From: Desulfomicrobium macestii
GTDB lineage: Bacteria; Desulfobacterota; Desulfovibrionia; Desulfovibrionales; Desulfomicrobiaceae
DNA length: 56,819 nucleotides
Direction of reading: 5' to 3'
Assembly: GCF_014873765.1 (NCBI RefSeq)
Contig: NZ_JADBGG010000030.1
Coordinates: 1 to 56,819 of the forward strand
Shown: piece by piece, positions 1-56,819 of the stretch
Numbering within the stretch: position 1 is the first letter of the stretch
How the letters are laid out: every line of letters begins with the position of its first letter
Made by a program: the position numbers and the translations under genes
Notes under the pieces: generated by a model
Database searches by the model: none
What the model saw: the letters and a program-made list of their open reading frames with translations, nothing else
Told to the model about the DNA's origin: nothing

Positions 1-123
1 TCTTCGGAAAATCGTCCCTTTTTCATCAGTTCCCTCGTGGTTGAGGGGGAACCTATCTCAAGTTTCGACTGGTCTGAAAAGTGCCGGGCAGGTCATGTTC
101 AAGAAAAAAATCATGAGGAGCGA

Positions 124-1338
124 TCAATCCCAGTCAGCGTCCTTGCCCATGTCGTTGGTAGGCAGCGCGGTCCCAAAGGTCAGGGATTTCGGGATTTCGC
201 TCGCGGACAGTCTCTGGACCAACCACGTACGGATGTCGCGTCGAAACGCGTCGATCCGGCTCTCATCCTTGAGGACGACGAAGGCCTTGAGCCTTTGCCC
301 TTCATCCGGACGCATGAGACGCACCGCGCACGAGCGTACCATGGCATGGCCGCGGAGGCAGTCGGCCACTTTTTCCGGATACACGTTGACACCAGCTACC
401 TGGACACACTTGTCCTGACGTTTCAGCGGCCGGAAGGTTCGGGCTGTCTCCCAGTGGACGAGATCGGGCAGTTCGAAGGCTCCTGCGGTTTCTCCGTTCG
501 GAAGTCGGCGCGTGAGTATTGTTGGATGGTCTGGCTGTATGGTGAGCGGTTCCCAAAACGGAAGCAGCGTGTAGGCTTGATCCGGATGATGGCGCGTGCC
601 GATGCCTCCGGTTTCCGAGGAACCATAAACTTCCGTTATACGGCATAGTCCCAGGTTCAGCAGGCCATGGATGACATCCGCTGGGCAGGGGCCTGTTGAT
701 GTCACGCCGCAGACTTCGGGCGGAAAGGCGGGCGCAAGCACTGCCAAGGATTTCCAGAACATGGGAAAGGCTACGACCAGGTCGCCAGGCCGCAATTGTT
801 TCATCTGGTTTCGCGAAGGGACAAGGGGGAGATCAAGGACCGGAGTTCCCAAGGCCTTGGGCAGGAGAATGGAAAAAAGGAATCCATAAATATGATGCCT
901 GGGAACCAAAGTGACGATGCGCGTGTGCTCCTTGAAAATTTCCGCCTGAGCCTGAATTTCCTGTTCCAAGAGGGCGAAAGATTGCTTGCAGGCGTTGGGG
1001 GTGCCTGTGCTGCCGGATGTCTTGAAAACAAGTTCGGCAGGATTGGCGCGCCAGAACCCGAGCGCGCATTGGGCCCACTCGTCCATGCTCGAACAACTCA
1101 TGAGCTGGTCTACGGCAGTGCCTGGAATGCACAGCATTTCAGCAAAGGCGTGAGCCACGCTGCGCAGTTCGGATTCCTGCAGACCTGATTGCGAGGGTTG
1201 CATCGACGCGAGAGCATCCATGTCCAGGCTGTTGGCCAGGAGGTAATGTGCCTTGCTGGCGTGTAACCCGGAGCCGCGTATCAGACTGGCCAGCAAAGCC
1301 CGCAGGTCGGACGCTGTGAGTTCGAGATCCGATTTCAT
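124..1338 (-). CDS. AMP-dependent acyl/aryl-acid ligase of the polyene cluster (ApeH-like)
   Basis: The 404-residue protein has the ANL-superfamily phosphate-binding motif TSGSTGTPNACKQ, the YGSSETGG motif and a C-terminal LPTNDMGK segment whose Lys fits the catalytic lysine. It probably activates an acyl or aryl acid with ATP and loads it onto an acyl carrier protein of the cluster. The start at 1338 (MKSDLE) is chosen because it makes an ATGA overlap with the upstream ketosynthase-like gene; a longer reading to 1416 would run deep into that gene. At about 400 residues it is shorter than ordinary acyl-CoA synthetases (about 550), as is usual for APE ligases. It is the last gene of the operon inside the window. 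The substrate cannot be read from the sequence. Confidence 0.85.
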   Translation of the reverse strand: MKSDLELTASDLRALLASLIRGSGLHASKAHYLLANSLDMDALASMQPSQSGLQESELRSVAHAFAEMLCIPGTAVDQLMSCSSMDEWAQCALGFWRANPAELVFKTSGSTGTPNACKQSFALLEQEIQAQAEIFKEHTRIVTLVPRHHIYGFLFSILLPKALGTPVLDLPLVPSRNQMKQLRPGDLVVAFPMFWKSLAVLAPAFPPEVCGVTSTGPCPADVIHGLLNLGLCRITEVYGSSETGGIGTRHHPDQAYTLLPFWEPLTIQPDHPTILTRRLPNGETAGAFELPDLVHWETARTFRPLKRQDKCVQVAGVNVYPEKVADCLRGHAMVRSCAVRLMRPDEGQRLKAFVVLKDESRIDAFRRDIRTWLVQRLSASEIPKSLTFGTALPTNDMGKDADWD

Positions 1339-2297
1339 GCGTATTCTCGGGATGTTACGAGAATGCTGCCAGTCATGCCGAATCGATTCCTGCTCAGACA
1401 ATGCACGGCAGGGCATTCGTCCATGACCGGCCCCAGCCGTCCCTGCACTGTGAGCAGAGCCACGGTCGCATCGAAGGCCATACCGATGGGTATGTTGCCG
1501 TAAAGCGGGGAGAAGTCATGCATCGGAGGAAGGGTGTTTCGTTGCGCCGGGCTTGCGGACCCGGAGAAAAAGATCGGGGCATCGGGATACGTTTTTGAGA
1601 GGGAAGCATTTTCGATGAAGCCGTGGCGTGCATGCTCTGGGTCGGCGTGCAGGCAGAAAAAGACGGCCCCCTCTCCGGGGGCAAGCCCGCGCCGCCCACC
1701 AGAGATTTCGGCAGACAGATTTTCGGCAATGCGCTGGGCATTTATTTCAAGCAGGGCTGTATGCTCGTCCACGGCGCCGAGCAGAACGCGCGTCACGCGT
1801 TTTTCAGCCAGCCAAGTTTGAGCTGTCAGGGTCGCCGCCGCAACGGCCGTGTCGAGTTGGCAGATACTGAAACACGGCCCGCGCAAAGTCATCATCAACG
1901 CGACGGTGGCGGCGGGAATGTTGTGGACGGAATGCGCGAACGCCTGAGGCGAGGCCATTTCCGGGCCGAAGTCGATGATGGAGTCAAGAAAGTCGAAGGT
2001 CAGCTTGACCGGTCCGTAGCCCGTGGCCAGAACAATCCCGGTGTGTTCGAGTTCTGCGGCATCAAGCCCCGCATCTTCAAGTGCTGAATATGCCGCCAGG
2101 AGCGCCATTCGGGTGAAATGATCTACTCTGCGCAATGCCCGGGAGGACGCATGTCGGACGAGATTGCTTGTGTCGATCTTCGAGAACTCGATGGTCTGGC
2201 TTTCTTCCCGCAACATATGCCGTGCGGCCTGGGCCAGATCCTGGAGACCATTGCCCACGGCGCTCACGATTCCCATTCCTTCTACGGCCATGCGCAT
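1335..2297 (-). CDS. Ketosynthase-like protein without active-site Cys (chain-length-factor-like, ApeC-like)
   Basis: The protein has a thiolase-fold ketosynthase N-terminus, but at 320 residues it is about 80 shorter than FabF. Where FabF enzymes have the nucleophilic Cys (xACSSG), this protein reads ICQLDTAVAAA, placing Asp at the Cys position. The C-terminal catalytic His motifs (AHGTxT and GHxxGAxG) are also missing. Such degenerate partners act as chain-length factors in type II polyketide systems, and APE clusters encode one that pairs with an active ketosynthase. The gene starts one base into the upstream active ketosynthase stop (TGATG), so the two are probably translationally coupled and form a heterodimer. 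Loss of catalysis is read directly; the chain-length role is inferred. Confidence 0.8.
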   Translation of the reverse strand: MRMAVEGMGIVSAVGNGLQDLAQAARHMLREESQTIEFSKIDTSNLVRHASSRALRRVDHFTRMALLAAYSALEDAGLDAAELEHTGIVLATGYGPVKLTFDFLDSIIDFGPEMASPQAFAHSVHNIPAATVALMMTLRGPCFSICQLDTAVAAATLTAQTWLAEKRVTRVLLGAVDEHTALLEINAQRIAENLSAEISGGRRGLAPGEGAVFFCLHADPEHARHGFIENASLSKTYPDAPIFFSGSASPAQRNTLPPMHDFSPLYGNIPIGMAFDATVALLTVQGRLGPVMDECPAVHCLSRNRFGMTGSILVTSREYA

Positions 2298-3496
2298 CAG
2301 ATCGCCCTCCCTTTGCCGATGACAAGTACCGTATTGTTGCCGCCAAAGGCCAGTGACTGAGATATGGCCGCCTTTCCATGTACAGGGGTATGCCTCCGGG
2401 CAGGGCTTGCACTCAGGGCCGGATCTTCTTCGGAAAATCCCGCGCTGGCTGGAATGCCGCCAGCCGCCAGATGGCCCATGGTAAAGATTGCCTCGATGGC
2501 TCCTGCCGCTCCAAGAGTGTGCCCGGTCATGCCTTTCGTGGAGATGAACGGAGTTTGCGGAAAAAGTTCATTGAGCACGGTAGCCTCGACAGTGTCGTTG
2601 TTAGCGGTTCCCGTGCCGTGGGCATTGATGAAGGAGATGTCCGCGGTCGTGAGGCCTGCTGCGTCGAGCGCGTCCGATATGGCCAGCTTGAGTCCCACTC
2701 CTTGCGGATGCGGGGCGGTCAGGTGATGGGCGTCGGCAGCTGTACCGTAGCCGAGGATTGTCGCAAGTTCACCGGCATTTCGCTTTTCACGGCTGGCTGA
2801 GGCTTCCAGGATGACGATCCCCGCCCCCTCGCCCAGGTTCAGCCCGCCTCGTGACTTGTCGAATGGGCGGCAGGGCGATTGATCCGAGATCATCAGCCGG
2901 ATGAATCCATTGTAGGTCACTTCGGACATTTCGTCCGCACCGCCAGCGATAACGATATCGCATATTCCCTGGGCTATCCAGGATGCGGCCAAGCCGATGG
3001 CGTCGGCGCCGGACGAGCACGCGTTGACAACGGTCTGGACAGGGCCGGTGGTGCCCAAGGCATGGGCCAAAGTCACGGCCGGATTGGAGTTGAGATATCG
3101 GTGCACGGGTTCAAGGTCGGGTGTCTGCCCCGCTCGTGTGCCCCGATAGAAGTCCAGAAGGTTGAGAGATGCCCCCACGGAAGTACCGATACAGACTCCA
3201 ACCCTACTCGTATCAAGATCGGAAATTGCAAGACCGGCCTGCAGGAGAGCCTCTTTTACGGCATGCAGTGCAAAATGTGCGGTCATGGACAGATCAGGAC
3301 CGTTTTTTTGTTCGCAACGGACGTGTTCAGGCACTTCGAAGACAGGGTAGGTTCTGGTGTGTCCACTTTTGAAACGCGATGGGGGGAGGGGAGCGCGTTG
3401 TCCGGCCTCCAGAGCACGCAGGATATCTTTCAGATTCGTGCCGGCGGCGCAGACGCAACCCATTCCGGTAACGCTGACAGGTTCCATGCGCAGCAT
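2297..3496 (-). CDS. 3-oxoacyl-ACP synthase (FabF-like, active)
   Basis: This is a full-length ketosynthase of 399 residues with all catalytic features: NACSSGADA (Cys nucleophile), NAHGTGT (first His) and TKGMTGHTLGAAG (Lys and second His). It should condense malonyl-ACP with a growing acyl/polyene chain. The start at 3496 is supported by GGAG five bases upstream; it lies two bases after the stop of the ACP gene. It is immediately followed by the Cys-less ketosynthase-like gene, its likely heterodimer partner. One of three active ketosynthases in the operon. Confidence 0.9.
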   Translation of the reverse strand: MLRMEPVSVTGMGCVCAAGTNLKDILRALEAGQRAPLPPSRFKSGHTRTYPVFEVPEHVRCEQKNGPDLSMTAHFALHAVKEALLQAGLAISDLDTSRVGVCIGTSVGASLNLLDFYRGTRAGQTPDLEPVHRYLNSNPAVTLAHALGTTGPVQTVVNACSSGADAIGLAASWIAQGICDIVIAGGADEMSEVTYNGFIRLMISDQSPCRPFDKSRGGLNLGEGAGIVILEASASREKRNAGELATILGYGTAADAHHLTAPHPQGVGLKLAISDALDAAGLTTADISFINAHGTGTANNDTVEATVLNELFPQTPFISTKGMTGHTLGAAGAIEAIFTMGHLAAGGIPASAGFSEEDPALSASPARRHTPVHGKAAISQSLAFGGNNTVLVIGKGRAI

Positions 3497-3497
3497 G

Positions 3498-3749
3498 CTA
3501 ACTCCGGCGCTCTGTAATGAACTCGGCCAAGGCGTTGATGGATTGGAAAGCTCTTCGGCCTTCGTCCATGTCCTTGATTTCCACCCCGTAAAGGCGTTGC
3601 ACAAGAACCACGATCTCCACTGCGTCAAGGGAGTCAAGACCGAGGCCGTCGCCAAACAGCGGGGCTCCGTCGTCGATATCATCCGGGACCAGATCTTCGA
3701 GATTGAGTTCGCTTATCAGGGTCTGCTTGAGTTGTTTTTTAATATCCAT
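3498..3749 (-). CDS. Acyl carrier protein
   Basis: An 83-residue acidic protein with the phosphopantetheine attachment motif DGLGLDSLDAVEIVV, where the Ser after LD carries the prosthetic group. AGGA precedes the ATG at a suitable distance. It sits directly upstream of the active/inactive ketosynthase pair and directly downstream of the acyltransferase gene, so it is the probable carrier for this ketosynthase pair. The operon encodes a second ACP at 14529-14786 next to a different ketosynthase. Confidence 0.92.
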   Translation of the reverse strand: MDIKKQLKQTLISELNLEDLVPDDIDDGAPLFGDGLGLDSLDAVEIVVLVQRLYGVEIKDMDEGRRAFQSINALAEFITERRS

Positions 3750-3758
3750 GTATAAATC

Positions 3759-4655
3759 CTAATTTTCCCACATGTCGTAAAAGTTGAAGAATTGATAAGG
3801 GTTCGCTTTGACCATTTCTTCCAGGGCCAGCGCGAATTGCCGTGCGTAAGGGATGTAATTTTCCCTGGATCGTCCCAGGCCCCGCGGAACGCGGATAATC
3901 CGGGCGATTTCGTGTCTTGCTTGGCCGGGACCGATCCTGCTGGAAAAGAAAACGAGAATCGGAGCGCCCGTGACCGAGGCCAGCCTGTAGGCGCTGAAAG
4001 GCAGGCGCACACTGCCACCGAGAAAGGGGACGCTCACTGTGTTGCGATCATTGCCGAACGTACGGTCGCCCATGATTCCGAGAATATGCCCTTTGGTAAG
4101 CGCATCGAGCATTTCAAGGCTTCCGCCCAGATATCCGCAGGGGTCGATGATGCGAAAAGGGGCGTCAGTTCCTGCGTGCTCGAAATGCTGGCGGTCAATG
4201 TCGTCAGGCGCGCGATGCATAAGCACGTGTACGGGTGTCTCAATGCCGTCGAGGCCAGTGCTGGATGTTTGCCAGCAGCCGAAATGTCCGGTCAGCAGGA
4301 TGAGGCCCCGTCCTTCGCTCAGCAGCGTTTTGAGGGTCTGTCCATCGTCCTGGCTGGCTGTGATGGAAAACTGGCCGAGGATGCCGGAAGCCGCGCGGTC
4401 GATCAGGGTGAGCCCAAAATTCCAGTTCAGCAGGAAACAATGCCGCAGGCGTTGCAGCCTTCCCGTTTTGGGAAAGCGACGCGCAAGATAAGGCGCTGAG
4501 CGGGCCCTGGTCATGGGGCGCAGGGTGTACCAGAGCACGACAAAAAAAAGCAGGACATAGGCGGGTCTTCTGCCCAGCGTCCGGATCAGCAGGTAAAAAA
4601 TTCCATGTTGAAGGCGTGACCCGATACTTCGGCTTGTCCAGCGTTGGTGTGTCAT
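3759..4655 (-). CDS. LpxL/HtrB-type lysophospholipid acyltransferase family protein
   Basis: The 298-residue protein has a hydrophobic N-terminal segment (about residues 18-45) and the LPLAT core: LLTGHFGCWQ, then IMGDRTFG and VPFLGG, as in LpxL-like enzymes. It probably transfers an acyl (polyene) chain from ACP to a lipid or sugar acceptor at the inner membrane. In the HxxxxD/E catalytic motif the acidic residue is replaced: the sequence reads H-F-G-C-W-Q. That may weaken or alter catalysis, or another acid may substitute. It overlaps the GT2 gene by ATGA and lies 9 bases before the ACP gene, so its acyl donor is probably that ACP. Confidence 0.8.
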   Translation of the reverse strand: MTHQRWTSRSIGSRLQHGIFYLLIRTLGRRPAYVLLFFVVLWYTLRPMTRARSAPYLARRFPKTGRLQRLRHCFLLNWNFGLTLIDRAASGILGQFSITASQDDGQTLKTLLSEGRGLILLTGHFGCWQTSSTGLDGIETPVHVLMHRAPDDIDRQHFEHAGTDAPFRIIDPCGYLGGSLEMLDALTKGHILGIMGDRTFGNDRNTVSVPFLGGSVRLPFSAYRLASVTGAPILVFFSSRIGPGQARHEIARIIRVPRGLGRSRENYIPYARQFALALEEMVKANPYQFFNFYDMWEN

Positions 4656-5854
4656 GGCCTGACCTGCGGTTCGTTTTCTGAACGACCGTTAAGGCCCATT
4701 GAAATCCCCTTGGCCATGACAAAGACGATGCCACCGATGAGAAGCGACAGTATCGGAGCCAGCAGAAGGGATCCCAGAAGCCATTCCCAGATTCGTTGCA
4801 GCGCTTCGTAACCAAGGGTCTGCAGGGATATTTCTGTCAGAAAACTTCCATGGCGCATGAAATGCCCGGCTTCAATGCACAGGGCCGGCACAAATGGAGG
4901 CATGCAGAGCTGGCTTACTGCGAGACCGACAACTTTGTTCATTCGAAACCACCCGGCTACCAGGAGAATGGTAATGCTGTGCAGCCCGATAAGCGGGATG
5001 GTTCCCAGAAACATGCCCATCGCGGCGGCCATGGCCAGTTCTCTTGGTGTGGCCTCGCTGGCCAGAAGAATGCGCAGGGATTTCAGCGGATGAATGGCTG
5101 ATATGGCGCCTGTTTCGTCCTGGCTGAAGGTTCGATGCGGAATGGGTATGATGGCCCTCATGGTGAGCCTGGTATTCAGGAGGGAAAGACGCAGATTGTC
5201 CATGAAGGCTCTGAAGTGCGACACTCTCTCACCTTTGGGCGGATAATACACGGTAATGTCAACCTCGGACAATCGGAAGCCGGCCCAGGCGGCACGAACC
5301 AGAATTTCGACCTCGAAGCTGTAGTGATTTTCAGTAAACCGCAGCTTTTCAAGAACCGCCAGCGGATAGGCCCGAAAACCGCTTTGCACATCTGAAATGG
5401 CGATGCCGGTTTGGACTCTGAGCCAGAAATTGGAAAATTTTCGCCCGAAGCGAGAAGAACCGGGCACATTCGCGGTGTTGAAGTCACGGGCTCCAACGAT
5501 GATGGCATTTTCGTCCCGGGCGATGGCGTCCAGGAGCAATGGCAGATCGGCCGGGTCATGCTGCCCGTCCGCGTCAATGGTGACAATGTGGGACATTCCC
5601 AAGGAGCGCGCCACATTTGCACCTGTTCGGATGGCCGCGCCTTTGCCACGGTTCTGCTCATGGCGGACAATCCTTACAGGCAGATCGTCCAGGGCGTGCG
5701 GCGGGATGTCGTCGCTGCCGTCATCCACGACCAGGACGTGCACATGCCTGCTCAGCACCCCCTCCACCACGGAGCGTAGCGTTGCTCCGTGATTGTAGAC
5801 CGGGATGACTACCATCACGCGACTATCCAGGGCTGTGTCAGGCTTGGCAGGCAT
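4652..5854 (-). CDS. GT2 glycosyltransferase fused to a DUF2062 membrane domain
   Basis: The N-terminal half is a polyprenyl-phosphate-mannosyltransferase-like GT2 domain: VVIPVYNHGATL, VVDDGSDD, and DADGQHDP as the DxD-type motif. It carries NRGKGAAIRTG and a QSGFRAYP segment. The C-terminal third is a DUF2062 domain with three or four hydrophobic stretches and the motif GMFLGTIPLIGLHS. The start at 5854 (MPAKPD) gives a 400-residue protein overlapping the radical SAM gene by 17 bases; earlier Met codons fall inside that gene. APE clusters commonly include a glycosyltransferase beside an acyltransferase, so the role is probably building the glycolipid anchor of the product. Donor and acceptor are unknown. 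Confidence 0.85.
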   Translation of the reverse strand: MPAKPDTALDSRVMVVIPVYNHGATLRSVVEGVLSRHVHVLVVDDGSDDIPPHALDDLPVRIVRHEQNRGKGAAIRTGANVARSLGMSHIVTIDADGQHDPADLPLLLDAIARDENAIIVGARDFNTANVPGSSRFGRKFSNFWLRVQTGIAISDVQSGFRAYPLAVLEKLRFTENHYSFEVEILVRAAWAGFRLSEVDITVYYPPKGERVSHFRAFMDNLRLSLLNTRLTMRAIIPIPHRTFSQDETGAISAIHPLKSLRILLASEATPRELAMAAAMGMFLGTIPLIGLHSITILLVAGWFRMNKVVGLAVSQLCMPPFVPALCIEAGHFMRHGSFLTEISLQTLGYEALQRIWEWLLGSLLLAPILSLLIGGIVFVMAKGISMGLNGRSENEPQVRP

Positions 5855-7220
5855 ATATAGACGGCTCCTTTTCGTTGGATGCGGGATAACGGATAAGAGA
5901 GTCCCAAAGAATGCCCCGGTAGCCGAACTTGCGCATGACGGCCATCTGCTCCTGCCCTTTGGATGGTGGGAACAGTCGGTCTCGTCGCCCCTTGAAGGCT
6001 TGGGTGAGCTGGGTTTCAACCTTTGCGGGGTCAATGTGCGGTGAAAAATAATAGGTGGGTTCCAAGCAGGATGCAGCCGGATCAAGAGAGCCCTCTTCAA
6101 TGGCGTGCCGCACCAGCGCTGTGTTCGGATAGATGCGGATTCCCAGGAAAGCGCAGACCACGCAATGCTGCAGCCGGCCTATGTTTTCAATGCCTTCCCG
6201 CACGGTTAGTTCGGTTTCTCCCGGACCACCGAAGATGATGAAGTGGGCACATGGGATCCGTTCTTCCACACACAAGGCATTGATTTTTTCAACCGTCTTG
6301 AAATCAAAACCTTTGCGTAAACCTTGCAGGGTGGCGTCCGATGCCGCGTCCGTGCCAAGTTCCATGGCCTTGAGCCCGGCTCGGCGGCAGAGGCGCAATG
6401 CGTCCTGGGTAATGCCGATTGGCTGGAAAAATCCGCTCCAGGAGATGTTCACCTCGCGCCTGATCATTTCTTCGGCCAGTGCCAACCAATGGCCCAGGCC
6501 ATCGTTGAAGACCGAGTCAGTGAAAAAAAGTTCGGAAATACTGTAGTCACGTTTCAGTCGTATGATTTCGTCAACCACGTCGCCGGGCTCTCGCGCTCGG
6601 ATTTTCGTCCCTTCAAGGGCGGGGTAGGTGCAGTAGATACATGTATGCGGACATCCGCGTTTGGTCTGGATGCTGGCGACCCCACTTTCACGCAGATAGA
6701 AGTCCATGATCTCGGGGCAGGGAGATGCGCCGTGCATTTCCTTGTCCTGCAACCGTTTTGTTCCTTTGGTGATTCGTGGGGGTGTCTGGCCCTGCGCGAG
6801 TTGTTCGAGAACATTGCGACAGGCCTCCTCGCCTTCGCCGACAATGCCAAAGTCGGCCCCCGTGTAGTCCAGGATTTGTTCAGGCATGAGCGAAAAGCCA
6901 GGGCCCCCCATCATCAAAGGTGCATCGCAAAAAGAGCGGATAAAGGCGATCAGTTCACGCACCTCGCGCAGTGCCCAATGCGTGTGCGATGTCAGCGAGT
7001 CCACGTTGTCTACGTTGCGAAGGGAAAAACCTATGACCTGTGGACGATATTCGGTGCAGACGCTGCGGATTATCTCTTTGTCGCCACCGAGAGCCAGGCA
7101 GTCGAGCTGACGAACGTCATGCCCGGAGGACAAAAGCGCGCTCGCAAGGACGGCCATTCCCAGGGGGAAGACAGGATACGGCTCGATTTCAGTATTCGTG
7201 GCGATGAGCAGAATCCGCAT
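5838..7220 (-). CDS. B12-binding-domain radical SAM enzyme
   Basis: The 460-residue protein starts with a Rossmann-like cobalamin-binding domain (residues 1 to about 140; ILLIATNTE..., a QLDCLALGG segment, and MGGPGFSLMPEQIL). A radical SAM domain follows with KRGCPHTCIYCTYP, the CxxxCxxC [4Fe-4S] ligand motif. The family catalyses methylations and ring rearrangements at unactivated carbon, and includes members annotated as lipid-biosynthesis B12/radical SAM proteins. It lies 3 bases after the thioesterase gene inside the polyene operon. Such an enzyme is not part of the minimal APE set and hints at methylation or cyclisation of the chain. The lower axial His motif DxHxxG is not obvious, so cobalamin may bind base-off. 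The reaction is unknown. Confidence 0.85.
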   Translation of the reverse strand: MRILLIATNTEIEPYPVFPLGMAVLASALLSSGHDVRQLDCLALGGDKEIIRSVCTEYRPQVIGFSLRNVDNVDSLTSHTHWALREVRELIAFIRSFCDAPLMMGGPGFSLMPEQILDYTGADFGIVGEGEEACRNVLEQLAQGQTPPRITKGTKRLQDKEMHGASPCPEIMDFYLRESGVASIQTKRGCPHTCIYCTYPALEGTKIRAREPGDVVDEIIRLKRDYSISELFFTDSVFNDGLGHWLALAEEMIRREVNISWSGFFQPIGITQDALRLCRRAGLKAMELGTDAASDATLQGLRKGFDFKTVEKINALCVEERIPCAHFIIFGGPGETELTVREGIENIGRLQHCVVCAFLGIRIYPNTALVRHAIEEGSLDPAASCLEPTYYFSPHIDPAKVETQLTQAFKGRRDRLFPPSKGQEQMAVMRKFGYRGILWDSLIRYPASNEKEPSIYACQA

Positions 7221-7223
7221 CTT

Positions 7224-7682
7224 CTAGAGTTCTCCCTTCTTCCATGATGCAAGGAATTTTTGATAAAAATCAGGTGGATATGTAAGGATGTTTCCGTCGC
7301 TGTCCAGGAAGAGCTGTACCGTGAAGCCAGTGGTTGCCAGCGTGCCGACCTGGTTGCGAATTTCAAACTCAAAATTGATGCGGGCGGCTTCTGTCCAGTG
7401 CAAGATGGCGGTGATCGTGCAGTCTTCACCGAAACGCAGTGGCGCGATATAATCGATCCAGAGTTGCTTGATGGGCGTGATGACATTTTCCCGGTGGAAG
7501 TCGAGGTAGCCGACACCGTAACGATTGCCCAAAGCCACGCGCGCGTCTTCGAAATAGCTTGGATAGTGCCCGTGCCAGACAATGCCCAGCGTATCTACCT
7601 CTTGGAACCGAATGCGGCGTTCAACATCAATGCGCAACGGGACAGGACTGCCGGGTGCTGTTTTGAAATATGGCTTTTTCAT
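7224..7682 (-). CDS. Acyl-CoA/ACP thioesterase, 4HBT hotdog family
   Basis: A 152-residue hotdog protein with the 4-hydroxybenzoyl-CoA-thioesterase signature: EVDTLGIVWHGHYPSYFEDAR, whose Asp is the usual catalytic residue, then LWIDYIAPLRFGE. It probably hydrolyses or proofreads acyl/aryl thioesters in the polyene pathway; APE clusters contain such a thioesterase. It overlaps the dehydratase gene by ATGA and is followed 3 bases later by the B12 radical SAM gene. Confidence 0.87.
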   Translation of the reverse strand: MKKPYFKTAPGSPVPLRIDVERRIRFQEVDTLGIVWHGHYPSYFEDARVALGNRYGVGYLDFHRENVITPIKQLWIDYIAPLRFGEDCTITAILHWTEAARINFEFEIRNQVGTLATTGFTVQLFLDSDGNILTYPPDFYQKFLASWKKGEL

Positions 7683-8056
7683 TCCGCGAATTCCTTTGGA
7701 TGCAGTGCCAGAGCCATGGTCGCGGCCGTGTCCCCGCCTACGCTGATGATAATGGTAGCCAGAATATTGCCATCTTTTTTTTGGGTCTCTGCCCTGACGA
7801 GCATGAGTTCCCCTGGGGTGATTACACGTGAGAATTTAGCCTTGGCGACTTTATGAAGCGTCATGGAATCATCGCTCGCTGTGAGCATGCCGGCCAGGAC
7901 TTGAACGATGCCGGGCAGGATGGGGCGATCCGGAAAGTGGCCGTCAAATCCCACAAAAGTGGGCGGGAAGATGAACTCCATTGTTCGGAATCCGTGCTCG
8001 TCGGTGTGGGCGGGGCGAGTTGCACAGGACCGGACCTCTTGAAGGAGTCTGCTCAT
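7679..8056 (-). CDS. 3-hydroxyacyl-ACP dehydratase, FabZ-like hotdog (ApeI/ApeP-like)
   Basis: A 125-residue single hotdog domain carrying GHFPDRPILPGIVQ, the FabZ-type catalytic His and PG turn. It should dehydrate 3-hydroxyacyl-ACP to the trans-2-enoyl form during each polyene extension. APE systems use two dehydratase subunits as a heterodimer; the second hotdog protein at 11711-12169 is its natural partner. The gene is coupled by ATGA overlaps on both sides. Confidence 0.85.
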   Translation of the reverse strand: MSRLLQEVRSCATRPAHTDEHGFRTMEFIFPPTFVGFDGHFPDRPILPGIVQVLAGMLTASDDSMTLHKVAKAKFSRVITPGELMLVRAETQKKDGNILATIIISVGGDTAATMALALHPKEFAE

Positions 8057-8709
8057 GATGATGTCATCCTTTGTTCGATGAGGCGCACATCGAGTGAATA
8101 GCGCCCGTGGCTGTCTTTGAAGATGATACGAGACGGTTCCTGTGTGTCGGCCATGCGTTCCGAATAATGAATTTCCCAGTATTCGTCTGGACCAAGGGAT
8201 CGGGTCGCCGTGAGTGTTTCTTTCAGATACTCGTGCTCAACGTGTTGGCCGTCGTGGATTCCGTACATGTAAGCGGTGTCTTCAATCCGGCGGAACCCGT
8301 TGCCAATTTCTGGCTGGGGAGTCAGCCAGATCCGCCGCACGCAGAAGGCGATATGCTCCGATAAATTGTTGATGCGATTTAAACCCGGTGAAATGAAATG
8401 TGTTTCAACGGTTTCCTGACTGATGCTCAGATCAAAAATCTTCATTCCAAAACCGGCCATGCCCACAAGCCGTACCGATTGTCCGTTATGATCAAACCGC
8501 ATGATTCCGCTGAAAGTCTGGTCCAGACTGCGCCCAGGGATTCGCAGTCGCACTGAATGTCGCAGCAGCAGTCCGTTTCGAGCGGGACCTCGGTATTGCG
8601 ACAGAGTAGCGGCCAGATGCGGGTTCGGCAGTTCCGATCGAGGCTGCTGATTTGCCATGCCCGCACACCCCAGGTTGACCAGAAGCACAGCGGTTACGAG
8701 CCATTTCAT
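8053..8709 (-). CDS. DUF3261-like outer-membrane lipoprotein
   Basis: A 218-residue exported protein: short basic start, hydrophobic core (WLVTAVLLVNLGC) and a lipobox-like LGC with imperfect residues around it. The mature part is beta-rich, with RIPGRSLDQTFSGIMRF, and resembles the DUF3261 proteins of APE clusters. The start at 8709 (MKWLV) makes an ATGA overlap with the MMPL exporter; upstream Met codons lie inside that gene. Together with LolA-like and MMPL proteins it probably moves or receives the lipid product at the outer membrane. Confidence 0.75.
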   Translation of the reverse strand: MKWLVTAVLLVNLGCAGMANQQPRSELPNPHLAATLSQYRGPARNGLLLRHSVRLRIPGRSLDQTFSGIMRFDHNGQSVRLVGMAGFGMKIFDLSISQETVETHFISPGLNRINNLSEHIAFCVRRIWLTPQPEIGNGFRRIEDTAYMYGIHDGQHVEHEYLKETLTATRSLGPDEYWEIHYSERMADTQEPSRIIFKDSHGRYSLDVRLIEQRMTSS

Positions 8710-11069
8710 CGCCGGTCTCCGTTCAATGCGGGTACTATCCAAAGGGCCGTGATCATTGCCGTGCCCACTCCGGTCAAGACTGTTATGCCGATGGAGTGCA
8801 AGGCCGGGTGTCGAGCCAGCACGAGCACCCCAAACCCGCACAGCGTGGTCAATCCGGAAAAGAGCACGGCGCGTGCTGTCTGATGATGCGCGGATTGTTC
8901 CGAGCGGCAAACCATGAATATTCCGTAGTCAGCGCCAAGACCGATGATGAGCGGGAGAGAGACGATGTGGAAGAGGTTCAAGGCTTGTCCGAAGCTGTAC
9001 ATGACCGCGAGCACCGTGGTCACGCCCATGCCTATGGGCAAAAGGGCGAGCAGTGTTTTGCGCGGGTTGCGAAAGAGTATCGCATTGAGCAGCACCACTC
9101 CGGCCAGGGCCGAGCCACTGAAGCGCAAGACATCAATGCGCATTGCGCCCCCAAGCAGTTCCCGGAACCGGGATCCGGAAACAAATTGGGCTCCTAGCTC
9201 CCGCTCGGTGTAATCGCTTAGCAAAGCGGCATTTTTCATCGTGTCCGGAAGCAGGGTGAGGACAAGGAAGTCATCGCCATCGCGCATGGCCAGCACGTCC
9301 ACAAATTCCTGGATACCTAGTTCATGCAGTGACTCGCTTGAAATAGTTTCGGGCGAGGCACTGATGAATTCGGCAAACGGGCTGAATGCGGAACGGGAAA
9401 ATCCCAAGGCCTTTTGCTCGGTTTCCAGACGGGTAAAAGCTGATTGTCCGTTGACCTGCCAAAAGGCTTTCCAGCGCGAAATGTTTTGCAGTTGTGTCTG
9501 CATGGCGGGAAGGAGTGGGGCCAGGCTGATTATTGGACTTGTGGCATTATGAGTCTGCAGAAAACTCCAAACGCGGTCGTTTTTTTCGAGAGCGTCGTCG
9601 AATGTCCGAGCGCGAACAAAGATCAGGGCGAGATCACGCATGCTTCCCCAGATTGTTCTGGTGGCATCTTCTTCCGCCTGGACCTCTGTGGGAGTAAAGC
9701 TCATTGCCCGCAGGTCGCCGTTTATGCGTGTGTGCTGACCAAACCAGATTCCGGCACTCAGGACGACAACCCAAAGCGTTATGAGAGGCGCTACGCCAAA
9801 AGATTTATGAGTGTTGTGCTGAGTTGTGTTGGTCAGGCGGCCTTTCGTTGCGGTGATGAAGTGTGGCAGGATGAGCAGCGACATGAAAAAGGACGCAATG
9901 ATGCCGAAAAGGGAAAAAACGGCCAGCTGGCGGATGCCTGGGATGTCCGACACAAGAAGGGCGGCGAGGGCGGTGCATGAGGTCAAGGCGCCAAAGGTAA
10001 TGGCAGGAGATATTTGTGTAAGCGTATGCGCAGGGTTATGATTTTCATCGGCGCTTGAATTCTGCAACGCAAAGTAGACGTGCAGGGCGTAGTCTACGGA
10101 AATACCCAGGAGCACGGCGCCAAATCCAAGGACAATGCCGGAAATGGAGCCGTAGACAAGAGCGGTTGCTGTCCCGGCGACACCGACCACGCAGACCGGA
10201 ACCAGGAAAACATAAAGGCTTTGCCGGTTACGCATGAAAAGCAGGAAAATCAGGGCCAGCAGGATGAAGGCGGAAGGCAAAATGATTTTCAGGTCATCCT
10301 TGATGGCCTGCGCGTTGACGTGGGTATGGCGATGCCCGCCGACAAGCATGGCCTGCGCGCCTTCGGGCAGTGCTGCGACCGCTTTTTCATAGCTGCTCAT
10401 GACCTTGGCCGCGCCGAGCGAGTCGGTCATCGGGATATCCGTGTCAACCAAGATCAAGGCGTGATTGCCGTCACGGCTTACGAAATGACCGTTTTCAATC
10501 CTTACATCGGCCAGGCGCGACGGCGCTGCCAGTTTGGGCAGAACAATGTTCCGTATTCCCAGGGGATCTTGGCGGATGACCTTTTTCAGGGCTACTGCGC
10601 CAGGTGAAAGCAGGTCGCGTCTGTTTTGCTCCAGTGCGGTTTGCACATGCTCCGGGTCGGTCAATGCGTAGAGTGTTTTTGTGTCCTGTTCGGTCAGCAG
10701 GGCCGGAGCCAGAGGTAACAGCTTGGTGAGAAACGTCAGGGAAATGTTGCTCGGCGGACCGGTCAGTACGCGAGTGAAAACGCTTTCCCGGCGCAAGGCG
10801 GTTGCCAGGGTTTCGGCGGCCTGGGTGGGATTTGCGCCGGCATGACTGACTGTAATGGTCAGTCGCTGGGCAAATGGCGCCAAGCGCAACAGGGCAAAGT
10901 CGGAAGCAATTCGGCCGGAGTCGTCCGGAAACATGGTGCTGATATCTTCGCGCACAACCAGCCTTGAAACAAAGAGAGCGCAGGCGAAACAGGCAAGTGC
11001 GCAGAGTGCCAGCAGGAAACCCCGTCGGGGAGCGAGAAGAGCATAGGCGCGGCCAAACAGGTGAAACAT
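8706..11069 (-). CDS. MMPL/RND family exporter
   Basis: A 787-residue inner-membrane transporter built as two repeats. Each has one leading transmembrane helix (first at about residues 15-35), a large periplasmic loop and a five-helix bundle. The first bundle contains FGAVLLGISVDYALHVYF and the second VSLPLIIGLGADYGIFMV, matching the GxxxDY sequence of RND permeases. A homologous exporter with LolA and DUF3261 partners is standard in APE clusters and is thought to pass the polyene lipid out of the inner membrane. The gene lies 6 bases after the LolA-like gene and overlaps the lipoprotein gene. Confidence 0.9.
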   Translation of the reverse strand: MFHLFGRAYALLAPRRGFLLALCALACFACALFVSRLVVREDISTMFPDDSGRIASDFALLRLAPFAQRLTITVSHAGANPTQAAETLATALRRESVFTRVLTGPPSNISLTFLTKLLPLAPALLTEQDTKTLYALTDPEHVQTALEQNRRDLLSPGAVALKKVIRQDPLGIRNIVLPKLAAPSRLADVRIENGHFVSRDGNHALILVDTDIPMTDSLGAAKVMSSYEKAVAALPEGAQAMLVGGHRHTHVNAQAIKDDLKIILPSAFILLALIFLLFMRNRQSLYVFLVPVCVVGVAGTATALVYGSISGIVLGFGAVLLGISVDYALHVYFALQNSSADENHNPAHTLTQISPAITFGALTSCTALAALLVSDIPGIRQLAVFSLFGIIASFFMSLLILPHFITATKGRLTNTTQHNTHKSFGVAPLITLWVVVLSAGIWFGQHTRINGDLRAMSFTPTEVQAEEDATRTIWGSMRDLALIFVRARTFDDALEKNDRVWSFLQTHNATSPIISLAPLLPAMQTQLQNISRWKAFWQVNGQSAFTRLETEQKALGFSRSAFSPFAEFISASPETISSESLHELGIQEFVDVLAMRDGDDFLVLTLLPDTMKNAALLSDYTERELGAQFVSGSRFRELLGGAMRIDVLRFSGSALAGVVLLNAILFRNPRKTLLALLPIGMGVTTVLAVMYSFGQALNLFHIVSLPLIIGLGADYGIFMVCRSEQSAHHQTARAVLFSGLTTLCGFGVLVLARHPALHSIGITVLTGVGTAMITALWIVPALNGDRR

Positions 11070-11075
11070 GCCGCC

Positions 11076-11711
11076 TTACCTGAACATTCCGTCGTCAAGG
11101 GGGGTGTTCACTTGTGGATTTTTAAAAAGAATACGCGTGAGATCACCGCTTTGATCGTGAAGCTCCACTCTTTGCACTGTATTTGACGACAAGGAAAACT
11201 CGATGAGAAGATGTTTTAGCACTTGTGCGGTGTCAGAACTCTTGGGAACAAGTTTTAGTAAAACAGGAGAATCCGCCTCCAACGTGATGTCGTATTCAGC
11301 GGAAAGCCAGGCAAGATCAAAGGTGGCCCAGGCCAACAATTGTCTGGCGACAACATTCATGAGCGGGTCGTTGCGCAAGGAAAAAGACGTTCGGGTCGTT
11401 TCCGTCCAGCGTACCCCTTGATTTCCTTGCAGGGCAAAGCCTTCCGTAATGGGACTCAGATATTCCCAGCGGAGACTGTCAGGTTTGCGGAAAAGAAAGC
11501 GACCGCTTGAAACAATGGTTTCTTCGAAAACCGAGAGGCGATTTTCCTGCGAAAACTCGCTGGAAATACTTTCGACGGCAGTCGCCTGTGTTCGAAGTTT
11601 TTGGAGGACAGCGTCAATGTCCCGGATTTCGGCCAAGGCATGGGCGGAAAAAATGATGCCGAGGCCGATGGTCAGGATGAAATGAAAAGCAAGGGTGCGG
11701 CAGCGGCCCAT
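11076..11711 (-). CDS. LolA-like periplasmic lipid/lipoprotein carrier
   Basis: A 211-residue protein with a signal peptide (hydrophobic core after MGRCRTLAFHF, cleavage near SAHALA). The mature domain resembles LolA: SISSEFSQENRL, SGRFLFRKPDSLRWEYLSP and RWTETTRTS. It should form a half-barrel carrying lipid across the periplasm. Its position between dehydratase and MMPL exporter shows it is dedicated to this cluster's product rather than being the housekeeping LolA. The start overlaps the upstream stop as TAATG. Confidence 0.85.
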   Translation of the reverse strand: MGRCRTLAFHFILTIGLGIIFSAHALAEIRDIDAVLQKLRTQATAVESISSEFSQENRLSVFEETIVSSGRFLFRKPDSLRWEYLSPITEGFALQGNQGVRWTETTRTSFSLRNDPLMNVVARQLLAWATFDLAWLSAEYDITLEADSPVLLKLVPKSSDTAQVLKHLLIEFSLSSNTVQRVELHDQSGDLTRILFKNPQVNTPLDDGMFR

Positions 11712-12169
11712 TATGCATCTGCTCCCGGATTCTGAATTTCGGACGCAGGCACATAAAGTTTGATCTTGCCCCCGGCGATAGTCTCGCCGCCACGGTTGAT
11801 CGTGGCACGCACCACTGTATATCCGTCGAAGCCACCGAGTTCGATGGTTTCGATCTGCAGCAGGTCACCTGTTCTTGCATCGTCCAGACATTCGAAAGCC
11901 TGAACTCCAACCAGAAAGCCACTGGAGAAAAGTGCTCCTTTGCAGGCGAGTTTCCAGCCCTTCACAGCGGCAAAACTCTGGGCTGCGATTTCCACATAAC
12001 ACGCCCGGTCCATGCGCCCTTGGGCATCCACAAAAATATGTGCGGAAGTAAGTAGAAGTTCGCACAGCCCGCGTTCACCATCAGCTTCCAGTAGGCGGTC
12101 GATAAAGACCATCGGAAAATCATGCGGAAGGAAATGAACCGCTTTCGCAGGCAGGGATAAGGTGTTCAT
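11711..12169 (-). CDS. Hotdog-fold 3-hydroxyacyl-ACP dehydratase, second subunit
   Basis: A 152-residue hotdog protein starting FLPHDFPMVFIDRLLEAD, the N-terminal signature of FabA/FabZ-like dehydratases of APE clusters (ApeP type), with DRACYVEIAAQSFAA in the central helix. The canonical HFPG motif is absent, so it may need the catalytic partner at 7679-8056. AGGAAG precedes the ATG. It lies 12 bases after the SPASM radical SAM gene. Confidence 0.75.
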   Translation of the reverse strand: MNTLSLPAKAVHFLPHDFPMVFIDRLLEADGERGLCELLLTSAHIFVDAQGRMDRACYVEIAAQSFAAVKGWKLACKGALFSSGFLVGVQAFECLDDARTGDLLQIETIELGGFDGYTVVRATINRGGETIAGGKIKLYVPASEIQNPGADA

Positions 12170-12181
12170 GATCTGTTCTTC

Positions 12182-13225
12182 CTAGGCATGGTACGTTTTA
12201 TTGCGCCAACATAGAGGATCAGCGGCGAGGTAGTCTCCGGTGGCCTGGTAAGCCATTCCCCGGCAGCCATAACACTGCGCCTTCAGGTCGCACTGGGCGC
12301 ACGTGCCTTTGATGTTGCTGCGGATGTTGCGCAAATCATGAATGAGCGGACTTGTGCGCAGAATGTCCGAGAGCGGGGCTTGACGGATGTTTCCTGCGGG
12401 AATGTCCACTCCCGGACAGGGGTAGATATCTCCGGTTACGCTCACAGTGCATGAGTATTCGTGCCTGTCACAGCAAAAGGCGGCCACGGAGGGATGCGGT
12501 TCCCAAAAATTACCAAACCTTTGGGCGTCGATGTCGGCCAGTGTTTCAAAGATGCGCTCAAGTTCTTCGGGGTTCAGTTCAAGATCGGGATGTCGCCTGG
12601 CTCTGCCTTGCAGCGTCAGCATCTCGAAATATGGGATTATTCCGTGTTCCCTAAGCCAGATCCACATCGCAGGCAGTTCTTCCAGATTGTGCCGACAGAT
12701 CACGGTTTGTGCGCCGAGGGCCAAGTCCCTGGTGGGATATCCGGCCTCCATGAGCAGCGTAAGCCCGTTGCGTATTGCTGTGAATGCTCCCTTTTGGCCT
12801 GCCAGAATGTCTTGTACTTCAGGACGAAAGCTGTTCATTTTGATTACTGGTTTGACACCTAGGCGTATAAATGTCTGCGCAGCATCTTTGGTGATGAGCA
12901 TCCCGTTTGTAAATAGCTCTATTTCAACGCTTTTGGCATGTATATAATTTAGTACGTCAAATATTCCAGGATAGCAGAGTGGCTCTCCACCGCCAAGAAC
13001 GACTATTTTTTGAGCCCCAAGTTCCACCGCCTGGTCTATGGCAGAGAGAATTTCTTCGTATGAAAGCTCGTCAGCAATGGGATTTCCTGATTCTGCATAG
13101 CAATAAATACAGCGAAGATTGCACTCTCTTGAGAGTTCAAGCTCCATGGAGAGTAATCCATGTTTTTTCTTGCAATTCTCGATTTCTTCTTGGCTAAAAG
13201 AAGCGCCCCATCTTAAGCGAGTCAT
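12182..13225 (-). CDS. Radical SAM/SPASM domain protein
   Basis: A 347-residue radical SAM enzyme with ECNLRCIYCYAES (CxxxCxxC) near residue 34 and a SPASM-type auxiliary cluster domain: CDRHEYSC, YPCPGVD, TCAQCDLKAQCYGCRG, then a final Cys in DPLCW. SPASM proteins usually modify peptides or proteins, but some act on small molecules. Placement inside the polyene/lipid operon makes a modification of a pathway intermediate or carrier plausible; no precursor peptide gene is recognisable nearby. An AAGGA element lies upstream of the ATG. The substrate is unknown. Confidence 0.85.
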   Translation of the reverse strand: MTRLRWGASFSQEEIENCKKKHGLLSMELELSRECNLRCIYCYAESGNPIADELSYEEILSAIDQAVELGAQKIVVLGGGEPLCYPGIFDVLNYIHAKSVEIELFTNGMLITKDAAQTFIRLGVKPVIKMNSFRPEVQDILAGQKGAFTAIRNGLTLLMEAGYPTRDLALGAQTVICRHNLEELPAMWIWLREHGIIPYFEMLTLQGRARRHPDLELNPEELERIFETLADIDAQRFGNFWEPHPSVAAFCCDRHEYSCTVSVTGDIYPCPGVDIPAGNIRQAPLSDILRTSPLIHDLRNIRSNIKGTCAQCDLKAQCYGCRGMAYQATGDYLAADPLCWRNKTYHA

Positions 13226-13284
13226 TATAGATATTGTCCTTTAATAATTTTAAAATTTTATTTAAAATAGTAAATGGGCTTTAT

Positions 13285-13704
13285 CTATTGAATGCTTACT
13301 AGCTCGCGTTGTATTGCAATGTCGAGATTTTTAATCCAGTTGTTATACTGTCTGTGAATTGTTGATTTTTCTGGATTATATTTAAGATTGCTACTGTTGT
13401 CGTAAAGAATATTGTAATTTTTGTGGTTATAAATGATTTTGACCTCAGCTCTGTGAGTGCGAACATAGAGTTTTCCTATGATCAGTCCGGCCTCTTTTTG
13501 GGACATTTTCCAGCCAAGGTTTGTTCCAGCTTTGATTATGGCGTCACCAATTTTTTGCATATTGGGGTGGGCTTGGCTTGTTGTTACGATGGGAGCGTTT
13601 TCAATATTGCGAACGGGAACTGTGCGGCATCCCGAAATCAACAGCATGGCAATTGTCACAAGCATAAGGCTCAAGATGCGCAGGAAGGCTGAATTCTTTT
13701 TCAT
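13285..13704 (-). CDS. Small lipoprotein of unknown function
   Basis: A 139-residue protein with a clear lipoprotein signal: basic MKKNSAFLR, hydrophobic core and lipobox LLISGC. The mature part has a conserved-looking KYNPEKSTIHRQYNNWIKNL segment, which suggests a small alpha/beta domain binding near the membrane. It overlaps the PlsC-like gene by ATGA, so it is cotranslated with it. A homologous lipoprotein is seen in some APE-type clusters, but I cannot assign a function. Confidence 0.8.
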   Translation of the reverse strand: MKKNSAFLRILSLMLVTIAMLLISGCRTVPVRNIENAPIVTTSQAHPNMQKIGDAIIKAGTNLGWKMSQKEAGLIIGKLYVRTHRAEVKIIYNHKNYNILYDNSSNLKYNPEKSTIHRQYNNWIKNLDIAIQRELVSIQ

Positions 13705-14522
13705 TGTGTTTCCCTCGGGCTACAGGTTTGTACTTGTAAAATAGGGTCATAATGCAAAAAAGACTGTTCAAGATCTTTTAAGAACATTTTTTTGACATTT
13801 TTCCTTAGTTCTATGTGAGCTCTTTGGCCAAATTTCTTAAATTCGTTTGGGTCAATGGTAGGTAGCGTTCTAATTGAGATCGGGTTTGCTGTTATTAGAA
13901 ATTTTCCTTTGGGCAGGAACTTTCCAGAGCCATCGATACAAACAGGCACTATGGGGTGTTTAGATTCCGTGGCCAGTTTGAAGGCTCCGGAATAGAATCG
14001 GCCCAGTTGTCCATTTTTACTGCGAGTTCCTTCGGGGAAGATTATTATCGATATTCCCCGGTTTAGCTTTTCTTTGGCTTCGCAAACAAATTCTTCACAG
14101 GACATATTTTCACTGTTGATATATTTAGCTTGTCGCATGTAGTGGCCATAAAATGGAATTCGAAATGGCCATTGCCGGACTAAAAAAATTATATCGTAAA
14201 TCGGAAGAGCGCCCATGCAAAAAGCATCAAAAAAAGATTGATGATTGACAAGAATAATGCTTGGCTTTGGATAATCTGCTGCTTTTTTTGTATCTATTTT
14301 TATTTCTACAAATAAAGATGTTAGTATTACCCACATTCTCCCATAAATCCATATTATGCGACGAACAGCTTGGCCTTGACTATATTTTTTTGCTGTTCGA
14401 AGGATTAAATATAAGAATGGAGAAATTATAAAAATGAATAAATTTAATATTAGAAAGCCACAATAAAATCCAATATTTCTTAAAATAGATCTTAGCGTAT
14501 ATGGATTTTGTGATGTAGCCAT
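13701..14522 (-). CDS. 1-acyl-glycerol-phosphate acyltransferase family protein (PlsC-like)
   Basis: A 273-residue membrane enzyme with two N-terminal hydrophobic segments (about residues 15-45) and the PlsC motifs NHQSFFDAF (HxxxxD intact) and IIFPEGTRSKNG. It should transfer an acyl chain from ACP or CoA to a lysophospholipid or similar acceptor. It follows the second ACP by a few bases. Together with the LpxL-like protein at 3759-4655 it gives the cluster two different acyltransferases. Codon use here is more AT-rich than in the downstream half of the operon. Confidence 0.88.
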   Translation of the reverse strand: MATSQNPYTLRSILRNIGFYCGFLILNLFIFIISPFLYLILRTAKKYSQGQAVRRIIWIYGRMWVILTSLFVEIKIDTKKAADYPKPSIILVNHQSFFDAFCMGALPIYDIIFLVRQWPFRIPFYGHYMRQAKYINSENMSCEEFVCEAKEKLNRGISIIIFPEGTRSKNGQLGRFYSGAFKLATESKHPIVPVCIDGSGKFLPKGKFLITANPISIRTLPTIDPNEFKKFGQRAHIELRKNVKKMFLKDLEQSFLHYDPILQVQTCSPRETQ

Positions 14523-14528
14523 ATTTAC

Positions 14529-14786
14529 TCAGTTTAAAAATGCATTTTTTTTGTCGATCACATAGGAATGCAAATCGCAAAGTTGTCTGATCTTCAATAT
14601 TTTGGGATCCTTCCCTATTTTAATTCCGAACTCTTGCTCCAAAACAATGACCATGTCGACGGCATCCAGACTGTCGAGTCCCAAATCGTCCTTGAATGAG
14701 GCCGAGGGTACCAAGTCGTTCATGTCCAATTCGAATTCTTCTGCAATTGCGGCATTGGTACGCTCAATGATTTCATCATTCGTCAT
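14529..14786 (-). CDS. Acyl carrier protein (second copy)
   Basis: An 85-residue acyl carrier protein with FKDDLGLDSLDAVDMV around the phosphopantetheine Ser. The start at 14786 (MTNDEI) is set by the ATGA overlap with the ketosynthase stop; a longer frame to 14903 lies inside the ketosynthase gene. It pairs by position with the ketosynthase at 14783-16015 and precedes the PlsC-like gene. Confidence 0.92.
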   Translation of the reverse strand: MTNDEIIERTNAAIAEEFELDMNDLVPSASFKDDLGLDSLDAVDMVIVLEQEFGIKIGKDPKILKIRQLCDLHSYVIDKKNAFLN

Positions 14787-16015
14787 TCGAAAAATCTCCT
14801 TAGCACGATAGCGCAATTTACTCCGCCCAGTGCAAAGTTGTTTTTTATAATTGTTTGTAACACCTTGTTTTCTATCTGGCGTGGCAGTGCGACGGCAGAA
14901 CATTCCACGGCAGGGTTGTCAAGATTGCGGGTCGGGATGATTTGGCCGGTGCGCAACATTTTTACGCAGGCGATGAGTTCAAGCGCGCCACTGGCGGCCA
15001 TGGCGTGACCCATGTGACCCTTCAGGCTTGAAACGGGCGTGTGTGCTCCAAAAAGATCTCCGATGGCACGACTCTCGGCTTCGTCTCCCTGCACTGTGCC
15101 TGTGGCATGGGCGTTGACGTAGTCGATTTCGGCAGCGTTCAGCCCTGCTTCCGCAAGCGCCAGTTCCATGCAAAGCCGAACGGGTTCGGGGTCGGGATTG
15201 GCAATGCTTGACGCGTCGGAAGTGGATGCAAAGCCTGAAATTTCAGCCAGAATAGTCGCTCCGCGAGCTTGAGCGGAATCCAAAGATTCCAGTAGGAGGA
15301 GTCCCGCGCCTTCGGAGCACACAATGCCGTCACGATCTCGGTCAAATGGTCTTGGCGTGCATTGCGGTCGGTCGTTGTATTGTGTTGAAGCTGCCTGGAT
15401 GATGTCGAATGTTGCGGCTGTCAGCGGATGGAATTCGTCAGCGCCTCCGCAAAGCATGAGGTCTTGTTTGCCCAAGGCAATGGCTTCATAAGCCAGACCC
15501 ACTGCCTGACAACCAGTAGCGCAGGCGGCAGAGGGTGCAAGCGTGCGGCCAGCGATGCCAAGGGTCTGCGCAACGTTTGCCGCGCAGGAATGCCCCATGA
15601 TCTTGAAAAACAGCATGGACTTGATGCCTTCGATGCTTCTGTTTTTCAAAAAGTCTTCAAAAAAATCTTCCATGACGTCCACGCTTCCTACAGTGGAGCC
15701 CAGAGCGATCCCCAATCGTCCTCCGGTGCGGAGATCTTGGTCAACGTGGGCTTGATCCAGGGCCTCCTGCGAGGCGAGCAAGGCATACACCGACATGGGT
15801 GACATGGTGCGTCGAATTTTGCGTGGGATATCCTTGATGTCTATGCCTTGAACCAGGCCAGCCACGTGCGGACCGAGTCCTTGAACTTTTTCCAGGTCAG
15901 CAATGTATCGGATGGCACTTTCTCCATTCACCAGAGCTTGGAAGAGTCGCTCGGCACCTTGTCCGAAGGGGGAGACCGCACCCACGCCCGTGATCACAAC
16001 CCGTCTCAGTTGCAT
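14783..16015 (-). CDS. 3-oxoacyl-ACP synthase (FabF-like, active)
   Basis: A 410-residue ketosynthase with complete catalytic residues: SAACATGCQA (Cys), NAHATGTVQGD (His), LKGHMGHAMAASGA (Lys and His). It overlaps the FAD oxidoreductase gene by 10 bases and the downstream ACP gene by ATGA, forming a coupled ketosynthase-ACP unit separate from the unit at 2297-3749. It may initiate or extend a different part of the chain; the substrate is unknown. Confidence 0.9.
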   Translation of the reverse strand: MQLRRVVITGVGAVSPFGQGAERLFQALVNGESAIRYIADLEKVQGLGPHVAGLVQGIDIKDIPRKIRRTMSPMSVYALLASQEALDQAHVDQDLRTGGRLGIALGSTVGSVDVMEDFFEDFLKNRSIEGIKSMLFFKIMGHSCAANVAQTLGIAGRTLAPSAACATGCQAVGLAYEAIALGKQDLMLCGGADEFHPLTAATFDIIQAASTQYNDRPQCTPRPFDRDRDGIVCSEGAGLLLLESLDSAQARGATILAEISGFASTSDASSIANPDPEPVRLCMELALAEAGLNAAEIDYVNAHATGTVQGDEAESRAIGDLFGAHTPVSSLKGHMGHAMAASGALELIACVKMLRTGQIIPTRNLDNPAVECSAVALPRQIENKVLQTIIKNNFALGGVNCAIVLRRFFE

Positions 16016-17475
16016 GCTCTCAATTCCTTGCGAAGTTTGTTGTGACCGATGATAAATCCGCAGGTGAGAAATGCGGAGATCACTGCCCCAAGAAGGCCAG
16101 GGGCGACAATGGATTGTCCTGCGAGCAAGAGGCCCGGAATTCTTGTGGCGGGAGCAGGATTGAATTGATTCACAGTGTGGCGAATTCCATACAGGCTGCC
16201 GGTGGGCGTGTTCATGTAGTCTCGAAGCGTAAGTGGAGTCGCCCCTTCGACAAAACGAACAGATTCAAGTTCAGGAACGTGTTTAAGCAGAGCGGTTCGC
16301 ATATGATCAAGGCGCTTTTGTTTGTGTGCGCGGTACTCAAAGGAGCGTTTTCCGAGTTTTGATGATTTCCAGGCGGCCACGTCTTGTATTGAGCCGGGGG
16401 CTATAACGACAACGCCGCGTTTTTCACTGTCTTGCTTGGTGGACGCCAGGTACCACGGGCCCTGCTCAGGTAGGCGGTTTGGTTGGAAAAAATTGTCGAC
16501 ATCTGTTTCCGGGCATACAAAAAGATTGCTTCGCTCAAGTATTGGCAGAGGTTTTTCGGAAATTCCGAAAAGCATATAGGCAGAAGGGGTGTCGACAAGT
16601 TCGCGAAGGCGGCGGCTGAAGGTCGGGCGAAATGCACCATCCGGAACGAGTTCGAGGAGTTTGGCGGGATGAATTGTGCTTAGAATTTGATCTGTTTCGA
16701 TGATTTCATTGTCATCAAGAATTAACCCGCATATTTTTCCCGCAGGAGTCAGTTGCACCTGTTTCGCGCCATTCCCGTAACGGACTTCAATTTTTGAATC
16801 TTCAAGGGCGGCTTCAAAAGCTCGTACTACGCTCAGGCCACCACCGACGATGCCGTGAACTGATTGGTAATAGGAGCCCGCGATTTTTGCATGGTCCGAA
16901 AAGGCAATTTCCTGCGGAGGTACGCCGTAAAGCAGGGCGTGTATGCCAAGTACTGATTTAAGGAGCCTGTCATTGGTCAATTCGTTAAGATAGGTTTCCA
17001 GCGTGACGGGGCTTTCAAGAGTATCAACCGAAACTTTGTGCTCCAGATTCAGGAATGGTGAATGTTCGAAATTTTTGCGAACATCAGCAAGGTAAGTACG
17101 AATCGCCTTTGCTTCCCGAGGGAAATTTTCGCAAAGTCTTACTTGAATCTGTTCGTAGCCGACAGGGAGTTGGAATTCCACCTTCTGTTTGGGATACCGC
17201 AATCTGTCGAAACAATGAGGATCGAAAGGCGCACGCACAATACCCTTGAGGCCAAGATATTTGAAATATACGTCCAGGATTTCACCTGGTGCGAAGCTTC
17301 CAGTATAATGCAGTCCAGTGTCGAAATAAACACCTTGTCTAGAAAAGCCACGCACTGTTGGAGATGCAGATTGAAATTTTTCTACCAGGGTGACTTTGTG
17401 CCCTTGACGCGCGAGAAGCAGTGCTGCCGTCATGCCAGAAATGCCGGAGCCGATGATTACAAAGTCTTGTCGCAT
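16006..17475 (-). CDS. CrtI/phytoene-desaturase-type FAD-dependent oxidoreductase
   Basis: The 489-residue protein begins with the dinucleotide-binding motif VIIGSGISGMTAALLLARQG and ends with LLLAGQSIVAPGLLGAVISA, the FAD-anchoring C-terminus of carotenoid desaturases and isomerases. The gene is coupled by TAATG to one ketosynthase and overlaps another. Known relatives desaturate, isomerise or saturate polyene chains. APE systems do not require this enzyme, whereas proposed ladderane gene clusters of anammox bacteria contain phytoene-desaturase-like genes. It may therefore isomerise or further oxidise the polyene intermediate. Confidence 0.88.
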   Translation of the reverse strand: MRQDFVIIGSGISGMTAALLLARQGHKVTLVEKFQSASPTVRGFSRQGVYFDTGLHYTGSFAPGEILDVYFKYLGLKGIVRAPFDPHCFDRLRYPKQKVEFQLPVGYEQIQVRLCENFPREAKAIRTYLADVRKNFEHSPFLNLEHKVSVDTLESPVTLETYLNELTNDRLLKSVLGIHALLYGVPPQEIAFSDHAKIAGSYYQSVHGIVGGGLSVVRAFEAALEDSKIEVRYGNGAKQVQLTPAGKICGLILDDNEIIETDQILSTIHPAKLLELVPDGAFRPTFSRRLRELVDTPSAYMLFGISEKPLPILERSNLFVCPETDVDNFFQPNRLPEQGPWYLASTKQDSEKRGVVVIAPGSIQDVAAWKSSKLGKRSFEYRAHKQKRLDHMRTALLKHVPELESVRFVEGATPLTLRDYMNTPTGSLYGIRHTVNQFNPAPATRIPGLLLAGQSIVAPGLLGAVISAFLTCGFIIGHNKLRKELRACN

Positions 17476-18692
17476 TACGTGTAACGCAGGATGAGTGAAG
17501 AGTTAGTTCCTCCGAATCCAGCCGCGTTGCAGAGGACCATGCGGGGAGGGCGATGAATCGTTTCAGTTGCGATGTTGAGCTTTGAAGTGGCTTCATCTGG
17601 CTCCTCGAAATTGATGTTCGGCGCGATGTAGCCATCCCTGGCCATGAGCGTCGAGTAAACAACCTGTGATGCTCCGGACATCCAGAGTTCATGACCGGTC
17701 ATGGATTTTGTCGAGGTTGTTATGGGGCGATAATCTTTAAAAACAGTAGCGATATTTTTCGCTTCGACGCCATCTCCCGCAGGAGTGGAAGTCGCGTGCG
17801 CGCAAATGTAATCGACGTCGCCAGGGGTCACACTCGCAGCTGTCAGTGCGCCGTTCATAGATCGGGCCAAGCCGTCTGCACTTGGAACAGAGAGATTGCT
17901 GCCATCGGAGGAAAAGCCATAGCCGGCCAGTTCTCCAAGGATATTGGCGCCACGCGCGACAGCCATGTCCCAATTTTCCAGAAGAATGGCCGCGGCGCCT
18001 CCGCTGGGAACAAGTCCGTCGCGATTACGGTCAAAGGGCCTGCTGGCAGATTCGGGCGTCGTGACGCGAGTGGAGAAAGCGCCCAGACCATCAAAGCTGC
18101 AGATGGATTGCCAGTTGATCTCCTGCGCTCCGCCACAAATCACTCGGTCTTGACGGCCAAGAGCGATCAGGTCCGCTGCTTGGCCAATGGCATGGCCGGA
18201 ACTGGAGCATGCCGCGCTCAGGGTCCAGCACGCTCCTTTGGTTCCAAGGAGTGTGTTCAAGTTCATGGTAATACAGGACGTCATTGATCTGAAGACAAGA
18301 CCACTTCCAATGAGGGCTGTTTCGCCACGTTTTTGAAGAAGTTCAACCTGCTCAAGCGCTGCGATACAGCTTGAATCGCAACCAAAAATAATGCCGGTTC
18401 TCTCGTTTTTAAGGTCGACGGGATCCAGGCCCGAAAGCCCAATGGCCTCCATCACCGCAGCATAAGCCCAAACAGCAAAATCTGGCATGGTTTTTAATTG
18501 CTTGCGATTAAGTAAATCTTTTGCGTTAAACCCTTTGATAGATCCAGTAAGCGGTGAAGAGAAACCTAGTGATGATCGTTCAGGATCTAAAAAAATTCCA
18601 GATTTTCCCTGATAAAGAGCATTGGAAACTGTTTCAGTATTGATTCCCAATGTAGAGATAATTCCAATCCCAGTAATTGCAACTTTATTCAT
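17475..18692 (-). CDS. 3-oxoacyl-ACP synthase (FabF/FabB-like, active)
   Basis: A 405-residue ketosynthase with SAACSSSGHAIG (Cys), CAHATSTPAGDG (His) and TKSMTGHELWMSGAS (Lys and His). The glycine pattern after the second His is less regular than in FabF, so this branch may be specialised (ApeR-like priming or early extension). It follows the ketoreductase gene after 20 bases; the local Shine-Dalgarno is weak. It is the third complete ketosynthase of the operon. Confidence 0.88.
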   Translation of the reverse strand: MNKVAITGIGIISTLGINTETVSNALYQGKSGIFLDPERSSLGFSSPLTGSIKGFNAKDLLNRKQLKTMPDFAVWAYAAVMEAIGLSGLDPVDLKNERTGIIFGCDSSCIAALEQVELLQKRGETALIGSGLVFRSMTSCITMNLNTLLGTKGACWTLSAACSSSGHAIGQAADLIALGRQDRVICGGAQEINWQSICSFDGLGAFSTRVTTPESASRPFDRNRDGLVPSGGAAAILLENWDMAVARGANILGELAGYGFSSDGSNLSVPSADGLARSMNGALTAASVTPGDVDYICAHATSTPAGDGVEAKNIATVFKDYRPITTSTKSMTGHELWMSGASQVVYSTLMARDGYIAPNINFEEPDEATSKLNIATETIHRPPRMVLCNAAGFGGTNSSLILRYT

Positions 18693-18712
18693 TTTTATAA
18701 AAGTAAAAAAAA

Positions 18713-19441
18713 TTAAGTGTAAATTCCACCGTTAACGGAGATTACTTGTCCCGTTATGTAGGAAGATCCTGGAGAACAAAGAAAGGTAACAACTTCTGCG
18801 ACCTCTTGAGCGGTACCAATGCGGCCTAATGGAATATTCTTGGATATTTCTTCAATTGGGAGTTCCTTAAGCATGTCAGTATCAATGAATCCCGGGGAGA
18901 CAGCATTGACGAGAATGTTTCGTTTTGCAACTTCTACAGCAAGTGAGCGTGTTGCGCCAATGAGTCCGGACTTCGCAGCAGAGTAATTTACTTGCCCTGC
19001 AACTCCAGTTTCTCCAGATGTGGATGAAATATTTATGATGCGCCCTTTTCTTTTTCTAAGCATGAAGGGAAGTACTGTGCGTGTGATATTGAAAAAACCG
19101 GACAAATGTACGTTGATAACTTTGTTCCAGTCGTTTTCTTCCATCCATATCAGAAGAGAATCTTTTGTGATTCCAGCGTTGTTTACAATTGAAAACGGCG
19201 TGTCTTTCTCTAGAAGCGGCGCAAGTGTTTTTTGGCATTCTTTAAAATCACAAACATCAAATGGGACAAGTGTGCATTTTTTTCCTAATTCTTCAATTTG
19301 ACCTTGTATTCGACGAGCGTTTTTATGATCACTTAGATAGTTAAGCCAAATGTCAAACCCTGCTTCGGCAAGACGGATAGCGACAGCTTCGCCAATTCCT
19401 TTGCTGGCACCTGTGACAAGAGATATTCCTTGAGGATTCAC
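18713..19441 (-). CDS. 3-oxoacyl-ACP reductase (FabG-like SDR)
   Basis: A 242-residue short-chain dehydrogenase with TGASKGIG (cofactor site), NNAGITKD, and the Ser-Tyr-Lys triad in ISSTSGETGVAGQVNYSAAKSG. It should reduce 3-oxoacyl-ACP to 3-hydroxyacyl-ACP with NADPH. The start is GTG at 19441 (NPQGISL follows) with AAGGG upstream. It is the first gene of the minus-strand operon, so the operon promoter must lie in the AT-rich stretch just to its right. Confidence 0.9.
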   Translation of the reverse strand: MNPQGISLVTGASKGIGEAVAIRLAEAGFDIWLNYLSDHKNARRIQGQIEELGKKCTLVPFDVCDFKECQKTLAPLLEKDTPFSIVNNAGITKDSLLIWMEENDWNKVINVHLSGFFNITRTVLPFMLRKRKGRIINISSTSGETGVAGQVNYSAAKSGLIGATRSLAVEVAKRNILVNAVSPGFIDTDMLKELPIEEISKNIPLGRIGTAQEVAEVVTFLCSPGSSYITGQVISVNGGIYT

Positions 19442-20070
19442 GACTAGCCCTTAAAAAAAATGAAAAAAGTTGGAGCTATTTATGCACAGTTAAAAATTCA
19501 AGTTCCATTTCTGTGCTTTTTTGTAGCTTTGGAGAATACGATCTATTGTTTCTTTCCATGCTGAGTCTATTTCGGCCATGGGTTCAAGATTTTTGCTCAC
19601 TTGAAACGACGAGGAAGCATTTATTCAGAGACTATGACGAGATATTTATATTTGGATCAATAGTTAGTATGCGTCTGTTTACGGCGCAGGAAGAAATTGC
19701 AAGGATAAAATGTAAAAACAGAATGTTATAGGATTGTTTTTAATTATTCGCATGTGTATATACAATTGATTTTATATTTTTTGTGTTCGATAACGACGAC
19801 GAATACAGAATATTGAAAAAAATCAATATAGGTTATAACTCGATTAACTGTAGTTATAACTATTATTTTTAGCGCTGTGAGGTGGAGTTCTTTCGTATTT
19901 TTAATAGACTTTATATAATTAATTTTTACGTAATAATGATAAAATTTTGAGATTTTATGAGTACAATTTATTTTGTATGCTTAAAAAATAAGTACTTGCA
20001 TACATGGAAAAATTTAGAGATTATGTCCATTAGAATAAATTTTCAAAAAATATTTTTATATGGAGGAATT
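19442..20070. other. AT-rich intergenic region holding the polyene operon promoter
   Basis: No convincing gene is seen between the ketoreductase start and the small lipoprotein gene. The DNA is much more AT-rich than either flank. It must contain the promoter of the 19-kb minus-strand operon, and probably that of the lipoprotein gene on the plus strand, but I cannot single out a reliable -35/-10 pair. A 72-codon plus-strand frame at 19513-19731 lacks a good ribosome site and family features. Confidence 0.5.
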
Positions 20071-20250
20071 ATGGTTCGCATTTTTGTTTTTATCTTACTG
20101 TGTACATGTCTACTTGCATCTGGGTGCGAATGGGTAGGCCGGTCTGTTGGCAAGGCGCAGGCCAAGATTGAAAGAAAGACCGATGCCGTCATAGATGGTT
20201 ACAATGACGGCTACTCTTCAGAAAAAAATAAAAATAATATGAATAATTAG
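20071..20250 (+). CDS. Small lipoprotein, unknown function
   Basis: A 59-residue protein with a strong GGAGG five bases before ATG 20071. It has a lipoprotein signal (VRIFVFILLCTCLLASGC) and a short charged mature part ending in a run of Lys and Asn. It resembles small entericidin-like or spacer lipoproteins only in general form. The frame extends upstream to 19957, but the Shine-Dalgarno and the signal peptide fix the start at 20071. It stands alone between the polyene operon and the junction scar. Confidence 0.65.
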   Translation: MVRIFVFILLCTCLLASGCEWVGRSVGKAQAKIERKTDAVIDGYNDGYSSEKNKNNMNN

Positions 20251-20475
20251 CTCCGCAGTGCATCCTTTATTATCGTAATCTCAATATATATGATATTTTC
20301 TGAAAGCGAGATATGACAATTTTTGACAGGAACATTTGATGTTTCTTTTAAAAAAAGTCAATTATTTTAAAGCGTATGACAGCGCAGGGATGTGCGTTTT
20401 TTCTGGTCCTTACGGAAACTTTGAGGGTAACGTGTTCACACTGACTGCGGGGATAGCTCGAGCCCGCCACAGAAA

Positions 20476-20509
20476 TAAAAAAGCCCGGAAATCCGGGCTG
20501 TTTTTATTT
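20476..20509. terminator. Rho-independent terminator, probably bidirectional
   Basis: A perfect GC stem, AGCCCGG-AAAT-CCGGGCT (20482-20499), has a run of six A on its left and a T-rich tract on its right, so it can stop transcription in either direction. On the minus strand it follows the tRNA 3'-end fragment at 20513-20535, the normal position of a tRNA terminator. Confidence 0.8.
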
Positions 20510-20512
20510 GAA

Positions 20513-20535
20513 TGGTGGCCAACCAGGGGTCGAAC
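20513..20535 (-). other. tRNA 3'-end fragment, probable integration (att) scar
   Basis: Read on the minus strand, this reads as a tRNA end: T-loop GTTCGAC, T-stem strand CCCTG, acceptor strand GTTGGCC, discriminator A and CCA. The bases just upstream do not complete the T-stem, so only the last 23 nt are tRNA-like, and no 5' part is present. Site-specific integrases that use tRNA genes leave exactly such a 3' duplicate at the far end of an inserted element. If so, the element extends to the right and the intact tRNA should lie beyond the window. No integrase gene is visible here. Confidence 0.4.
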
Positions 20536-21282
20536 TTTGAAATATTTACTTTTATTTTAAATTGATATGGTTGATAAAAAATAAATACCCCTGTTTTATA
20601 CCCCATTTTTATGAAGCCCCCATGAGCGAGCCTTTGGCTTTGGGTATTGAGGGCTGGAGTTTCGAATCCTCGCGCCATCGTGATTAGGAAATCATGACTG
20701 CTATGCCAAGTCAGGGTTTTCCTTCGGCGTTAACGCCATCCCAGTGTTGATAACCTCAAGGCTGTTTCTCTAAGGCGCGCTTGGCCATCTGCGCCATCCG
20801 CCAAATCCAGATCTCACTCCACCAGGAGGAGCAAAGGTCAAGTCCAAAAAGGTTGAGTCATAGCTGGAACTCTTACCAGGTTACGCCATTTTCAATAAGG
20901 TACGGTCAGGCTGGACCTTTGCCGGGGTGGCGTAAAGGCGAGCCAAACATTCCTCCGAGTGGTTTTTGTTAATTGTCCAGTCCCAAAGGGCGGATTCGAT
21001 CTCCTTCTATCGTTGGTTCCATGCCTTCTGAGTGATGCTTCTGATTACCGATGAATAAGTGAAGAGTATTCCTCGCCTTAAAACGGTCGTCCACAAGGAC
21101 GACTGCCCATGAATCGGCTCGTTCGGTCTTATCTAATTCAACGATTCACTCACGGTTAGAATAAGCTCCTGCTTTGCGGCGAGGTGAAAATGTTGCCTGA
21201 GGGCTTGTTTTTCCTGAAGATTTGTTTACCGATGCAAGCTAGTCGGTGGCGCTGGTTTAACACACTTAGTAGAGAAGATCCT
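20536..21282. other. Gene-free junction DNA
   Basis: No frame in this stretch has both a ribosome site and recognisable protein features. Around 20650-20685 there is a second T-loop-like sequence (TTCGAATC) in a degenerate context, which may be another worn tRNA or att remnant. The rest looks like decayed sequence ahead of the plus-strand operon that starts at 21283. The operon promoter should lie near 21100-21270, but I cannot fix it. Confidence 0.4.
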
Positions 21283-21729
21283 ATGAAGCAGATTTTTGAT
21301 GCAGCCGAGGATGTATGGGCCAAACGGAAGCAAGAAGCCTGGGAAACCCTAGGGGATACCATGACTAAGCTGCCCGTTCGTTATTGGGAGAAGAACATGC
21401 TCTTTTCCGGTGTGAGTAATGTCTGGTGGCGGAAAATAACCGGTGGATTTCCCGCGACTAAACATTCATCGGGAACACACCCTCTCTTTGTCCTGGGAGC
21501 GAAAGGGAATTATTGTTTCCAGGTCTGTCCTTGCTCAAGCTCTGGAAATATCGGGGCTCGCTTCATTCGCCGTGGATGTAAGCTTTTGCTGAGCGGCAAT
21601 GTTACGGACAGGGATTCCTTTCTTGTCGAGCGTTTTGCCTTTTCTCTGCCGATGAACAGTACTTTTTCCGACCAGCCTGGATTCAAGGGCAAAGTTCCGG
21701 AAATGTGCATTCACAGGAGTTGCAAATGA
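21283..21729 (+). CDS. Unknown small protein, first gene of the sigma/protease operon
   Basis: A 148-residue protein I do not recognise with certainty. The region from about residue 65 (THPLFVLGAKGNYCFQVCPC, then FIRRGCKLLLSGN) has the strand-turn-strand feel of PemK/MazF-like small barrels, but no catalytic set is clear. It is Cys-rich in the middle. The start at 21283 (MKQIFDAAEDVW) is chosen over 21184 because the longer N-terminus looks non-coding. It overlaps the sigma-like gene by ATGA, so the two are translated together, which argues that it belongs to the system. Confidence 0.6.
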   Translation: MKQIFDAAEDVWAKRKQEAWETLGDTMTKLPVRYWEKNMLFSGVSNVWWRKITGGFPATKHSSGTHPLFVLGAKGNYCFQVCPCSSSGNIGARFIRRGCKLLLSGNVTDRDSFLVERFAFSLPMNSTFSDQPGFKGKVPEMCIHRSCK

Positions 21730-22739
21730 AGGGTGAATTTCAGCGATGGCTGGAAAGCAGGGAATGTTATGCAATTTTGCAACGATGTCTGGAGGGGGCA
21801 CATCGGAAACTCAAGCGACCGGACTGGCTGTCGGATAGCGGAGACCCCGATGATATCTTGGATGAAGTGGCTGTTTTCTGGGAATTTTTGAAGGGTCAGG
21901 ATGGCTCAAGCTTGGTTGCTCTGGAAGCCTTGGTTGGTCGTCAGGATTGGGAAGGGTTGCGCCGAAAAATCGTTTACATGTACGGGTTATACAAGAGAGA
22001 GAAAAGCCGGGATCCTCTATACCAAAGAGTTCGTCAGGTGCTTCACGCCGCCGGCGAAGAGATTGGGTATCAGGCGGGCAGAAAGTATTCTTGGTATGGG
22101 GCTAATTATGAATCGGCACCTACTTGTGAATCCTATAAAGAACTTGTCGCTTTTGGGATGAAACCATTTCATCCTCAAATAAATGCTTCCAATATCAACT
22201 CGAAAGAGATGATCCTTGTTTTGGCAAAATCTTTCAAAGAGCAAGTTGAACAGGAGCTCGGTTCGGATTGCCGCATACCAATTCGTGAGCTTTGCTCATT
22301 TATTCGGGAAGGGTATGATGTAGATATTGTTTACCCAACGCCTGGAAAGGTTGCTGAGCCTTTGGAATATGAAACCCGCGAAGAAGATGAAGAAGTTCGG
22401 ATCAAGAACGACGGCATTCTGGATTGGCCATACAGTGAGGCGATGTTAATAGAGCTGTCTCGTGTTTTGATACATAGAATCGAGCAGCAAAACCTTGTTC
22501 TTCTGTTCTGTCTCATCAGGTATTGTCGGTTGAAGCAGAAAGACGTCGCCAAGGCTCTCGGGTATTCAGGACCATCCGGTATCCATGCCCCGCTGGCGAA
22601 ACTCGACGCCTTGATCCGTGAGTTTTTCAGCCTGCATGACGGCTTGTCAGCGCCCGATGCCAACGAAGCGCTTTTGCAGTTTTTCGGCAAGTTGCTTCTC
22701 GACTCGTGCAATGACGACGACTGTTCCCGTTATGCTTAG
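21726..22739 (+). CDS. Sigma-70-like regulator with a C-terminal region-4-type HTH
   Basis: A 337-residue protein. Residues about 39-56 (GDPDDILDEVAVFWEFLK) resemble the start of sigma region 2. Residues about 268-300 (LKQKDVAKALGYSGPS, then a recognition-helix segment and LDALIREFF) resemble the region-4 helix-turn-helix. The middle (about 110-260) is a long insertion not found in ordinary ECF sigma factors. The downstream gene encodes an HxxxCxxC protein typical of zinc anti-sigma factors, supporting a sigma/anti-sigma pair. The start at 21726 is fixed by the ATGA overlap. Weak similarity means it could instead be a plain DNA-binding regulator. Confidence 0.6.
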   Translation: MKGEFQRWLESRECYAILQRCLEGAHRKLKRPDWLSDSGDPDDILDEVAVFWEFLKGQDGSSLVALEALVGRQDWEGLRRKIVYMYGLYKREKSRDPLYQRVRQVLHAAGEEIGYQAGRKYSWYGANYESAPTCESYKELVAFGMKPFHPQINASNINSKEMILVLAKSFKEQVEQELGSDCRIPIRELCSFIREGYDVDIVYPTPGKVAEPLEYETREEDEEVRIKNDGILDWPYSEAMLIELSRVLIHRIEQQNLVLLFCLIRYCRLKQKDVAKALGYSGPSGIHAPLAKLDALIREFFSLHDGLSAPDANEALLQFFGKLLLDSCNDDDCSRYA

Positions 22740-22754
22740 GAGAAGAGGACAGAT

Positions 22755-23873
22755 ATGACGAAAATTTCCACGATCAAAGAGGCCTGGCGCATCATGTACC
22801 AGGACCGTACATGCCCGCCTTATGCCGTGTTGCGCGATCCGGCGCAGACGGAAAACGTGGCGGAACACCGCAAAGGCTGTCCGTTTTGTGCCATGAAATC
22901 AACAGAATCAATAGATTATGAGGCTTGGGAGGAGCTAGGGACGCAGATGGCCCACGATTGGCCGAAACCCCAAAAACCGTCGGTTCAGGTCGGGCAGATC
23001 TGGAGCCTCGTTGCGACCAAGGGCGGATGGGATGATCGATTCCGACATGTTAATCCACCTATGGTCCTGATTCTGGACGTTTTCGAGGATGTTTCCGGCA
23101 TTCGCGTTACCCAGCTCTTCGACGTGAAAGCCCTGATGGCCGATGGCGATGTAGATTTGGGTCCGCGTTTCGGTGTGGCCGAAGCTTGGAATACATACGC
23201 TCTGGACCAAGCAGATCTCGATTCGTGTTTTGGGACAGTGGGCCATGATGACCTGGATTCCGTCAGGAATGCCGTGCTTTCCGAAGCCCATAATGTGGAA
23301 GACGATTCAATTGTCTGGCATTTTCGACAACTGGAACTGGAGGTCGCTTCATTCATGGCCATGGAGGCCATAGGGCGGCTCATGGGTCGTCAGGAACGTA
23401 ATGCCGTGCGTCAGGAGCTTGCTGATGCCGAAATGGTGAGGGGAAAGATCCTGGCATTCGATCCGCGAATCCGTCTGCCGAAAGTTGAAGATGGCCTGAA
23501 GATGCTCGCTGAAGCCAATCTTCCGGACGAACTGATGCTCAAGGCGGCAGCTGTTGAAGGGGAGCAACTTCCCTTTACGGTGGTTTCGATTGGTGGGCCG
23601 ACGAACCCTTGTCGCGGTTTCCTCGCGGAAGTGCTGGGCTCCGACCTTGAGGACACTGTTATTCGCATAACAGGACGCCTTCCTGAAGAATGCCGGGAAG
23701 GCCTCCTGTTTGCTTGGTGGCGCAGACCCGACATAGGACTCGAAGAGGGCGTGGCGGAATTTGATCCGTCTGCGGGCATATTCAGCGCGGTTTTTCCAGG
23801 GAAAAGCCAGCTGGATTTCAATATTGGGGAGCCAGTTCTGCTGTTGGTTCAGGTCAACGATGCGCAGGATTGA
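22755..23873 (+). CDS. Putative zinc anti-sigma-like protein with an appended barrel-like domain (CalpT analogue?)
   Basis: A 372-residue protein. Near the N-terminus AEHRKGCPFC (H38, C42, C45) is the exact HxxxCxxC pattern of ZAS anti-sigma factors. At about residues 76-125, VQVGQIWSLVATKGGW with NPPMVLILDVF recalls the opening strands of PemK/MazF-like barrels. The rest (about 160-372) is acidic and unrecognised. It sits 15 bases after the sigma-like gene with a good ribosome site and overlaps the protease gene by 14 bases. By analogy with CalpT, it may hold the sigma-like protein until the protease cuts it. The motif is visible; the anti-sigma role is inferred. Confidence 0.55.
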   Translation: MTKISTIKEAWRIMYQDRTCPPYAVLRDPAQTENVAEHRKGCPFCAMKSTESIDYEAWEELGTQMAHDWPKPQKPSVQVGQIWSLVATKGGWDDRFRHVNPPMVLILDVFEDVSGIRVTQLFDVKALMADGDVDLGPRFGVAEAWNTYALDQADLDSCFGTVGHDDLDSVRNAVLSEAHNVEDDSIVWHFRQLELEVASFMAMEAIGRLMGRQERNAVRQELADAEMVRGKILAFDPRIRLPKVEDGLKMLAEANLPDELMLKAAAVEGEQLPFTVVSIGGPTNPCRGFLAEVLGSDLEDTVIRITGRLPEECREGLLFAWWRRPDIGLEEGVAEFDPSAGIFSAVFPGKSQLDFNIGEPVLLLVQVNDAQD

Positions 23874-25929
23874 ACGTCGGGATCTTGATTGTCTGAGTCA
23901 TGACCTGGAAAGAGGTGGCTCTGGTTATGCTTTGAACCCTCATCCGAATATCTGGGGTCGCCGTTGTTCTGCTGAAAGGCTGGAAGAATTGTTGCGAGCG
24001 GAAAAACTGGGTGATTCCCTGTGTGAGGCCTTGGTGGTGGCTCATCTGCTGTATCCGCAACGGACCCCCGCTTGGGCCAGACCATGGCTGCACCGGAATG
24101 CCTTTGGCGTTACAGGCGCGGATCTGGAGCTTCTCGAACGGGCGCAGTGGCGGGATTTTTTTGTGCCCGTTGCGGACGAACATTCCGGCTATCTCTGGAG
24201 ACTCCTGGTTGGCATAGGCAGTGATTTGCCCCTTGTAGCGACCGCAGGCGCAAAGGCGTTTGCGCTGGATTCTCTACGCGCATTGGAGGTGGTTAGCCGG
24301 CTTGTTCAGGAAAAATGGGAGGAGGGATGCTGCTTCGGGCTTGCTTCTCCAGGCGTGTCCGGTCCCATCATTTCTGGCCAGTCTCTCGGACTTCCCTGCT
24401 ATCTCGCAGCAGCGGCGTGTATTGAAGGCCTTCCTGATACTCAGATCCTTTCGACGGGCCAGCTTGACGAATTCGGCGCCGTACTACCCGTCAAGTACAT
24501 CCAAACAAAGGTCAATTCTGCCAGCTTTGGCTTCAAGCTTATCATCTATCCTCAGGGTTCCGACCCGCCCGAATCTCGTCTGGAGTGCGTTCCGGTAGCT
24601 CATGCCTGCGAGGCACTGGCGGTCATGGCCTGTTACCAACCGGGGATGGGGAACAAGATCGTCCAGGCCGAAAACGCGCTTCGCTCCGGGCGCGGACTGG
24701 CCAGGGAGATCTGTTCCTTTCAAAGTGGGATGGTCTCGTGGCTTATGCGAAATCGTCAGGCCATATCTGAAGTCGTCACGACCGACACTTCCCTTGCCGA
24801 ACTCGTCACCCAGCTTAAGCGTTGGTGCGATTCGACTCTTCAATGCGAGCCCGAGCTCGGGAGGGCGGTGCTGCAATGTCTTTCACTGGAGCTTGTAAAA
24901 AAAGTGGCGGTAGATGATGCGCTGCTTGCCTGGACCATCTGTGTTCTTCAGATGGATCGAATGAATCATACCGGCAGTCTTCCCGAATTTGAGGAGTGGA
25001 GGGCCCAGGCTGACGAACTGCGGCCGCGGATCGTTTCCACCCAAGATGCCGCAAGCCTCCTCGCGCTGCATTATGTTCAATCTGTTATCGGCGATAGGCA
25101 TAATCGCTACGTATTTTCTGTGGAACTTCCCGAGGATGGGGACGCGATGTTTGAGGTCGGAGCCATGGAGGAGACCTTCAGGCGCCATCAGGCCGGTGGG
25201 GGGAGGCGAGAAGACGGCCGTCTGGGCAGATACTACGGAACAATCGGGCAGAATTATGGTTTCTGCGGTCCCGACTTTCTTGGGGAAACCCTGCGTTATC
25301 TGGAGTTGGCCATTTCATGTTTTTGCGCTGATTCGCAGATGTCGGAGAAGGAGCGAAACCGGGATCTCCTCTATAAGGTGTTCGCATTGTCCTCTGCAGG
25401 AAGGACGGATGATGCCCTCGAGACCCTGAGCGGGATACCCGGGCTATGGATGCAAGGGCGGTGGAATCAGAGGGAGATGGATCAATACCAGATGCACGCG
25501 TTGCTGCGCGCCCATGTTGATTCTGGAAACGGAATGCGCACAGCCCTTCTGCAGGAGATTTCGGATTTATGGAGGTCGCAGAGAAAGCGTTCGCATCCTT
25601 GGCAACTGATAGCATATAACCTGGGCCTCCTTGAGTCTGACAAGGTGGCCTCGTATCATATGCTTTCCGAGTCTCTGTCCATATGTCTATCTCCGGATAC
25701 TGGGCCAACCATCAAGGTGATGGCCCTTTTGCCATTGGCGCAGCTCCATTCGGCCGGATACAGCCTGCCCGACATGGACGATCAGGTCAGGCGGGCCATT
25801 GTGCCTGTCTGCAGTAAGGATCTTTCAGGAGAACATTTCGCTTGCCTCATGCAGGCAAGGACCACAGAAGAGGTCTTGCGGATCGTGCAAAAGGAAAAGG
25901 CTCGTCTTTTCCCCTATTCATATCGATAG
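23860..25929 (+). CDS. Lon-type Ser/Lys protease domain with C-terminal helical repeats, no ATPase domain
   Basis: A 689-residue protein. Residues about 155-235 match the Lon (S16) proteolytic domain: SGQSLGLP with Ser175 as nucleophile, LSTGQLDEFGAVLPV matching the TGEIxxxGxVLPI strand, and YIQTKVNSA with Lys217. The Ser-Lys spacing of 42 is close to that of E. coli Lon (S679/K722). There is no Walker A/B or AAA+ region, and no SAVED domain is recognisable. From about residue 330 on the protein is helical and TPR-like. Residues 579-689 (HPWQLI, SPDTGPT, ending FPYSYR) resemble the end of the 50115-52574 protein. It is the last gene of the operon and probably the effector that cuts the anti-sigma-like neighbour when triggered. 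The trigger is unknown. Confidence 0.7.
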   Translation: MRRIERRDLDCLSHDLERGGSGYALNPHPNIWGRRCSAERLEELLRAEKLGDSLCEALVVAHLLYPQRTPAWARPWLHRNAFGVTGADLELLERAQWRDFFVPVADEHSGYLWRLLVGIGSDLPLVATAGAKAFALDSLRALEVVSRLVQEKWEEGCCFGLASPGVSGPIISGQSLGLPCYLAAAACIEGLPDTQILSTGQLDEFGAVLPVKYIQTKVNSASFGFKLIIYPQGSDPPESRLECVPVAHACEALAVMACYQPGMGNKIVQAENALRSGRGLAREICSFQSGMVSWLMRNRQAISEVVTTDTSLAELVTQLKRWCDSTLQCEPELGRAVLQCLSLELVKKVAVDDALLAWTICVLQMDRMNHTGSLPEFEEWRAQADELRPRIVSTQDAASLLALHYVQSVIGDRHNRYVFSVELPEDGDAMFEVGAMEETFRRHQAGGGRREDGRLGRYYGTIGQNYGFCGPDFLGETLRYLELAISCFCADSQMSEKERNRDLLYKVFALSSAGRTDDALETLSGIPGLWMQGRWNQREMDQYQMHALLRAHVDSGNGMRTALLQEISDLWRSQRKRSHPWQLIAYNLGLLESDKVASYHMLSESLSICLSPDTGPTIKVMALLPLAQLHSAGYSLPDMDDQVRRAIVPVCSKDLSGEHFACLMQARTTEEVLRIVQKEKARLFPYSYR

Positions 25930-26037
25930 CACCCGTCTTTCTCCAACCCGTAGCTATTGCAGACAGGATTTGCGATGGGAGCATGCTTTGAATGGTCGGG
26001 ACGACCAATTATCTCGTTATTGGAGCTCTTTCGTTTT

Positions 26038-26520
26038 TTAGCCCTCCTCTTTTTCATCAATTTCCATCATTTTAAAATCAGGCCCAAATACGCCTTTGAT
26101 CACCCCGTCTTCACATCTGGGTTTGGGCTTTGGCATATCGGCCATGAGTTTATCGACAAACTCCTTGCTCGGGCCTTGCTCGTACAGGTGGTCGTAGATG
26201 ACTTTCCCCACAAGCTGCTCATTGTCGATAAAGTATTTGTAGGCAGAGAGAACTGTGGGCGCTGGTTCATAGATGCCAATAACTGAACCGCTTTCCATCA
26301 TTAAAACCAAAGCCCGTCCTGAAATAACCTGCTTGGCTGCACAAGAAAGCACTGGTTTAAAACAAAATGTCTTTTCCTGAGACTCTGGGTCTCTGATTAA
26401 CGATACAAAGAATGCATCAATAATTCCTTCTGTTGCCTTTTGATACGCTCCGATGATTGTTGCTCCACTAATAAGTCCTACACAAAAAATATCTCCCTCT
26501 TTTAGATCTGCTAGGTCCAT
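26038..26520 (-). CDS. Hypothetical protein
   Basis: A 160-residue soluble protein with GGGGA upstream of the ATG. It starts MDLADLKEGDIFCVGLISGAT, a small beta-barrel-like opening. It has a central segment with two Cys (FCFKPVLSC) and an acidic C-terminus (MMEIDEKEEG). No domain is recognised. It is convergent with the protease operon and has no overlapping partner. AT content is higher than in the operon to its left, which suggests separate acquisition. Confidence 0.65.
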   Translation of the reverse strand: MDLADLKEGDIFCVGLISGATIIGAYQKATEGIIDAFFVSLIRDPESQEKTFCFKPVLSCAAKQVISGRALVLMMESGSVIGIYEPAPTVLSAYKYFIDNEQLVGKVIYDHLYEQGPSKEFVDKLMADMPKPKPRCEDGVIKGVFGPDFKMMEIDEKEEG

Positions 26521-26729
26521 GATTTCCCCAAATTTTTACTATTGTAAGTTATATTAAAATTATGGACTGCACTGACGCGTGTAGGATGAAAAATCCTGAA
26601 CCTTGGAGGAAACCTTCCGGAATTGAGTGGCCCGTAGTTTCCCGGTAGGTCAAGCGGGCTGAGCAGTCTGCGCATTTTCTCAAACAAATCATAGGATGAT
26701 CTCCATGTCCACGAATAAACCCTCACGTC

Positions 26730-26951
26730 GTGGCGACTGCTGCGGGAGGAGTCTGCGGGGCTGCCGCCGCAGGTGAGATCACTGTGGGAACCGCTGCTCT
26801 CGGTGTTGCTGCTGCGCCAGTGGTCATCCCGCTTGCCCTGGCAAGTGCCATAGTGTTCTTAGTCGCGAGCGTGTCGACTGGTGAGGATAGGGAATTCCTT
26901 GAATCCTGGAGACTACTTTCAACATGCAGGAGGACGCCCCATGACCACTAA
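26730..26951 (+). CDS. Small Ala/Gly-rich hydrophobic peptide, possibly frameshifted
   Basis: A GTG-initiated frame of 73 codons encodes a run rich in Ala, Gly and Val (ATAAGGVCGAAAAGEITVG, then APVVIPLALASAIVFLVA), a single membrane-spanning or glycine-zipper segment. The GTG has no ribosome site. An ATG at 26705 with AGGA upstream is in a different frame and stops after 23 codons, so the natural gene may be frameshifted. The tail after about codon 50 overlaps the next small gene. It looks like a membrane-active or bacteriocin-like peptide, but this is weak. Confidence 0.3.
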   Translation: MATAAGGVCGAAAAGEITVGTAALGVAAAPVVIPLALASAIVFLVASVSTGEDREFLESWRLLSTCRRTPHDH

Positions 26952-27120
26952 TGACGCTGTTTATCCCCAGATTGTCGCTTCTGGTTCAAAAGCTTCTGGA
27001 ACCGTTTGTGGGGATACCGTGATCCCGCGCCCATGGCCTTTTCCATTGCCTCTCCCTCGGCCTCCATTTCCATGGCCGTTCCCTTGGCCCCAAGTCGATA
27101 AGATTGGGAGGGCCCTATGA
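26941..27120 (+). CDS. Small Pro/Trp/Phe-rich peptide
   Basis: A 59-residue peptide with an excellent AGGAGG seven bases before ATG 26941. After a 29-residue polar start (TTNDAVYPQIVASGSKASG, one Cys) comes a Pro-Trp-Phe-Leu block at residues 30-51, with RPWPFPLPLP and PFPWPFPWPQ. Such composition occurs in Pro-rich antimicrobial-like peptides and SH3-type ligands; no family is recognised. It overlaps the end of the Ala/Gly-rich frame, so the two may be a two-peptide unit. No modification enzyme lies adjacent. Confidence 0.5.
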   Translation: MTTNDAVYPQIVASGSKASGTVCGDTVIPRPWPFPLPLPRPPFPWPFPWPQVDKIGRAL

Positions 27121-27285
27121 AAGCGGAGTTGGGCAGACCGAAGTCCACTTTTGAAGATCTGACGGGTTAGGCTGGTTATTAGGAGGTCGGATTTTCTTTT
27201 TTTGATATTATTAATAATTGTTACTATTTATTAGCCAGCTTACACCACCCCCCGCTTAACTTCTGGTTGCACGACCACGAGGGGG

Positions 27286-27405
27286 AGGATTGCGCTGTTC
27301 GAATCAGTCTTTCGGCAGTTCATATCCAAACCTCAACACAAGCTGCATGCTATCGTGCCTGAGATGCAATCTGCGGACAAAAGATGGGGCTTCAACAGCG
27401 GGGAT
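27286..27405 (+). pseudogene. Possible transposase relic
   Basis: In one plus-strand frame without a proper start, the translation reads RIALFESVFRQFISKPQHKL followed by HAIVPEMQSADKRWGFN. This recalls the N-terminal part of some transposases (a rqFisKPq...l pattern). It then runs into the antisense of the zinc-ribbon gene. No inverted repeats or further fragments are seen. Low confidence. Confidence 0.2.
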
Positions 27406-27409
27406 CGGT

Positions 27410-27715
27410 CTAATCTTTCCAGAATTGCCACCATTTGCGGGAAGGCTCGGCGCGTTTTCGGAACTTGTTAAAATGCTTTGTTACGTGTTGAGTCATGGTG
27501 TCGAGGGCAGCACCCTCCACTTCCACGTCAACGCCAGCGGCGATGTCCCGGCCAAGCGCCTTAAGGTTTTTTGTATCCAGATAATGGTCGCTGAACAGCA
27601 TCGCGAGTGCGACATCCCTGTCAGATCCGTTCATTGGACAATATCCGCAGGCCGGGCAATGGGTCACTGCCCCGAACTTTTCCGCGCCGCATTTCTGGCA
27701 GATGGCGAAGGTTAT
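27410..27715 (-). CDS. Zinc-ribbon protein with an unusual start
   Basis: The frame encodes CQKCGAEKFGAVTHCPACGYC, a CxxC...CxxC zinc ribbon, then an acidic/helical part and the C-terminal tail KWWQFWKD seen on many small bacterial proteins. The only standard start in frame is GTG at 27667, which would cut off the first CxxC. An AGGAGG lies five bases upstream of an in-frame ATA at 27715, giving about 101 residues with the whole ribbon. Either ATA is the start or the true ATG has mutated. The function is unknown; it sits 83 bases after the GIY-YIG gene on the same strand. Confidence 0.55.
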   Translation of the reverse strand: MTFAICQKCGAEKFGAVTHCPACGYCPMNGSDRDVALAMLFSDHYLDTKNLKALGRDIAAGVDVEVEGAALDTMTQHVTKHFNKFRKRAEPSRKWWQFWKD

Positions 27716-27798
27716 ATGCTCCTCCTGGTTGCGTGAGTCGTTGCGCTGTTTGTTCCTTTGAACGGGATAATTGCCTTTGAGAATTCCAAGCTGTGATT

Positions 27799-28476
27799 TT
27801 ATTTTTGCGAGACAATTGTCTTGACGATGTCGGTGAGCTTGCTCTGAGACTCGTATTCGGGCTTATACGCAGCCGAGTGTGAGCTGTTTGTCAAAGGATT
27901 GAAGCACGAAATGAGCCGTGACTCGATATTTTTCAGCATTTTCTTGTCCACCTTTTCGCCAATGATTTTGTCAAATTGAAACGAAAAACGGGTCTCTGTC
28001 CCGCGCGTAGAGTTTTTGCCTGGCGTCCAGTTTCTGAATTCGTCCCAGTTGGCAGCAGCATATCTCACTTTGTTGATATGCGATACGCATCTGTCCTTGA
28101 CCAAGAGTTCGTCAAAGGATCTGCATCTATTCAGGTCTTGAACAAGACCCTCACTCCCAATTTTTGAGAGGAAAACGCTTTTTGGAAGGCTACTTTTAAA
28201 CGTAACTTCCTTCCCGCGAAGCGTCAGCGTCTGGATATGCTTTCTGAAACGTTTGTCGATAACGCTGTCTGTTGGTGTGTAAATTCCAATGTAAATCATC
28301 CTGTTGTCGATGACATCAAAGATAGAGTATATTCCAGGCCCAAAAAACCGGATATCCCTTTTGGCCTCTGGTTTGGTCGCAACCTTGATGTTGAAGGGGA
28401 AATCTCGCTTCAAATCTTCGAAATGGAAAACGCTGGTAAGGTTGGTGATGGATGAGGTCGTGATCGAATATTCCAT
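27799..28476 (-). CDS. GIY-YIG-like domain protein
   Basis: A 225-residue protein with GPGIYSIFDVIDNRMIYIG at about residues 47-65, a GIY...YIG signature. The later residues IYTPTD and KRFRKHIQTL fit the start of a GIY-YIG nuclease core with its Arg. The C-terminal half is Lys-rich with no further domain recognised. The start at 28476 (MEYSITTSS) is preceded by GGAGG at 5-6 bases. It may be a stand-alone nuclease of the defence island. Activity cannot be judged because the conserved Glu is not certain. Confidence 0.6.
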   Translation of the reverse strand: MEYSITTSSITNLTSVFHFEDLKRDFPFNIKVATKPEAKRDIRFFGPGIYSIFDVIDNRMIYIGIYTPTDSVIDKRFRKHIQTLTLRGKEVTFKSSLPKSVFLSKIGSEGLVQDLNRCRSFDELLVKDRCVSHINKVRYAAANWDEFRNWTPGKNSTRGTETRFSFQFDKIIGEKVDKKMLKNIESRLISCFNPLTNSSHSAAYKPEYESQSKLTDIVKTIVSQK

Positions 28477-28617
28477 GAGAGCCTCCAGATTGCGACTATG
28501 TGGATGATAATGTAAGGGACGCTGCAAGTTTTTCTCTTTGTGAAGTCTTTTGGAGGCTTCATTGTTGATGCCTCTTGCTTACTTTTCTCAATGTGTAAGG
28601 CGCGTGTCCTCACCGGA

Positions 28618-29985
28618 TCACTGCCGAGGCAAAGGCAGCAGGCCTGCTTCGCGGAGTTTTTCGAAGATCGTTTTCAGTGCTTCCAGATACTGCTTGCCCG
28701 ACTCGATTACGTTTGCCGGAACTCCGTTCTTGATGATCCAGGCATGATCGAAACCATTGCGTAGTTTCGCCATATCTCCAAAAAATCCCTGGAGAATCTC
28801 TGCGATGCCAAGCTCCTCGAGTTGTTCCCAGAATGGTTTCAGATGTTTGTAGTCGTTGATTACGAGCGGGGTGAACCGCAACGCTTCCTCAGGTTTCTCG
28901 AACTTCCAGTCAGCCTTGGGATACTGGCTCATGGAAGCAAACACTTCCCCGAATCTCCTGCGGTAACCCCTACCTTCTTTGGTGAGCATGCATTTCTTTG
29001 TGTATTTTTCCTGTACCCCAAGCATTCCTATTGACGCCACGCACTCTCGCATCACCGTGAAGGCCTGCATTGGCAGGTGGTGCTTGAGCAGCATCTCGGC
29101 CAAGATTAGTTGGGTGCGGAAATAGGCCTCGTCGTACCGGCCAGAGGGCGGTTGTTGGCATGCAAGTTCACCGAACTTGTCCCTGACCATCTCAAGCAGG
29201 CAAAGGTTTGCCCCGGAGCTTTCGCCAATCTTTTTTTCAATGATGCCAAGCGCAGCGTCGGCAATTGTGCCGACCCGGTTGACGTCAATATTCTTGATGA
29301 GGTCGGTCAGGCTTTGGAGGGCTTCAATAAGCTTCTGGTCGTTGAGGGCCTCGAAACTGCTGCCTTTTTCTTCTTCCGCCAGCATGGCGAGTTTTGAAGC
29401 GTCGGCGGTCTCGGTCAGTCTGGCTACGGCATCGGCCCAGTCATTGATGCGGTAGAAGCCTGCCATGTCGACGATTTCTGCCTTTACGACCGTTTTGGTT
29501 TTGTTTTCTTTCTCCACATAGCCGTAGTAGGCGTGCAGCAGCCTGAATTTGCGCGCCTTCTGCAGGAAGCCGATGGCCGATGAGAAAACGATCGGGACCG
29601 ATCGGAATCCGTGAGTGAAATCCATGATGACGTCATCGTCGTCTTGGATGGCGTCGAGAAGGATTTCAAACCACTGCCATTGGTCTTCAGAATCCATCCG
29701 TGTGGTGAGCGAGGCATTGTCGCGAAGGGCGTCTTCTTTCGCGCCCAGCGAGAGCAGTTGATCCCGGAGGGGTGTCCAGTGCTTTATCCTGGATTGTTCC
29801 GTCATGAATATGTGAATCCGGTCAAAGCTTGCCGGGTGATGGTACTCGAGGATGGCCCTCTGGGCAAAGTGGGTTGAGGGCAGCGTCTTGTCCCCAATGG
29901 AGTAGCTGACTTCATCGTATCCGATTTTCGTGCTATCGTCCGGGTTGGATCCTGTCCCAAGGAAACTGATGAAAACTTTGCTCAT
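28618..29985 (-). CDS. csx1: Csx1-family CARF-HEPN ribonuclease (DxTHG type)
   Basis: A 455-residue protein of the TM1812/DxTHG family. The N-terminal CARF domain begins KVFISFLGTG and contains IMDFTHGFRSVP (DxTHG). The C-terminal HEPN region has RNGFDHAW, an RxxxxH catalytic motif. Such proteins bind cyclic oligoadenylate made by Cas10 and then degrade RNA non-specifically. A GAGGAG ribosome site precedes the ATG. It lies about 2.6 kb left of array 1 on the same strand as the cas genes but outside the cas operon, presumably with its own promoter. It is expected to be a main abortive output of the type III system. Confidence 0.9.
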   Translation of the reverse strand: MSKVFISFLGTGSNPDDSTKIGYDEVSYSIGDKTLPSTHFAQRAILEYHHPASFDRIHIFMTEQSRIKHWTPLRDQLLSLGAKEDALRDNASLTTRMDSEDQWQWFEILLDAIQDDDDVIMDFTHGFRSVPIVFSSAIGFLQKARKFRLLHAYYGYVEKENKTKTVVKAEIVDMAGFYRINDWADAVARLTETADASKLAMLAEEEKGSSFEALNDQKLIEALQSLTDLIKNIDVNRVGTIADAALGIIEKKIGESSGANLCLLEMVRDKFGELACQQPPSGRYDEAYFRTQLILAEMLLKHHLPMQAFTVMRECVASIGMLGVQEKYTKKCMLTKEGRGYRRRFGEVFASMSQYPKADWKFEKPEEALRFTPLVINDYKHLKPFWEQLEELGIAEILQGFFGDMAKLRNGFDHAWIIKNGVPANVIESGKQYLEALKTIFEKLREAGLLPLPRQ

Positions 29986-30064
29986 GGATGGCTCCTCGAT
30001 GTTCTCGGTTGAAGCGATATGGCACCGCCTGCATCTTGGCGGCGTTGTACTCTGACAATGATTT

Positions 30065-31087
30065 TCATGCGCTCACGATGCACGCCTCGTCTGCTGCCCG
30101 CCGTGCGAGGTTTTTCATCACCACCCGCTCAGATGTGTTGGCGTAGCAGTAAGTGCAGAGGTGTGCGCAGGTATTGTAGGCACCAATGTCCTTGCTGACG
30201 ATGCACCCACACTCCTTGCGCTGTCCGGCGTCCTTGATTTTATCCTGCCATTTCGAGTCCAGATCGGACATGCCCAGCATAAGAGGACGCTGCCTGGGGT
30301 TAAGGAAACGCCGCAATTCACTGTCGGAAGGGAAAAGACGAAGCATGAGCTCTCCGTCGATGCAGCGGTTGTGCATGATTCCAAGCTTTTCGAAATTTTC
30401 CGCTTCGGCGCAGGTAGCCAAGTCAAGACCCCAGCCGTGGTTCATCTCCGCTATGCGTTGCGCCATCCGCATCATGCCCGCAGTATCGAATTCGCTGTAG
30501 TTGATGCCGGCCGAGGCGAGATTGGTGCGGACTTTCCTGTAGGCGGCAATATCCGCAAAACTGAAGACCAGTTTTGACGTGTACGGATGCGCAAGATTCC
30601 CAACCCGTTGAACTTTTTTGGCCAGAACATCTTCCGTCACGGTATCTGACAGCAGCAAAGGATCGAAGCGCCATATAATCCGGTCCCGCCCGATTCGAGC
30701 GGACAGTCTGGCCATTGTCTCGATACGGCTTTCCAGTCGGGGCACATTCGGTTCCCATCCTTGGGTTTCGTAGTCGTTGATTGTGAACTGGAAATAGTAG
30801 TTGATGCCCATGTCCTCGATTTCCTGCAGGTGTGGGAGCAGCGGGGCGGGGTTTTTGGTCCAGAAAACGACCACACGCGTACGCATGAACGAAACGTACT
30901 GCACAGCCTGATTGAAAGGGTTGCGCCATGCCGCATGACCAGCTCGCAGACGGTTCATGAACCATTCGGAATGAAAGGCGGGAAGGTCGGTCGATCTGCT
31001 GGCCGAGATGATAACAGGCGCTACTGCCTGGACTTCGCGGGCCTGGGGCAGGGAAAGGGTGACTTTTTCCCAAGGGGCTGCTTTCAT
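30065..31087 (-). CDS. DUF1848 protein (radical-SAM-like iron-sulfur protein)
   Basis: A 340-residue protein. It opens VIISASRSTDLPAFHSEWF and has VVFWTKNPAPLLPHL, both typical of DUF1848. It ends with ECGCIVSKDIGAYNTCAHLC and TYCYAN, a Cys cluster like the CxxxCxxC iron-sulfur site of radical SAM proteins placed near the C-terminus. The biochemical role of DUF1848 is not established. The start at 31087 has AGGAG upstream. It lies between csx1 and the methyltransferase gene, an unusual place for this family. Confidence 0.8.
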   Translation of the reverse strand: MKAAPWEKVTLSLPQAREVQAVAPVIISASRSTDLPAFHSEWFMNRLRAGHAAWRNPFNQAVQYVSFMRTRVVVFWTKNPAPLLPHLQEIEDMGINYYFQFTINDYETQGWEPNVPRLESRIETMARLSARIGRDRIIWRFDPLLLSDTVTEDVLAKKVQRVGNLAHPYTSKLVFSFADIAAYRKVRTNLASAGINYSEFDTAGMMRMAQRIAEMNHGWGLDLATCAEAENFEKLGIMHNRCIDGELMLRLFPSDSELRRFLNPRQRPLMLGMSDLDSKWQDKIKDAGQRKECGCIVSKDIGAYNTCAHLCTYCYANTSERVVMKNLARRAADEACIVSA

Positions 31088-31312
31088 GGAGGCTCCTTTT
31101 TCGTAACTGTTAACCATCAAGTGACAATCGAGTTCATGTTCAGGTCGTTGAAAAACGGCGATTCGTTTGATCCCTGCAAAAAATCCAGATCCTCACCTGT
31201 CCCAATACAATTCGAACCTGAGTTTTCATGCTCCTCGCGTTTCTCCCTTTTGAACAAACCGGCTGTCTGGAATTCTTCAATAACCCCGTAGCGGTGGCCA
31301 GCTTGGATCCCT

Positions 31313-32332
31313 TTAGCGCATCTCCGTGAAGCGAAGTGGTGGTCCCGGATACGGCACGCAATTCCTGCCGCATTCTTCAGGGCAGGGCATCGCATTCGGG
31401 AGAATATCCCGAATCGACGACGCCAGGCCGCTATTTCCTATCGCGAAATAGGAAAATTTGGTCCTGTCATTGCCGCATTGCCTGTGTGCGACGGGAAAAT
31501 TGAATTTCGGGTAGCAACCGGCAAGGGAGCACGGGCCTTGCTTCTGCGCGCATCCAAAAGGCATGATGAGCTCGGTGCCTTCGTTCTGGTGCACGAAACG
31601 GCTCAACTCCTGAGTCATCACTGTCGGTAGCCATCTTCCTCTGGATTTGATGGTTACGTCCAGCATGGAAATGACCCCGTGGCAGGCGAGGCGAGGAGCG
31701 CAGGCTTCCAGGAAGTGCCCATAGCTTGCGTTGATAGAAGTCCGGTCGGCAATGAAGAGCTCCGAGATGGATTTCCACGCCATGACCAGATCGAACTTTT
31801 GGGGGAGTTCGCCCATGATGCCATGAAATTCACGGGAAAATGTGGAAGGATCATTGGAGAAGATTTTGTGGATGCGGTGTTGTTCGACCCTCATACCCAC
31901 GTTATGCCGGACATGATCAAGGATGCCCGCCTGAAGGGAAAGGGCTTCTTTGTTGCCGTCGATGGAGTATACATTAAGCTTGGCTCTGAAGCCCAAAGAG
32001 GCGAGGGCATGAACCAAACCACAGAGGTTGCCCCCGGTTCCGGAACCAAAATCCAGCACATTCAGCTCGGCCTTGGCATTCCAAGTACGTCTGAGCGGTG
32101 CAAGCCCAAGCAGCAGCGAATGAAGATTGTAGCTTTCACAGAAGCTTCTGGGGAAATATGTGCCAAGATAGCAACGGATCTTGTCTAAATCCGAGTGCAG
32201 ATTCGACTTGGCGTCTTCGCGAAGTTGGCAGTAGCGCGCACCAAGGGAGCCAGCGGAAAAGAGGACGTCCTGAAGATATGTTGGAATCGTATGATCCCAA
32301 GAAGAATCTTCCGTGTAGTAAAGTCCATTCAT
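31313..32332 (-). CDS. Rsm22-like class I SAM methyltransferase
   Basis: A 339-residue protein with SAM motif I VLDFGSGTGGNLCGL at about residues 91-105 and an acidic motif II region. A Cys-bearing tail (CAQKQGPCSLAGC, KFSYFAIG, then CPEECGRNC) resembles the Fe-S binding C-terminus of Rsm22/METTL17-type ribosomal proteins. It could methylate or bind rRNA or another RNA. GGGAGG precedes the ATG. It is the last gene before array 1. Whether it has a part in defence cannot be read from the sequence. Confidence 0.7.
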   Translation of the reverse strand: MNGLYYTEDSSWDHTIPTYLQDVLFSAGSLGARYCQLREDAKSNLHSDLDKIRCYLGTYFPRSFCESYNLHSLLLGLAPLRRTWNAKAELNVLDFGSGTGGNLCGLVHALASLGFRAKLNVYSIDGNKEALSLQAGILDHVRHNVGMRVEQHRIHKIFSNDPSTFSREFHGIMGELPQKFDLVMAWKSISELFIADRTSINASYGHFLEACAPRLACHGVISMLDVTIKSRGRWLPTVMTQELSRFVHQNEGTELIMPFGCAQKQGPCSLAGCYPKFNFPVAHRQCGNDRTKFSYFAIGNSGLASSIRDILPNAMPCPEECGRNCVPYPGPPLRFTEMR

Positions 32333-32584
32333 GTGTCAACCTCCCTTCTGCGCGTGGTGTTTGCGTTATGAAGAGAGTGACGGGAATGGATACGCTAATT
32401 TCAAGAAGTTGGGTTATTTGTTCGGGAATAAGCGAGTTGTTTTGATTTGATCTACGTTTTCAAGTAGTTGGTAGCGGATGGGCTGAGGGCGGAACTTAGC
32501 ATTTTTGCAGAATTTCAAAAATCAAGATGGGAGAAAGCTGCTTAAGAACGAGGCGTTGAAATTCCACAGTGCTACAGTTGAATC

Positions 32585-34561
32585 TCTTATATCCCCTCGA
32601 ATCGGGTCATGCATTCAGAGACCAACAAGGAGGCATCTATGAACACCATGCAGCTGTCTTAATCCCCTCGAATCGGGTCATGCATTCAGAGCTACCTTGA
32701 GCAACAAGTGCAAGTTCCTGTATACGACTGTCTTAATCCCCTCGAATCGGGTCATGCATTCAGAGCCCGTCTGAAACATTGGCAATGTTTTTCCTCTCAT
32801 CGGTCTTAATCCCCTCGAATCGGGTCATGCATTCAGAGTCGGTATCCGTGATGACAAGCCAACGTTCGTGACGAGTCTTAATCCCCTCGAATCGGGTCAT
32901 GCATTCAGAGACGAGATGGGCGGCTATGCCCCGGCCTCACAATATGTCTTAATCCCCTCGAATCGGGTCATGCATTCAGAGGGCATGGTTTACGATATTG
33001 CATCAGGACGCTGTTACAGTCTTAATCCCCTCGAATCGGGTCATGCATTCAGAGAGATTCCGGCGCGAAGGTTAGCGTCCTGTTGACCACGTCTTAATCC
33101 CCTCGAATCGGGTCATGCATTCAGAGAAGAGAGTTTACGTCATGGCAAAGAAGAACAACGAAGTCTTAATCCCCTCGAATCGGGTCATGCATTCAGAGTT
33201 GATCTTCGAAACCTACCCCAACTCCAACGGCCTCGTCTTAATCCCCTCGAATCGGGTCATGCATTCAGAGGACTGCCGAGTTTTGCGGGAACTACCTTTC
33301 GAAAGGTGTCTTAATCCCCTCGAATCGGGTCATGCATTCAGAGCACGTTCGGTGGCATCTTGTCCGGGTACGTCGATCCGTCTTAATCCCCTCGAATCGG
33401 GTCATGCATTCAGAGCCTTGCCATCAACGCCAGCGTGCTGACAGGCGCCTTGTCTTAATCCCCTCGAATCGGGTCATGCATTCAGAGGCACAACGCCTTA
33501 ATTGGACGCATATCCCCGCCGTTAGTCTTAATCCCCTCGAATCGGGTCATGCATTCAGAGATGGACATAGGTGTCCGCAGTAAGGCCAGGGAGCTAGTCT
33601 TAATCCCCTCGAATCGGGTCATGCATTCAGAGCTGTCATTGTTGACATTGATAACGGCACGTCGCTGGTCTTAATCCCCTCGAATCGGGTCATGCATTCA
33701 GAGTTCCGGGCGTGGTGGTGGAGAGAGGTTGAGGAGAAGTCTTAATCCCCTCGAATCGGGTCATGCATTCAGAGCCGTCACAAAGGAGCTGTCGTAATGG
33801 CAAAAAGCAGTCTTAATCCCCTCGAATCGGGTCATGCATTCAGAGCACCTTCCGTCGCGTCGTCAACGGCTAGACGCGAGATGTCTTAATCCCCTCGAAT
33901 CGGGTCATGCATTCAGAGCAGGACGGCCGATCAAGGGACTAGAGGCAGTACTGAGTCTTAATCCCCTCGAATCGGGTCATGCATTCAGAGCGTGCCGGCC
34001 AGAAGCTGTACCTCGCTGTAGATCCGGTCTTAATCCCCTCGAATCGGGTCATGCATTCAGAGCGAGCGGTGGAATTCGCGGCAAGCAAGGACAGAAACGT
34101 CTTAATCCCCTCGAATCGGGTCATGCATTCAGAGTTTTCGGAAGAGCCATGCGCACCATGCAGCATGTACGTCTTAATCCCCTCGAATCGGGTCATGCAT
34201 TCAGAGACGATTCTAAAGAGACTGTTCCTGCATCTGCTATGTCTTAATCCCCTCGAATCGGGTCATGCATTCAGAGAGTAAACATGCTCCAACGTGGAAG
34301 CGAGAGCGGAAAGTCTTAATCCCCTCGAATCGGGTCATGCATTCAGAGGCTGGCGTGATGAAGTGCGGCTCGGCCAACGTAGAGGTCTTAATCCCCTCGA
34401 ATCGGGTCATGCATTCAGAGCTTAAACGCATGTTGAAGGCCGAAGGCTTCTCGTCTTAATCCCCTCGAATCGGGTCATGCATTCAGAGGGCGTTGGCTAT
34501 GCCTATTTGATAATAGGCTTTTCATGTCTTAATCCCCTCGAATCGGGTCATGCATTCAGAG
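32585..34561 (-). CRISPR. CRISPR array 1: 28 repeats, 27 spacers
   Basis: 36-nt repeats at a 70-74 nt period, with spacers of 32-38 nt. In the crRNA direction (minus strand) the repeat begins CTCTGAATGCATGACC and ends GAGGGGATTAAGAC. The leftmost repeat (32585-32620) has a degenerate end, marking it as the old, leader-distal end; the leader is on the right (34562-34787). Several spacers show phage gene starts in the plus orientation (32621-32655, 33127-33162, 33775-33809), so their crRNAs are antisense to mRNA. Five spacers hit the same sites as spacers of array 2. Long apparent reading frames here are repeat read-through, not genes. Confidence 0.98.
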
Positions 34562-34787
34562 TCTTGGGTCTCTGAGTTCAGGGTTTGCAAGGGTTGCGGG
34601 AGGCGCTCTCACGGATCCCCCCTAAAAAAGGGCCTCGGGAAATTTTGTGTGCCATCCAATGCGTACTTTTTATATACTAACCATCCAATTTTGCAACGAA
34701 AAACCGCTCTCACGTATCGATTTTCGCCGGGTGTGCAATATCAGGCGGATAGCAGATTATTCAAAAAACTACGGAGATGCGTGAGAG
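34562..34787 (-). promoter_or_regulatory. Leader of CRISPR array 1
   Basis: About 226 bp next to the youngest repeat, nearly identical in reverse orientation to the leader of array 2 (52717-52942). It contains three copies of a 12-bp motif, GATNCGTGAGAG (34606-34617, 34707-34718, 34776-34787, two of them inverted). It also has a run AAAAAAGGGCCTC and an AT-rich stretch with TATATAC. It should carry the array promoter and the integration recognition site for Cas1-Cas2. Confidence 0.85.
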
Positions 34788-34949
34788 ACTTTTTTCGGTG
34801 CGATTCACGCTGTGGCATCGGGAGTGCGCGCGGTTCACCTTCGATTGTTGCAAAACGGCAGTAGAACGTATTCACAGCAAACGTTCTGATACTCTTTTTT
34901 CAGGTTCACCTGCCGAGCCAGGTGAGCGCCGCAGATGTGATGCTTTGTC

Positions 34950-35228
34950 TCAATAATAACCGCTTGCTGCCATTTCCGGTTCCTGGCCCGCTCCGACCAG
35001 TTCGAATTGCGCCAGACATCCCTTGCATTGGCGGTAGAAGCGAACGCTATCCGTTTCATGATCGATGAGGCGGTCCAACTCGTCCTGAATTTTCAGAAGC
35101 TGCCTTTCGGTCAGGTTAGGGCATTCAAAGACGGATTTCTGTACACGCCGTCCGTAGCCCTGCAACAGTTTGGCCGCCTTGGTACGGAAACGGTCTTCGG
35201 TGATATCATAGCTGATCAGGTAGTACAT
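34950..35228 (-). CDS. cas2: CRISPR adaptation endonuclease-like protein Cas2
   Basis: A 92-residue protein beginning MYYLISYDITEDRFR, the ferredoxin-like first strand with the conserved Asp (YDI), then LLQGYGRRVQKSVFEC, as in Cas2. It forms the dimer core of the Cas1-Cas2 integrase. The start at 35228 overlaps the cas1 stop by one base (TGATG). It is followed by the array 1 leader. Confidence 0.95.
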   Translation of the reverse strand: MYYLISYDITEDRFRTKAAKLLQGYGRRVQKSVFECPNLTERQLLKIQDELDRLIDHETDSVRFYRQCKGCLAQFELVGAGQEPEMAASGYY

Positions 35229-36283
35229 CAGCGCACCTTGTCCCATGCGAAGGGCAGGTACATTTCGCTCTCGCCCATAATCCAGGAATTGAAGCGCCTT
35301 GCCTGAGCGAAGAGGATCTCCCTGTAGGAAGTTTTTTTGCCGTCCGCAGGATCTAGGACCCGCGTATTCATCCATGCGTCGTAGGCTTTTAGCAAGGCTC
35401 GCATCGTCGCGGGCTTCATTTCGACCGGGCGCCTTGCTTTGAGTTCCTCTTCATCAGCGAAGACTTTTTGATCAGATGGACGGTAAACAAAATTGTCCGG
35501 CGAGATTGACTTGCGGTTCAGCAGGCCGAGAACCAGGCGGTCTGCAATAAATGCACGCCATTCCTCCACAAGATCGCAAGCCAGAGAAGGCCGGCCATAG
35601 GACACTTCATGGAGGCTGCCGAGATAGGGGTCGAGACCCACGCGCTGGATGGCCGAAAGTACCTCGTTCGTCAGTACGGAATACACGAAGGACAGCAGGG
35701 CATTAACCGGGTCCGTCGGCGGACGTTTGACCCTGCCAGGGAAGGTGAAGTCAGGGTTGCGAAGCATGTCTGGAAATGCGCTGAAATAGATACGGCTTCC
35801 GTGTCCTTCGACCCCGCGTATGAAGTCAAGATCGGTCATGCCGGAGGGAAAGCCCTTCTCCAGCGCGCGGATGGCCGCTCCAGAAGCGAGAAGTGTGGGC
35901 TCCCCGAATTGTTGCCCCCTAAGGAGCAGGAGTCGGGCTTGGCTCCGCAGTTTGCCTTTGACAATGCTCTCGGCAACGGCTGCCTGCATCACCGGATCCG
36001 ACAACCTGAGGTATTGGGCCTTGCGTCGGAGGACCTGTTTGTGTTCATCAACACAGAGTCTGCCCTCGAAACGTCCGGTCGGTGTGAGCAGGACGGTTTC
36101 GATCCTGTTGCGAACGAGCGCGCGCAGCACGGCTCCGCTGAGGGACGTGTAGCCGATGAGGGTCAGCTGCTTGAGTCCGTCTAAAGATACTCTGTCGATG
36201 ACTTTTCCGTCACGCGTCAGGGCCAGGTTCGTTCCTTCCTTTTTGAGGAACGTCCCCGGTTCAAGCAGATATATTCGTTCCAC
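35228..36283 (-). CDS. cas1: CRISPR integrase Cas1
   Basis: A 351-residue Cas1 with the catalytic set Glu in GVEGHGSRIYF, His in SLHEVSYGRPSLACDLVEEW and Asp in the same segment. The GTG at 36283 (ERIYLLEPGTFLKKEG follows) is preferred over GTG 36295 because GGAGG lies five bases before it. It inserts new spacers at the leader end of the arrays. The neighbouring CAPP primase and TPR genes form an adaptation cassette with it. Confidence 0.95.
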   Translation of the reverse strand: MERIYLLEPGTFLKKEGTNLALTRDGKVIDRVSLDGLKQLTLIGYTSLSGAVLRALVRNRIETVLLTPTGRFEGRLCVDEHKQVLRRKAQYLRLSDPVMQAAVAESIVKGKLRSQARLLLLRGQQFGEPTLLASGAAIRALEKGFPSGMTDLDFIRGVEGHGSRIYFSAFPDMLRNPDFTFPGRVKRPPTDPVNALLSFVYSVLTNEVLSAIQRVGLDPYLGSLHEVSYGRPSLACDLVEEWRAFIADRLVLGLLNRKSISPDNFVYRPSDQKVFADEEELKARRPVEMKPATMRALLKAYDAWMNTRVLDPADGKKTSYREILFAQARRFNSWIMGESEMYLPFAWDKVR

Positions 36284-36329
36284 TATTGCCTCCACCTGTC
36301 AGGGAGTGCGCATTTGCGAACTCTTCGCA

Positions 36330-37943
36330 TCATGTCATGGCCTTGCCGGGCTCAGGCAGAAAACGGCCGACCAGTTCCAGACTTTGACGTAATTGGTCGA
36401 GAGCATCCTGAAGGTTGGAGACGTTTTCGGACTGTCCGCATCTGCCGCTTTGCCAGCCGTCAACAAACAGTAGCGGATGCCCGTAAGCCGCCCCTGGAGG
36501 AAAATCACAGAGATCGCGGCTGCTTTCGAGCAACGCGTGGATTTTTTTGCATCCCAGAGGGGTGCCGCGCAGACGCGAGATGCGGTAGTCAACGAGGTGC
36601 CGGTTGTATTCGGCCTGGTTGCCGAGCAGGGCGTGCAGAACGGCTCCCCGCCTGTCCAGAAATCCGAGGACACCGAACAGAACGCGCTCTTCTCGGACGG
36701 AGAGGGCGCGGCCTTCTCGACACAGGCTGAAGATGCCCGCAAGAAGCGGGCAGGCTGCCGAGATGGCGGCCAACTCGGGGTAGTCGTTTTTCCATCGCTT
36801 GAATGAAGGGTGCTCAACGACAGTGGCCTTGGGTGCGGCTTTCGCAGCGGACAGAGCGGCCACGGAGTTTATAGTCGCTTGCTCGAGTTTTTCCAGCTGC
36901 CTCCACGCATCTCCACGATCCCCCGGCAGAAAGCGGGAAGGTTTGCCGGAGAGGCGGTGAATACCGAGCGGCAGCTTGACCAGATTCCCAAGACCCTTGC
37001 CCGACAAGTGATCCTGCTTTGGAAACACCTCCAGAGTGAAGCATGGCAGGTCTTTTGCCAGCGAATTCGAAAAGTTATGCAATATGCTCCTGAGCTTTGC
37101 AGGGTCCACCGGGTCGTCGAAGGGAAACCAGAAATGGTAGCCCTTGGAACCGCTGAATTCGACGATGCATGATAGCCCCATGTCACCCGCCAGGGCTGGA
37201 ATTCGTTCCAGAATATAAGCGAGTTCCCGACGTACGGAGTCGCGTTGGGACGCAGGAAGAGATGGCTGGCGGAGATCTTTGCGCAGGTCTGCATCTATGA
37301 CACCTATCCGCACCCGGCCATCGGCCTGCATGAGATATATGCCGAATGTCCGGAGCCCCGAGAGGTGCTCGCGCAGATCCTGTTCCGTCATGGGACGCCT
37401 TACCGGCATGTACCCGCTTTTACCTTCCGCTTTGTCGACCCACTGACGGGCGAAGCAGTCCTCGCGGCCTCGGAATATTTCCATGAAGCGCGAAATGAGT
37501 ATTTTTTCTCGGTTCATGGTCACAAAGGAGGCGTCCGGAATTTCCGCTTCGCGTTCCCAGCCTTGGGGCTGCGTATGGAAAAGGGCGAGAAACTGCGGGG
37601 CTCGAACCCTGCATTGTGCGCGGAGGGTGGCAAGCCCAACGCTATCATTCATGGCCTGGAGGTAGTCCCTGTGCTCGTTCCACGCTTCCTCGGAATCGGG
37701 ATAATGTTCGTGGAGGTGATCGAATGCCTTTTCGGCAATGGCGATGTTTCCAGCGATCTGGGCGCAGGAGGCCCAGGACAGGAGTTGCTCGGGATTCAGA
37801 TGCTCAAACAGTTCCGTGCGGGAGAGTAAGGCTGTGGTTTTGTCGGGGTTATGGCCGGTGAGGACCTGCTGACGCAGATTGTCTAGCAGAAGGTCGTACT
37901 GGACGGCTCCTTGGGTTTGTTTTGGGATCGCGTTCACTGGCAT
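36330..37943 (-). CDS. CRISPR-associated primase-polymerase (CAPP, AEP superfamily)
   Basis: A protein of about 537 residues with an archaeo-eukaryotic primase core: VRIGVIDADLRKDLR (catalytic DxD), EFSGSKGYHFWFPF and GLGNLVKLPLGIHRLSG. The C-terminal part has spaced Cys residues (CPLLAGIFSLC, GCKKIH, DLCDFPPG, GRCGQ), suggesting a PriCT-like Fe-S domain. The first 120 residues are helical. Such primases are known beside cas1-cas2 in type III loci, where they are proposed to make DNA from captured fragments. The start is uncertain: ATG 37943 touches a G-run, and GTG 37937 has better spacing to it. It overlaps the TPR gene. Confidence 0.88.
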   Translation of the reverse strand: MPVNAIPKQTQGAVQYDLLLDNLRQQVLTGHNPDKTTALLSRTELFEHLNPEQLLSWASCAQIAGNIAIAEKAFDHLHEHYPDSEEAWNEHRDYLQAMNDSVGLATLRAQCRVRAPQFLALFHTQPQGWEREAEIPDASFVTMNREKILISRFMEIFRGREDCFARQWVDKAEGKSGYMPVRRPMTEQDLREHLSGLRTFGIYLMQADGRVRIGVIDADLRKDLRQPSLPASQRDSVRRELAYILERIPALAGDMGLSCIVEFSGSKGYHFWFPFDDPVDPAKLRSILHNFSNSLAKDLPCFTLEVFPKQDHLSGKGLGNLVKLPLGIHRLSGKPSRFLPGDRGDAWRQLEKLEQATINSVAALSAAKAAPKATVVEHPSFKRWKNDYPELAAISAACPLLAGIFSLCREGRALSVREERVLFGVLGFLDRRGAVLHALLGNQAEYNRHLVDYRISRLRGTPLGCKKIHALLESSRDLCDFPPGAAYGHPLLFVDGWQSGRCGQSENVSNLQDALDQLRQSLELVGRFLPEPGKAMT

Positions 37944-39364
37944 CCCCCCTCGCGCAATGCCTGGCGAAGCTTGGGGAGCCATGGGTAGCGTGGACGGTGG
38001 GCGGAGAGGTCGCGTTCGAAGCCGAGGGCCTTTTCCCTTTGTCCCGATCGCAGGGCGGCCACGGACTGCCAGAAAAGGCCGTCGGCGCATGGGGTGGAGT
38101 ACGCTTCCATGTGGAACGCCACGGCTTTTTCAGCAAAGGCGGCCACGTCGGCGAAGTTTCCCTGGTTGTAGGCGATGCGGGCCAGACGGGTGAGACCCTT
38201 GTGGCGTCCCCGCCGGTCGCGCTCACAACAAGCCAGGAGGATGCGTCGAGCTTCCTCGATGCGGCCAAGGGCGACGAGGCAGTCAGCTTCGGTCCAACGC
38301 ACGTAGGGGCGACGAGCCTTCTGGGGGATGCGTTCAATAGCCTGCAGTCCCTGCTCCGCATTGCCCATGGCCAAGTGGCAGCGTCCGCTCAGTTCGTGAA
38401 CATAGTCTCCATCCGTCGGGTTGGTGAACAACGCCGCAGCGTCCAGAGCTTTCAGTGCCTCTTCGAAGCGCCCAAGTGCATGCAGGGCCTTGCCCTCTGC
38501 GAAATGCTTGTGCTCGTTTTTCAGGTAGGAGGTCCGGGCGTCCTCTTCGATTACGATCCTGACATGTTCGAGAGCAGTCGCAACTTGTCCTTCCTGGAGC
38601 ATGCACGAGGCAAGGGCGTATCTTGCCTTTACGGCATTTTTGCGTTCCTGGTGGCGGCTCAGACGCGTCTCCGGGGGATATTCATCCCAGTTGCGCACGG
38701 CCTGGGCCAGCAGGGGCAGGGCTTTTTCGGGCTTTCTGTCGAAGTCCTTGAAGAGTCTGCCTTCGCGATAGAACGGCGTGACCCGGTCGGGCAGGATGGA
38801 CTGGGCCTTGCGGAAATGTTCGTGGGCCTCCTGCAGTCGGGTTCTCTTTTCCTGGCCAGGAAGAATGATCTCCTTGGCGTTTGCGGCCTGCAGACTGCTC
38901 ATGAGCGTGTACCCGAGGGACGACCGGTAGCGAAAATTTTCAGGGTCGCGCTGGACGCATATTCGCAACTCGGCCAGGGCTTGGTCGAAGCGCTTGAGCT
39001 GGCCGAGGACGAACCCCAGGCTGGAACGGATCTCCATGTCCAGGCCATGGGTAATCAGGGACGGTTCGTGATCTTCGATGGGGTAGAAAAGATCCAGGAT
39101 TTCCTGCCAGCGGTTTTCGGCCTGAAGGCTACCGATCTCTGCCAGGACCCGGTCACGGAGCTTGCATGCCTGTTCCGCACCGCCAAAGCTGTCTGCAAGT
39201 GCTGCAAAGGGATCGACAACAGCCCCAATCGCGTCCGGGCTCAGGTCAATGGGCAGCGCTCCCTGCTGCTGGAGTTCTGTGGACGACACCGGGACGGCCT
39301 GGGGCTTCGGTGTTTCTTTTTCGGCGGACGGCAGAGAGATGATGCGGACGGCTTGGCTGTTCAT
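37934..39364 (-). CDS. TPR-repeat protein of the adaptation cassette
   Basis: A 476-residue protein of tandem tetratricopeptide repeats from about residue 85 to the end, e.g. LGQLKRFDQALAELRICV, ALHALGRFEEALKALDAA and LVALGRIEEARRILL. A Pro/Gln-rich linker forms residues 15-45. It has no enzyme motif. An AGGAGG precedes the ATG. It overlaps the primase gene by about 10 bases, so it probably works as a scaffold or regulator of the CAPP/Cas1-Cas2 complex. Confidence 0.85.
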   Translation of the reverse strand: MNSQAVRIISLPSAEKETPKPQAVPVSSTELQQQGALPIDLSPDAIGAVVDPFAALADSFGGAEQACKLRDRVLAEIGSLQAENRWQEILDLFYPIEDHEPSLITHGLDMEIRSSLGFVLGQLKRFDQALAELRICVQRDPENFRYRSSLGYTLMSSLQAANAKEIILPGQEKRTRLQEAHEHFRKAQSILPDRVTPFYREGRLFKDFDRKPEKALPLLAQAVRNWDEYPPETRLSRHQERKNAVKARYALASCMLQEGQVATALEHVRIVIEEDARTSYLKNEHKHFAEGKALHALGRFEEALKALDAAALFTNPTDGDYVHELSGRCHLAMGNAEQGLQAIERIPQKARRPYVRWTEADCLVALGRIEEARRILLACCERDRRGRHKGLTRLARIAYNQGNFADVAAFAEKAVAFHMEAYSTPCADGLFWQSVAALRSGQREKALGFERDLSAHRPRYPWLPKLRQALREGGCQ

Positions 39365-39429
39365 GCGTTCCTCCTGGGTATGAAAGGAGGGACGGGAACG
39401 GGAGGCGTGTTTTCAAGCCTTGATTGATG

Positions 39430-40551
39430 TTAGTCTTGGATTTCCATCCGGAAAAAGGGTGCATACCTTCGAAATCGCTCATTGCGCAAGGCTTTGCCAA
39501 GGCCACCCACTCTGGAACGCTCTTCGTATCCCTCGTGGTCGTGCATTTCCCACACGAGCAGCTTCCAGTCGTCCTCAACGGACACGAGATAGCGGTCCGT
39601 GGTGTTGCCTGGTTTGAGCCAGAAGATGCCGGATTCGGCGTTTCCGTGTTTGTCCTTCGACAATTTGTCAGGATGACGGGCTATCCGTTCGAGATACTCC
39701 AGCGGATTGACGTCGCTCCGCGCTCGAAGTCTGCGCAAGCCTGTCATGGCTTCTTGCGAGAGGTACGGGATGAGGGCCGACGGTTTCTGCAGTTCCTCGA
39801 GGACCAGAAACCCGACAGCGGAAAGGGTTACGTCGGTAGCATCCATGTCGAACAGCACTTCAAGGGACAGCCGTTGTTCCCTGGATAACGCTGCGGAAAA
39901 TTCCTGAAGGGGGATGGCGCATTCACGTTCGATCCGTTCCAGAACCGGGCGGACGGCGTTTAGGGATGCCTTCGAGAATTCGACCGGGAGCGGAGGCAGG
40001 TCGATGAGTTGGGACGAGAATTCGAATATGTATCTACAGGTTACCTGCCGGAGCATACCCAGCAATACCGTGTAGGGGACCAACGCCTTGAAGCCGCCTG
40101 TAGGGTTGAGTACACACTGTCCGTTCCCGTGGCCATCAATGTACTGGAGCAGTTTTCTGAGATAGGCAACAACGCCGAATCTGCTGAATTTCCTGGCGTC
40201 TTGAACCTGCAGGCCGGGAATGATCTCCACTTTGGCATCGAGTCCGTTGGCTCCAAGGAAGCGGGCTACGGCTTCGGCGCAGACCTGTCCGTCCAGCGTT
40301 TCGGAGGAGAAGAGCACAACCGTGTCGGCAGCGCTTACCCTCATGCGGGCAAGGGAGTGGATTTCCGCCGAGAGGTGATCGGCCAAGTGCCCATCGTCAT
40401 GCATCGAGAAGCGCCCGAGAAGTTCGCTGAGAAAGCACACGGCCCAATCCTTGCCGCCGCATTTCAGAATGGCTTCGGACGAAAACCTGCCGAATTCCTC
40501 TTTCGGCCATTCCTTGGCGGCGCTTGTGCCACACGTGCAAAGGTAGATCAT
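39430..40551 (-). CDS. CARF-domain CRISPR accessory effector (APE2256-type), C-terminus possibly RelE-like
   Basis: The 373-residue protein starts MIYLCTCGTSAAKEWP and contains VLNPTGGFKALVPY, the NPTGGFK ligand-binding loop of APE2256-type CARF domains. It should bind cyclic oligoadenylate from Cas10. After a helical linker (about residues 190-300) the C-terminal 75 residues (RYLVSVEDDWKLLVWEMHDH, then EGYEER and RNERFRRY) resemble a RelE-type small toxin fold, as in the CARF-RelE effector Cami1. The CARF part is confident; the RelE part is a suggestion. GGAGA lies five bases before the ATG. Confidence 0.75.
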   Translation of the reverse strand: MIYLCTCGTSAAKEWPKEEFGRFSSEAILKCGGKDWAVCFLSELLGRFSMHDDGHLADHLSAEIHSLARMRVSAADTVVLFSSETLDGQVCAEAVARFLGANGLDAKVEIIPGLQVQDARKFSRFGVVAYLRKLLQYIDGHGNGQCVLNPTGGFKALVPYTVLLGMLRQVTCRYIFEFSSQLIDLPPLPVEFSKASLNAVRPVLERIERECAIPLQEFSAALSREQRLSLEVLFDMDATDVTLSAVGFLVLEELQKPSALIPYLSQEAMTGLRRLRARSDVNPLEYLERIARHPDKLSKDKHGNAESGIFWLKPGNTTDRYLVSVEDDWKLLVWEMHDHEGYEERSRVGGLGKALRNERFRRYAPFFRMEIQD

Positions 40552-40597
40552 TACGTTCTCCGGTTGATATGCCAGAAGCGTGGAAGGCAGGGCATGT

Positions 40598-40975
40598 TCA
40601 AAGCAGGATCAGTTCCCATCCTTTAGGCGCGATGGTCGAGGTGATCCTGCCTTCGCCGGTTTCAGTCTTGCTGCGAAGGTCGTTGTGAAACAAAAATACC
40701 GGGGGAGTGCCGGGACGCGGACGACCGCTGTCCTGGACGGCCAGGCTCCGGCCGCAGTTGCCGGCCATGATGGCCAGCAGCAGCGGGACCGGACTGATGA
40801 AGACCACAGGACCGATGGTGCGCATGAGGTCAGCAGCCATGGCCTCCTGCTGTGCGCGGGACAGGCCCTGGGCCGGAATTTTGATGGATTCGTATGAGCC
40901 GAACCGCTCCCCGAGAATCCGGCCTTGGGCCGGATTCAGGGAGTGCTGTTCGTTGATGATGACGCGGGCGGGCAT
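40598..40975 (-). CDS. Small CRISPR-associated protein, Csx15/Csx20-like (possible ring nuclease)
   Basis: A 125-residue protein starting ARVIINEQHSLNPAQGRIL. The HxLxxxQ pattern after a first strand resembles the small CARF-like Csx15/Csx20 proteins, whose proposed role is degrading cyclic oligoadenylate. A Rossmann-like second half has GPVVFISPVPLLLAIMAG and FLFHNDLR. It lies between the effector complex genes and the CARF gene, a fitting place for a signal-off switch. Csx19, the small subunit known in some III-D variants, was considered, but I see no match. The assignment is tentative. Confidence 0.5.
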   Translation of the reverse strand: MPARVIINEQHSLNPAQGRILGERFGSYESIKIPAQGLSRAQQEAMAADLMRTIGPVVFISPVPLLLAIMAGNCGRSLAVQDSGRPRPGTPPVFLFHNDLRSKTETGEGRITSTIAPKGWELILL

Positions 40976-41070
40976 GTGAAACCTTGGGTTGAGAGGACTG
41001 TCTAAGTTTTAGAGTTGACTCATTTTACATTAAATATGTGATAGTTGAGTCCGTTTCTGTGGTGCCCACA

Positions 41071-43311
41071 TCACTTCTTGTTTGCGATACTTTCAAGCAA
41101 ATCGAATTTTTTTGTCCATTTTGTGCTTTGCTCACGCGTGATGCCAAACGCTTTCATGGAATCAAGGAACTCACGAGCGCGAACGGGTGTGATCAATTTG
41201 TCCGCATGCTCTTTTGTGATCATTTCGCCTATCGTATCTTTTGTAGGGGCTACCGTGTGAGAACTCGTCGCAGGTGTTCGTTGTTCCCTGACTTCCTGCC
41301 TGCTTTGCCGATTTTGACTCGTGTTTGTTCCGGCTTTTTCGGACTCGTGAGTATGCTTCTCCCGGTCAAATGGCTCCAATCTTTTAATTATGCGCTGATT
41401 TCTTTCTGAAGTATCATTTTCTGAATCTATCAGGTCATAACCATAAAGAAGGTCTGCCTTAGGATTGGAAGAGACTATTTGAGGAAGCGCCTGGGCTTTT
41501 ATCTGCCCCTTGCCACCGACCTTGGCCTGCAGAGGGCCATCAGCCCATGTTGTTTCAAGCCCTTTCAGGGTCTTTTTAGGGGAAGCATGGCGGGCAAACC
41601 AAGTCAGACCTGCGCGCGTCGTCTTGTTCTTGTTAACGGTGACGGCCCGCGGATAGCGAAGTTTGTCGACCGGAACCTGTGAAGCGGAGTACAGCTTGAT
41701 GCATTCGGATATGCTTCTGAATCCTTGGAAATAATCATCCAGGATTTTCAGCTGTTCTGGTGGGAGGGTCAGGTTTTCGCCATGTTCAGAACGGCCTAAC
41801 GGTTCAGAGGAGTTCCCGTCTTCGTCAATCAGCCTGCATCCGATTACCCGGCAATGTCCAAGCCCCAAAGGCTTCCCGCCGCCAAGTTTCCAGTCCACCG
41901 AAATGGCCGAAAAAAGCAATGCCAACTCAACCTCGTTGAGAGCTCTGAAGGAAATGCGCAGTTTGCCGGTCATTCCCTCTTCAAGAAGTTCGGCGGTCTT
42001 GTTGACTTTCTGCTCAGCTGGCAATTTCAAATCCCCACGTTCTACGTACACCCCCTGAACGGAATATCTCCAAGGGGCGTTATCCTTCCGTTCGATGGTA
42101 TTGCGATAGACTTTGTAGCCTTTGAGGGGAGAGTCCACGTTTATCTGGTCAAGATCGTCCGCGTCTCGGTAAAAGGCCAAACAGCCGGGATGCGGGGCCG
42201 AAAGGGGAGCCAGGACTTCCTTGCTGGTTTTTTGTTTCGCATCAAAAAAAATCAGGTTTCCCGGTCTGATTCGAGCGGCAAACGGGCCTGCGGCCTTCGG
42301 GTTTTTCTTGTGCGGAATCTGGCCAAAGAGATTCGTGACCGTGTCCACAAGACCGTCGTCACGCATGCTGTCCGGAAGAACAGCCTTGTGATGATCCCGG
42401 ATCAACGTTTCCAGTTTTTTGCCTTGCCGTCCCCAGCGTGCCCATTGGAGTGACTTGATGTCGGCCTCAGAGGTGATTGCTGTGCAAGCCGCATTGGCTG
42501 GTTCGAGCCAGACAAGGTCCCCGGGTTTGAGTTCAGGCCGATCCGAATGACGATGGCGGCCCCGATAATCTTCCCAAAAGTGTTCGGCCAACTCTAATTC
42601 GACATCATTGCCTCGAAATAATCCTTCTTTTTTACTTTTTTTATTTACAGGTGTTCCGCTGAGCTTAACTTCATATCCGTTGTAGATCAGTGGTGCTGGA
42701 TTGGCTTGCAAACGTTTTTTATCCAGGTCACCTATCGACATTGTCAGTTCGTCCGCCTTGATCAATTGTGTTTCGCCAAGCTCGATGATTCCTGGGTGAT
42801 TTGCGTTTCCTGGCCGAATGACTTTAGCCAGAAAAACATTGTCCGGAACATTAGCTATGATTCTGCTCGGTCCAAGTTGAGCGTCGCGCCCTTGGGTCAA
42901 CCATAAATTCTCATCCATATAACCCAGCGTTCCGCCGCTGATGATAGTCATCAACGTGCGCAGAGACCCGCGAATGCTAGTCGCCGGCACAATCACGTCA
43001 TTGGCGATGGTCAAAGCCTTGAACGTCTTGTGTCCATTTTCGTCATGGTCGGCCTTTGGACTGCAACTCATAAGAGGGGACAGATTTTTTATTTCTAAAC
43101 TCAATATCCCGCTGATCCGTTCTCGTTCATCAGGATGCTCGTCAATGCTTAATGACGTAGGAGGTACTCGCTTCACTTTCTCAGGAAATGGAATGAACGT
43201 GTAAGGATTGTAAAAAGGAGCTCCGAGCATGCTTGCGCTTGCGGCGTTAGCATTGCTGCCGGCCTCTTGGGTATTTCCCCCTGTCTGTCTTTTAGCAAAA
43301 TTTTTGGCCAT
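41071..43311 (-). CDS. Type III-D variant Cas7 with large insertion (TIGR03986-like RAMP)
   Basis: A 746-residue RAMP protein. The Cas7 core shows ISGILSLEIKNLSPLM, then VIVPATSIRGSLRTLMTI (the RAMP helix), and later KLGGGKPLGLGHCRVIG, a glycine-rich loop. Between these lies a long insertion (about residues 130-430), and an extended polar C-terminus follows residue 600. This matches the TIGR03986 family found in III-D variants as Cas7-insertion. It should be the end subunit of the crRNA-guided complex. The start overlaps the Cas7-Cas7 stop (TAATG). Confidence 0.85.
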   Translation of the reverse strand: MAKNFAKRQTGGNTQEAGSNANAASASMLGAPFYNPYTFIPFPEKVKRVPPTSLSIDEHPDERERISGILSLEIKNLSPLMSCSPKADHDENGHKTFKALTIANDVIVPATSIRGSLRTLMTIISGGTLGYMDENLWLTQGRDAQLGPSRIIANVPDNVFLAKVIRPGNANHPGIIELGETQLIKADELTMSIGDLDKKRLQANPAPLIYNGYEVKLSGTPVNKKSKKEGLFRGNDVELELAEHFWEDYRGRHRHSDRPELKPGDLVWLEPANAACTAITSEADIKSLQWARWGRQGKKLETLIRDHHKAVLPDSMRDDGLVDTVTNLFGQIPHKKNPKAAGPFAARIRPGNLIFFDAKQKTSKEVLAPLSAPHPGCLAFYRDADDLDQINVDSPLKGYKVYRNTIERKDNAPWRYSVQGVYVERGDLKLPAEQKVNKTAELLEEGMTGKLRISFRALNEVELALLFSAISVDWKLGGGKPLGLGHCRVIGCRLIDEDGNSSEPLGRSEHGENLTLPPEQLKILDDYFQGFRSISECIKLYSASQVPVDKLRYPRAVTVNKNKTTRAGLTWFARHASPKKTLKGLETTWADGPLQAKVGGKGQIKAQALPQIVSSNPKADLLYGYDLIDSENDTSERNQRIIKRLEPFDREKHTHESEKAGTNTSQNRQSRQEVREQRTPATSSHTVAPTKDTIGEMITKEHADKLITPVRAREFLDSMKAFGITREQSTKWTKKFDLLESIANKK

Positions 43312-44672
43312 TACATGATCTCCTTGCACAAAGATTCCAGCTCTTCGCCATGTTTTCCGGTTACGGTAATGGACTTGATTTCCAGACGTCCCCCGCTCTT
43401 GCTGGAGCCGATCAAGAGAATGCCCAGATGAATGGCTCGCAATGTTTTTGCCAGCAGCTTGGCTTCTGTTTTTGTTGGATTGGCGACAGATATTTTTACA
43501 GGGAATTTCAATGTTCCGCTGACAAGGACCTGATTACTGAATAGAGCGCCTTCATTTGCGCCGCCGGAAAAGCGATCGATGGCTACGTGCATTCTATCCT
43601 GAACATCATCGTCGGCTGTATTGGCAGAAGAAAAGGAGTCAGTAATGTGTAGACGTCCCTTTTTGTACATACTGCCAAAAAGATCCAGAATCGGGTCCTC
43701 AAGAAGCGATGGATCTTCCTGGTAGTCCTCTCTGTCCAATGGATCGACAAAGCCCCATCCTGCATCGTCGGCTTTATGGTCGCCTTGAGATTGCCTGCTC
43801 CACTGGTCATACGAGTCACGAATGTTCATGCCCTCTCGGGCGGCCAGACGACTCATCCAGCTTCTGACAATGCCACGCAGGGATGAACCCGGTATGCGCC
43901 AATGATCGCTTCCGTCAGCAAAATAGACTTTCTGGGGCTTGAGGGCGTAGTCGGTATCCTGTCCATCCCCCACCAGGAGATCTTCCCCACGCGGGACGCC
44001 CAACTCCAGATTGACGCTCAGAAGTGACGCTTCTTCGGGAACAGCGACCTTGTCGCCCTGCAAACGTACTCCAGACTTTCGCTCTTCGTATTCCGCGTCC
44101 ATCCATGCAGCAACAGCCTCAATGTCATCGAGGTCAAATGCTCTCAGATAAAGGCCGCCATCGACCCGCATGCGTCCTATCCCGCGATTGCTGTTACCTC
44201 CGACCAGAAGCTCGGCGCCGAAAATCCGGGCTAGATCATTGATAAACTCAATGTACTCTTCACGAGATCCTGCGCCGCTCTTCAAGGTGATGGAAAGAAA
44301 AGCCGAAGCCCCTGGGGGGGTTGCTTCCAGGGAGAAGAGTGCTCCTTTGGCCACTACACCAGTGTGGCGGTTGATCATGTTATGCGTTCTCTCATTGACC
44401 GTTTTGCAATCGAGCACGGTATCGGAGATTTGGATGAACGATTCGTTTTCTCTGAACTCGTCAAGGGCGCTTCCAAACCAGCGATCGGCCTTGTTGGTCC
44501 CTACTGAGTTTCTGTAGGCACTCCTCAATGCGCCCGCCAAGGCCGTGCCCCGCAATATGAATTCGTCTCTTCCGTTCTTGGATACAATTTGGCGATTGGA
44601 AACGGCTCCTGCCCCGGGAGCCACGCCTTCGGGAAAATTAATTTTTGCAGTTATTTTGTAGATTGTATTCAT
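43311..44672 (-). CDS. Tandem Cas7-Cas7 fusion (Cas7-2x)
   Basis: A 453-residue protein with two RAMP domains. The first has FILRGTALAGALRSAYRN, MINRHTGVVAKGALF and LLVGGNSNRGIGRM. The second has WRIPGSSLRGIVRSWMSR, VAIDRFSGGANEGALF and LLIGSSKSGGRLEI. The doubled pattern is plain, so one chain supplies two backbone subunits, each able to bind crRNA and cleave target RNA at 6-nt steps. The second domain keeps Asp in AIDRFSGG; the first reads NRHTG there, so catalysis may differ between the halves. The start at 44672 has GGGGGAG upstream, inside the preceding stop. Confidence 0.88.
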   Translation of the reverse strand: MNTIYKITAKINFPEGVAPGAGAVSNRQIVSKNGRDEFILRGTALAGALRSAYRNSVGTNKADRWFGSALDEFRENESFIQISDTVLDCKTVNERTHNMINRHTGVVAKGALFSLEATPPGASAFLSITLKSGAGSREEYIEFINDLARIFGAELLVGGNSNRGIGRMRVDGGLYLRAFDLDDIEAVAAWMDAEYEERKSGVRLQGDKVAVPEEASLLSVNLELGVPRGEDLLVGDGQDTDYALKPQKVYFADGSDHWRIPGSSLRGIVRSWMSRLAAREGMNIRDSYDQWSRQSQGDHKADDAGWGFVDPLDREDYQEDPSLLEDPILDLFGSMYKKGRLHITDSFSSANTADDDVQDRMHVAIDRFSGGANEGALFSNQVLVSGTLKFPVKISVANPTKTEAKLLAKTLRAIHLGILLIGSSKSGGRLEIKSITVTGKHGEELESLCKEIM

Positions 44673-44677
44673 GAATT

Positions 44678-46618
44678 TCACTCCCCCTTGTCCGCAACGA
44701 GCAGGTCCTGGCACACTTTGAGTACCTGACAATAATATGCTGCGTCAGCGCTAATCCCTTTCTCCATCTCCAGGACAACGTCCTTCCAGCGTTGCCAGAT
44801 GCTTTCCGGCCGGTCAGTCCGTTGCCGTTCCAGATACGCGAGTGCATTTTTGCTATTAAGGCGCGTCAACTCACGGACCCTGGAGATCTGGCTGGCAGAA
44901 AGTTGACTGGCCTTGGCTTTTTCCCAAAGGGCGAAGCCTTCTTGGGCGAAGTTTTTGATCTTCTTCATTTTTTTGGGCCGTGGAGGATCAGGGAACAGAG
45001 CCTCGGCAATGCCAGGATGAGGCATGACCGCTCCGAGACCTCTCTCGCGACCTTTTCCAACTCCTGCCACCAGGATTTTTTCCAGTTCTGTAACAGGTTT
45101 ACTTACACGGAATACCGACCCGGTATTGATCACCGCGACCGCTCCCAAGAGTCCTTTGTGTACAGTGCTGTTCCATCCAAACAGTGTCGAGATTGCTCCA
45201 CTTGAGTCCTCGACTTCTCCAAAACCATGCTCATGAGCCAGTTTCTTTATGATCTGCGCAAATGGTTTGTTCATTTCGTCGTCGGGAACTAACAAAGGAG
45301 ACTGAACAATAAAAATATTTGCCGGTCTTTTGAACAAGTCGATGGATTCCATAGGCATGCTGTACGCTGAAAGCAGGCCGCCGCCTCGAACAGATCTAGA
45401 TTTTCCCAAGGTGACAAACGGGTTGTCTTCCAAACTCTGCTTGAGCAATTCTGCCGCCGATTCCGGCATGGAGACTATGCCCGTGAACGTCATTGGAGCC
45501 ATGGCTTCGATTGTGTAGAGATTACGTTTTTGGCCGCCTTTTCTGTCTCCATTGATGACCCCGTGTGCGGTAATCACCCTGGGCATATCTGATGACTTCC
45601 AAAGACGTACCTTTCCAGAATTGTACAAAAGAGCGCCGTCGGCAGATTTCAAGGGAGAATTCGGCGGAATCTTGTCCCATTCATAAGGACGAATCATCTC
45701 GTCTTCAAAATGGAACATGCCCTGATTGTCTGTCAGTTTGCTCAGTTTGTGTGTAAAAGAAACTTTGATGGAAAGTGATCCTTCGGAATCAGTGGGATTG
45801 AGTGGCCACGCCCTGAAATTGACATCTTCATAACAAGCTGTGGCGACTTCTGTGGAAACATTATTCAGACGATGCAGAATCGCGCCTTGGACGGCGCTGG
45901 CCGGGATCGTAAAACCGGACTTGATCATGTTGTTTTGTATAATGGGAGTTTCAGGCACACAGATTGGATTCTGAGCCCTAAACACAAGCTTGAGCATTAC
46001 CGGACGGTTTGAATCCGTGCGAAGTTGAATTTTTTGTGGGTGGAAAGCCGGGATAGACTTCCAGTCAGTGACTTTGGCCAATGTCCGCAATATTTGGCCG
46101 GGAGTTTTGTTTTCTGCTGGTATGGAGACAAAGCACGCACCTGCACCACGATTCCTGTTTCCGCCAACCGCAAAAATCGACAGGAGGCCAAGTTTCAAGA
46201 GTTGCACATATTCATCTGTCAAACCAGTTCGGAAATGAATACTGCCCTTGAACTCCGTTCCTGTAGATACGGCTTCGCTTGTGCGCAGTGAGCCCTGATC
46301 TGCAGTACCGAATTCATTAAGTGCTGTTCGCGAGATGTCGATGACCGATGCTTTGTCCGCCACTGCGTCATCAAGATGAAAAAGAGCCCCTCCACTGAGT
46401 CCCTCGGCACCGAAGAGCGTGTCCAGAATAGTTTCGGGAATGAACTCGTCCACAAGATTTTCGAGGTTCTCACGCATAAGCCCTTTCAGGTGTGATGCCG
46501 GAATAATGACATTCCGTTCAACATCCCTGGGCAAAAGTGAATCGGTCAGGCTTGTGCCCAAACCACACGCCGGTTCACCATCGGAAGTGAGTTTTATGGT
46601 GAAGTTGATTGTGCTCAT
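44678..46618 (-). CDS. Cas7-Cas5-Cas11 triple fusion
   Basis: A 646-residue protein. Residues 1 to about 180 are Cas7-like (VIIPASHLKGLMRENLENL, IFAVGGNRNRGAGAC). Residues about 190-530 are a second, Cas5-like RAMP (FTIPASAVQGAILHRLN, VTLGKSRSVRGGGLLSAY, GVGKGRERGLGAVMP). Residues about 540-646 are a Lys-rich all-helical tail with Cas11-like character. The order matches the Cas7-Cas5-Cas11 fusion described for the III-D variant of cyanobacteria. No separate small-subunit gene exists in the operon, which supports the Cas11 reading. The start overlaps the cas10 stop. Confidence 0.8.
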   Translation of the reverse strand: MSTINFTIKLTSDGEPACGLGTSLTDSLLPRDVERNVIIPASHLKGLMRENLENLVDEFIPETILDTLFGAEGLSGGALFHLDDAVADKASVIDISRTALNEFGTADQGSLRTSEAVSTGTEFKGSIHFRTGLTDEYVQLLKLGLLSIFAVGGNRNRGAGACFVSIPAENKTPGQILRTLAKVTDWKSIPAFHPQKIQLRTDSNRPVMLKLVFRAQNPICVPETPIIQNNMIKSGFTIPASAVQGAILHRLNNVSTEVATACYEDVNFRAWPLNPTDSEGSLSIKVSFTHKLSKLTDNQGMFHFEDEMIRPYEWDKIPPNSPLKSADGALLYNSGKVRLWKSSDMPRVITAHGVINGDRKGGQKRNLYTIEAMAPMTFTGIVSMPESAAELLKQSLEDNPFVTLGKSRSVRGGGLLSAYSMPMESIDLFKRPANIFIVQSPLLVPDDEMNKPFAQIIKKLAHEHGFGEVEDSSGAISTLFGWNSTVHKGLLGAVAVINTGSVFRVSKPVTELEKILVAGVGKGRERGLGAVMPHPGIAEALFPDPPRPKKMKKIKNFAQEGFALWEKAKASQLSASQISRVRELTRLNSKNALAYLERQRTDRPESIWQRWKDVVLEMEKGISADAAYYCQVLKVCQDLLVADKGE

Positions 46619-48144
46619 CAGACGGTCTCCTTTTGCATGCGGCCTTCTTCTTCAAGAAGCATGAGGGCATCGATGATGTTGGTCGACTGCTCTTTTTTGT
46701 CGGGGGAGAGAAACCATGAGTTGCCTGGCTTTCGAGCGTCAAATTCTTTGAGGTCCTTAAAAATTGTATCCCCATGGTTTTTCTTGCACTCTGCGTAAAA
46801 TGCCAGACGTTCGGCATAAGGTTTTGAGAGGGCGGGTAAAATTTTGTGTCGCACAGTTGTCGGCACCCGTTCGTATTTTCGGGCAACCGACTCAATGTCG
46901 TGATATTCATCCATAGTACACGGTCGGCAGGTCAACTTGACGATGCGGTCCAATTCTTCGTCTTCAAACAGCAATTCACGTTGCCTTTTTGCTGCAGGGC
47001 TATCGACTAGGGTGTCTGTGATCTGTTCCCAATCGATACAGGCAGGCGAGGCCTCGTTCTTGATTCCCTTTTTGCGGCCTCGTGTTTTTGCACTCGCCAA
47101 TAACGTTTCAGAGTATGGAATCGCCGTATGTAGCGGCAGACTGACAGGTGCGTAGAGAACTCCTGCAGTAATAGTCAGTCTACCATTGGTCGCAGGCCAA
47201 AGGTGCGGAGATTCTGCGCTGGTCAGTTCAAAAATTCGCATTGCTTCTTTCACAAAGGTCATAGCGTACGAGCAGTGACAGAGAACAACGATGTCATCCC
47301 CCCCGACCAGCAATGGACGGACAGGGAGGACGACATCCTTCCCTGTCTTCACCGTTTCCTTGCCCTGGTCTGAATCGGCCCATTCCGAAACCACTCGTTG
47401 AATGGCCGCTGTCGCGGCTTTGCACGTACAAAGATCCAGGGCGTAACTCATTTCACGTATCCATCGCTGCAGTTCCTGGGTGGATAGCCTCTTTGGATTG
47501 TCCTTGCTTACTTGGTGTCTGAACTGCATTCCCATGTCGTTTCCATCCATGGAAATGATTGCCCAGCGGTTGCGATTGCCCAAGGCTTTTGCGCCAGCCA
47601 AGCCGTCCAGTCCGTCGTCGTCATCGACATTATGGAAAAATTCCAGATTTTCATTAGGAATTCCAGGGAGCAAGATATCCTTGAGAAGCTTGTTCTCGAA
47701 ATGGCGGTAAATCTTTTCCCCCCGTTCGTAGAGTCGTTTATTAAGCACCGGATGGGGTCTGTCGTCTGAAACCGGGTACAAACCACTTATCGGGCAAGGG
47801 CGACCATTGTTCATGACTGGAACAAAAGAGAAGATCTCGTCAGCATGTTGGGATGCCTGGCTGAAATCTTCATTTTCGCCAAACCGTATATCGAGCCCAA
47901 TACCGTGCGCCTTTGCTATGATCTTTGACTTCAGATCGTTCAAAATTTGTTCGTCTTTGCAGAGAAAAGTTCCCTTGCCGCCTCCAGCGAAAATGAGTTG
48001 CGTATTTGCATTGTGAAAGCCAGGCATGGTTATCTTGTCAAAACGATCAATGAGGGCAGAGCCGCCAATAATATATTTCAATTTGGGGATTTTAAATATA
48101 AATGACTGAATTCCTTTTACATCATAACATAGATATCTCTGCAT
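46618..48144 (-). CDS. cas10: Cas10-type large subunit with GGDD cyclase motif, no HD domain
   Basis: A 508-residue Cas10. It begins YDVKGIQSFIFK, the palm-domain opening, and has LLVGGDDIVVLCHCSYA, the intact GGDD motif for cyclic oligoadenylate synthesis. The usual N-terminal HD DNase domain (about 100-150 residues) is absent, making this a short Cas10. A second DD-rich loop (NVDDDDGLDGLAG) lies in the palm insertion. The ribosome site is GGAGGG. With Csx1 and the APE2256-type CARF protein nearby, signalling rather than DNA cutting should be the main output of Cas10 here. Confidence 0.92.
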   Translation of the reverse strand: MQRYLCYDVKGIQSFIFKIPKLKYIIGGSALIDRFDKITMPGFHNANTQLIFAGGGKGTFLCKDEQILNDLKSKIIAKAHGIGLDIRFGENEDFSQASQHADEIFSFVPVMNNGRPCPISGLYPVSDDRPHPVLNKRLYERGEKIYRHFENKLLKDILLPGIPNENLEFFHNVDDDDGLDGLAGAKALGNRNRWAIISMDGNDMGMQFRHQVSKDNPKRLSTQELQRWIREMSYALDLCTCKAATAAIQRVVSEWADSDQGKETVKTGKDVVLPVRPLLVGGDDIVVLCHCSYAMTFVKEAMRIFELTSAESPHLWPATNGRLTITAGVLYAPVSLPLHTAIPYSETLLASAKTRGRKKGIKNEASPACIDWEQITDTLVDSPAAKRQRELLFEDEELDRIVKLTCRPCTMDEYHDIESVARKYERVPTTVRHKILPALSKPYAERLAFYAECKKNHGDTIFKDLKEFDARKPGNSWFLSPDKKEQSTNIIDALMLLEEEGRMQKETV

Positions 48145-48167
48145 TTGGCTTGCCCTCCCGCATTACA

Positions 48168-49100
48168 TTAATTCACTCGATATTCCATCTGCCCCAGCCC
48201 GAAAGTCGTCTGCTTGCCCACGCGCAGGATGCGTCCCATCTCCAGCAGTGGCAGGAATTCTTTTATTCTTCCCTTGTAGGAACAATAGCCGGTCAGGCCG
48301 CCGAGGAGCATCTCTTGGTCCTGGCGGCTGGAAAAACGCTTGTTCTCGAGCCAGGCCAGTCGGCTGTGTTGAATTGTCACCGCTTCGGCACGATCCACGA
48401 GGCCTCTGTAATCAAGGTCCGGTTCGCCGTTGCCGAAACTGGAAAACAGGCCCGACATTCTGCGGAGCAGGCTCCTGATCAGGACGTGGAAGGGGAGGTC
48501 GCCAGCGAGACGATTGTCTCTCTTGATCCGAAGCGGGGTCGCCCATGAGACCTCAACTCCATGCGCATCCGTAAGGACGGTGTCCGGAAGTGATTCAAAG
48601 TTGAGATCCCGGACAATCGGTTCCGCCGTCATGCGTCCATCACGCCCATCATAGAGAGCGCGGCCGTCCATTTTCATCTGCTGTATGACGTATCTGGCTC
48701 GTGGCCCTTCCTCGCCCCTGCCGATCCCTGACTGCCCCATCTTTTCGAAGGCGTAGATGAAGTAGGGGAGATAGTGGTTTGCTTGGCCGAACAGTAGCAG
48801 GGAAAAGTCGAAGGCTTCGCCTCGTTCGTAATGGCGCTTTCGGTCCAACGGAGGCGATATACAGTAGGGATGCTGGGCTGTCCCGTGAAGCTCTGGAGAC
48901 ATGCCGCTCTGCGGTTCGAACATGGTGGGGTACAGACAGCGCGTTCGCAGCAGGCAAGACCCGCATTCGCGGGTGGTCATGGAGCAGCTGACGCTCTTTA
49001 GCGCCCAGCCGAATCCCCCGCGAAAGGTTGATCCCTTGAACTCCGGCAGGACTGCGTTCTCCTTGAATATGGCCCGAAAATCGTAGCGCCCGTAAAGCAT
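48168..49100 (-). CDS. cas6: CRISPR pre-crRNA endoribonuclease Cas6
   Basis: A 310-residue Cas6 of the DUF2276-like branch. It has a Cys cluster CSMTTRECGSCLLRTRCLYP, a FRGGFGWALK motif near the N-terminus and the C-terminal glycine-rich loop LRVGKQTTFGLGQM. It should cut both arrays' transcripts within the repeat. The start at 49100 (MLYGRYDF) has GGAGG at five bases. It is the first gene of the effector operon, so the operon promoter lies just upstream, in 49101-49400. Confidence 0.88.
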   Translation of the reverse strand: MLYGRYDFRAIFKENAVLPEFKGSTFRGGFGWALKSVSCSMTTRECGSCLLRTRCLYPTMFEPQSGMSPELHGTAQHPYCISPPLDRKRHYERGEAFDFSLLLFGQANHYLPYFIYAFEKMGQSGIGRGEEGPRARYVIQQMKMDGRALYDGRDGRMTAEPIVRDLNFESLPDTVLTDAHGVEVSWATPLRIKRDNRLAGDLPFHVLIRSLLRRMSGLFSSFGNGEPDLDYRGLVDRAEAVTIQHSRLAWLENKRFSSRQDQEMLLGGLTGYCSYKGRIKEFLPLLEMGRILRVGKQTTFGLGQMEYRVN

Positions 49101-50114
49101 TTTAACCTCCATCGGAGAATATAACGGGAGGAAGTCGGTCTTTTTCAATATTGCATCGAAAAATTTCAAAACGCCTTGGAATTTTATTTTGAGCTAGTAT
49201 CAGACCAGGAATGTATGACACAAGCAGCGTGTGATTATATGGTTCACCTTTCAGATGAGGGATGTCTGACAAGGGCTTGTCATGTTTTGCGCTCCCGCAG
49301 CCTTACTGGATAAACACCTATGGAGAGTCTTTAAGACGGCAAAGCCCCTGCAAAGAATTATATACGCCTGATAGAATAAAAATGAACCGCTGTCATGCTT
49401 GACTTTAATATCAATAATCAGATTGATTCCAATCTGGGACTCTGTTTATGATTGCATAACAGGAAAACAGGGGGTCAATTTTGGACTGCTTCCTGTGTCA
49501 CGATTCCGTGTCATGACAATTTCCCATCATCCAGTTCTTTTTGTGTTTCACTTTTCGTCCTGTTTGCTTCGTGTCATCTTTCATGACAACAGTGACCATT
49601 TTCCGGCCGCATTGCCGGATGCCTTCGCGCCTGGCCTTTCGGCGGGCTTTCCTGCTCAATTCCTTGCCGTCAATCTGCATGTCTTTTAATCCTTTCCTGC
49701 TTGAAGATTCCCGGTAGATGGTACTGGACCCGGGTTTTCGTGGCCGTGTTGATTCATTGAGGGGATTTCAGTCGACCGCTTCGAGAAACGTCGCGTTGTA
49801 TTCTGGAACGTGTTTCATAAAAAGGATTACGGAATCGGCGGGCTTTTTTTCAAGCAAACGATCATTTTGGGCGCGGAATATTTGGCCGGCAACCAGTCCT
49901 TGCTGCAATCCTGCTTGAAAAAATTGACTATGTTCCCGCTAAGATGTGGAAGTCAGCAGAAATGGCAGCAATTGGGGCATTCTGAAGCTTGCCGAATTTA
50001 ACTTTTCTCTTGTGTCTGACATTGTCGGTATGGCAGGCACCTCATTGAAGGCATAAAGAGAAGTACAATACTCCCTGAAATCTCGACCTCGCACGTAGAC
50101 AGGAAACAACGCAA
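49101..50114. other. Divergent intergenic region between cas operon and DUF3800-like gene
   Basis: About 1 kb containing the divergent promoters of cas6 (minus) and the 50115 gene (plus). It has no confident protein gene apart from the weak frame at 49498-49680. Repeated short elements (GTGTCATGACAAT and similar) occur around 49495-49590. I cannot define the promoters precisely. Confidence 0.5.
49498..49680 (-). CDS. Possible small basic protein
   Basis: A 60-codon frame beginning MQIDGKELSRKARRKARREG and rich in Lys/Arg, with two Cys. An AGGA lies upstream of the ATG at a long spacing. Basic peptides of this size beside CRISPR loci can be anti-toxin-like or nucleic-acid binding, but no family is recognised and it may be chance. 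Confidence 0.25.
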   Translation of the reverse strand: MQIDGKELSRKARRKARREGIRQCGRKMVTVVMKDDTKQTGRKVKHKKNWMMGNCHDTES

Positions 50115-52574
50115 ATGATTGATTCGGCAAACACCTCGTCCAGAAGATTGCTTGAGGAGCTTGAAGAATGTGTGTCTCTCGGTCCTCATGGGCAGGAGCG
50201 GTCAGCGTTTGTCAGATTCGTTTTGTCCGGCAGGGACGATGTTTCCCTGGAAGACATCGCCCGGCATGTTCGCAGCGGCGCGAAGCCTCTCCTGAGGAGC
50301 CTGCAGAAATACGTTTCCTGGGGTAATGATGAGAAGGTTGAGGAGGTGGAGGCCTGGTTGTCCACATTACCTGAAGTGTCTGTGAATGACATCACCCGTG
50401 CGAAGCAACTGGGACTCGAAATCCGCAAAGCCCTTAATGCTTTCGAAAAATTTCTTGCAACAACGCCCGACGAGAAGAAAGTCGCGGAAAAATACTCCCA
50501 GTTGCTGAATAAATACCCGTTTCTGTCAGCAAAATTGAAAAAAACCATGGAGTATCAGAAAAACAGGAAAAAACGCCTGGAGCGTAACCAGGCCTTCCGC
50601 AAGACCGGAAAGCCCTTGTCCTCGGTTGTCTCCGGTAGGTCTCACGCCATCCAGACCCTGGATCCTTGTCCAGTATGGGATCTCGTCATCGACGAATCCG
50701 GCATGGAGTTCGAAGCTGGTGCCAAAGGTGCCCAGGCCGGCAAGGTTGTGGGCCTATTGGTCCCCCGGGGGAGCGATCTTCCCGCGCTAAAGGGTTTTCA
50801 TGCAGTTTCAGCCACACCCGAGGTGGTCGATCAGGCCCTGCAGGCGATACTGGATCGCCCGGTCGGAGTGTTCGGCATTTCCGTAACTGACATCCCGGAG
50901 GCCGACGGCGAGAGGTGGATGGATGGGGTGTGCGAGGTTGTCCACTGGGTCTGGCAACTCTTGCCCCTCGACACTCAGACATTGCACACCGAATTACACG
51001 TGCACGTAGAAAACCGTGGCGACTACGAGGCCCGCCTGGACCTCAAGGCCCTGGAAAGGGAACTGCTGCGCCAGTGGGCTCGCATCGACGCTTCCCGCAA
51101 GGTGGAGCTCTCGATGTCCATCGCGCCTAAGGACGGGCATGACTTTCTCGGCTATGTAGATGCCGTCGCGTTCACGTGGGGAAGTTCAGCGCAAGAGAGC
51201 AGAGAGCGCCTGAGGCGCAGCGCCTTGGTCGGGGAATGCCTCCAGAGCATCGGGAGTGGCAGAAAACTGCGTGATCTGCGTGACTTCTATGCCCGCCCGG
51301 AGTTGCTGGACGGAGAGTACTGGAAGTGGCTGAGCGGTCTGCCAGGCAGCGATCGTCCTGAGAGCCTGAGCGGGCATCTGTTGGGCCGACTTGCCACGTA
51401 CTGCTCCAATAACCCCACAAAATGGGACGAATATGTAGGAGCCCTGTTTGAACATCTGGACAGCAAGGCCCTGGATTTGCAAATTCTTGGACGCCAGTGC
51501 GCTTGGCTGGCGCAGTGTCGCCCGTCGGGAAAGACTTTGCCCGCCGCCATGGAGCTCATGTGGAACGTAGCGCTGTTGGCCAACGCAAATCATCTGGGCA
51601 AGACGGAGTGTCAGGATTCGATAAGGGTGATAAAGTCTGCCGGAGACAGGCTGCTCGATGAGGACGCAAGGCTCGTATGCAAGGCCGATCTACATCTGGC
51701 AGTGCAGGCCACCAACCGTTTTGAGTTCGATGAAGCATCTCGTTTCATGGAGCGCTGGCGGGGAATGCCTCGTCTGGAAGCCATATTTCGCGAAATGGGG
51801 TTGGCCCCGTCCCAGTTCATGCAGTATGCTGAACTGTCAAACATGACCATCGGGCTTCAACTGTCTGGCCGGGTGAAGAGTTCGCTGGGCCAGCATCTGG
51901 CTTTTGAGGGTCGTCTGGCGGAAGCTCGGGAAATGTTCGAACTGGCACTCAGGGATTTTGAGAGACTCTCCGACCCTGTCTCGGCAGCCCGCGACAAGGA
52001 GCAGACAGGCATTTATCTGGCTATTGCGTCCATGGATGATCCAGACTGCGCCCCGACGGAGGTCACCAGGCTGGTGGAGTCGGTACTGGGTCCTGTTAAC
52101 TCTGCGATAGAGGCTTTGGCTTCGAACACCAAGGTCCAGGATAAGTACAAGCACCACCTTCTGGTGCGCTACCTTGTCCAGAGCGAAGACGAAAAATCTG
52201 CCAAAGATTATCTTCGCTCGGCAAAGAGCATGTCCTATGATTACGGCCATCCTTGGCCTCTTATCCAGTTCTACCGCTGCCTGTTGGCCCGGAAGCATGA
52301 GTCTCGGCTATGGCAGGAGACCGCAAAGTCCATATGGGAGCTGGCCTTCGACCCAGACCAAGGGCCGACTGTTCGTTACATCGGTATGTGTCTGGGCGTG
52401 GCCCTTGGACTGATCGATGCTTCATGGCCCGTTTTTGCTTCTGAAGTGCAGCAGCTGCGCACTGCCCTTCCGGGAGCTCAGGCTCGCCTGGACCTTCTGG
52501 AAAGATATGCGGCGGCTCCCCCGGAGTCGCCGCTTGAGGCTGTTCAGACGCTACTGCCTTTCAATTTTCGATAG
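50115..52574 (+). CDS. DUF3800-like (RNase H-fold) protein with TPR-like C-terminus; candidate new effector
   Basis: An 819-residue protein. Residues 1-170 are helical and Lys-rich. Residues about 185-355 have the look of DUF3800: WDLVIDESGMEFE (D193, E194), a strand VGVFGISVTDI, HVHVENRGDY and FLGYVDAVAFTW (D349). Residues 360-819 are TPR-like. The last 108 residues (HPWPLI, DPDQGPT, ending LLPFNFR) resemble the end of the Lon-type protease at 23860-25929, and an internal GQHLAFEGR stretch also matches (GQNYGFCGP). It is divergent from the cas operon and ends just before the array 2 leader. Nuclease activity is inferred from the acidic residues only. Confidence 0.65.
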   Translation: MIDSANTSSRRLLEELEECVSLGPHGQERSAFVRFVLSGRDDVSLEDIARHVRSGAKPLLRSLQKYVSWGNDEKVEEVEAWLSTLPEVSVNDITRAKQLGLEIRKALNAFEKFLATTPDEKKVAEKYSQLLNKYPFLSAKLKKTMEYQKNRKKRLERNQAFRKTGKPLSSVVSGRSHAIQTLDPCPVWDLVIDESGMEFEAGAKGAQAGKVVGLLVPRGSDLPALKGFHAVSATPEVVDQALQAILDRPVGVFGISVTDIPEADGERWMDGVCEVVHWVWQLLPLDTQTLHTELHVHVENRGDYEARLDLKALERELLRQWARIDASRKVELSMSIAPKDGHDFLGYVDAVAFTWGSSAQESRERLRRSALVGECLQSIGSGRKLRDLRDFYARPELLDGEYWKWLSGLPGSDRPESLSGHLLGRLATYCSNNPTKWDEYVGALFEHLDSKALDLQILGRQCAWLAQCRPSGKTLPAAMELMWNVALLANANHLGKTECQDSIRVIKSAGDRLLDEDARLVCKADLHLAVQATNRFEFDEASRFMERWRGMPRLEAIFREMGLAPSQFMQYAELSNMTIGLQLSGRVKSSLGQHLAFEGRLAEAREMFELALRDFERLSDPVSAARDKEQTGIYLAIASMDDPDCAPTEVTRLVESVLGPVNSAIEALASNTKVQDKYKHHLLVRYLVQSEDEKSAKDYLRSAKSMSYDYGHPWPLIQFYRCLLARKHESRLWQETAKSIWELAFDPDQGPTVRYIGMCLGVALGLIDASWPVFASEVQQLRTALPGAQARLDLLERYAAAPPESPLEAVQTLLPFNFR

Positions 52575-52716
52575 CAACGGATGAAGTCGGGCTTGGATAT
52601 ATGGAGTGCCTTCGCAGCGGTTTCTTCCTTGGATGGCATAAGATGACGTGCTTTCGGGGGCGTGAAGTGCAGTCTTGCCTTCGCGTCCAACCGGGATGGT
52701 CAAGATCGTGGACATT

Positions 52717-52942
52717 CTCTCACGCATCTCCGTAGTTTTTTGAAAAACCTGCTATCCGCCTGATATTGCACACTCGGTGAAAATCGATACGTGAGAGAGG
52801 TTTTTCGTTGCAAAATTGGATGGTTAGTATATAAATGACTTGTATTGAATGGCATTCAAAATTTCCCGAGGCCCTTTTTTAGGGGTGATCCGTGAGAGCG
52901 CCTCCGGCAACCCTTGCAAACCCTAACCTCAGCGGCCCCAGG
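52717..52942 (+). promoter_or_regulatory. Leader of CRISPR array 2
   Basis: Nearly identical to the array 1 leader but in the opposite orientation. It ends at the first repeat (52943). It holds GATNCGTGAGAG-type copies at 52717-52728 (inverted), 52786-52797 and 52887-52898. The last lies 45 bp before the first repeat, as its counterpart does in array 1. Differences between the two leaders are single bases and a short divergent stretch around 52833-52850. Confidence 0.85.
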
Positions 52943-55900
52943 CTCTGAATGAATGACCCGATTTGAGGGGATTAAGACTTATAGTAGCCTGTCCCTTGTC
53001 TGCCTTGGTCCGCACTCTGAATGAATGACCCGATTTGAGGGGATTAAGACTTCTTGAGTGACGAATACGAAACAGAAGACGAGCAGCTCTGAATGAATGA
53101 CCCGATTTGAGGGGATTAAGACATAAAGATAACCAATGCCGAACGCGAATGCCGTTCTCTGAATGAATGACCCGATTTGAGGGGATTAAGACTTCTCAAC
53201 GAGCTGGTCCGCTTCGTCCCCGAACAGCTCTGAATGAATGACCCGATTTGAGGGGATTAAGACTCTCGGGCGGACTTGTCTTCGACGAACCATCCGGCTC
53301 TCTGAATGAATGACCCGATTTGAGGGGATTAAGACGCGTTGCGCTTGCCTGTATTGGCTCGTTTGTTTCGCTCTGAATGAATGACCCGATTTGAGGGGAT
53401 TAAGACGTCTTTGTCACGGGCATGATGAGCGCCAGCGTAATCTCTGAATGAATGACCCGATTTGAGGGGATTAAGACCTTTACTCTTGCGCTTGCTTGCG
53501 TCGCGTGACGATCTCTGAATGAATGACCCGATTTGAGGGGATTAAGACGGCTGGGTCTGTGCGTTCTGTGTGCGTCTGGACATGGCTCTGAATGAATGAC
53601 CCGATTTGAGGGGATTAAGACAAATCGAGCATCTCCAAGAATTCGCGTGCGTTCATACTCTGAATGAATGACCCGATTTGAGGGGATTAAGACTTTGTGT
53701 GCTGCCTTTTGGCCAAAGCTTTTCAAGTTCCTCTGAATGAATGACCCGATTTGAGGGGATTAAGACCTCCTGAAGGACCAGCGCCAGCTTCTGGCCGGCA
53801 CTCTGAATGAATGACCCGATTTGAGGGGATTAAGACGGATCGACGTACCCAGCCAGGATGCCGCCGAACGTCTCTGAATGAATGACCCGATTTGAGGGGA
53901 TTAAGACGCCGCACGGACGCCGGAAGGTCGATCGTCGGGCGCACTCTGAATGAATGACCCGATTTGAGGGGATTAAGACTCAATGTCAACAATGACAGCG
54001 TGTCGGCCATACTTGCTCTGAATGAATGACCCGATTTGAGGGGATTAAGACCTGGCACTGCCTCGTAGTTCTCAGGTGTAGATACCGCCTCTGAATGAAT
54101 GACCCGATTTGAGGGGATTAAGACCCGCTGCGCTTTATTTCTTGCCTTTCTTCTCGAAAGCTCTGAATGAATGACCCGATTTGAGGGGATTAAGACGAAG
54201 AACTTTGCGCGCTTGACACGCAGAACCAGTAGACTCTGAATGAATGACCCGATTTGAATGAATGACCCGATTTGAGGGGATTAAGACTTGACGGGCTTGG
54301 CTACAGGCTTAGCTACGGGCTTGCTCTGAATGAATGACCCGATTTGAGGGGATTAAGACGCCTTCCGCTCAACGCTCATAAAAAAAGGCGCTGGACTCTG
54401 AATGAATGACCCGATTTGAGGGGATTAAGACGTCGGCAGGATCGCCGGTCCAGCATTTGACAAACTTGCTCTGAATGAATGACCCGATTTGAGGGGATTA
54501 AGACGTGGGTCGTGATGAGCAAACTGACCTTCTTGCCGGTCAACTCTGAATGAATGACCCGATTTGAGGGGATTAAGACAAAAACTTGACGTTCGCCTCG
54601 ACCCACAGGACGTATCTCTGAATGAATGACCCGATTTGAGGGGATTAAGACGGGGCCAGGGGCTGCGTTTCGCGGCTTTCGGCCTTGCTCTGAATGAATG
54701 ACCCGATTTGAGGGGATTAAGACACAGAGCAGACCGCAGAGACACTAACACCGATTTTTCTTCTCTGAATGAATGACCCGATTTGAGGGGATTAAGACCT
54801 GATCGTCGGCAACCAGCGGAATGCACCAGTCAGCTCTGAATGAATGACCCGATTTGAGGGGATTAAGACTGCTGCGTGACGGCAATCCTCACGCGGTTGG
54901 AGAGGCTCTGAATGAATGACCCGATTTGAGGGGATTAAGACTTGCCCACGAAGAAGCACGGCTGGCCGCTTACCGGATCCTCTGAATGAATGACCCGATT
55001 TGAGGGGATTAAGACTTGTGCCGTCTGCGGCCTTGCGGCCTTGTGTTCATCCTCTGAATGAATGACCCGATTTGAGGGGATTAAGACGTTACTTCGCTGG
55101 TAGTGTTCTTTTCAATGGTCATACTCTGAATGAATGACCCGATTTGAGGGGATTAAGACTTTTCGGCCAGCGTCATGAATTCGTACCTATCCAGCTCTGA
55201 ATGAATGACCCGATTTGAGGGGATTAAGACATAGCTCGAAATTCAGTGGGAGAGCTTCGATACCTTCTCTGAATGAATGACCCGATTTGAGGGGATTAAG
55301 ACTGGATCGCCGTTGACGCCCAGGATTATCGCGTCGCGCTCTGAATGAATGACCCGATTTGAGGGGATTAAGACGGTGTCAGGCGATTACTCGCCGAACA
55401 CCCAACGCTTCTCTGAATGAATGACCCGATTTGAGGGGATTAAGACATGAATTCGTACCGATTCAGTTCGTAGGGATCCTCCCTCTGAATGAATGACCCG
55501 ATTTGAGGGGATTAAGACTTCGGGGTATGGAAGGGAGGGGATTATGGACACGTCTCTGAATGAATGACCCGATTTGAGGGGATTAAGACTCGTCGGCGAC
55601 CAGCGGAAGCCGCCCGTCAGCACGCTCTGAATGAATGACCCGATTTGAGGGGATTAAGACGATGAAGTGCAGATATTCTGCAGTGTCGCACTGCGCTCTC
55701 TGAATGAATGACCCGATTTGAGGGGATTAAGACTCTGGCGTTCACGGGTAACGGTGGACTGGGTGGACTCCTCTGAATGAATGACCCGATTTGAGGGGAT
55801 TAAGACGTCACAAGTCGTTTTATCGTATGCTTCAACGTAGAACTCTGAATGAATGACCCGATTTGAGGGGATTAAGACTTCAGCCCTTCGTGCCACAGCA

Positions 55901-56676
55901 CGGCGTCATCACCTTGCTCTGAATGAATGACCCGATTTGAGGGGATTAAGACTCGTCGGCGACCAGCGGAAGCCGCCCGTCAGCACGCTCTGAATGAATG
56001 ACCCGATTTGAGGGGATTAAGACCCTGCTTTGCGAAGCAAGCTTTTGATCGCATTCACGCTCTGAATGAATGACCCGATTTGAGGGGATTAAGACATGTG
56101 ATGCGTTATCAGGCTTGTGCCATTATCATGAACTCTGAATGAATGACCCGATTTGAGGGGATTAAGACCCACACTAGCGTTAGTTGGTTGGACTACCAGA
56201 ACAATCTCTGAATGAATGACCCGATTTGAGGGGATTAAGACTACGTCAGCCGGCGGGGCTTCTGCAGCCGGGTCATGCTCTGAATGAATGACCCGATTTG
56301 AGGGGATTAAGACGTATTATCTTATGCATCGCGACCCTCCCAGTGCTCAACTCTGAATGAATGACCCGATTTGAGGGGATTAAGACCAGCACAACCACCT
56401 GCCCGCCGCGTTCGGGGTGAACCTCTGAATGAATGACCCGATTTGAGGGGATTAAGACGGTTTGGTCAAGCAGGATGCCAACAGCGATGGCGCACTCTGA
56501 ATGCATGACCCGATTTGAGGGGATTAAGACAAGAAGAGGCCGTTCGAGTTGGGGTATGTGGTCAGAACTCTGAATGCATGACCCGATTTTAGGGGATTAA
56601 GACATCAGCCGGTCCACCTCGGCGCGGGCGGCAAGATATGCTCTGAATCCATGACCCGATTCGAGGGGATTAAGAT
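52943..56676 (+). CRISPR. CRISPR array 2: 52 repeats, 51 spacers
   Basis: 36-nt repeats in crRNA orientation on the plus strand, beginning CTCTGAATGAATGACC and ending GAGGGGATTAAGAC. They differ from array 1 at two positions (A for C at position 10, T for C at position 22). The last three repeats drift: 56495 and 56568 carry the array 1 base C at position 10, and 56641 has several changes and the C at position 22. Spacers are 34-39 nt. The spacer at 55590-55624 is repeated exactly at 55953-55987. One repeat (54234-54287) is 54 nt long. Many spacers read as antisense gene ends. Confidence 0.98.
54234..54287 (+). repeat. Aberrant 54-nt CRISPR repeat with internal 18-nt duplication
   Basis: Within array 2 this repeat contains the segment AATGAATGACCCGATTTG twice in tandem, giving 54 instead of 36 nt. 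Flanking spacers are normal. It could change Cas6 folding or processing at this position. Confidence 0.9.
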
Positions 56677-56724
56677 TGATGCTATGCGTCACAAACGAAG
56701 TGCCATTCGCCCTCTGGTGGTTGG

Positions 56725-56819
56725 TGTGACTGGGCACCCTAATAGCGCCACCGATGGGCACCTTAATGACGCCAGCAAACATGAGAGATTTTCGCTCGGA
56801 CGACCTCGTCTGGTTATGT
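56725..56819. mobile_element. Possible IS21-family element end
   Basis: After a TGTGAC start, two similar 20-bp repeats occur, TGGGCACCCTAATAGCGCCA (56731-56750) and TGGGCACCTTAATGACGCCA (56755-56774). Multiple direct repeats beginning TGGGCACC... are typical of IS21 termini. Only the edge is in the window and no transposase is seen, so the call is tentative. Confidence 0.4.

Follow-up and report, generated by a model that had tools for sequence, protein, structure and literature searches.

According to the passages of the CRISPRDetect paper that deal with the subject (PMC4869251, citing Yosef et al. 2012), mutations in a CRISPR repeat are copied into new repeats at spacer acquisition. For other systems, the corresponding part of PMC6895254 describes how, after leader-proximal integration, gap-filling repair duplicates the repeat faithfully, and in a section of PMC8211822 the CRISPR-associated primase-polymerase (CAPP) is proposed to copy the repeat strands at integration. 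Here we analyse a locus of the bacterium Desulfomicrobium macestii in which the repeats of one array retain a layered record of two substitutions. The window, that is, the whole stretch of DNA analysed (56,819 nt), is an entire contig (NZ_JADBGG010000030.1). It contains two arrays, array 1 and array 2 (table 1), with repeats and spacers, homologous leaders and a cas1-cas2 pair, as is found in arrays that share one adaptation module.

Table 1. Features of the CRISPR locus; repeat forms are given as the bases at positions 10 and 22 of the repeat, and the repeats of array 2 are numbered from the leader.
Feature	Coordinates	Strand	Description	Basis
Array 1	32585-34561	-	28 repeats, C10/C22 in 28/28	
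Array 1 leader	34562-34788	-	homologous to array 2 leader	
cas2	34950-35375	-		TIGR01573, 59.2 bits (cut-off 24.5)
cas1	35228-36295	-		TIGR00287, 217.6 bits (cut-off 71.7)
CAPP	36330-38090	-	CRISPR-associated primase-polymerase type A1	NF040561, 631.3 bits (cut-off 200)
Cas10-like protein	46618-48144	-	below cut-offs	TIGR02578, 26.9 bits (cut-off 170); TIGR02577, 24.6 bits (cut-off 79.4)
cas6	48168-49169	-		PF10040, 62.5 bits (cut-off 25)
Array 2 leader	52715-52942	+	homologous to array 1 leader	
R1-R49, array 2	52943-56458	+	A10/T22 in all 49, derived form	repeat alignment
R19	54234-54287	+	54-nt repeat, exact 18-nt internal tandem duplication; also A10/T22	
R50	56495-56530	+	C10/T22, intermediate form	repeat alignment
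R51	56568-56603	+	C10/T22, private G23T	repeat alignment
R52	56641-56676	+	C10/C22 (the array 1 bases), private G9C and C36T	repeat alignment

Besides the proteins listed in table 1, two more CRISPR-associated proteins are recognized above the cut-offs (TIGR02221 and TIGR02619), and RAMP models are matched with low E-values and under the curated cut-offs (TIGR03986, 118.7 bits against 161.35; TIGR02581, 75.6 bits against 108.05). Judged from these protein matches, the locus appears to be type III-like. Array 1 adjoins cas2. Array 2 is found past cas6 and past a protein of 819 residues that matches no Pfam family at E 0.001. With the Cas10-like protein of the window as the query, a search run without a positive control gave no match in seven relatives. 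A TPR-like protein (37934-39364) is encoded next to CAPP and cas1-cas2, and the pair at 36330-39364 has homologues in stretches of three other genomes (G018, G020 and G056). Three adjacent genes (21705, 22755 and 23761, spanning 21705-25929) likewise match no Pfam family at E 0.001; the cas1 regions of the same three genomes hold homologues of all three in an unchanged order, and a CRISPR-associated cassette is possible.

A preliminary description of this DNA had proposed that the two arrays have a common origin and that array 2 grew from its leader end. The leaders bear out both points. They are identical at 207 of 228 aligned positions (score 346, the maximum of 50 shuffles being 24), a homology that is observed directly and identifies the arrays as paralogues, and both carry CGTGAGAG at -153 and -52, with its inverse near -224. 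As the homologous leader of array 2 precedes 52943, the young end of the array is there, and R52 is the oldest surviving unit. The reversed orientation, with the A/T end as the oldest, is ruled out by the presence of this array 1-like leader. All 80 repeats (28 of array 1 and 52 of array 2) were aligned; their start-to-start spacing is 68-75 nt except at R19, and 27 of the 28 array 1 repeats are identical, R28 (32585-32620) having an altered 3' end. The same description had set a mostly A10/T22 array 2 against a C/C array 1, which the alignment finds in 49/52 and 28/28 repeats, respectively; it had also listed C10 as kept at 56495, 56568 and 56641 and C22 at 56641 alone, correctly as to both coordinates and positions.

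Read from the old end, the series in array 2 runs C/C, C/T, C/T and then 49 times A/T. The nesting of these states, ordered along the array, is plain in the alignment, and it follows that T22 arose first and A10 second. The C10/C22 and C10/T22 variants are confined to the distal end of the 52 repeats, and the probability of three substituted repeats falling exactly at the last three places is 4.5e-5. No further copies of the repeat were found outside arrays 1 and 2 in the 4.50-Mb assembly of the same genome with an exact 24-nt core or with the whole repeat at up to three mismatches, scans that would miss more decayed copies such as R28 of array 1.

A repeat search of the family (22 genomes) gave matches in G019 and G020. 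All 15 matches in the former and all 44 in the latter are C10/C22, one of the G020 matches having two changes at positions 30-31; the last G020 repeat carries private changes, and four decayed repeat-like copies beside the matches in these genomes are likewise C10/C22. Extending the search to the order, with the leader used alongside the repeat (348 genomes), added G009, a member of the same genus, whose nine repeats are five bases off that of array 1 and all carry C10 together with T22. At the class level (348 genomes, the same number as for the order) the matches were limited to the genome of the window itself (G000), G009, G019 and G020, and an exact repeat scan of genome contigs yielded matches in G019 and G009 only. 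A weak match in G057 from the order-level search (E 4.6e-4) was dropped, as the stretch concerned (L038) has no array and no repeat within 12 mismatches.

Cas1 matches at E <= 1e-60 occur in 10 of the 348 genomes, including that of D. macestii itself. A k-mer screen of nine cas1-region stretches from seven of these genomes, which were short in several cases and cover arrays near cas1 only (others elsewhere being possible), found arrays in two genomes, G056 and G037. The repeats of G037 show no apparent relationship and were not considered further. The more distant G056 has two arrays, whose repeat can be aligned over the 3' half, with T22 in both. Without gaps, the 5' half reads A at position 10 in one array and G in the other, and this half is too divergent to trust; the repeat reading A10, in which seven of the first 14 bases differ, was left out of the position 10 count.

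Identity to the window's Cas6 is 73% in G009 and 57-58% in G019 and G020, and identity to its Cas1 is 62% in the latter two; no Cas1 was found in G009 at E 1e-60. The G009 leader scores 41 and 36 against the leaders of the window, and those of G019 and G020 score 22-23, which is under the maximum of 28 from 200 shuffles of the array 1-G020 pair. On account of these identities and leader scores, arrays 1 and 2 appear to have separated from each other more recently than from the arrays of G009, G019 and G020. We also considered the G009 array as an orthologue of array 2, which would favour an ancestral T22, and rejected this since synteny does not support it: the G009 array adjoins homologues of genes 27799, 30065 and 31313, and a homologue of 50115 or cas6 was not found on its 4.6-kb contig.

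A repeat of exactly the R50 form (C10/T22) was also encountered in a viral contig, IMGVR_UViG_3300028549_002037 (hereafter L029), where positions 5209-5315, at the contig end, comprise this repeat, a 36-nt spacer and a second repeat altered by G9C (as in R52) and G23C. The contig contains reading frames that look portal-like and terminase-like on inspection, and the frame before the repeat breaks off at the very point past which that of a 40%-identical relative goes on. A search with the spacer found it in L029 only. Either a phage mini-array or a chimeric assembly join at the spacer could account for the end of L029.

For the preliminary description, the telling comparison was with relatives, among which the A/T double form might have proved ancestral; none of G009, G019 and G020 has it. 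Compared with the bases at the distal end of array 2, position 10 is directly seen to be C in all three of these close relatives, and position 22 is split between C and T. Parsimony on the close arrays needs one step with ancestral C at position 10 and four with ancestral A, and on this comparison A10 is almost certainly derived. At position 22 (array 1, array 2, G009 and G020), ancestral C needs two steps and T three under either placing of G009 and G020, and the addition of G056 leads to a tie of three against three, so the argument for a C22 founder is carried by R52 itself. Such a founder, favoured by one step among the close arrays and tied once G056 is included, is partly supported, and T22 probably, but not certainly, arose within array 2. 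Of the earlier proposal that the ancestor was of the array 1 type, the part concerning C10 therefore stands and that concerning C22 is less secure; the proposed spread of A10 from the leader end agrees with the nested distal-end states and with C10 being ancestral in the close arrays.

We consider it quite probable that arrays 1 and 2 come from a single leader-plus-repeat unit of the C10/C22 form and that the changes in array 2 spread by copying at its leader end. The leader-proximal repeat would be copied at each spacer addition, each array evolving through its own such repeat. In array 2, this repeat would have changed from C22 to T once R52 had been left behind and from C10 to A after R50, with all later repeats inheriting both changes; R50-R52 would be remnants of older copies with a few private mutations. 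Both changes spare the CCC and GGGG runs and the last 8 nt of the repeat, which we take to be the crRNA handle. Two changes per 36 nt are not above the 3.3 expected from the divergence of the leaders (P = 0.34 for two or fewer), so selection need not be invoked and both changes may be neutral. The folding of the repeat forms is weak and not better than that of shuffles. Of the 51 intervals, the first three contain both substitutions and the remaining 48 contain none (P = 0.0035 under an even clock), and array 2 is thus not an even record; this suggests that its tail is older per unit, either because middle units would have been lost or because recent growth would have been fast.

Within array 2, C22 hangs on a single repeat, R52, which has two other mutations. 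As for T22, it is present in all nine G009 repeats, in L029 and in the two arrays of G056, and across the wider family it may be the more ancient of the two bases. The founder of array 2 could accordingly have been C10/T22, as in G009 and L029, in which case only the change from C10 to A would have spread and the C22 of R52 would be a private change coincident with the base of array 1. The equal step numbers obtained with G056 as the outgroup speak for this alternative, as do the two other private changes, which indicate that R52 has been mutating. However, it is one step worse among the close arrays, and it requires T22C to be among three private changes in R52, for which the chance is 2.8 to 4.9%; we regard it as unlikely.

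Two further explanations bear on R50-R52 together. Arrays 1 and 2 reside in one genome and have their leaders and nearly all repeat bases in common, so that the distal repeats of array 2 might have been rewritten from array 1 by recombination or gene conversion. Yet R50 and R51 are mosaics combining C10 with T22, a form seen in no array 1 repeat, and the units at R50-R52 have no spacer in common with array 1: spacer A2_50 resembles A1_19 only partly and in a shifted position, and A2_51 is absent from the best 15 pairs listed. Conversion would need at least two short tracts limited to the old end, and we find it highly improbable. That end repeats decay is evident from the private changes in R28 of array 1, the last G020 repeat, R51 and R52. 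It is scarcely credible, though, that chance decay led the end repeats of array 2 onto array 1 bases, as four of their seven differences from the array 2 consensus are toward the array 1 base (P = 3.9e-6 for at least four of seven; P = 0.0033 with the inherited C10 taken as one event, i.e. two of five) and an identical C10 stands in three adjacent repeats. Descent from one C10/C22 unit with copying at the leader end is hence the reading that we retain.

In the normal repeat, the unit duplicated in R19 is bounded by two copies of TGA (positions 4-6 and 22-24), the second of which exists only in the T22 form, and slippage between the two copies is therefore the likely cause of the duplication. 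As R1-R18 lack it, the duplication arose after the addition of R18, or else R19 is a poor template.

The spacers of the two arrays are unique except for one exact pair among 78, the identical 35-nt spacers A2_37 (55590-55624) and A2_42 (55953-55987), five units apart; A2_26 is related to them in a shifted position. Ten spacer pairs of arrays 1 and 2 score more than 13 (eight when A2_37 and A2_42 are counted once), all in the same orientation, and both orientations are present among pairs tied at 13. Read on the strand opposite the crRNA, some similar spacers still encode a similar peptide, and the similar spacers are consistent with antisense targeting of related genes. A more specific idea, that spacers are antisense to gene starts with a Shine-Dalgarno sequence and ATG, was rejected: four such cases lie opposite the crRNA strand and three on it, among 139 distinct spacers (27 from array 1, 50 from array 2, 42 from G020, 12 from G019 and eight from G009, those of the relatives being 28-45 nt and taken between exact repeats only). 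For protospacers, the whole arrays were compared with phage records: array 2 had no match, and array 1 had a single weak one of 28 nt (E 0.6). Two degenerate spacer patterns had no match in viral contigs, and one of them also had none in the genome itself outside array 2. From 44 nt past R52, a dispersed sequence (56721-56819) runs off the contig; it has seven more matches in the genome, several of them at contig ends, and is perhaps an insertion sequence, at which older units of array 2 may have been lost.

Among described loci, the type III CAPP loci in the portion of PMC8211822 devoted to them resemble the present one in the adjacency of CAPP, cas1 and cas2 and in the presence of multiple arrays whose leader is conserved (in M. 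piezophila); they differ in that, in the present locus, the matches of the effector proteins to type III models stay under the curated cut-offs. It could be speculated that at every acquisition the leader repeat is copied by CAPP itself, that the layered variants record its errors and that the two early substitutions are the sign of a separate phase in the history of the array, an extension we hold to be doubtful. With 75 repeats free of substitutions, the visible error rate is bounded at about 1.1e-3 per nt.

The likeness is closest to the process outlined in the relevant passages of PMC4869251, in that a substitution in the leader-end repeat is passed on to later repeats and distal repeats keep earlier forms along with private mutations. 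What sets array 2 apart from the cases treated there is that two successive substitutions are layered and that a paralogous array with a homologous leader serves as an internal reference, which makes it a clean natural case of CRISPR repeat evolution through a single leader-end copy. Such repeats can provide relative dates, here two substitutions during the earliest three acquisitions that survive and none over the following 48, and they call for caution with a consensus repeat, which may mask an earlier state of the array. The layered repeats are real and well explained, and they reflect ordinary, expected behaviour and not a new mechanism: array 2 is an unusually clear case of the already published copying of repeat mutations.
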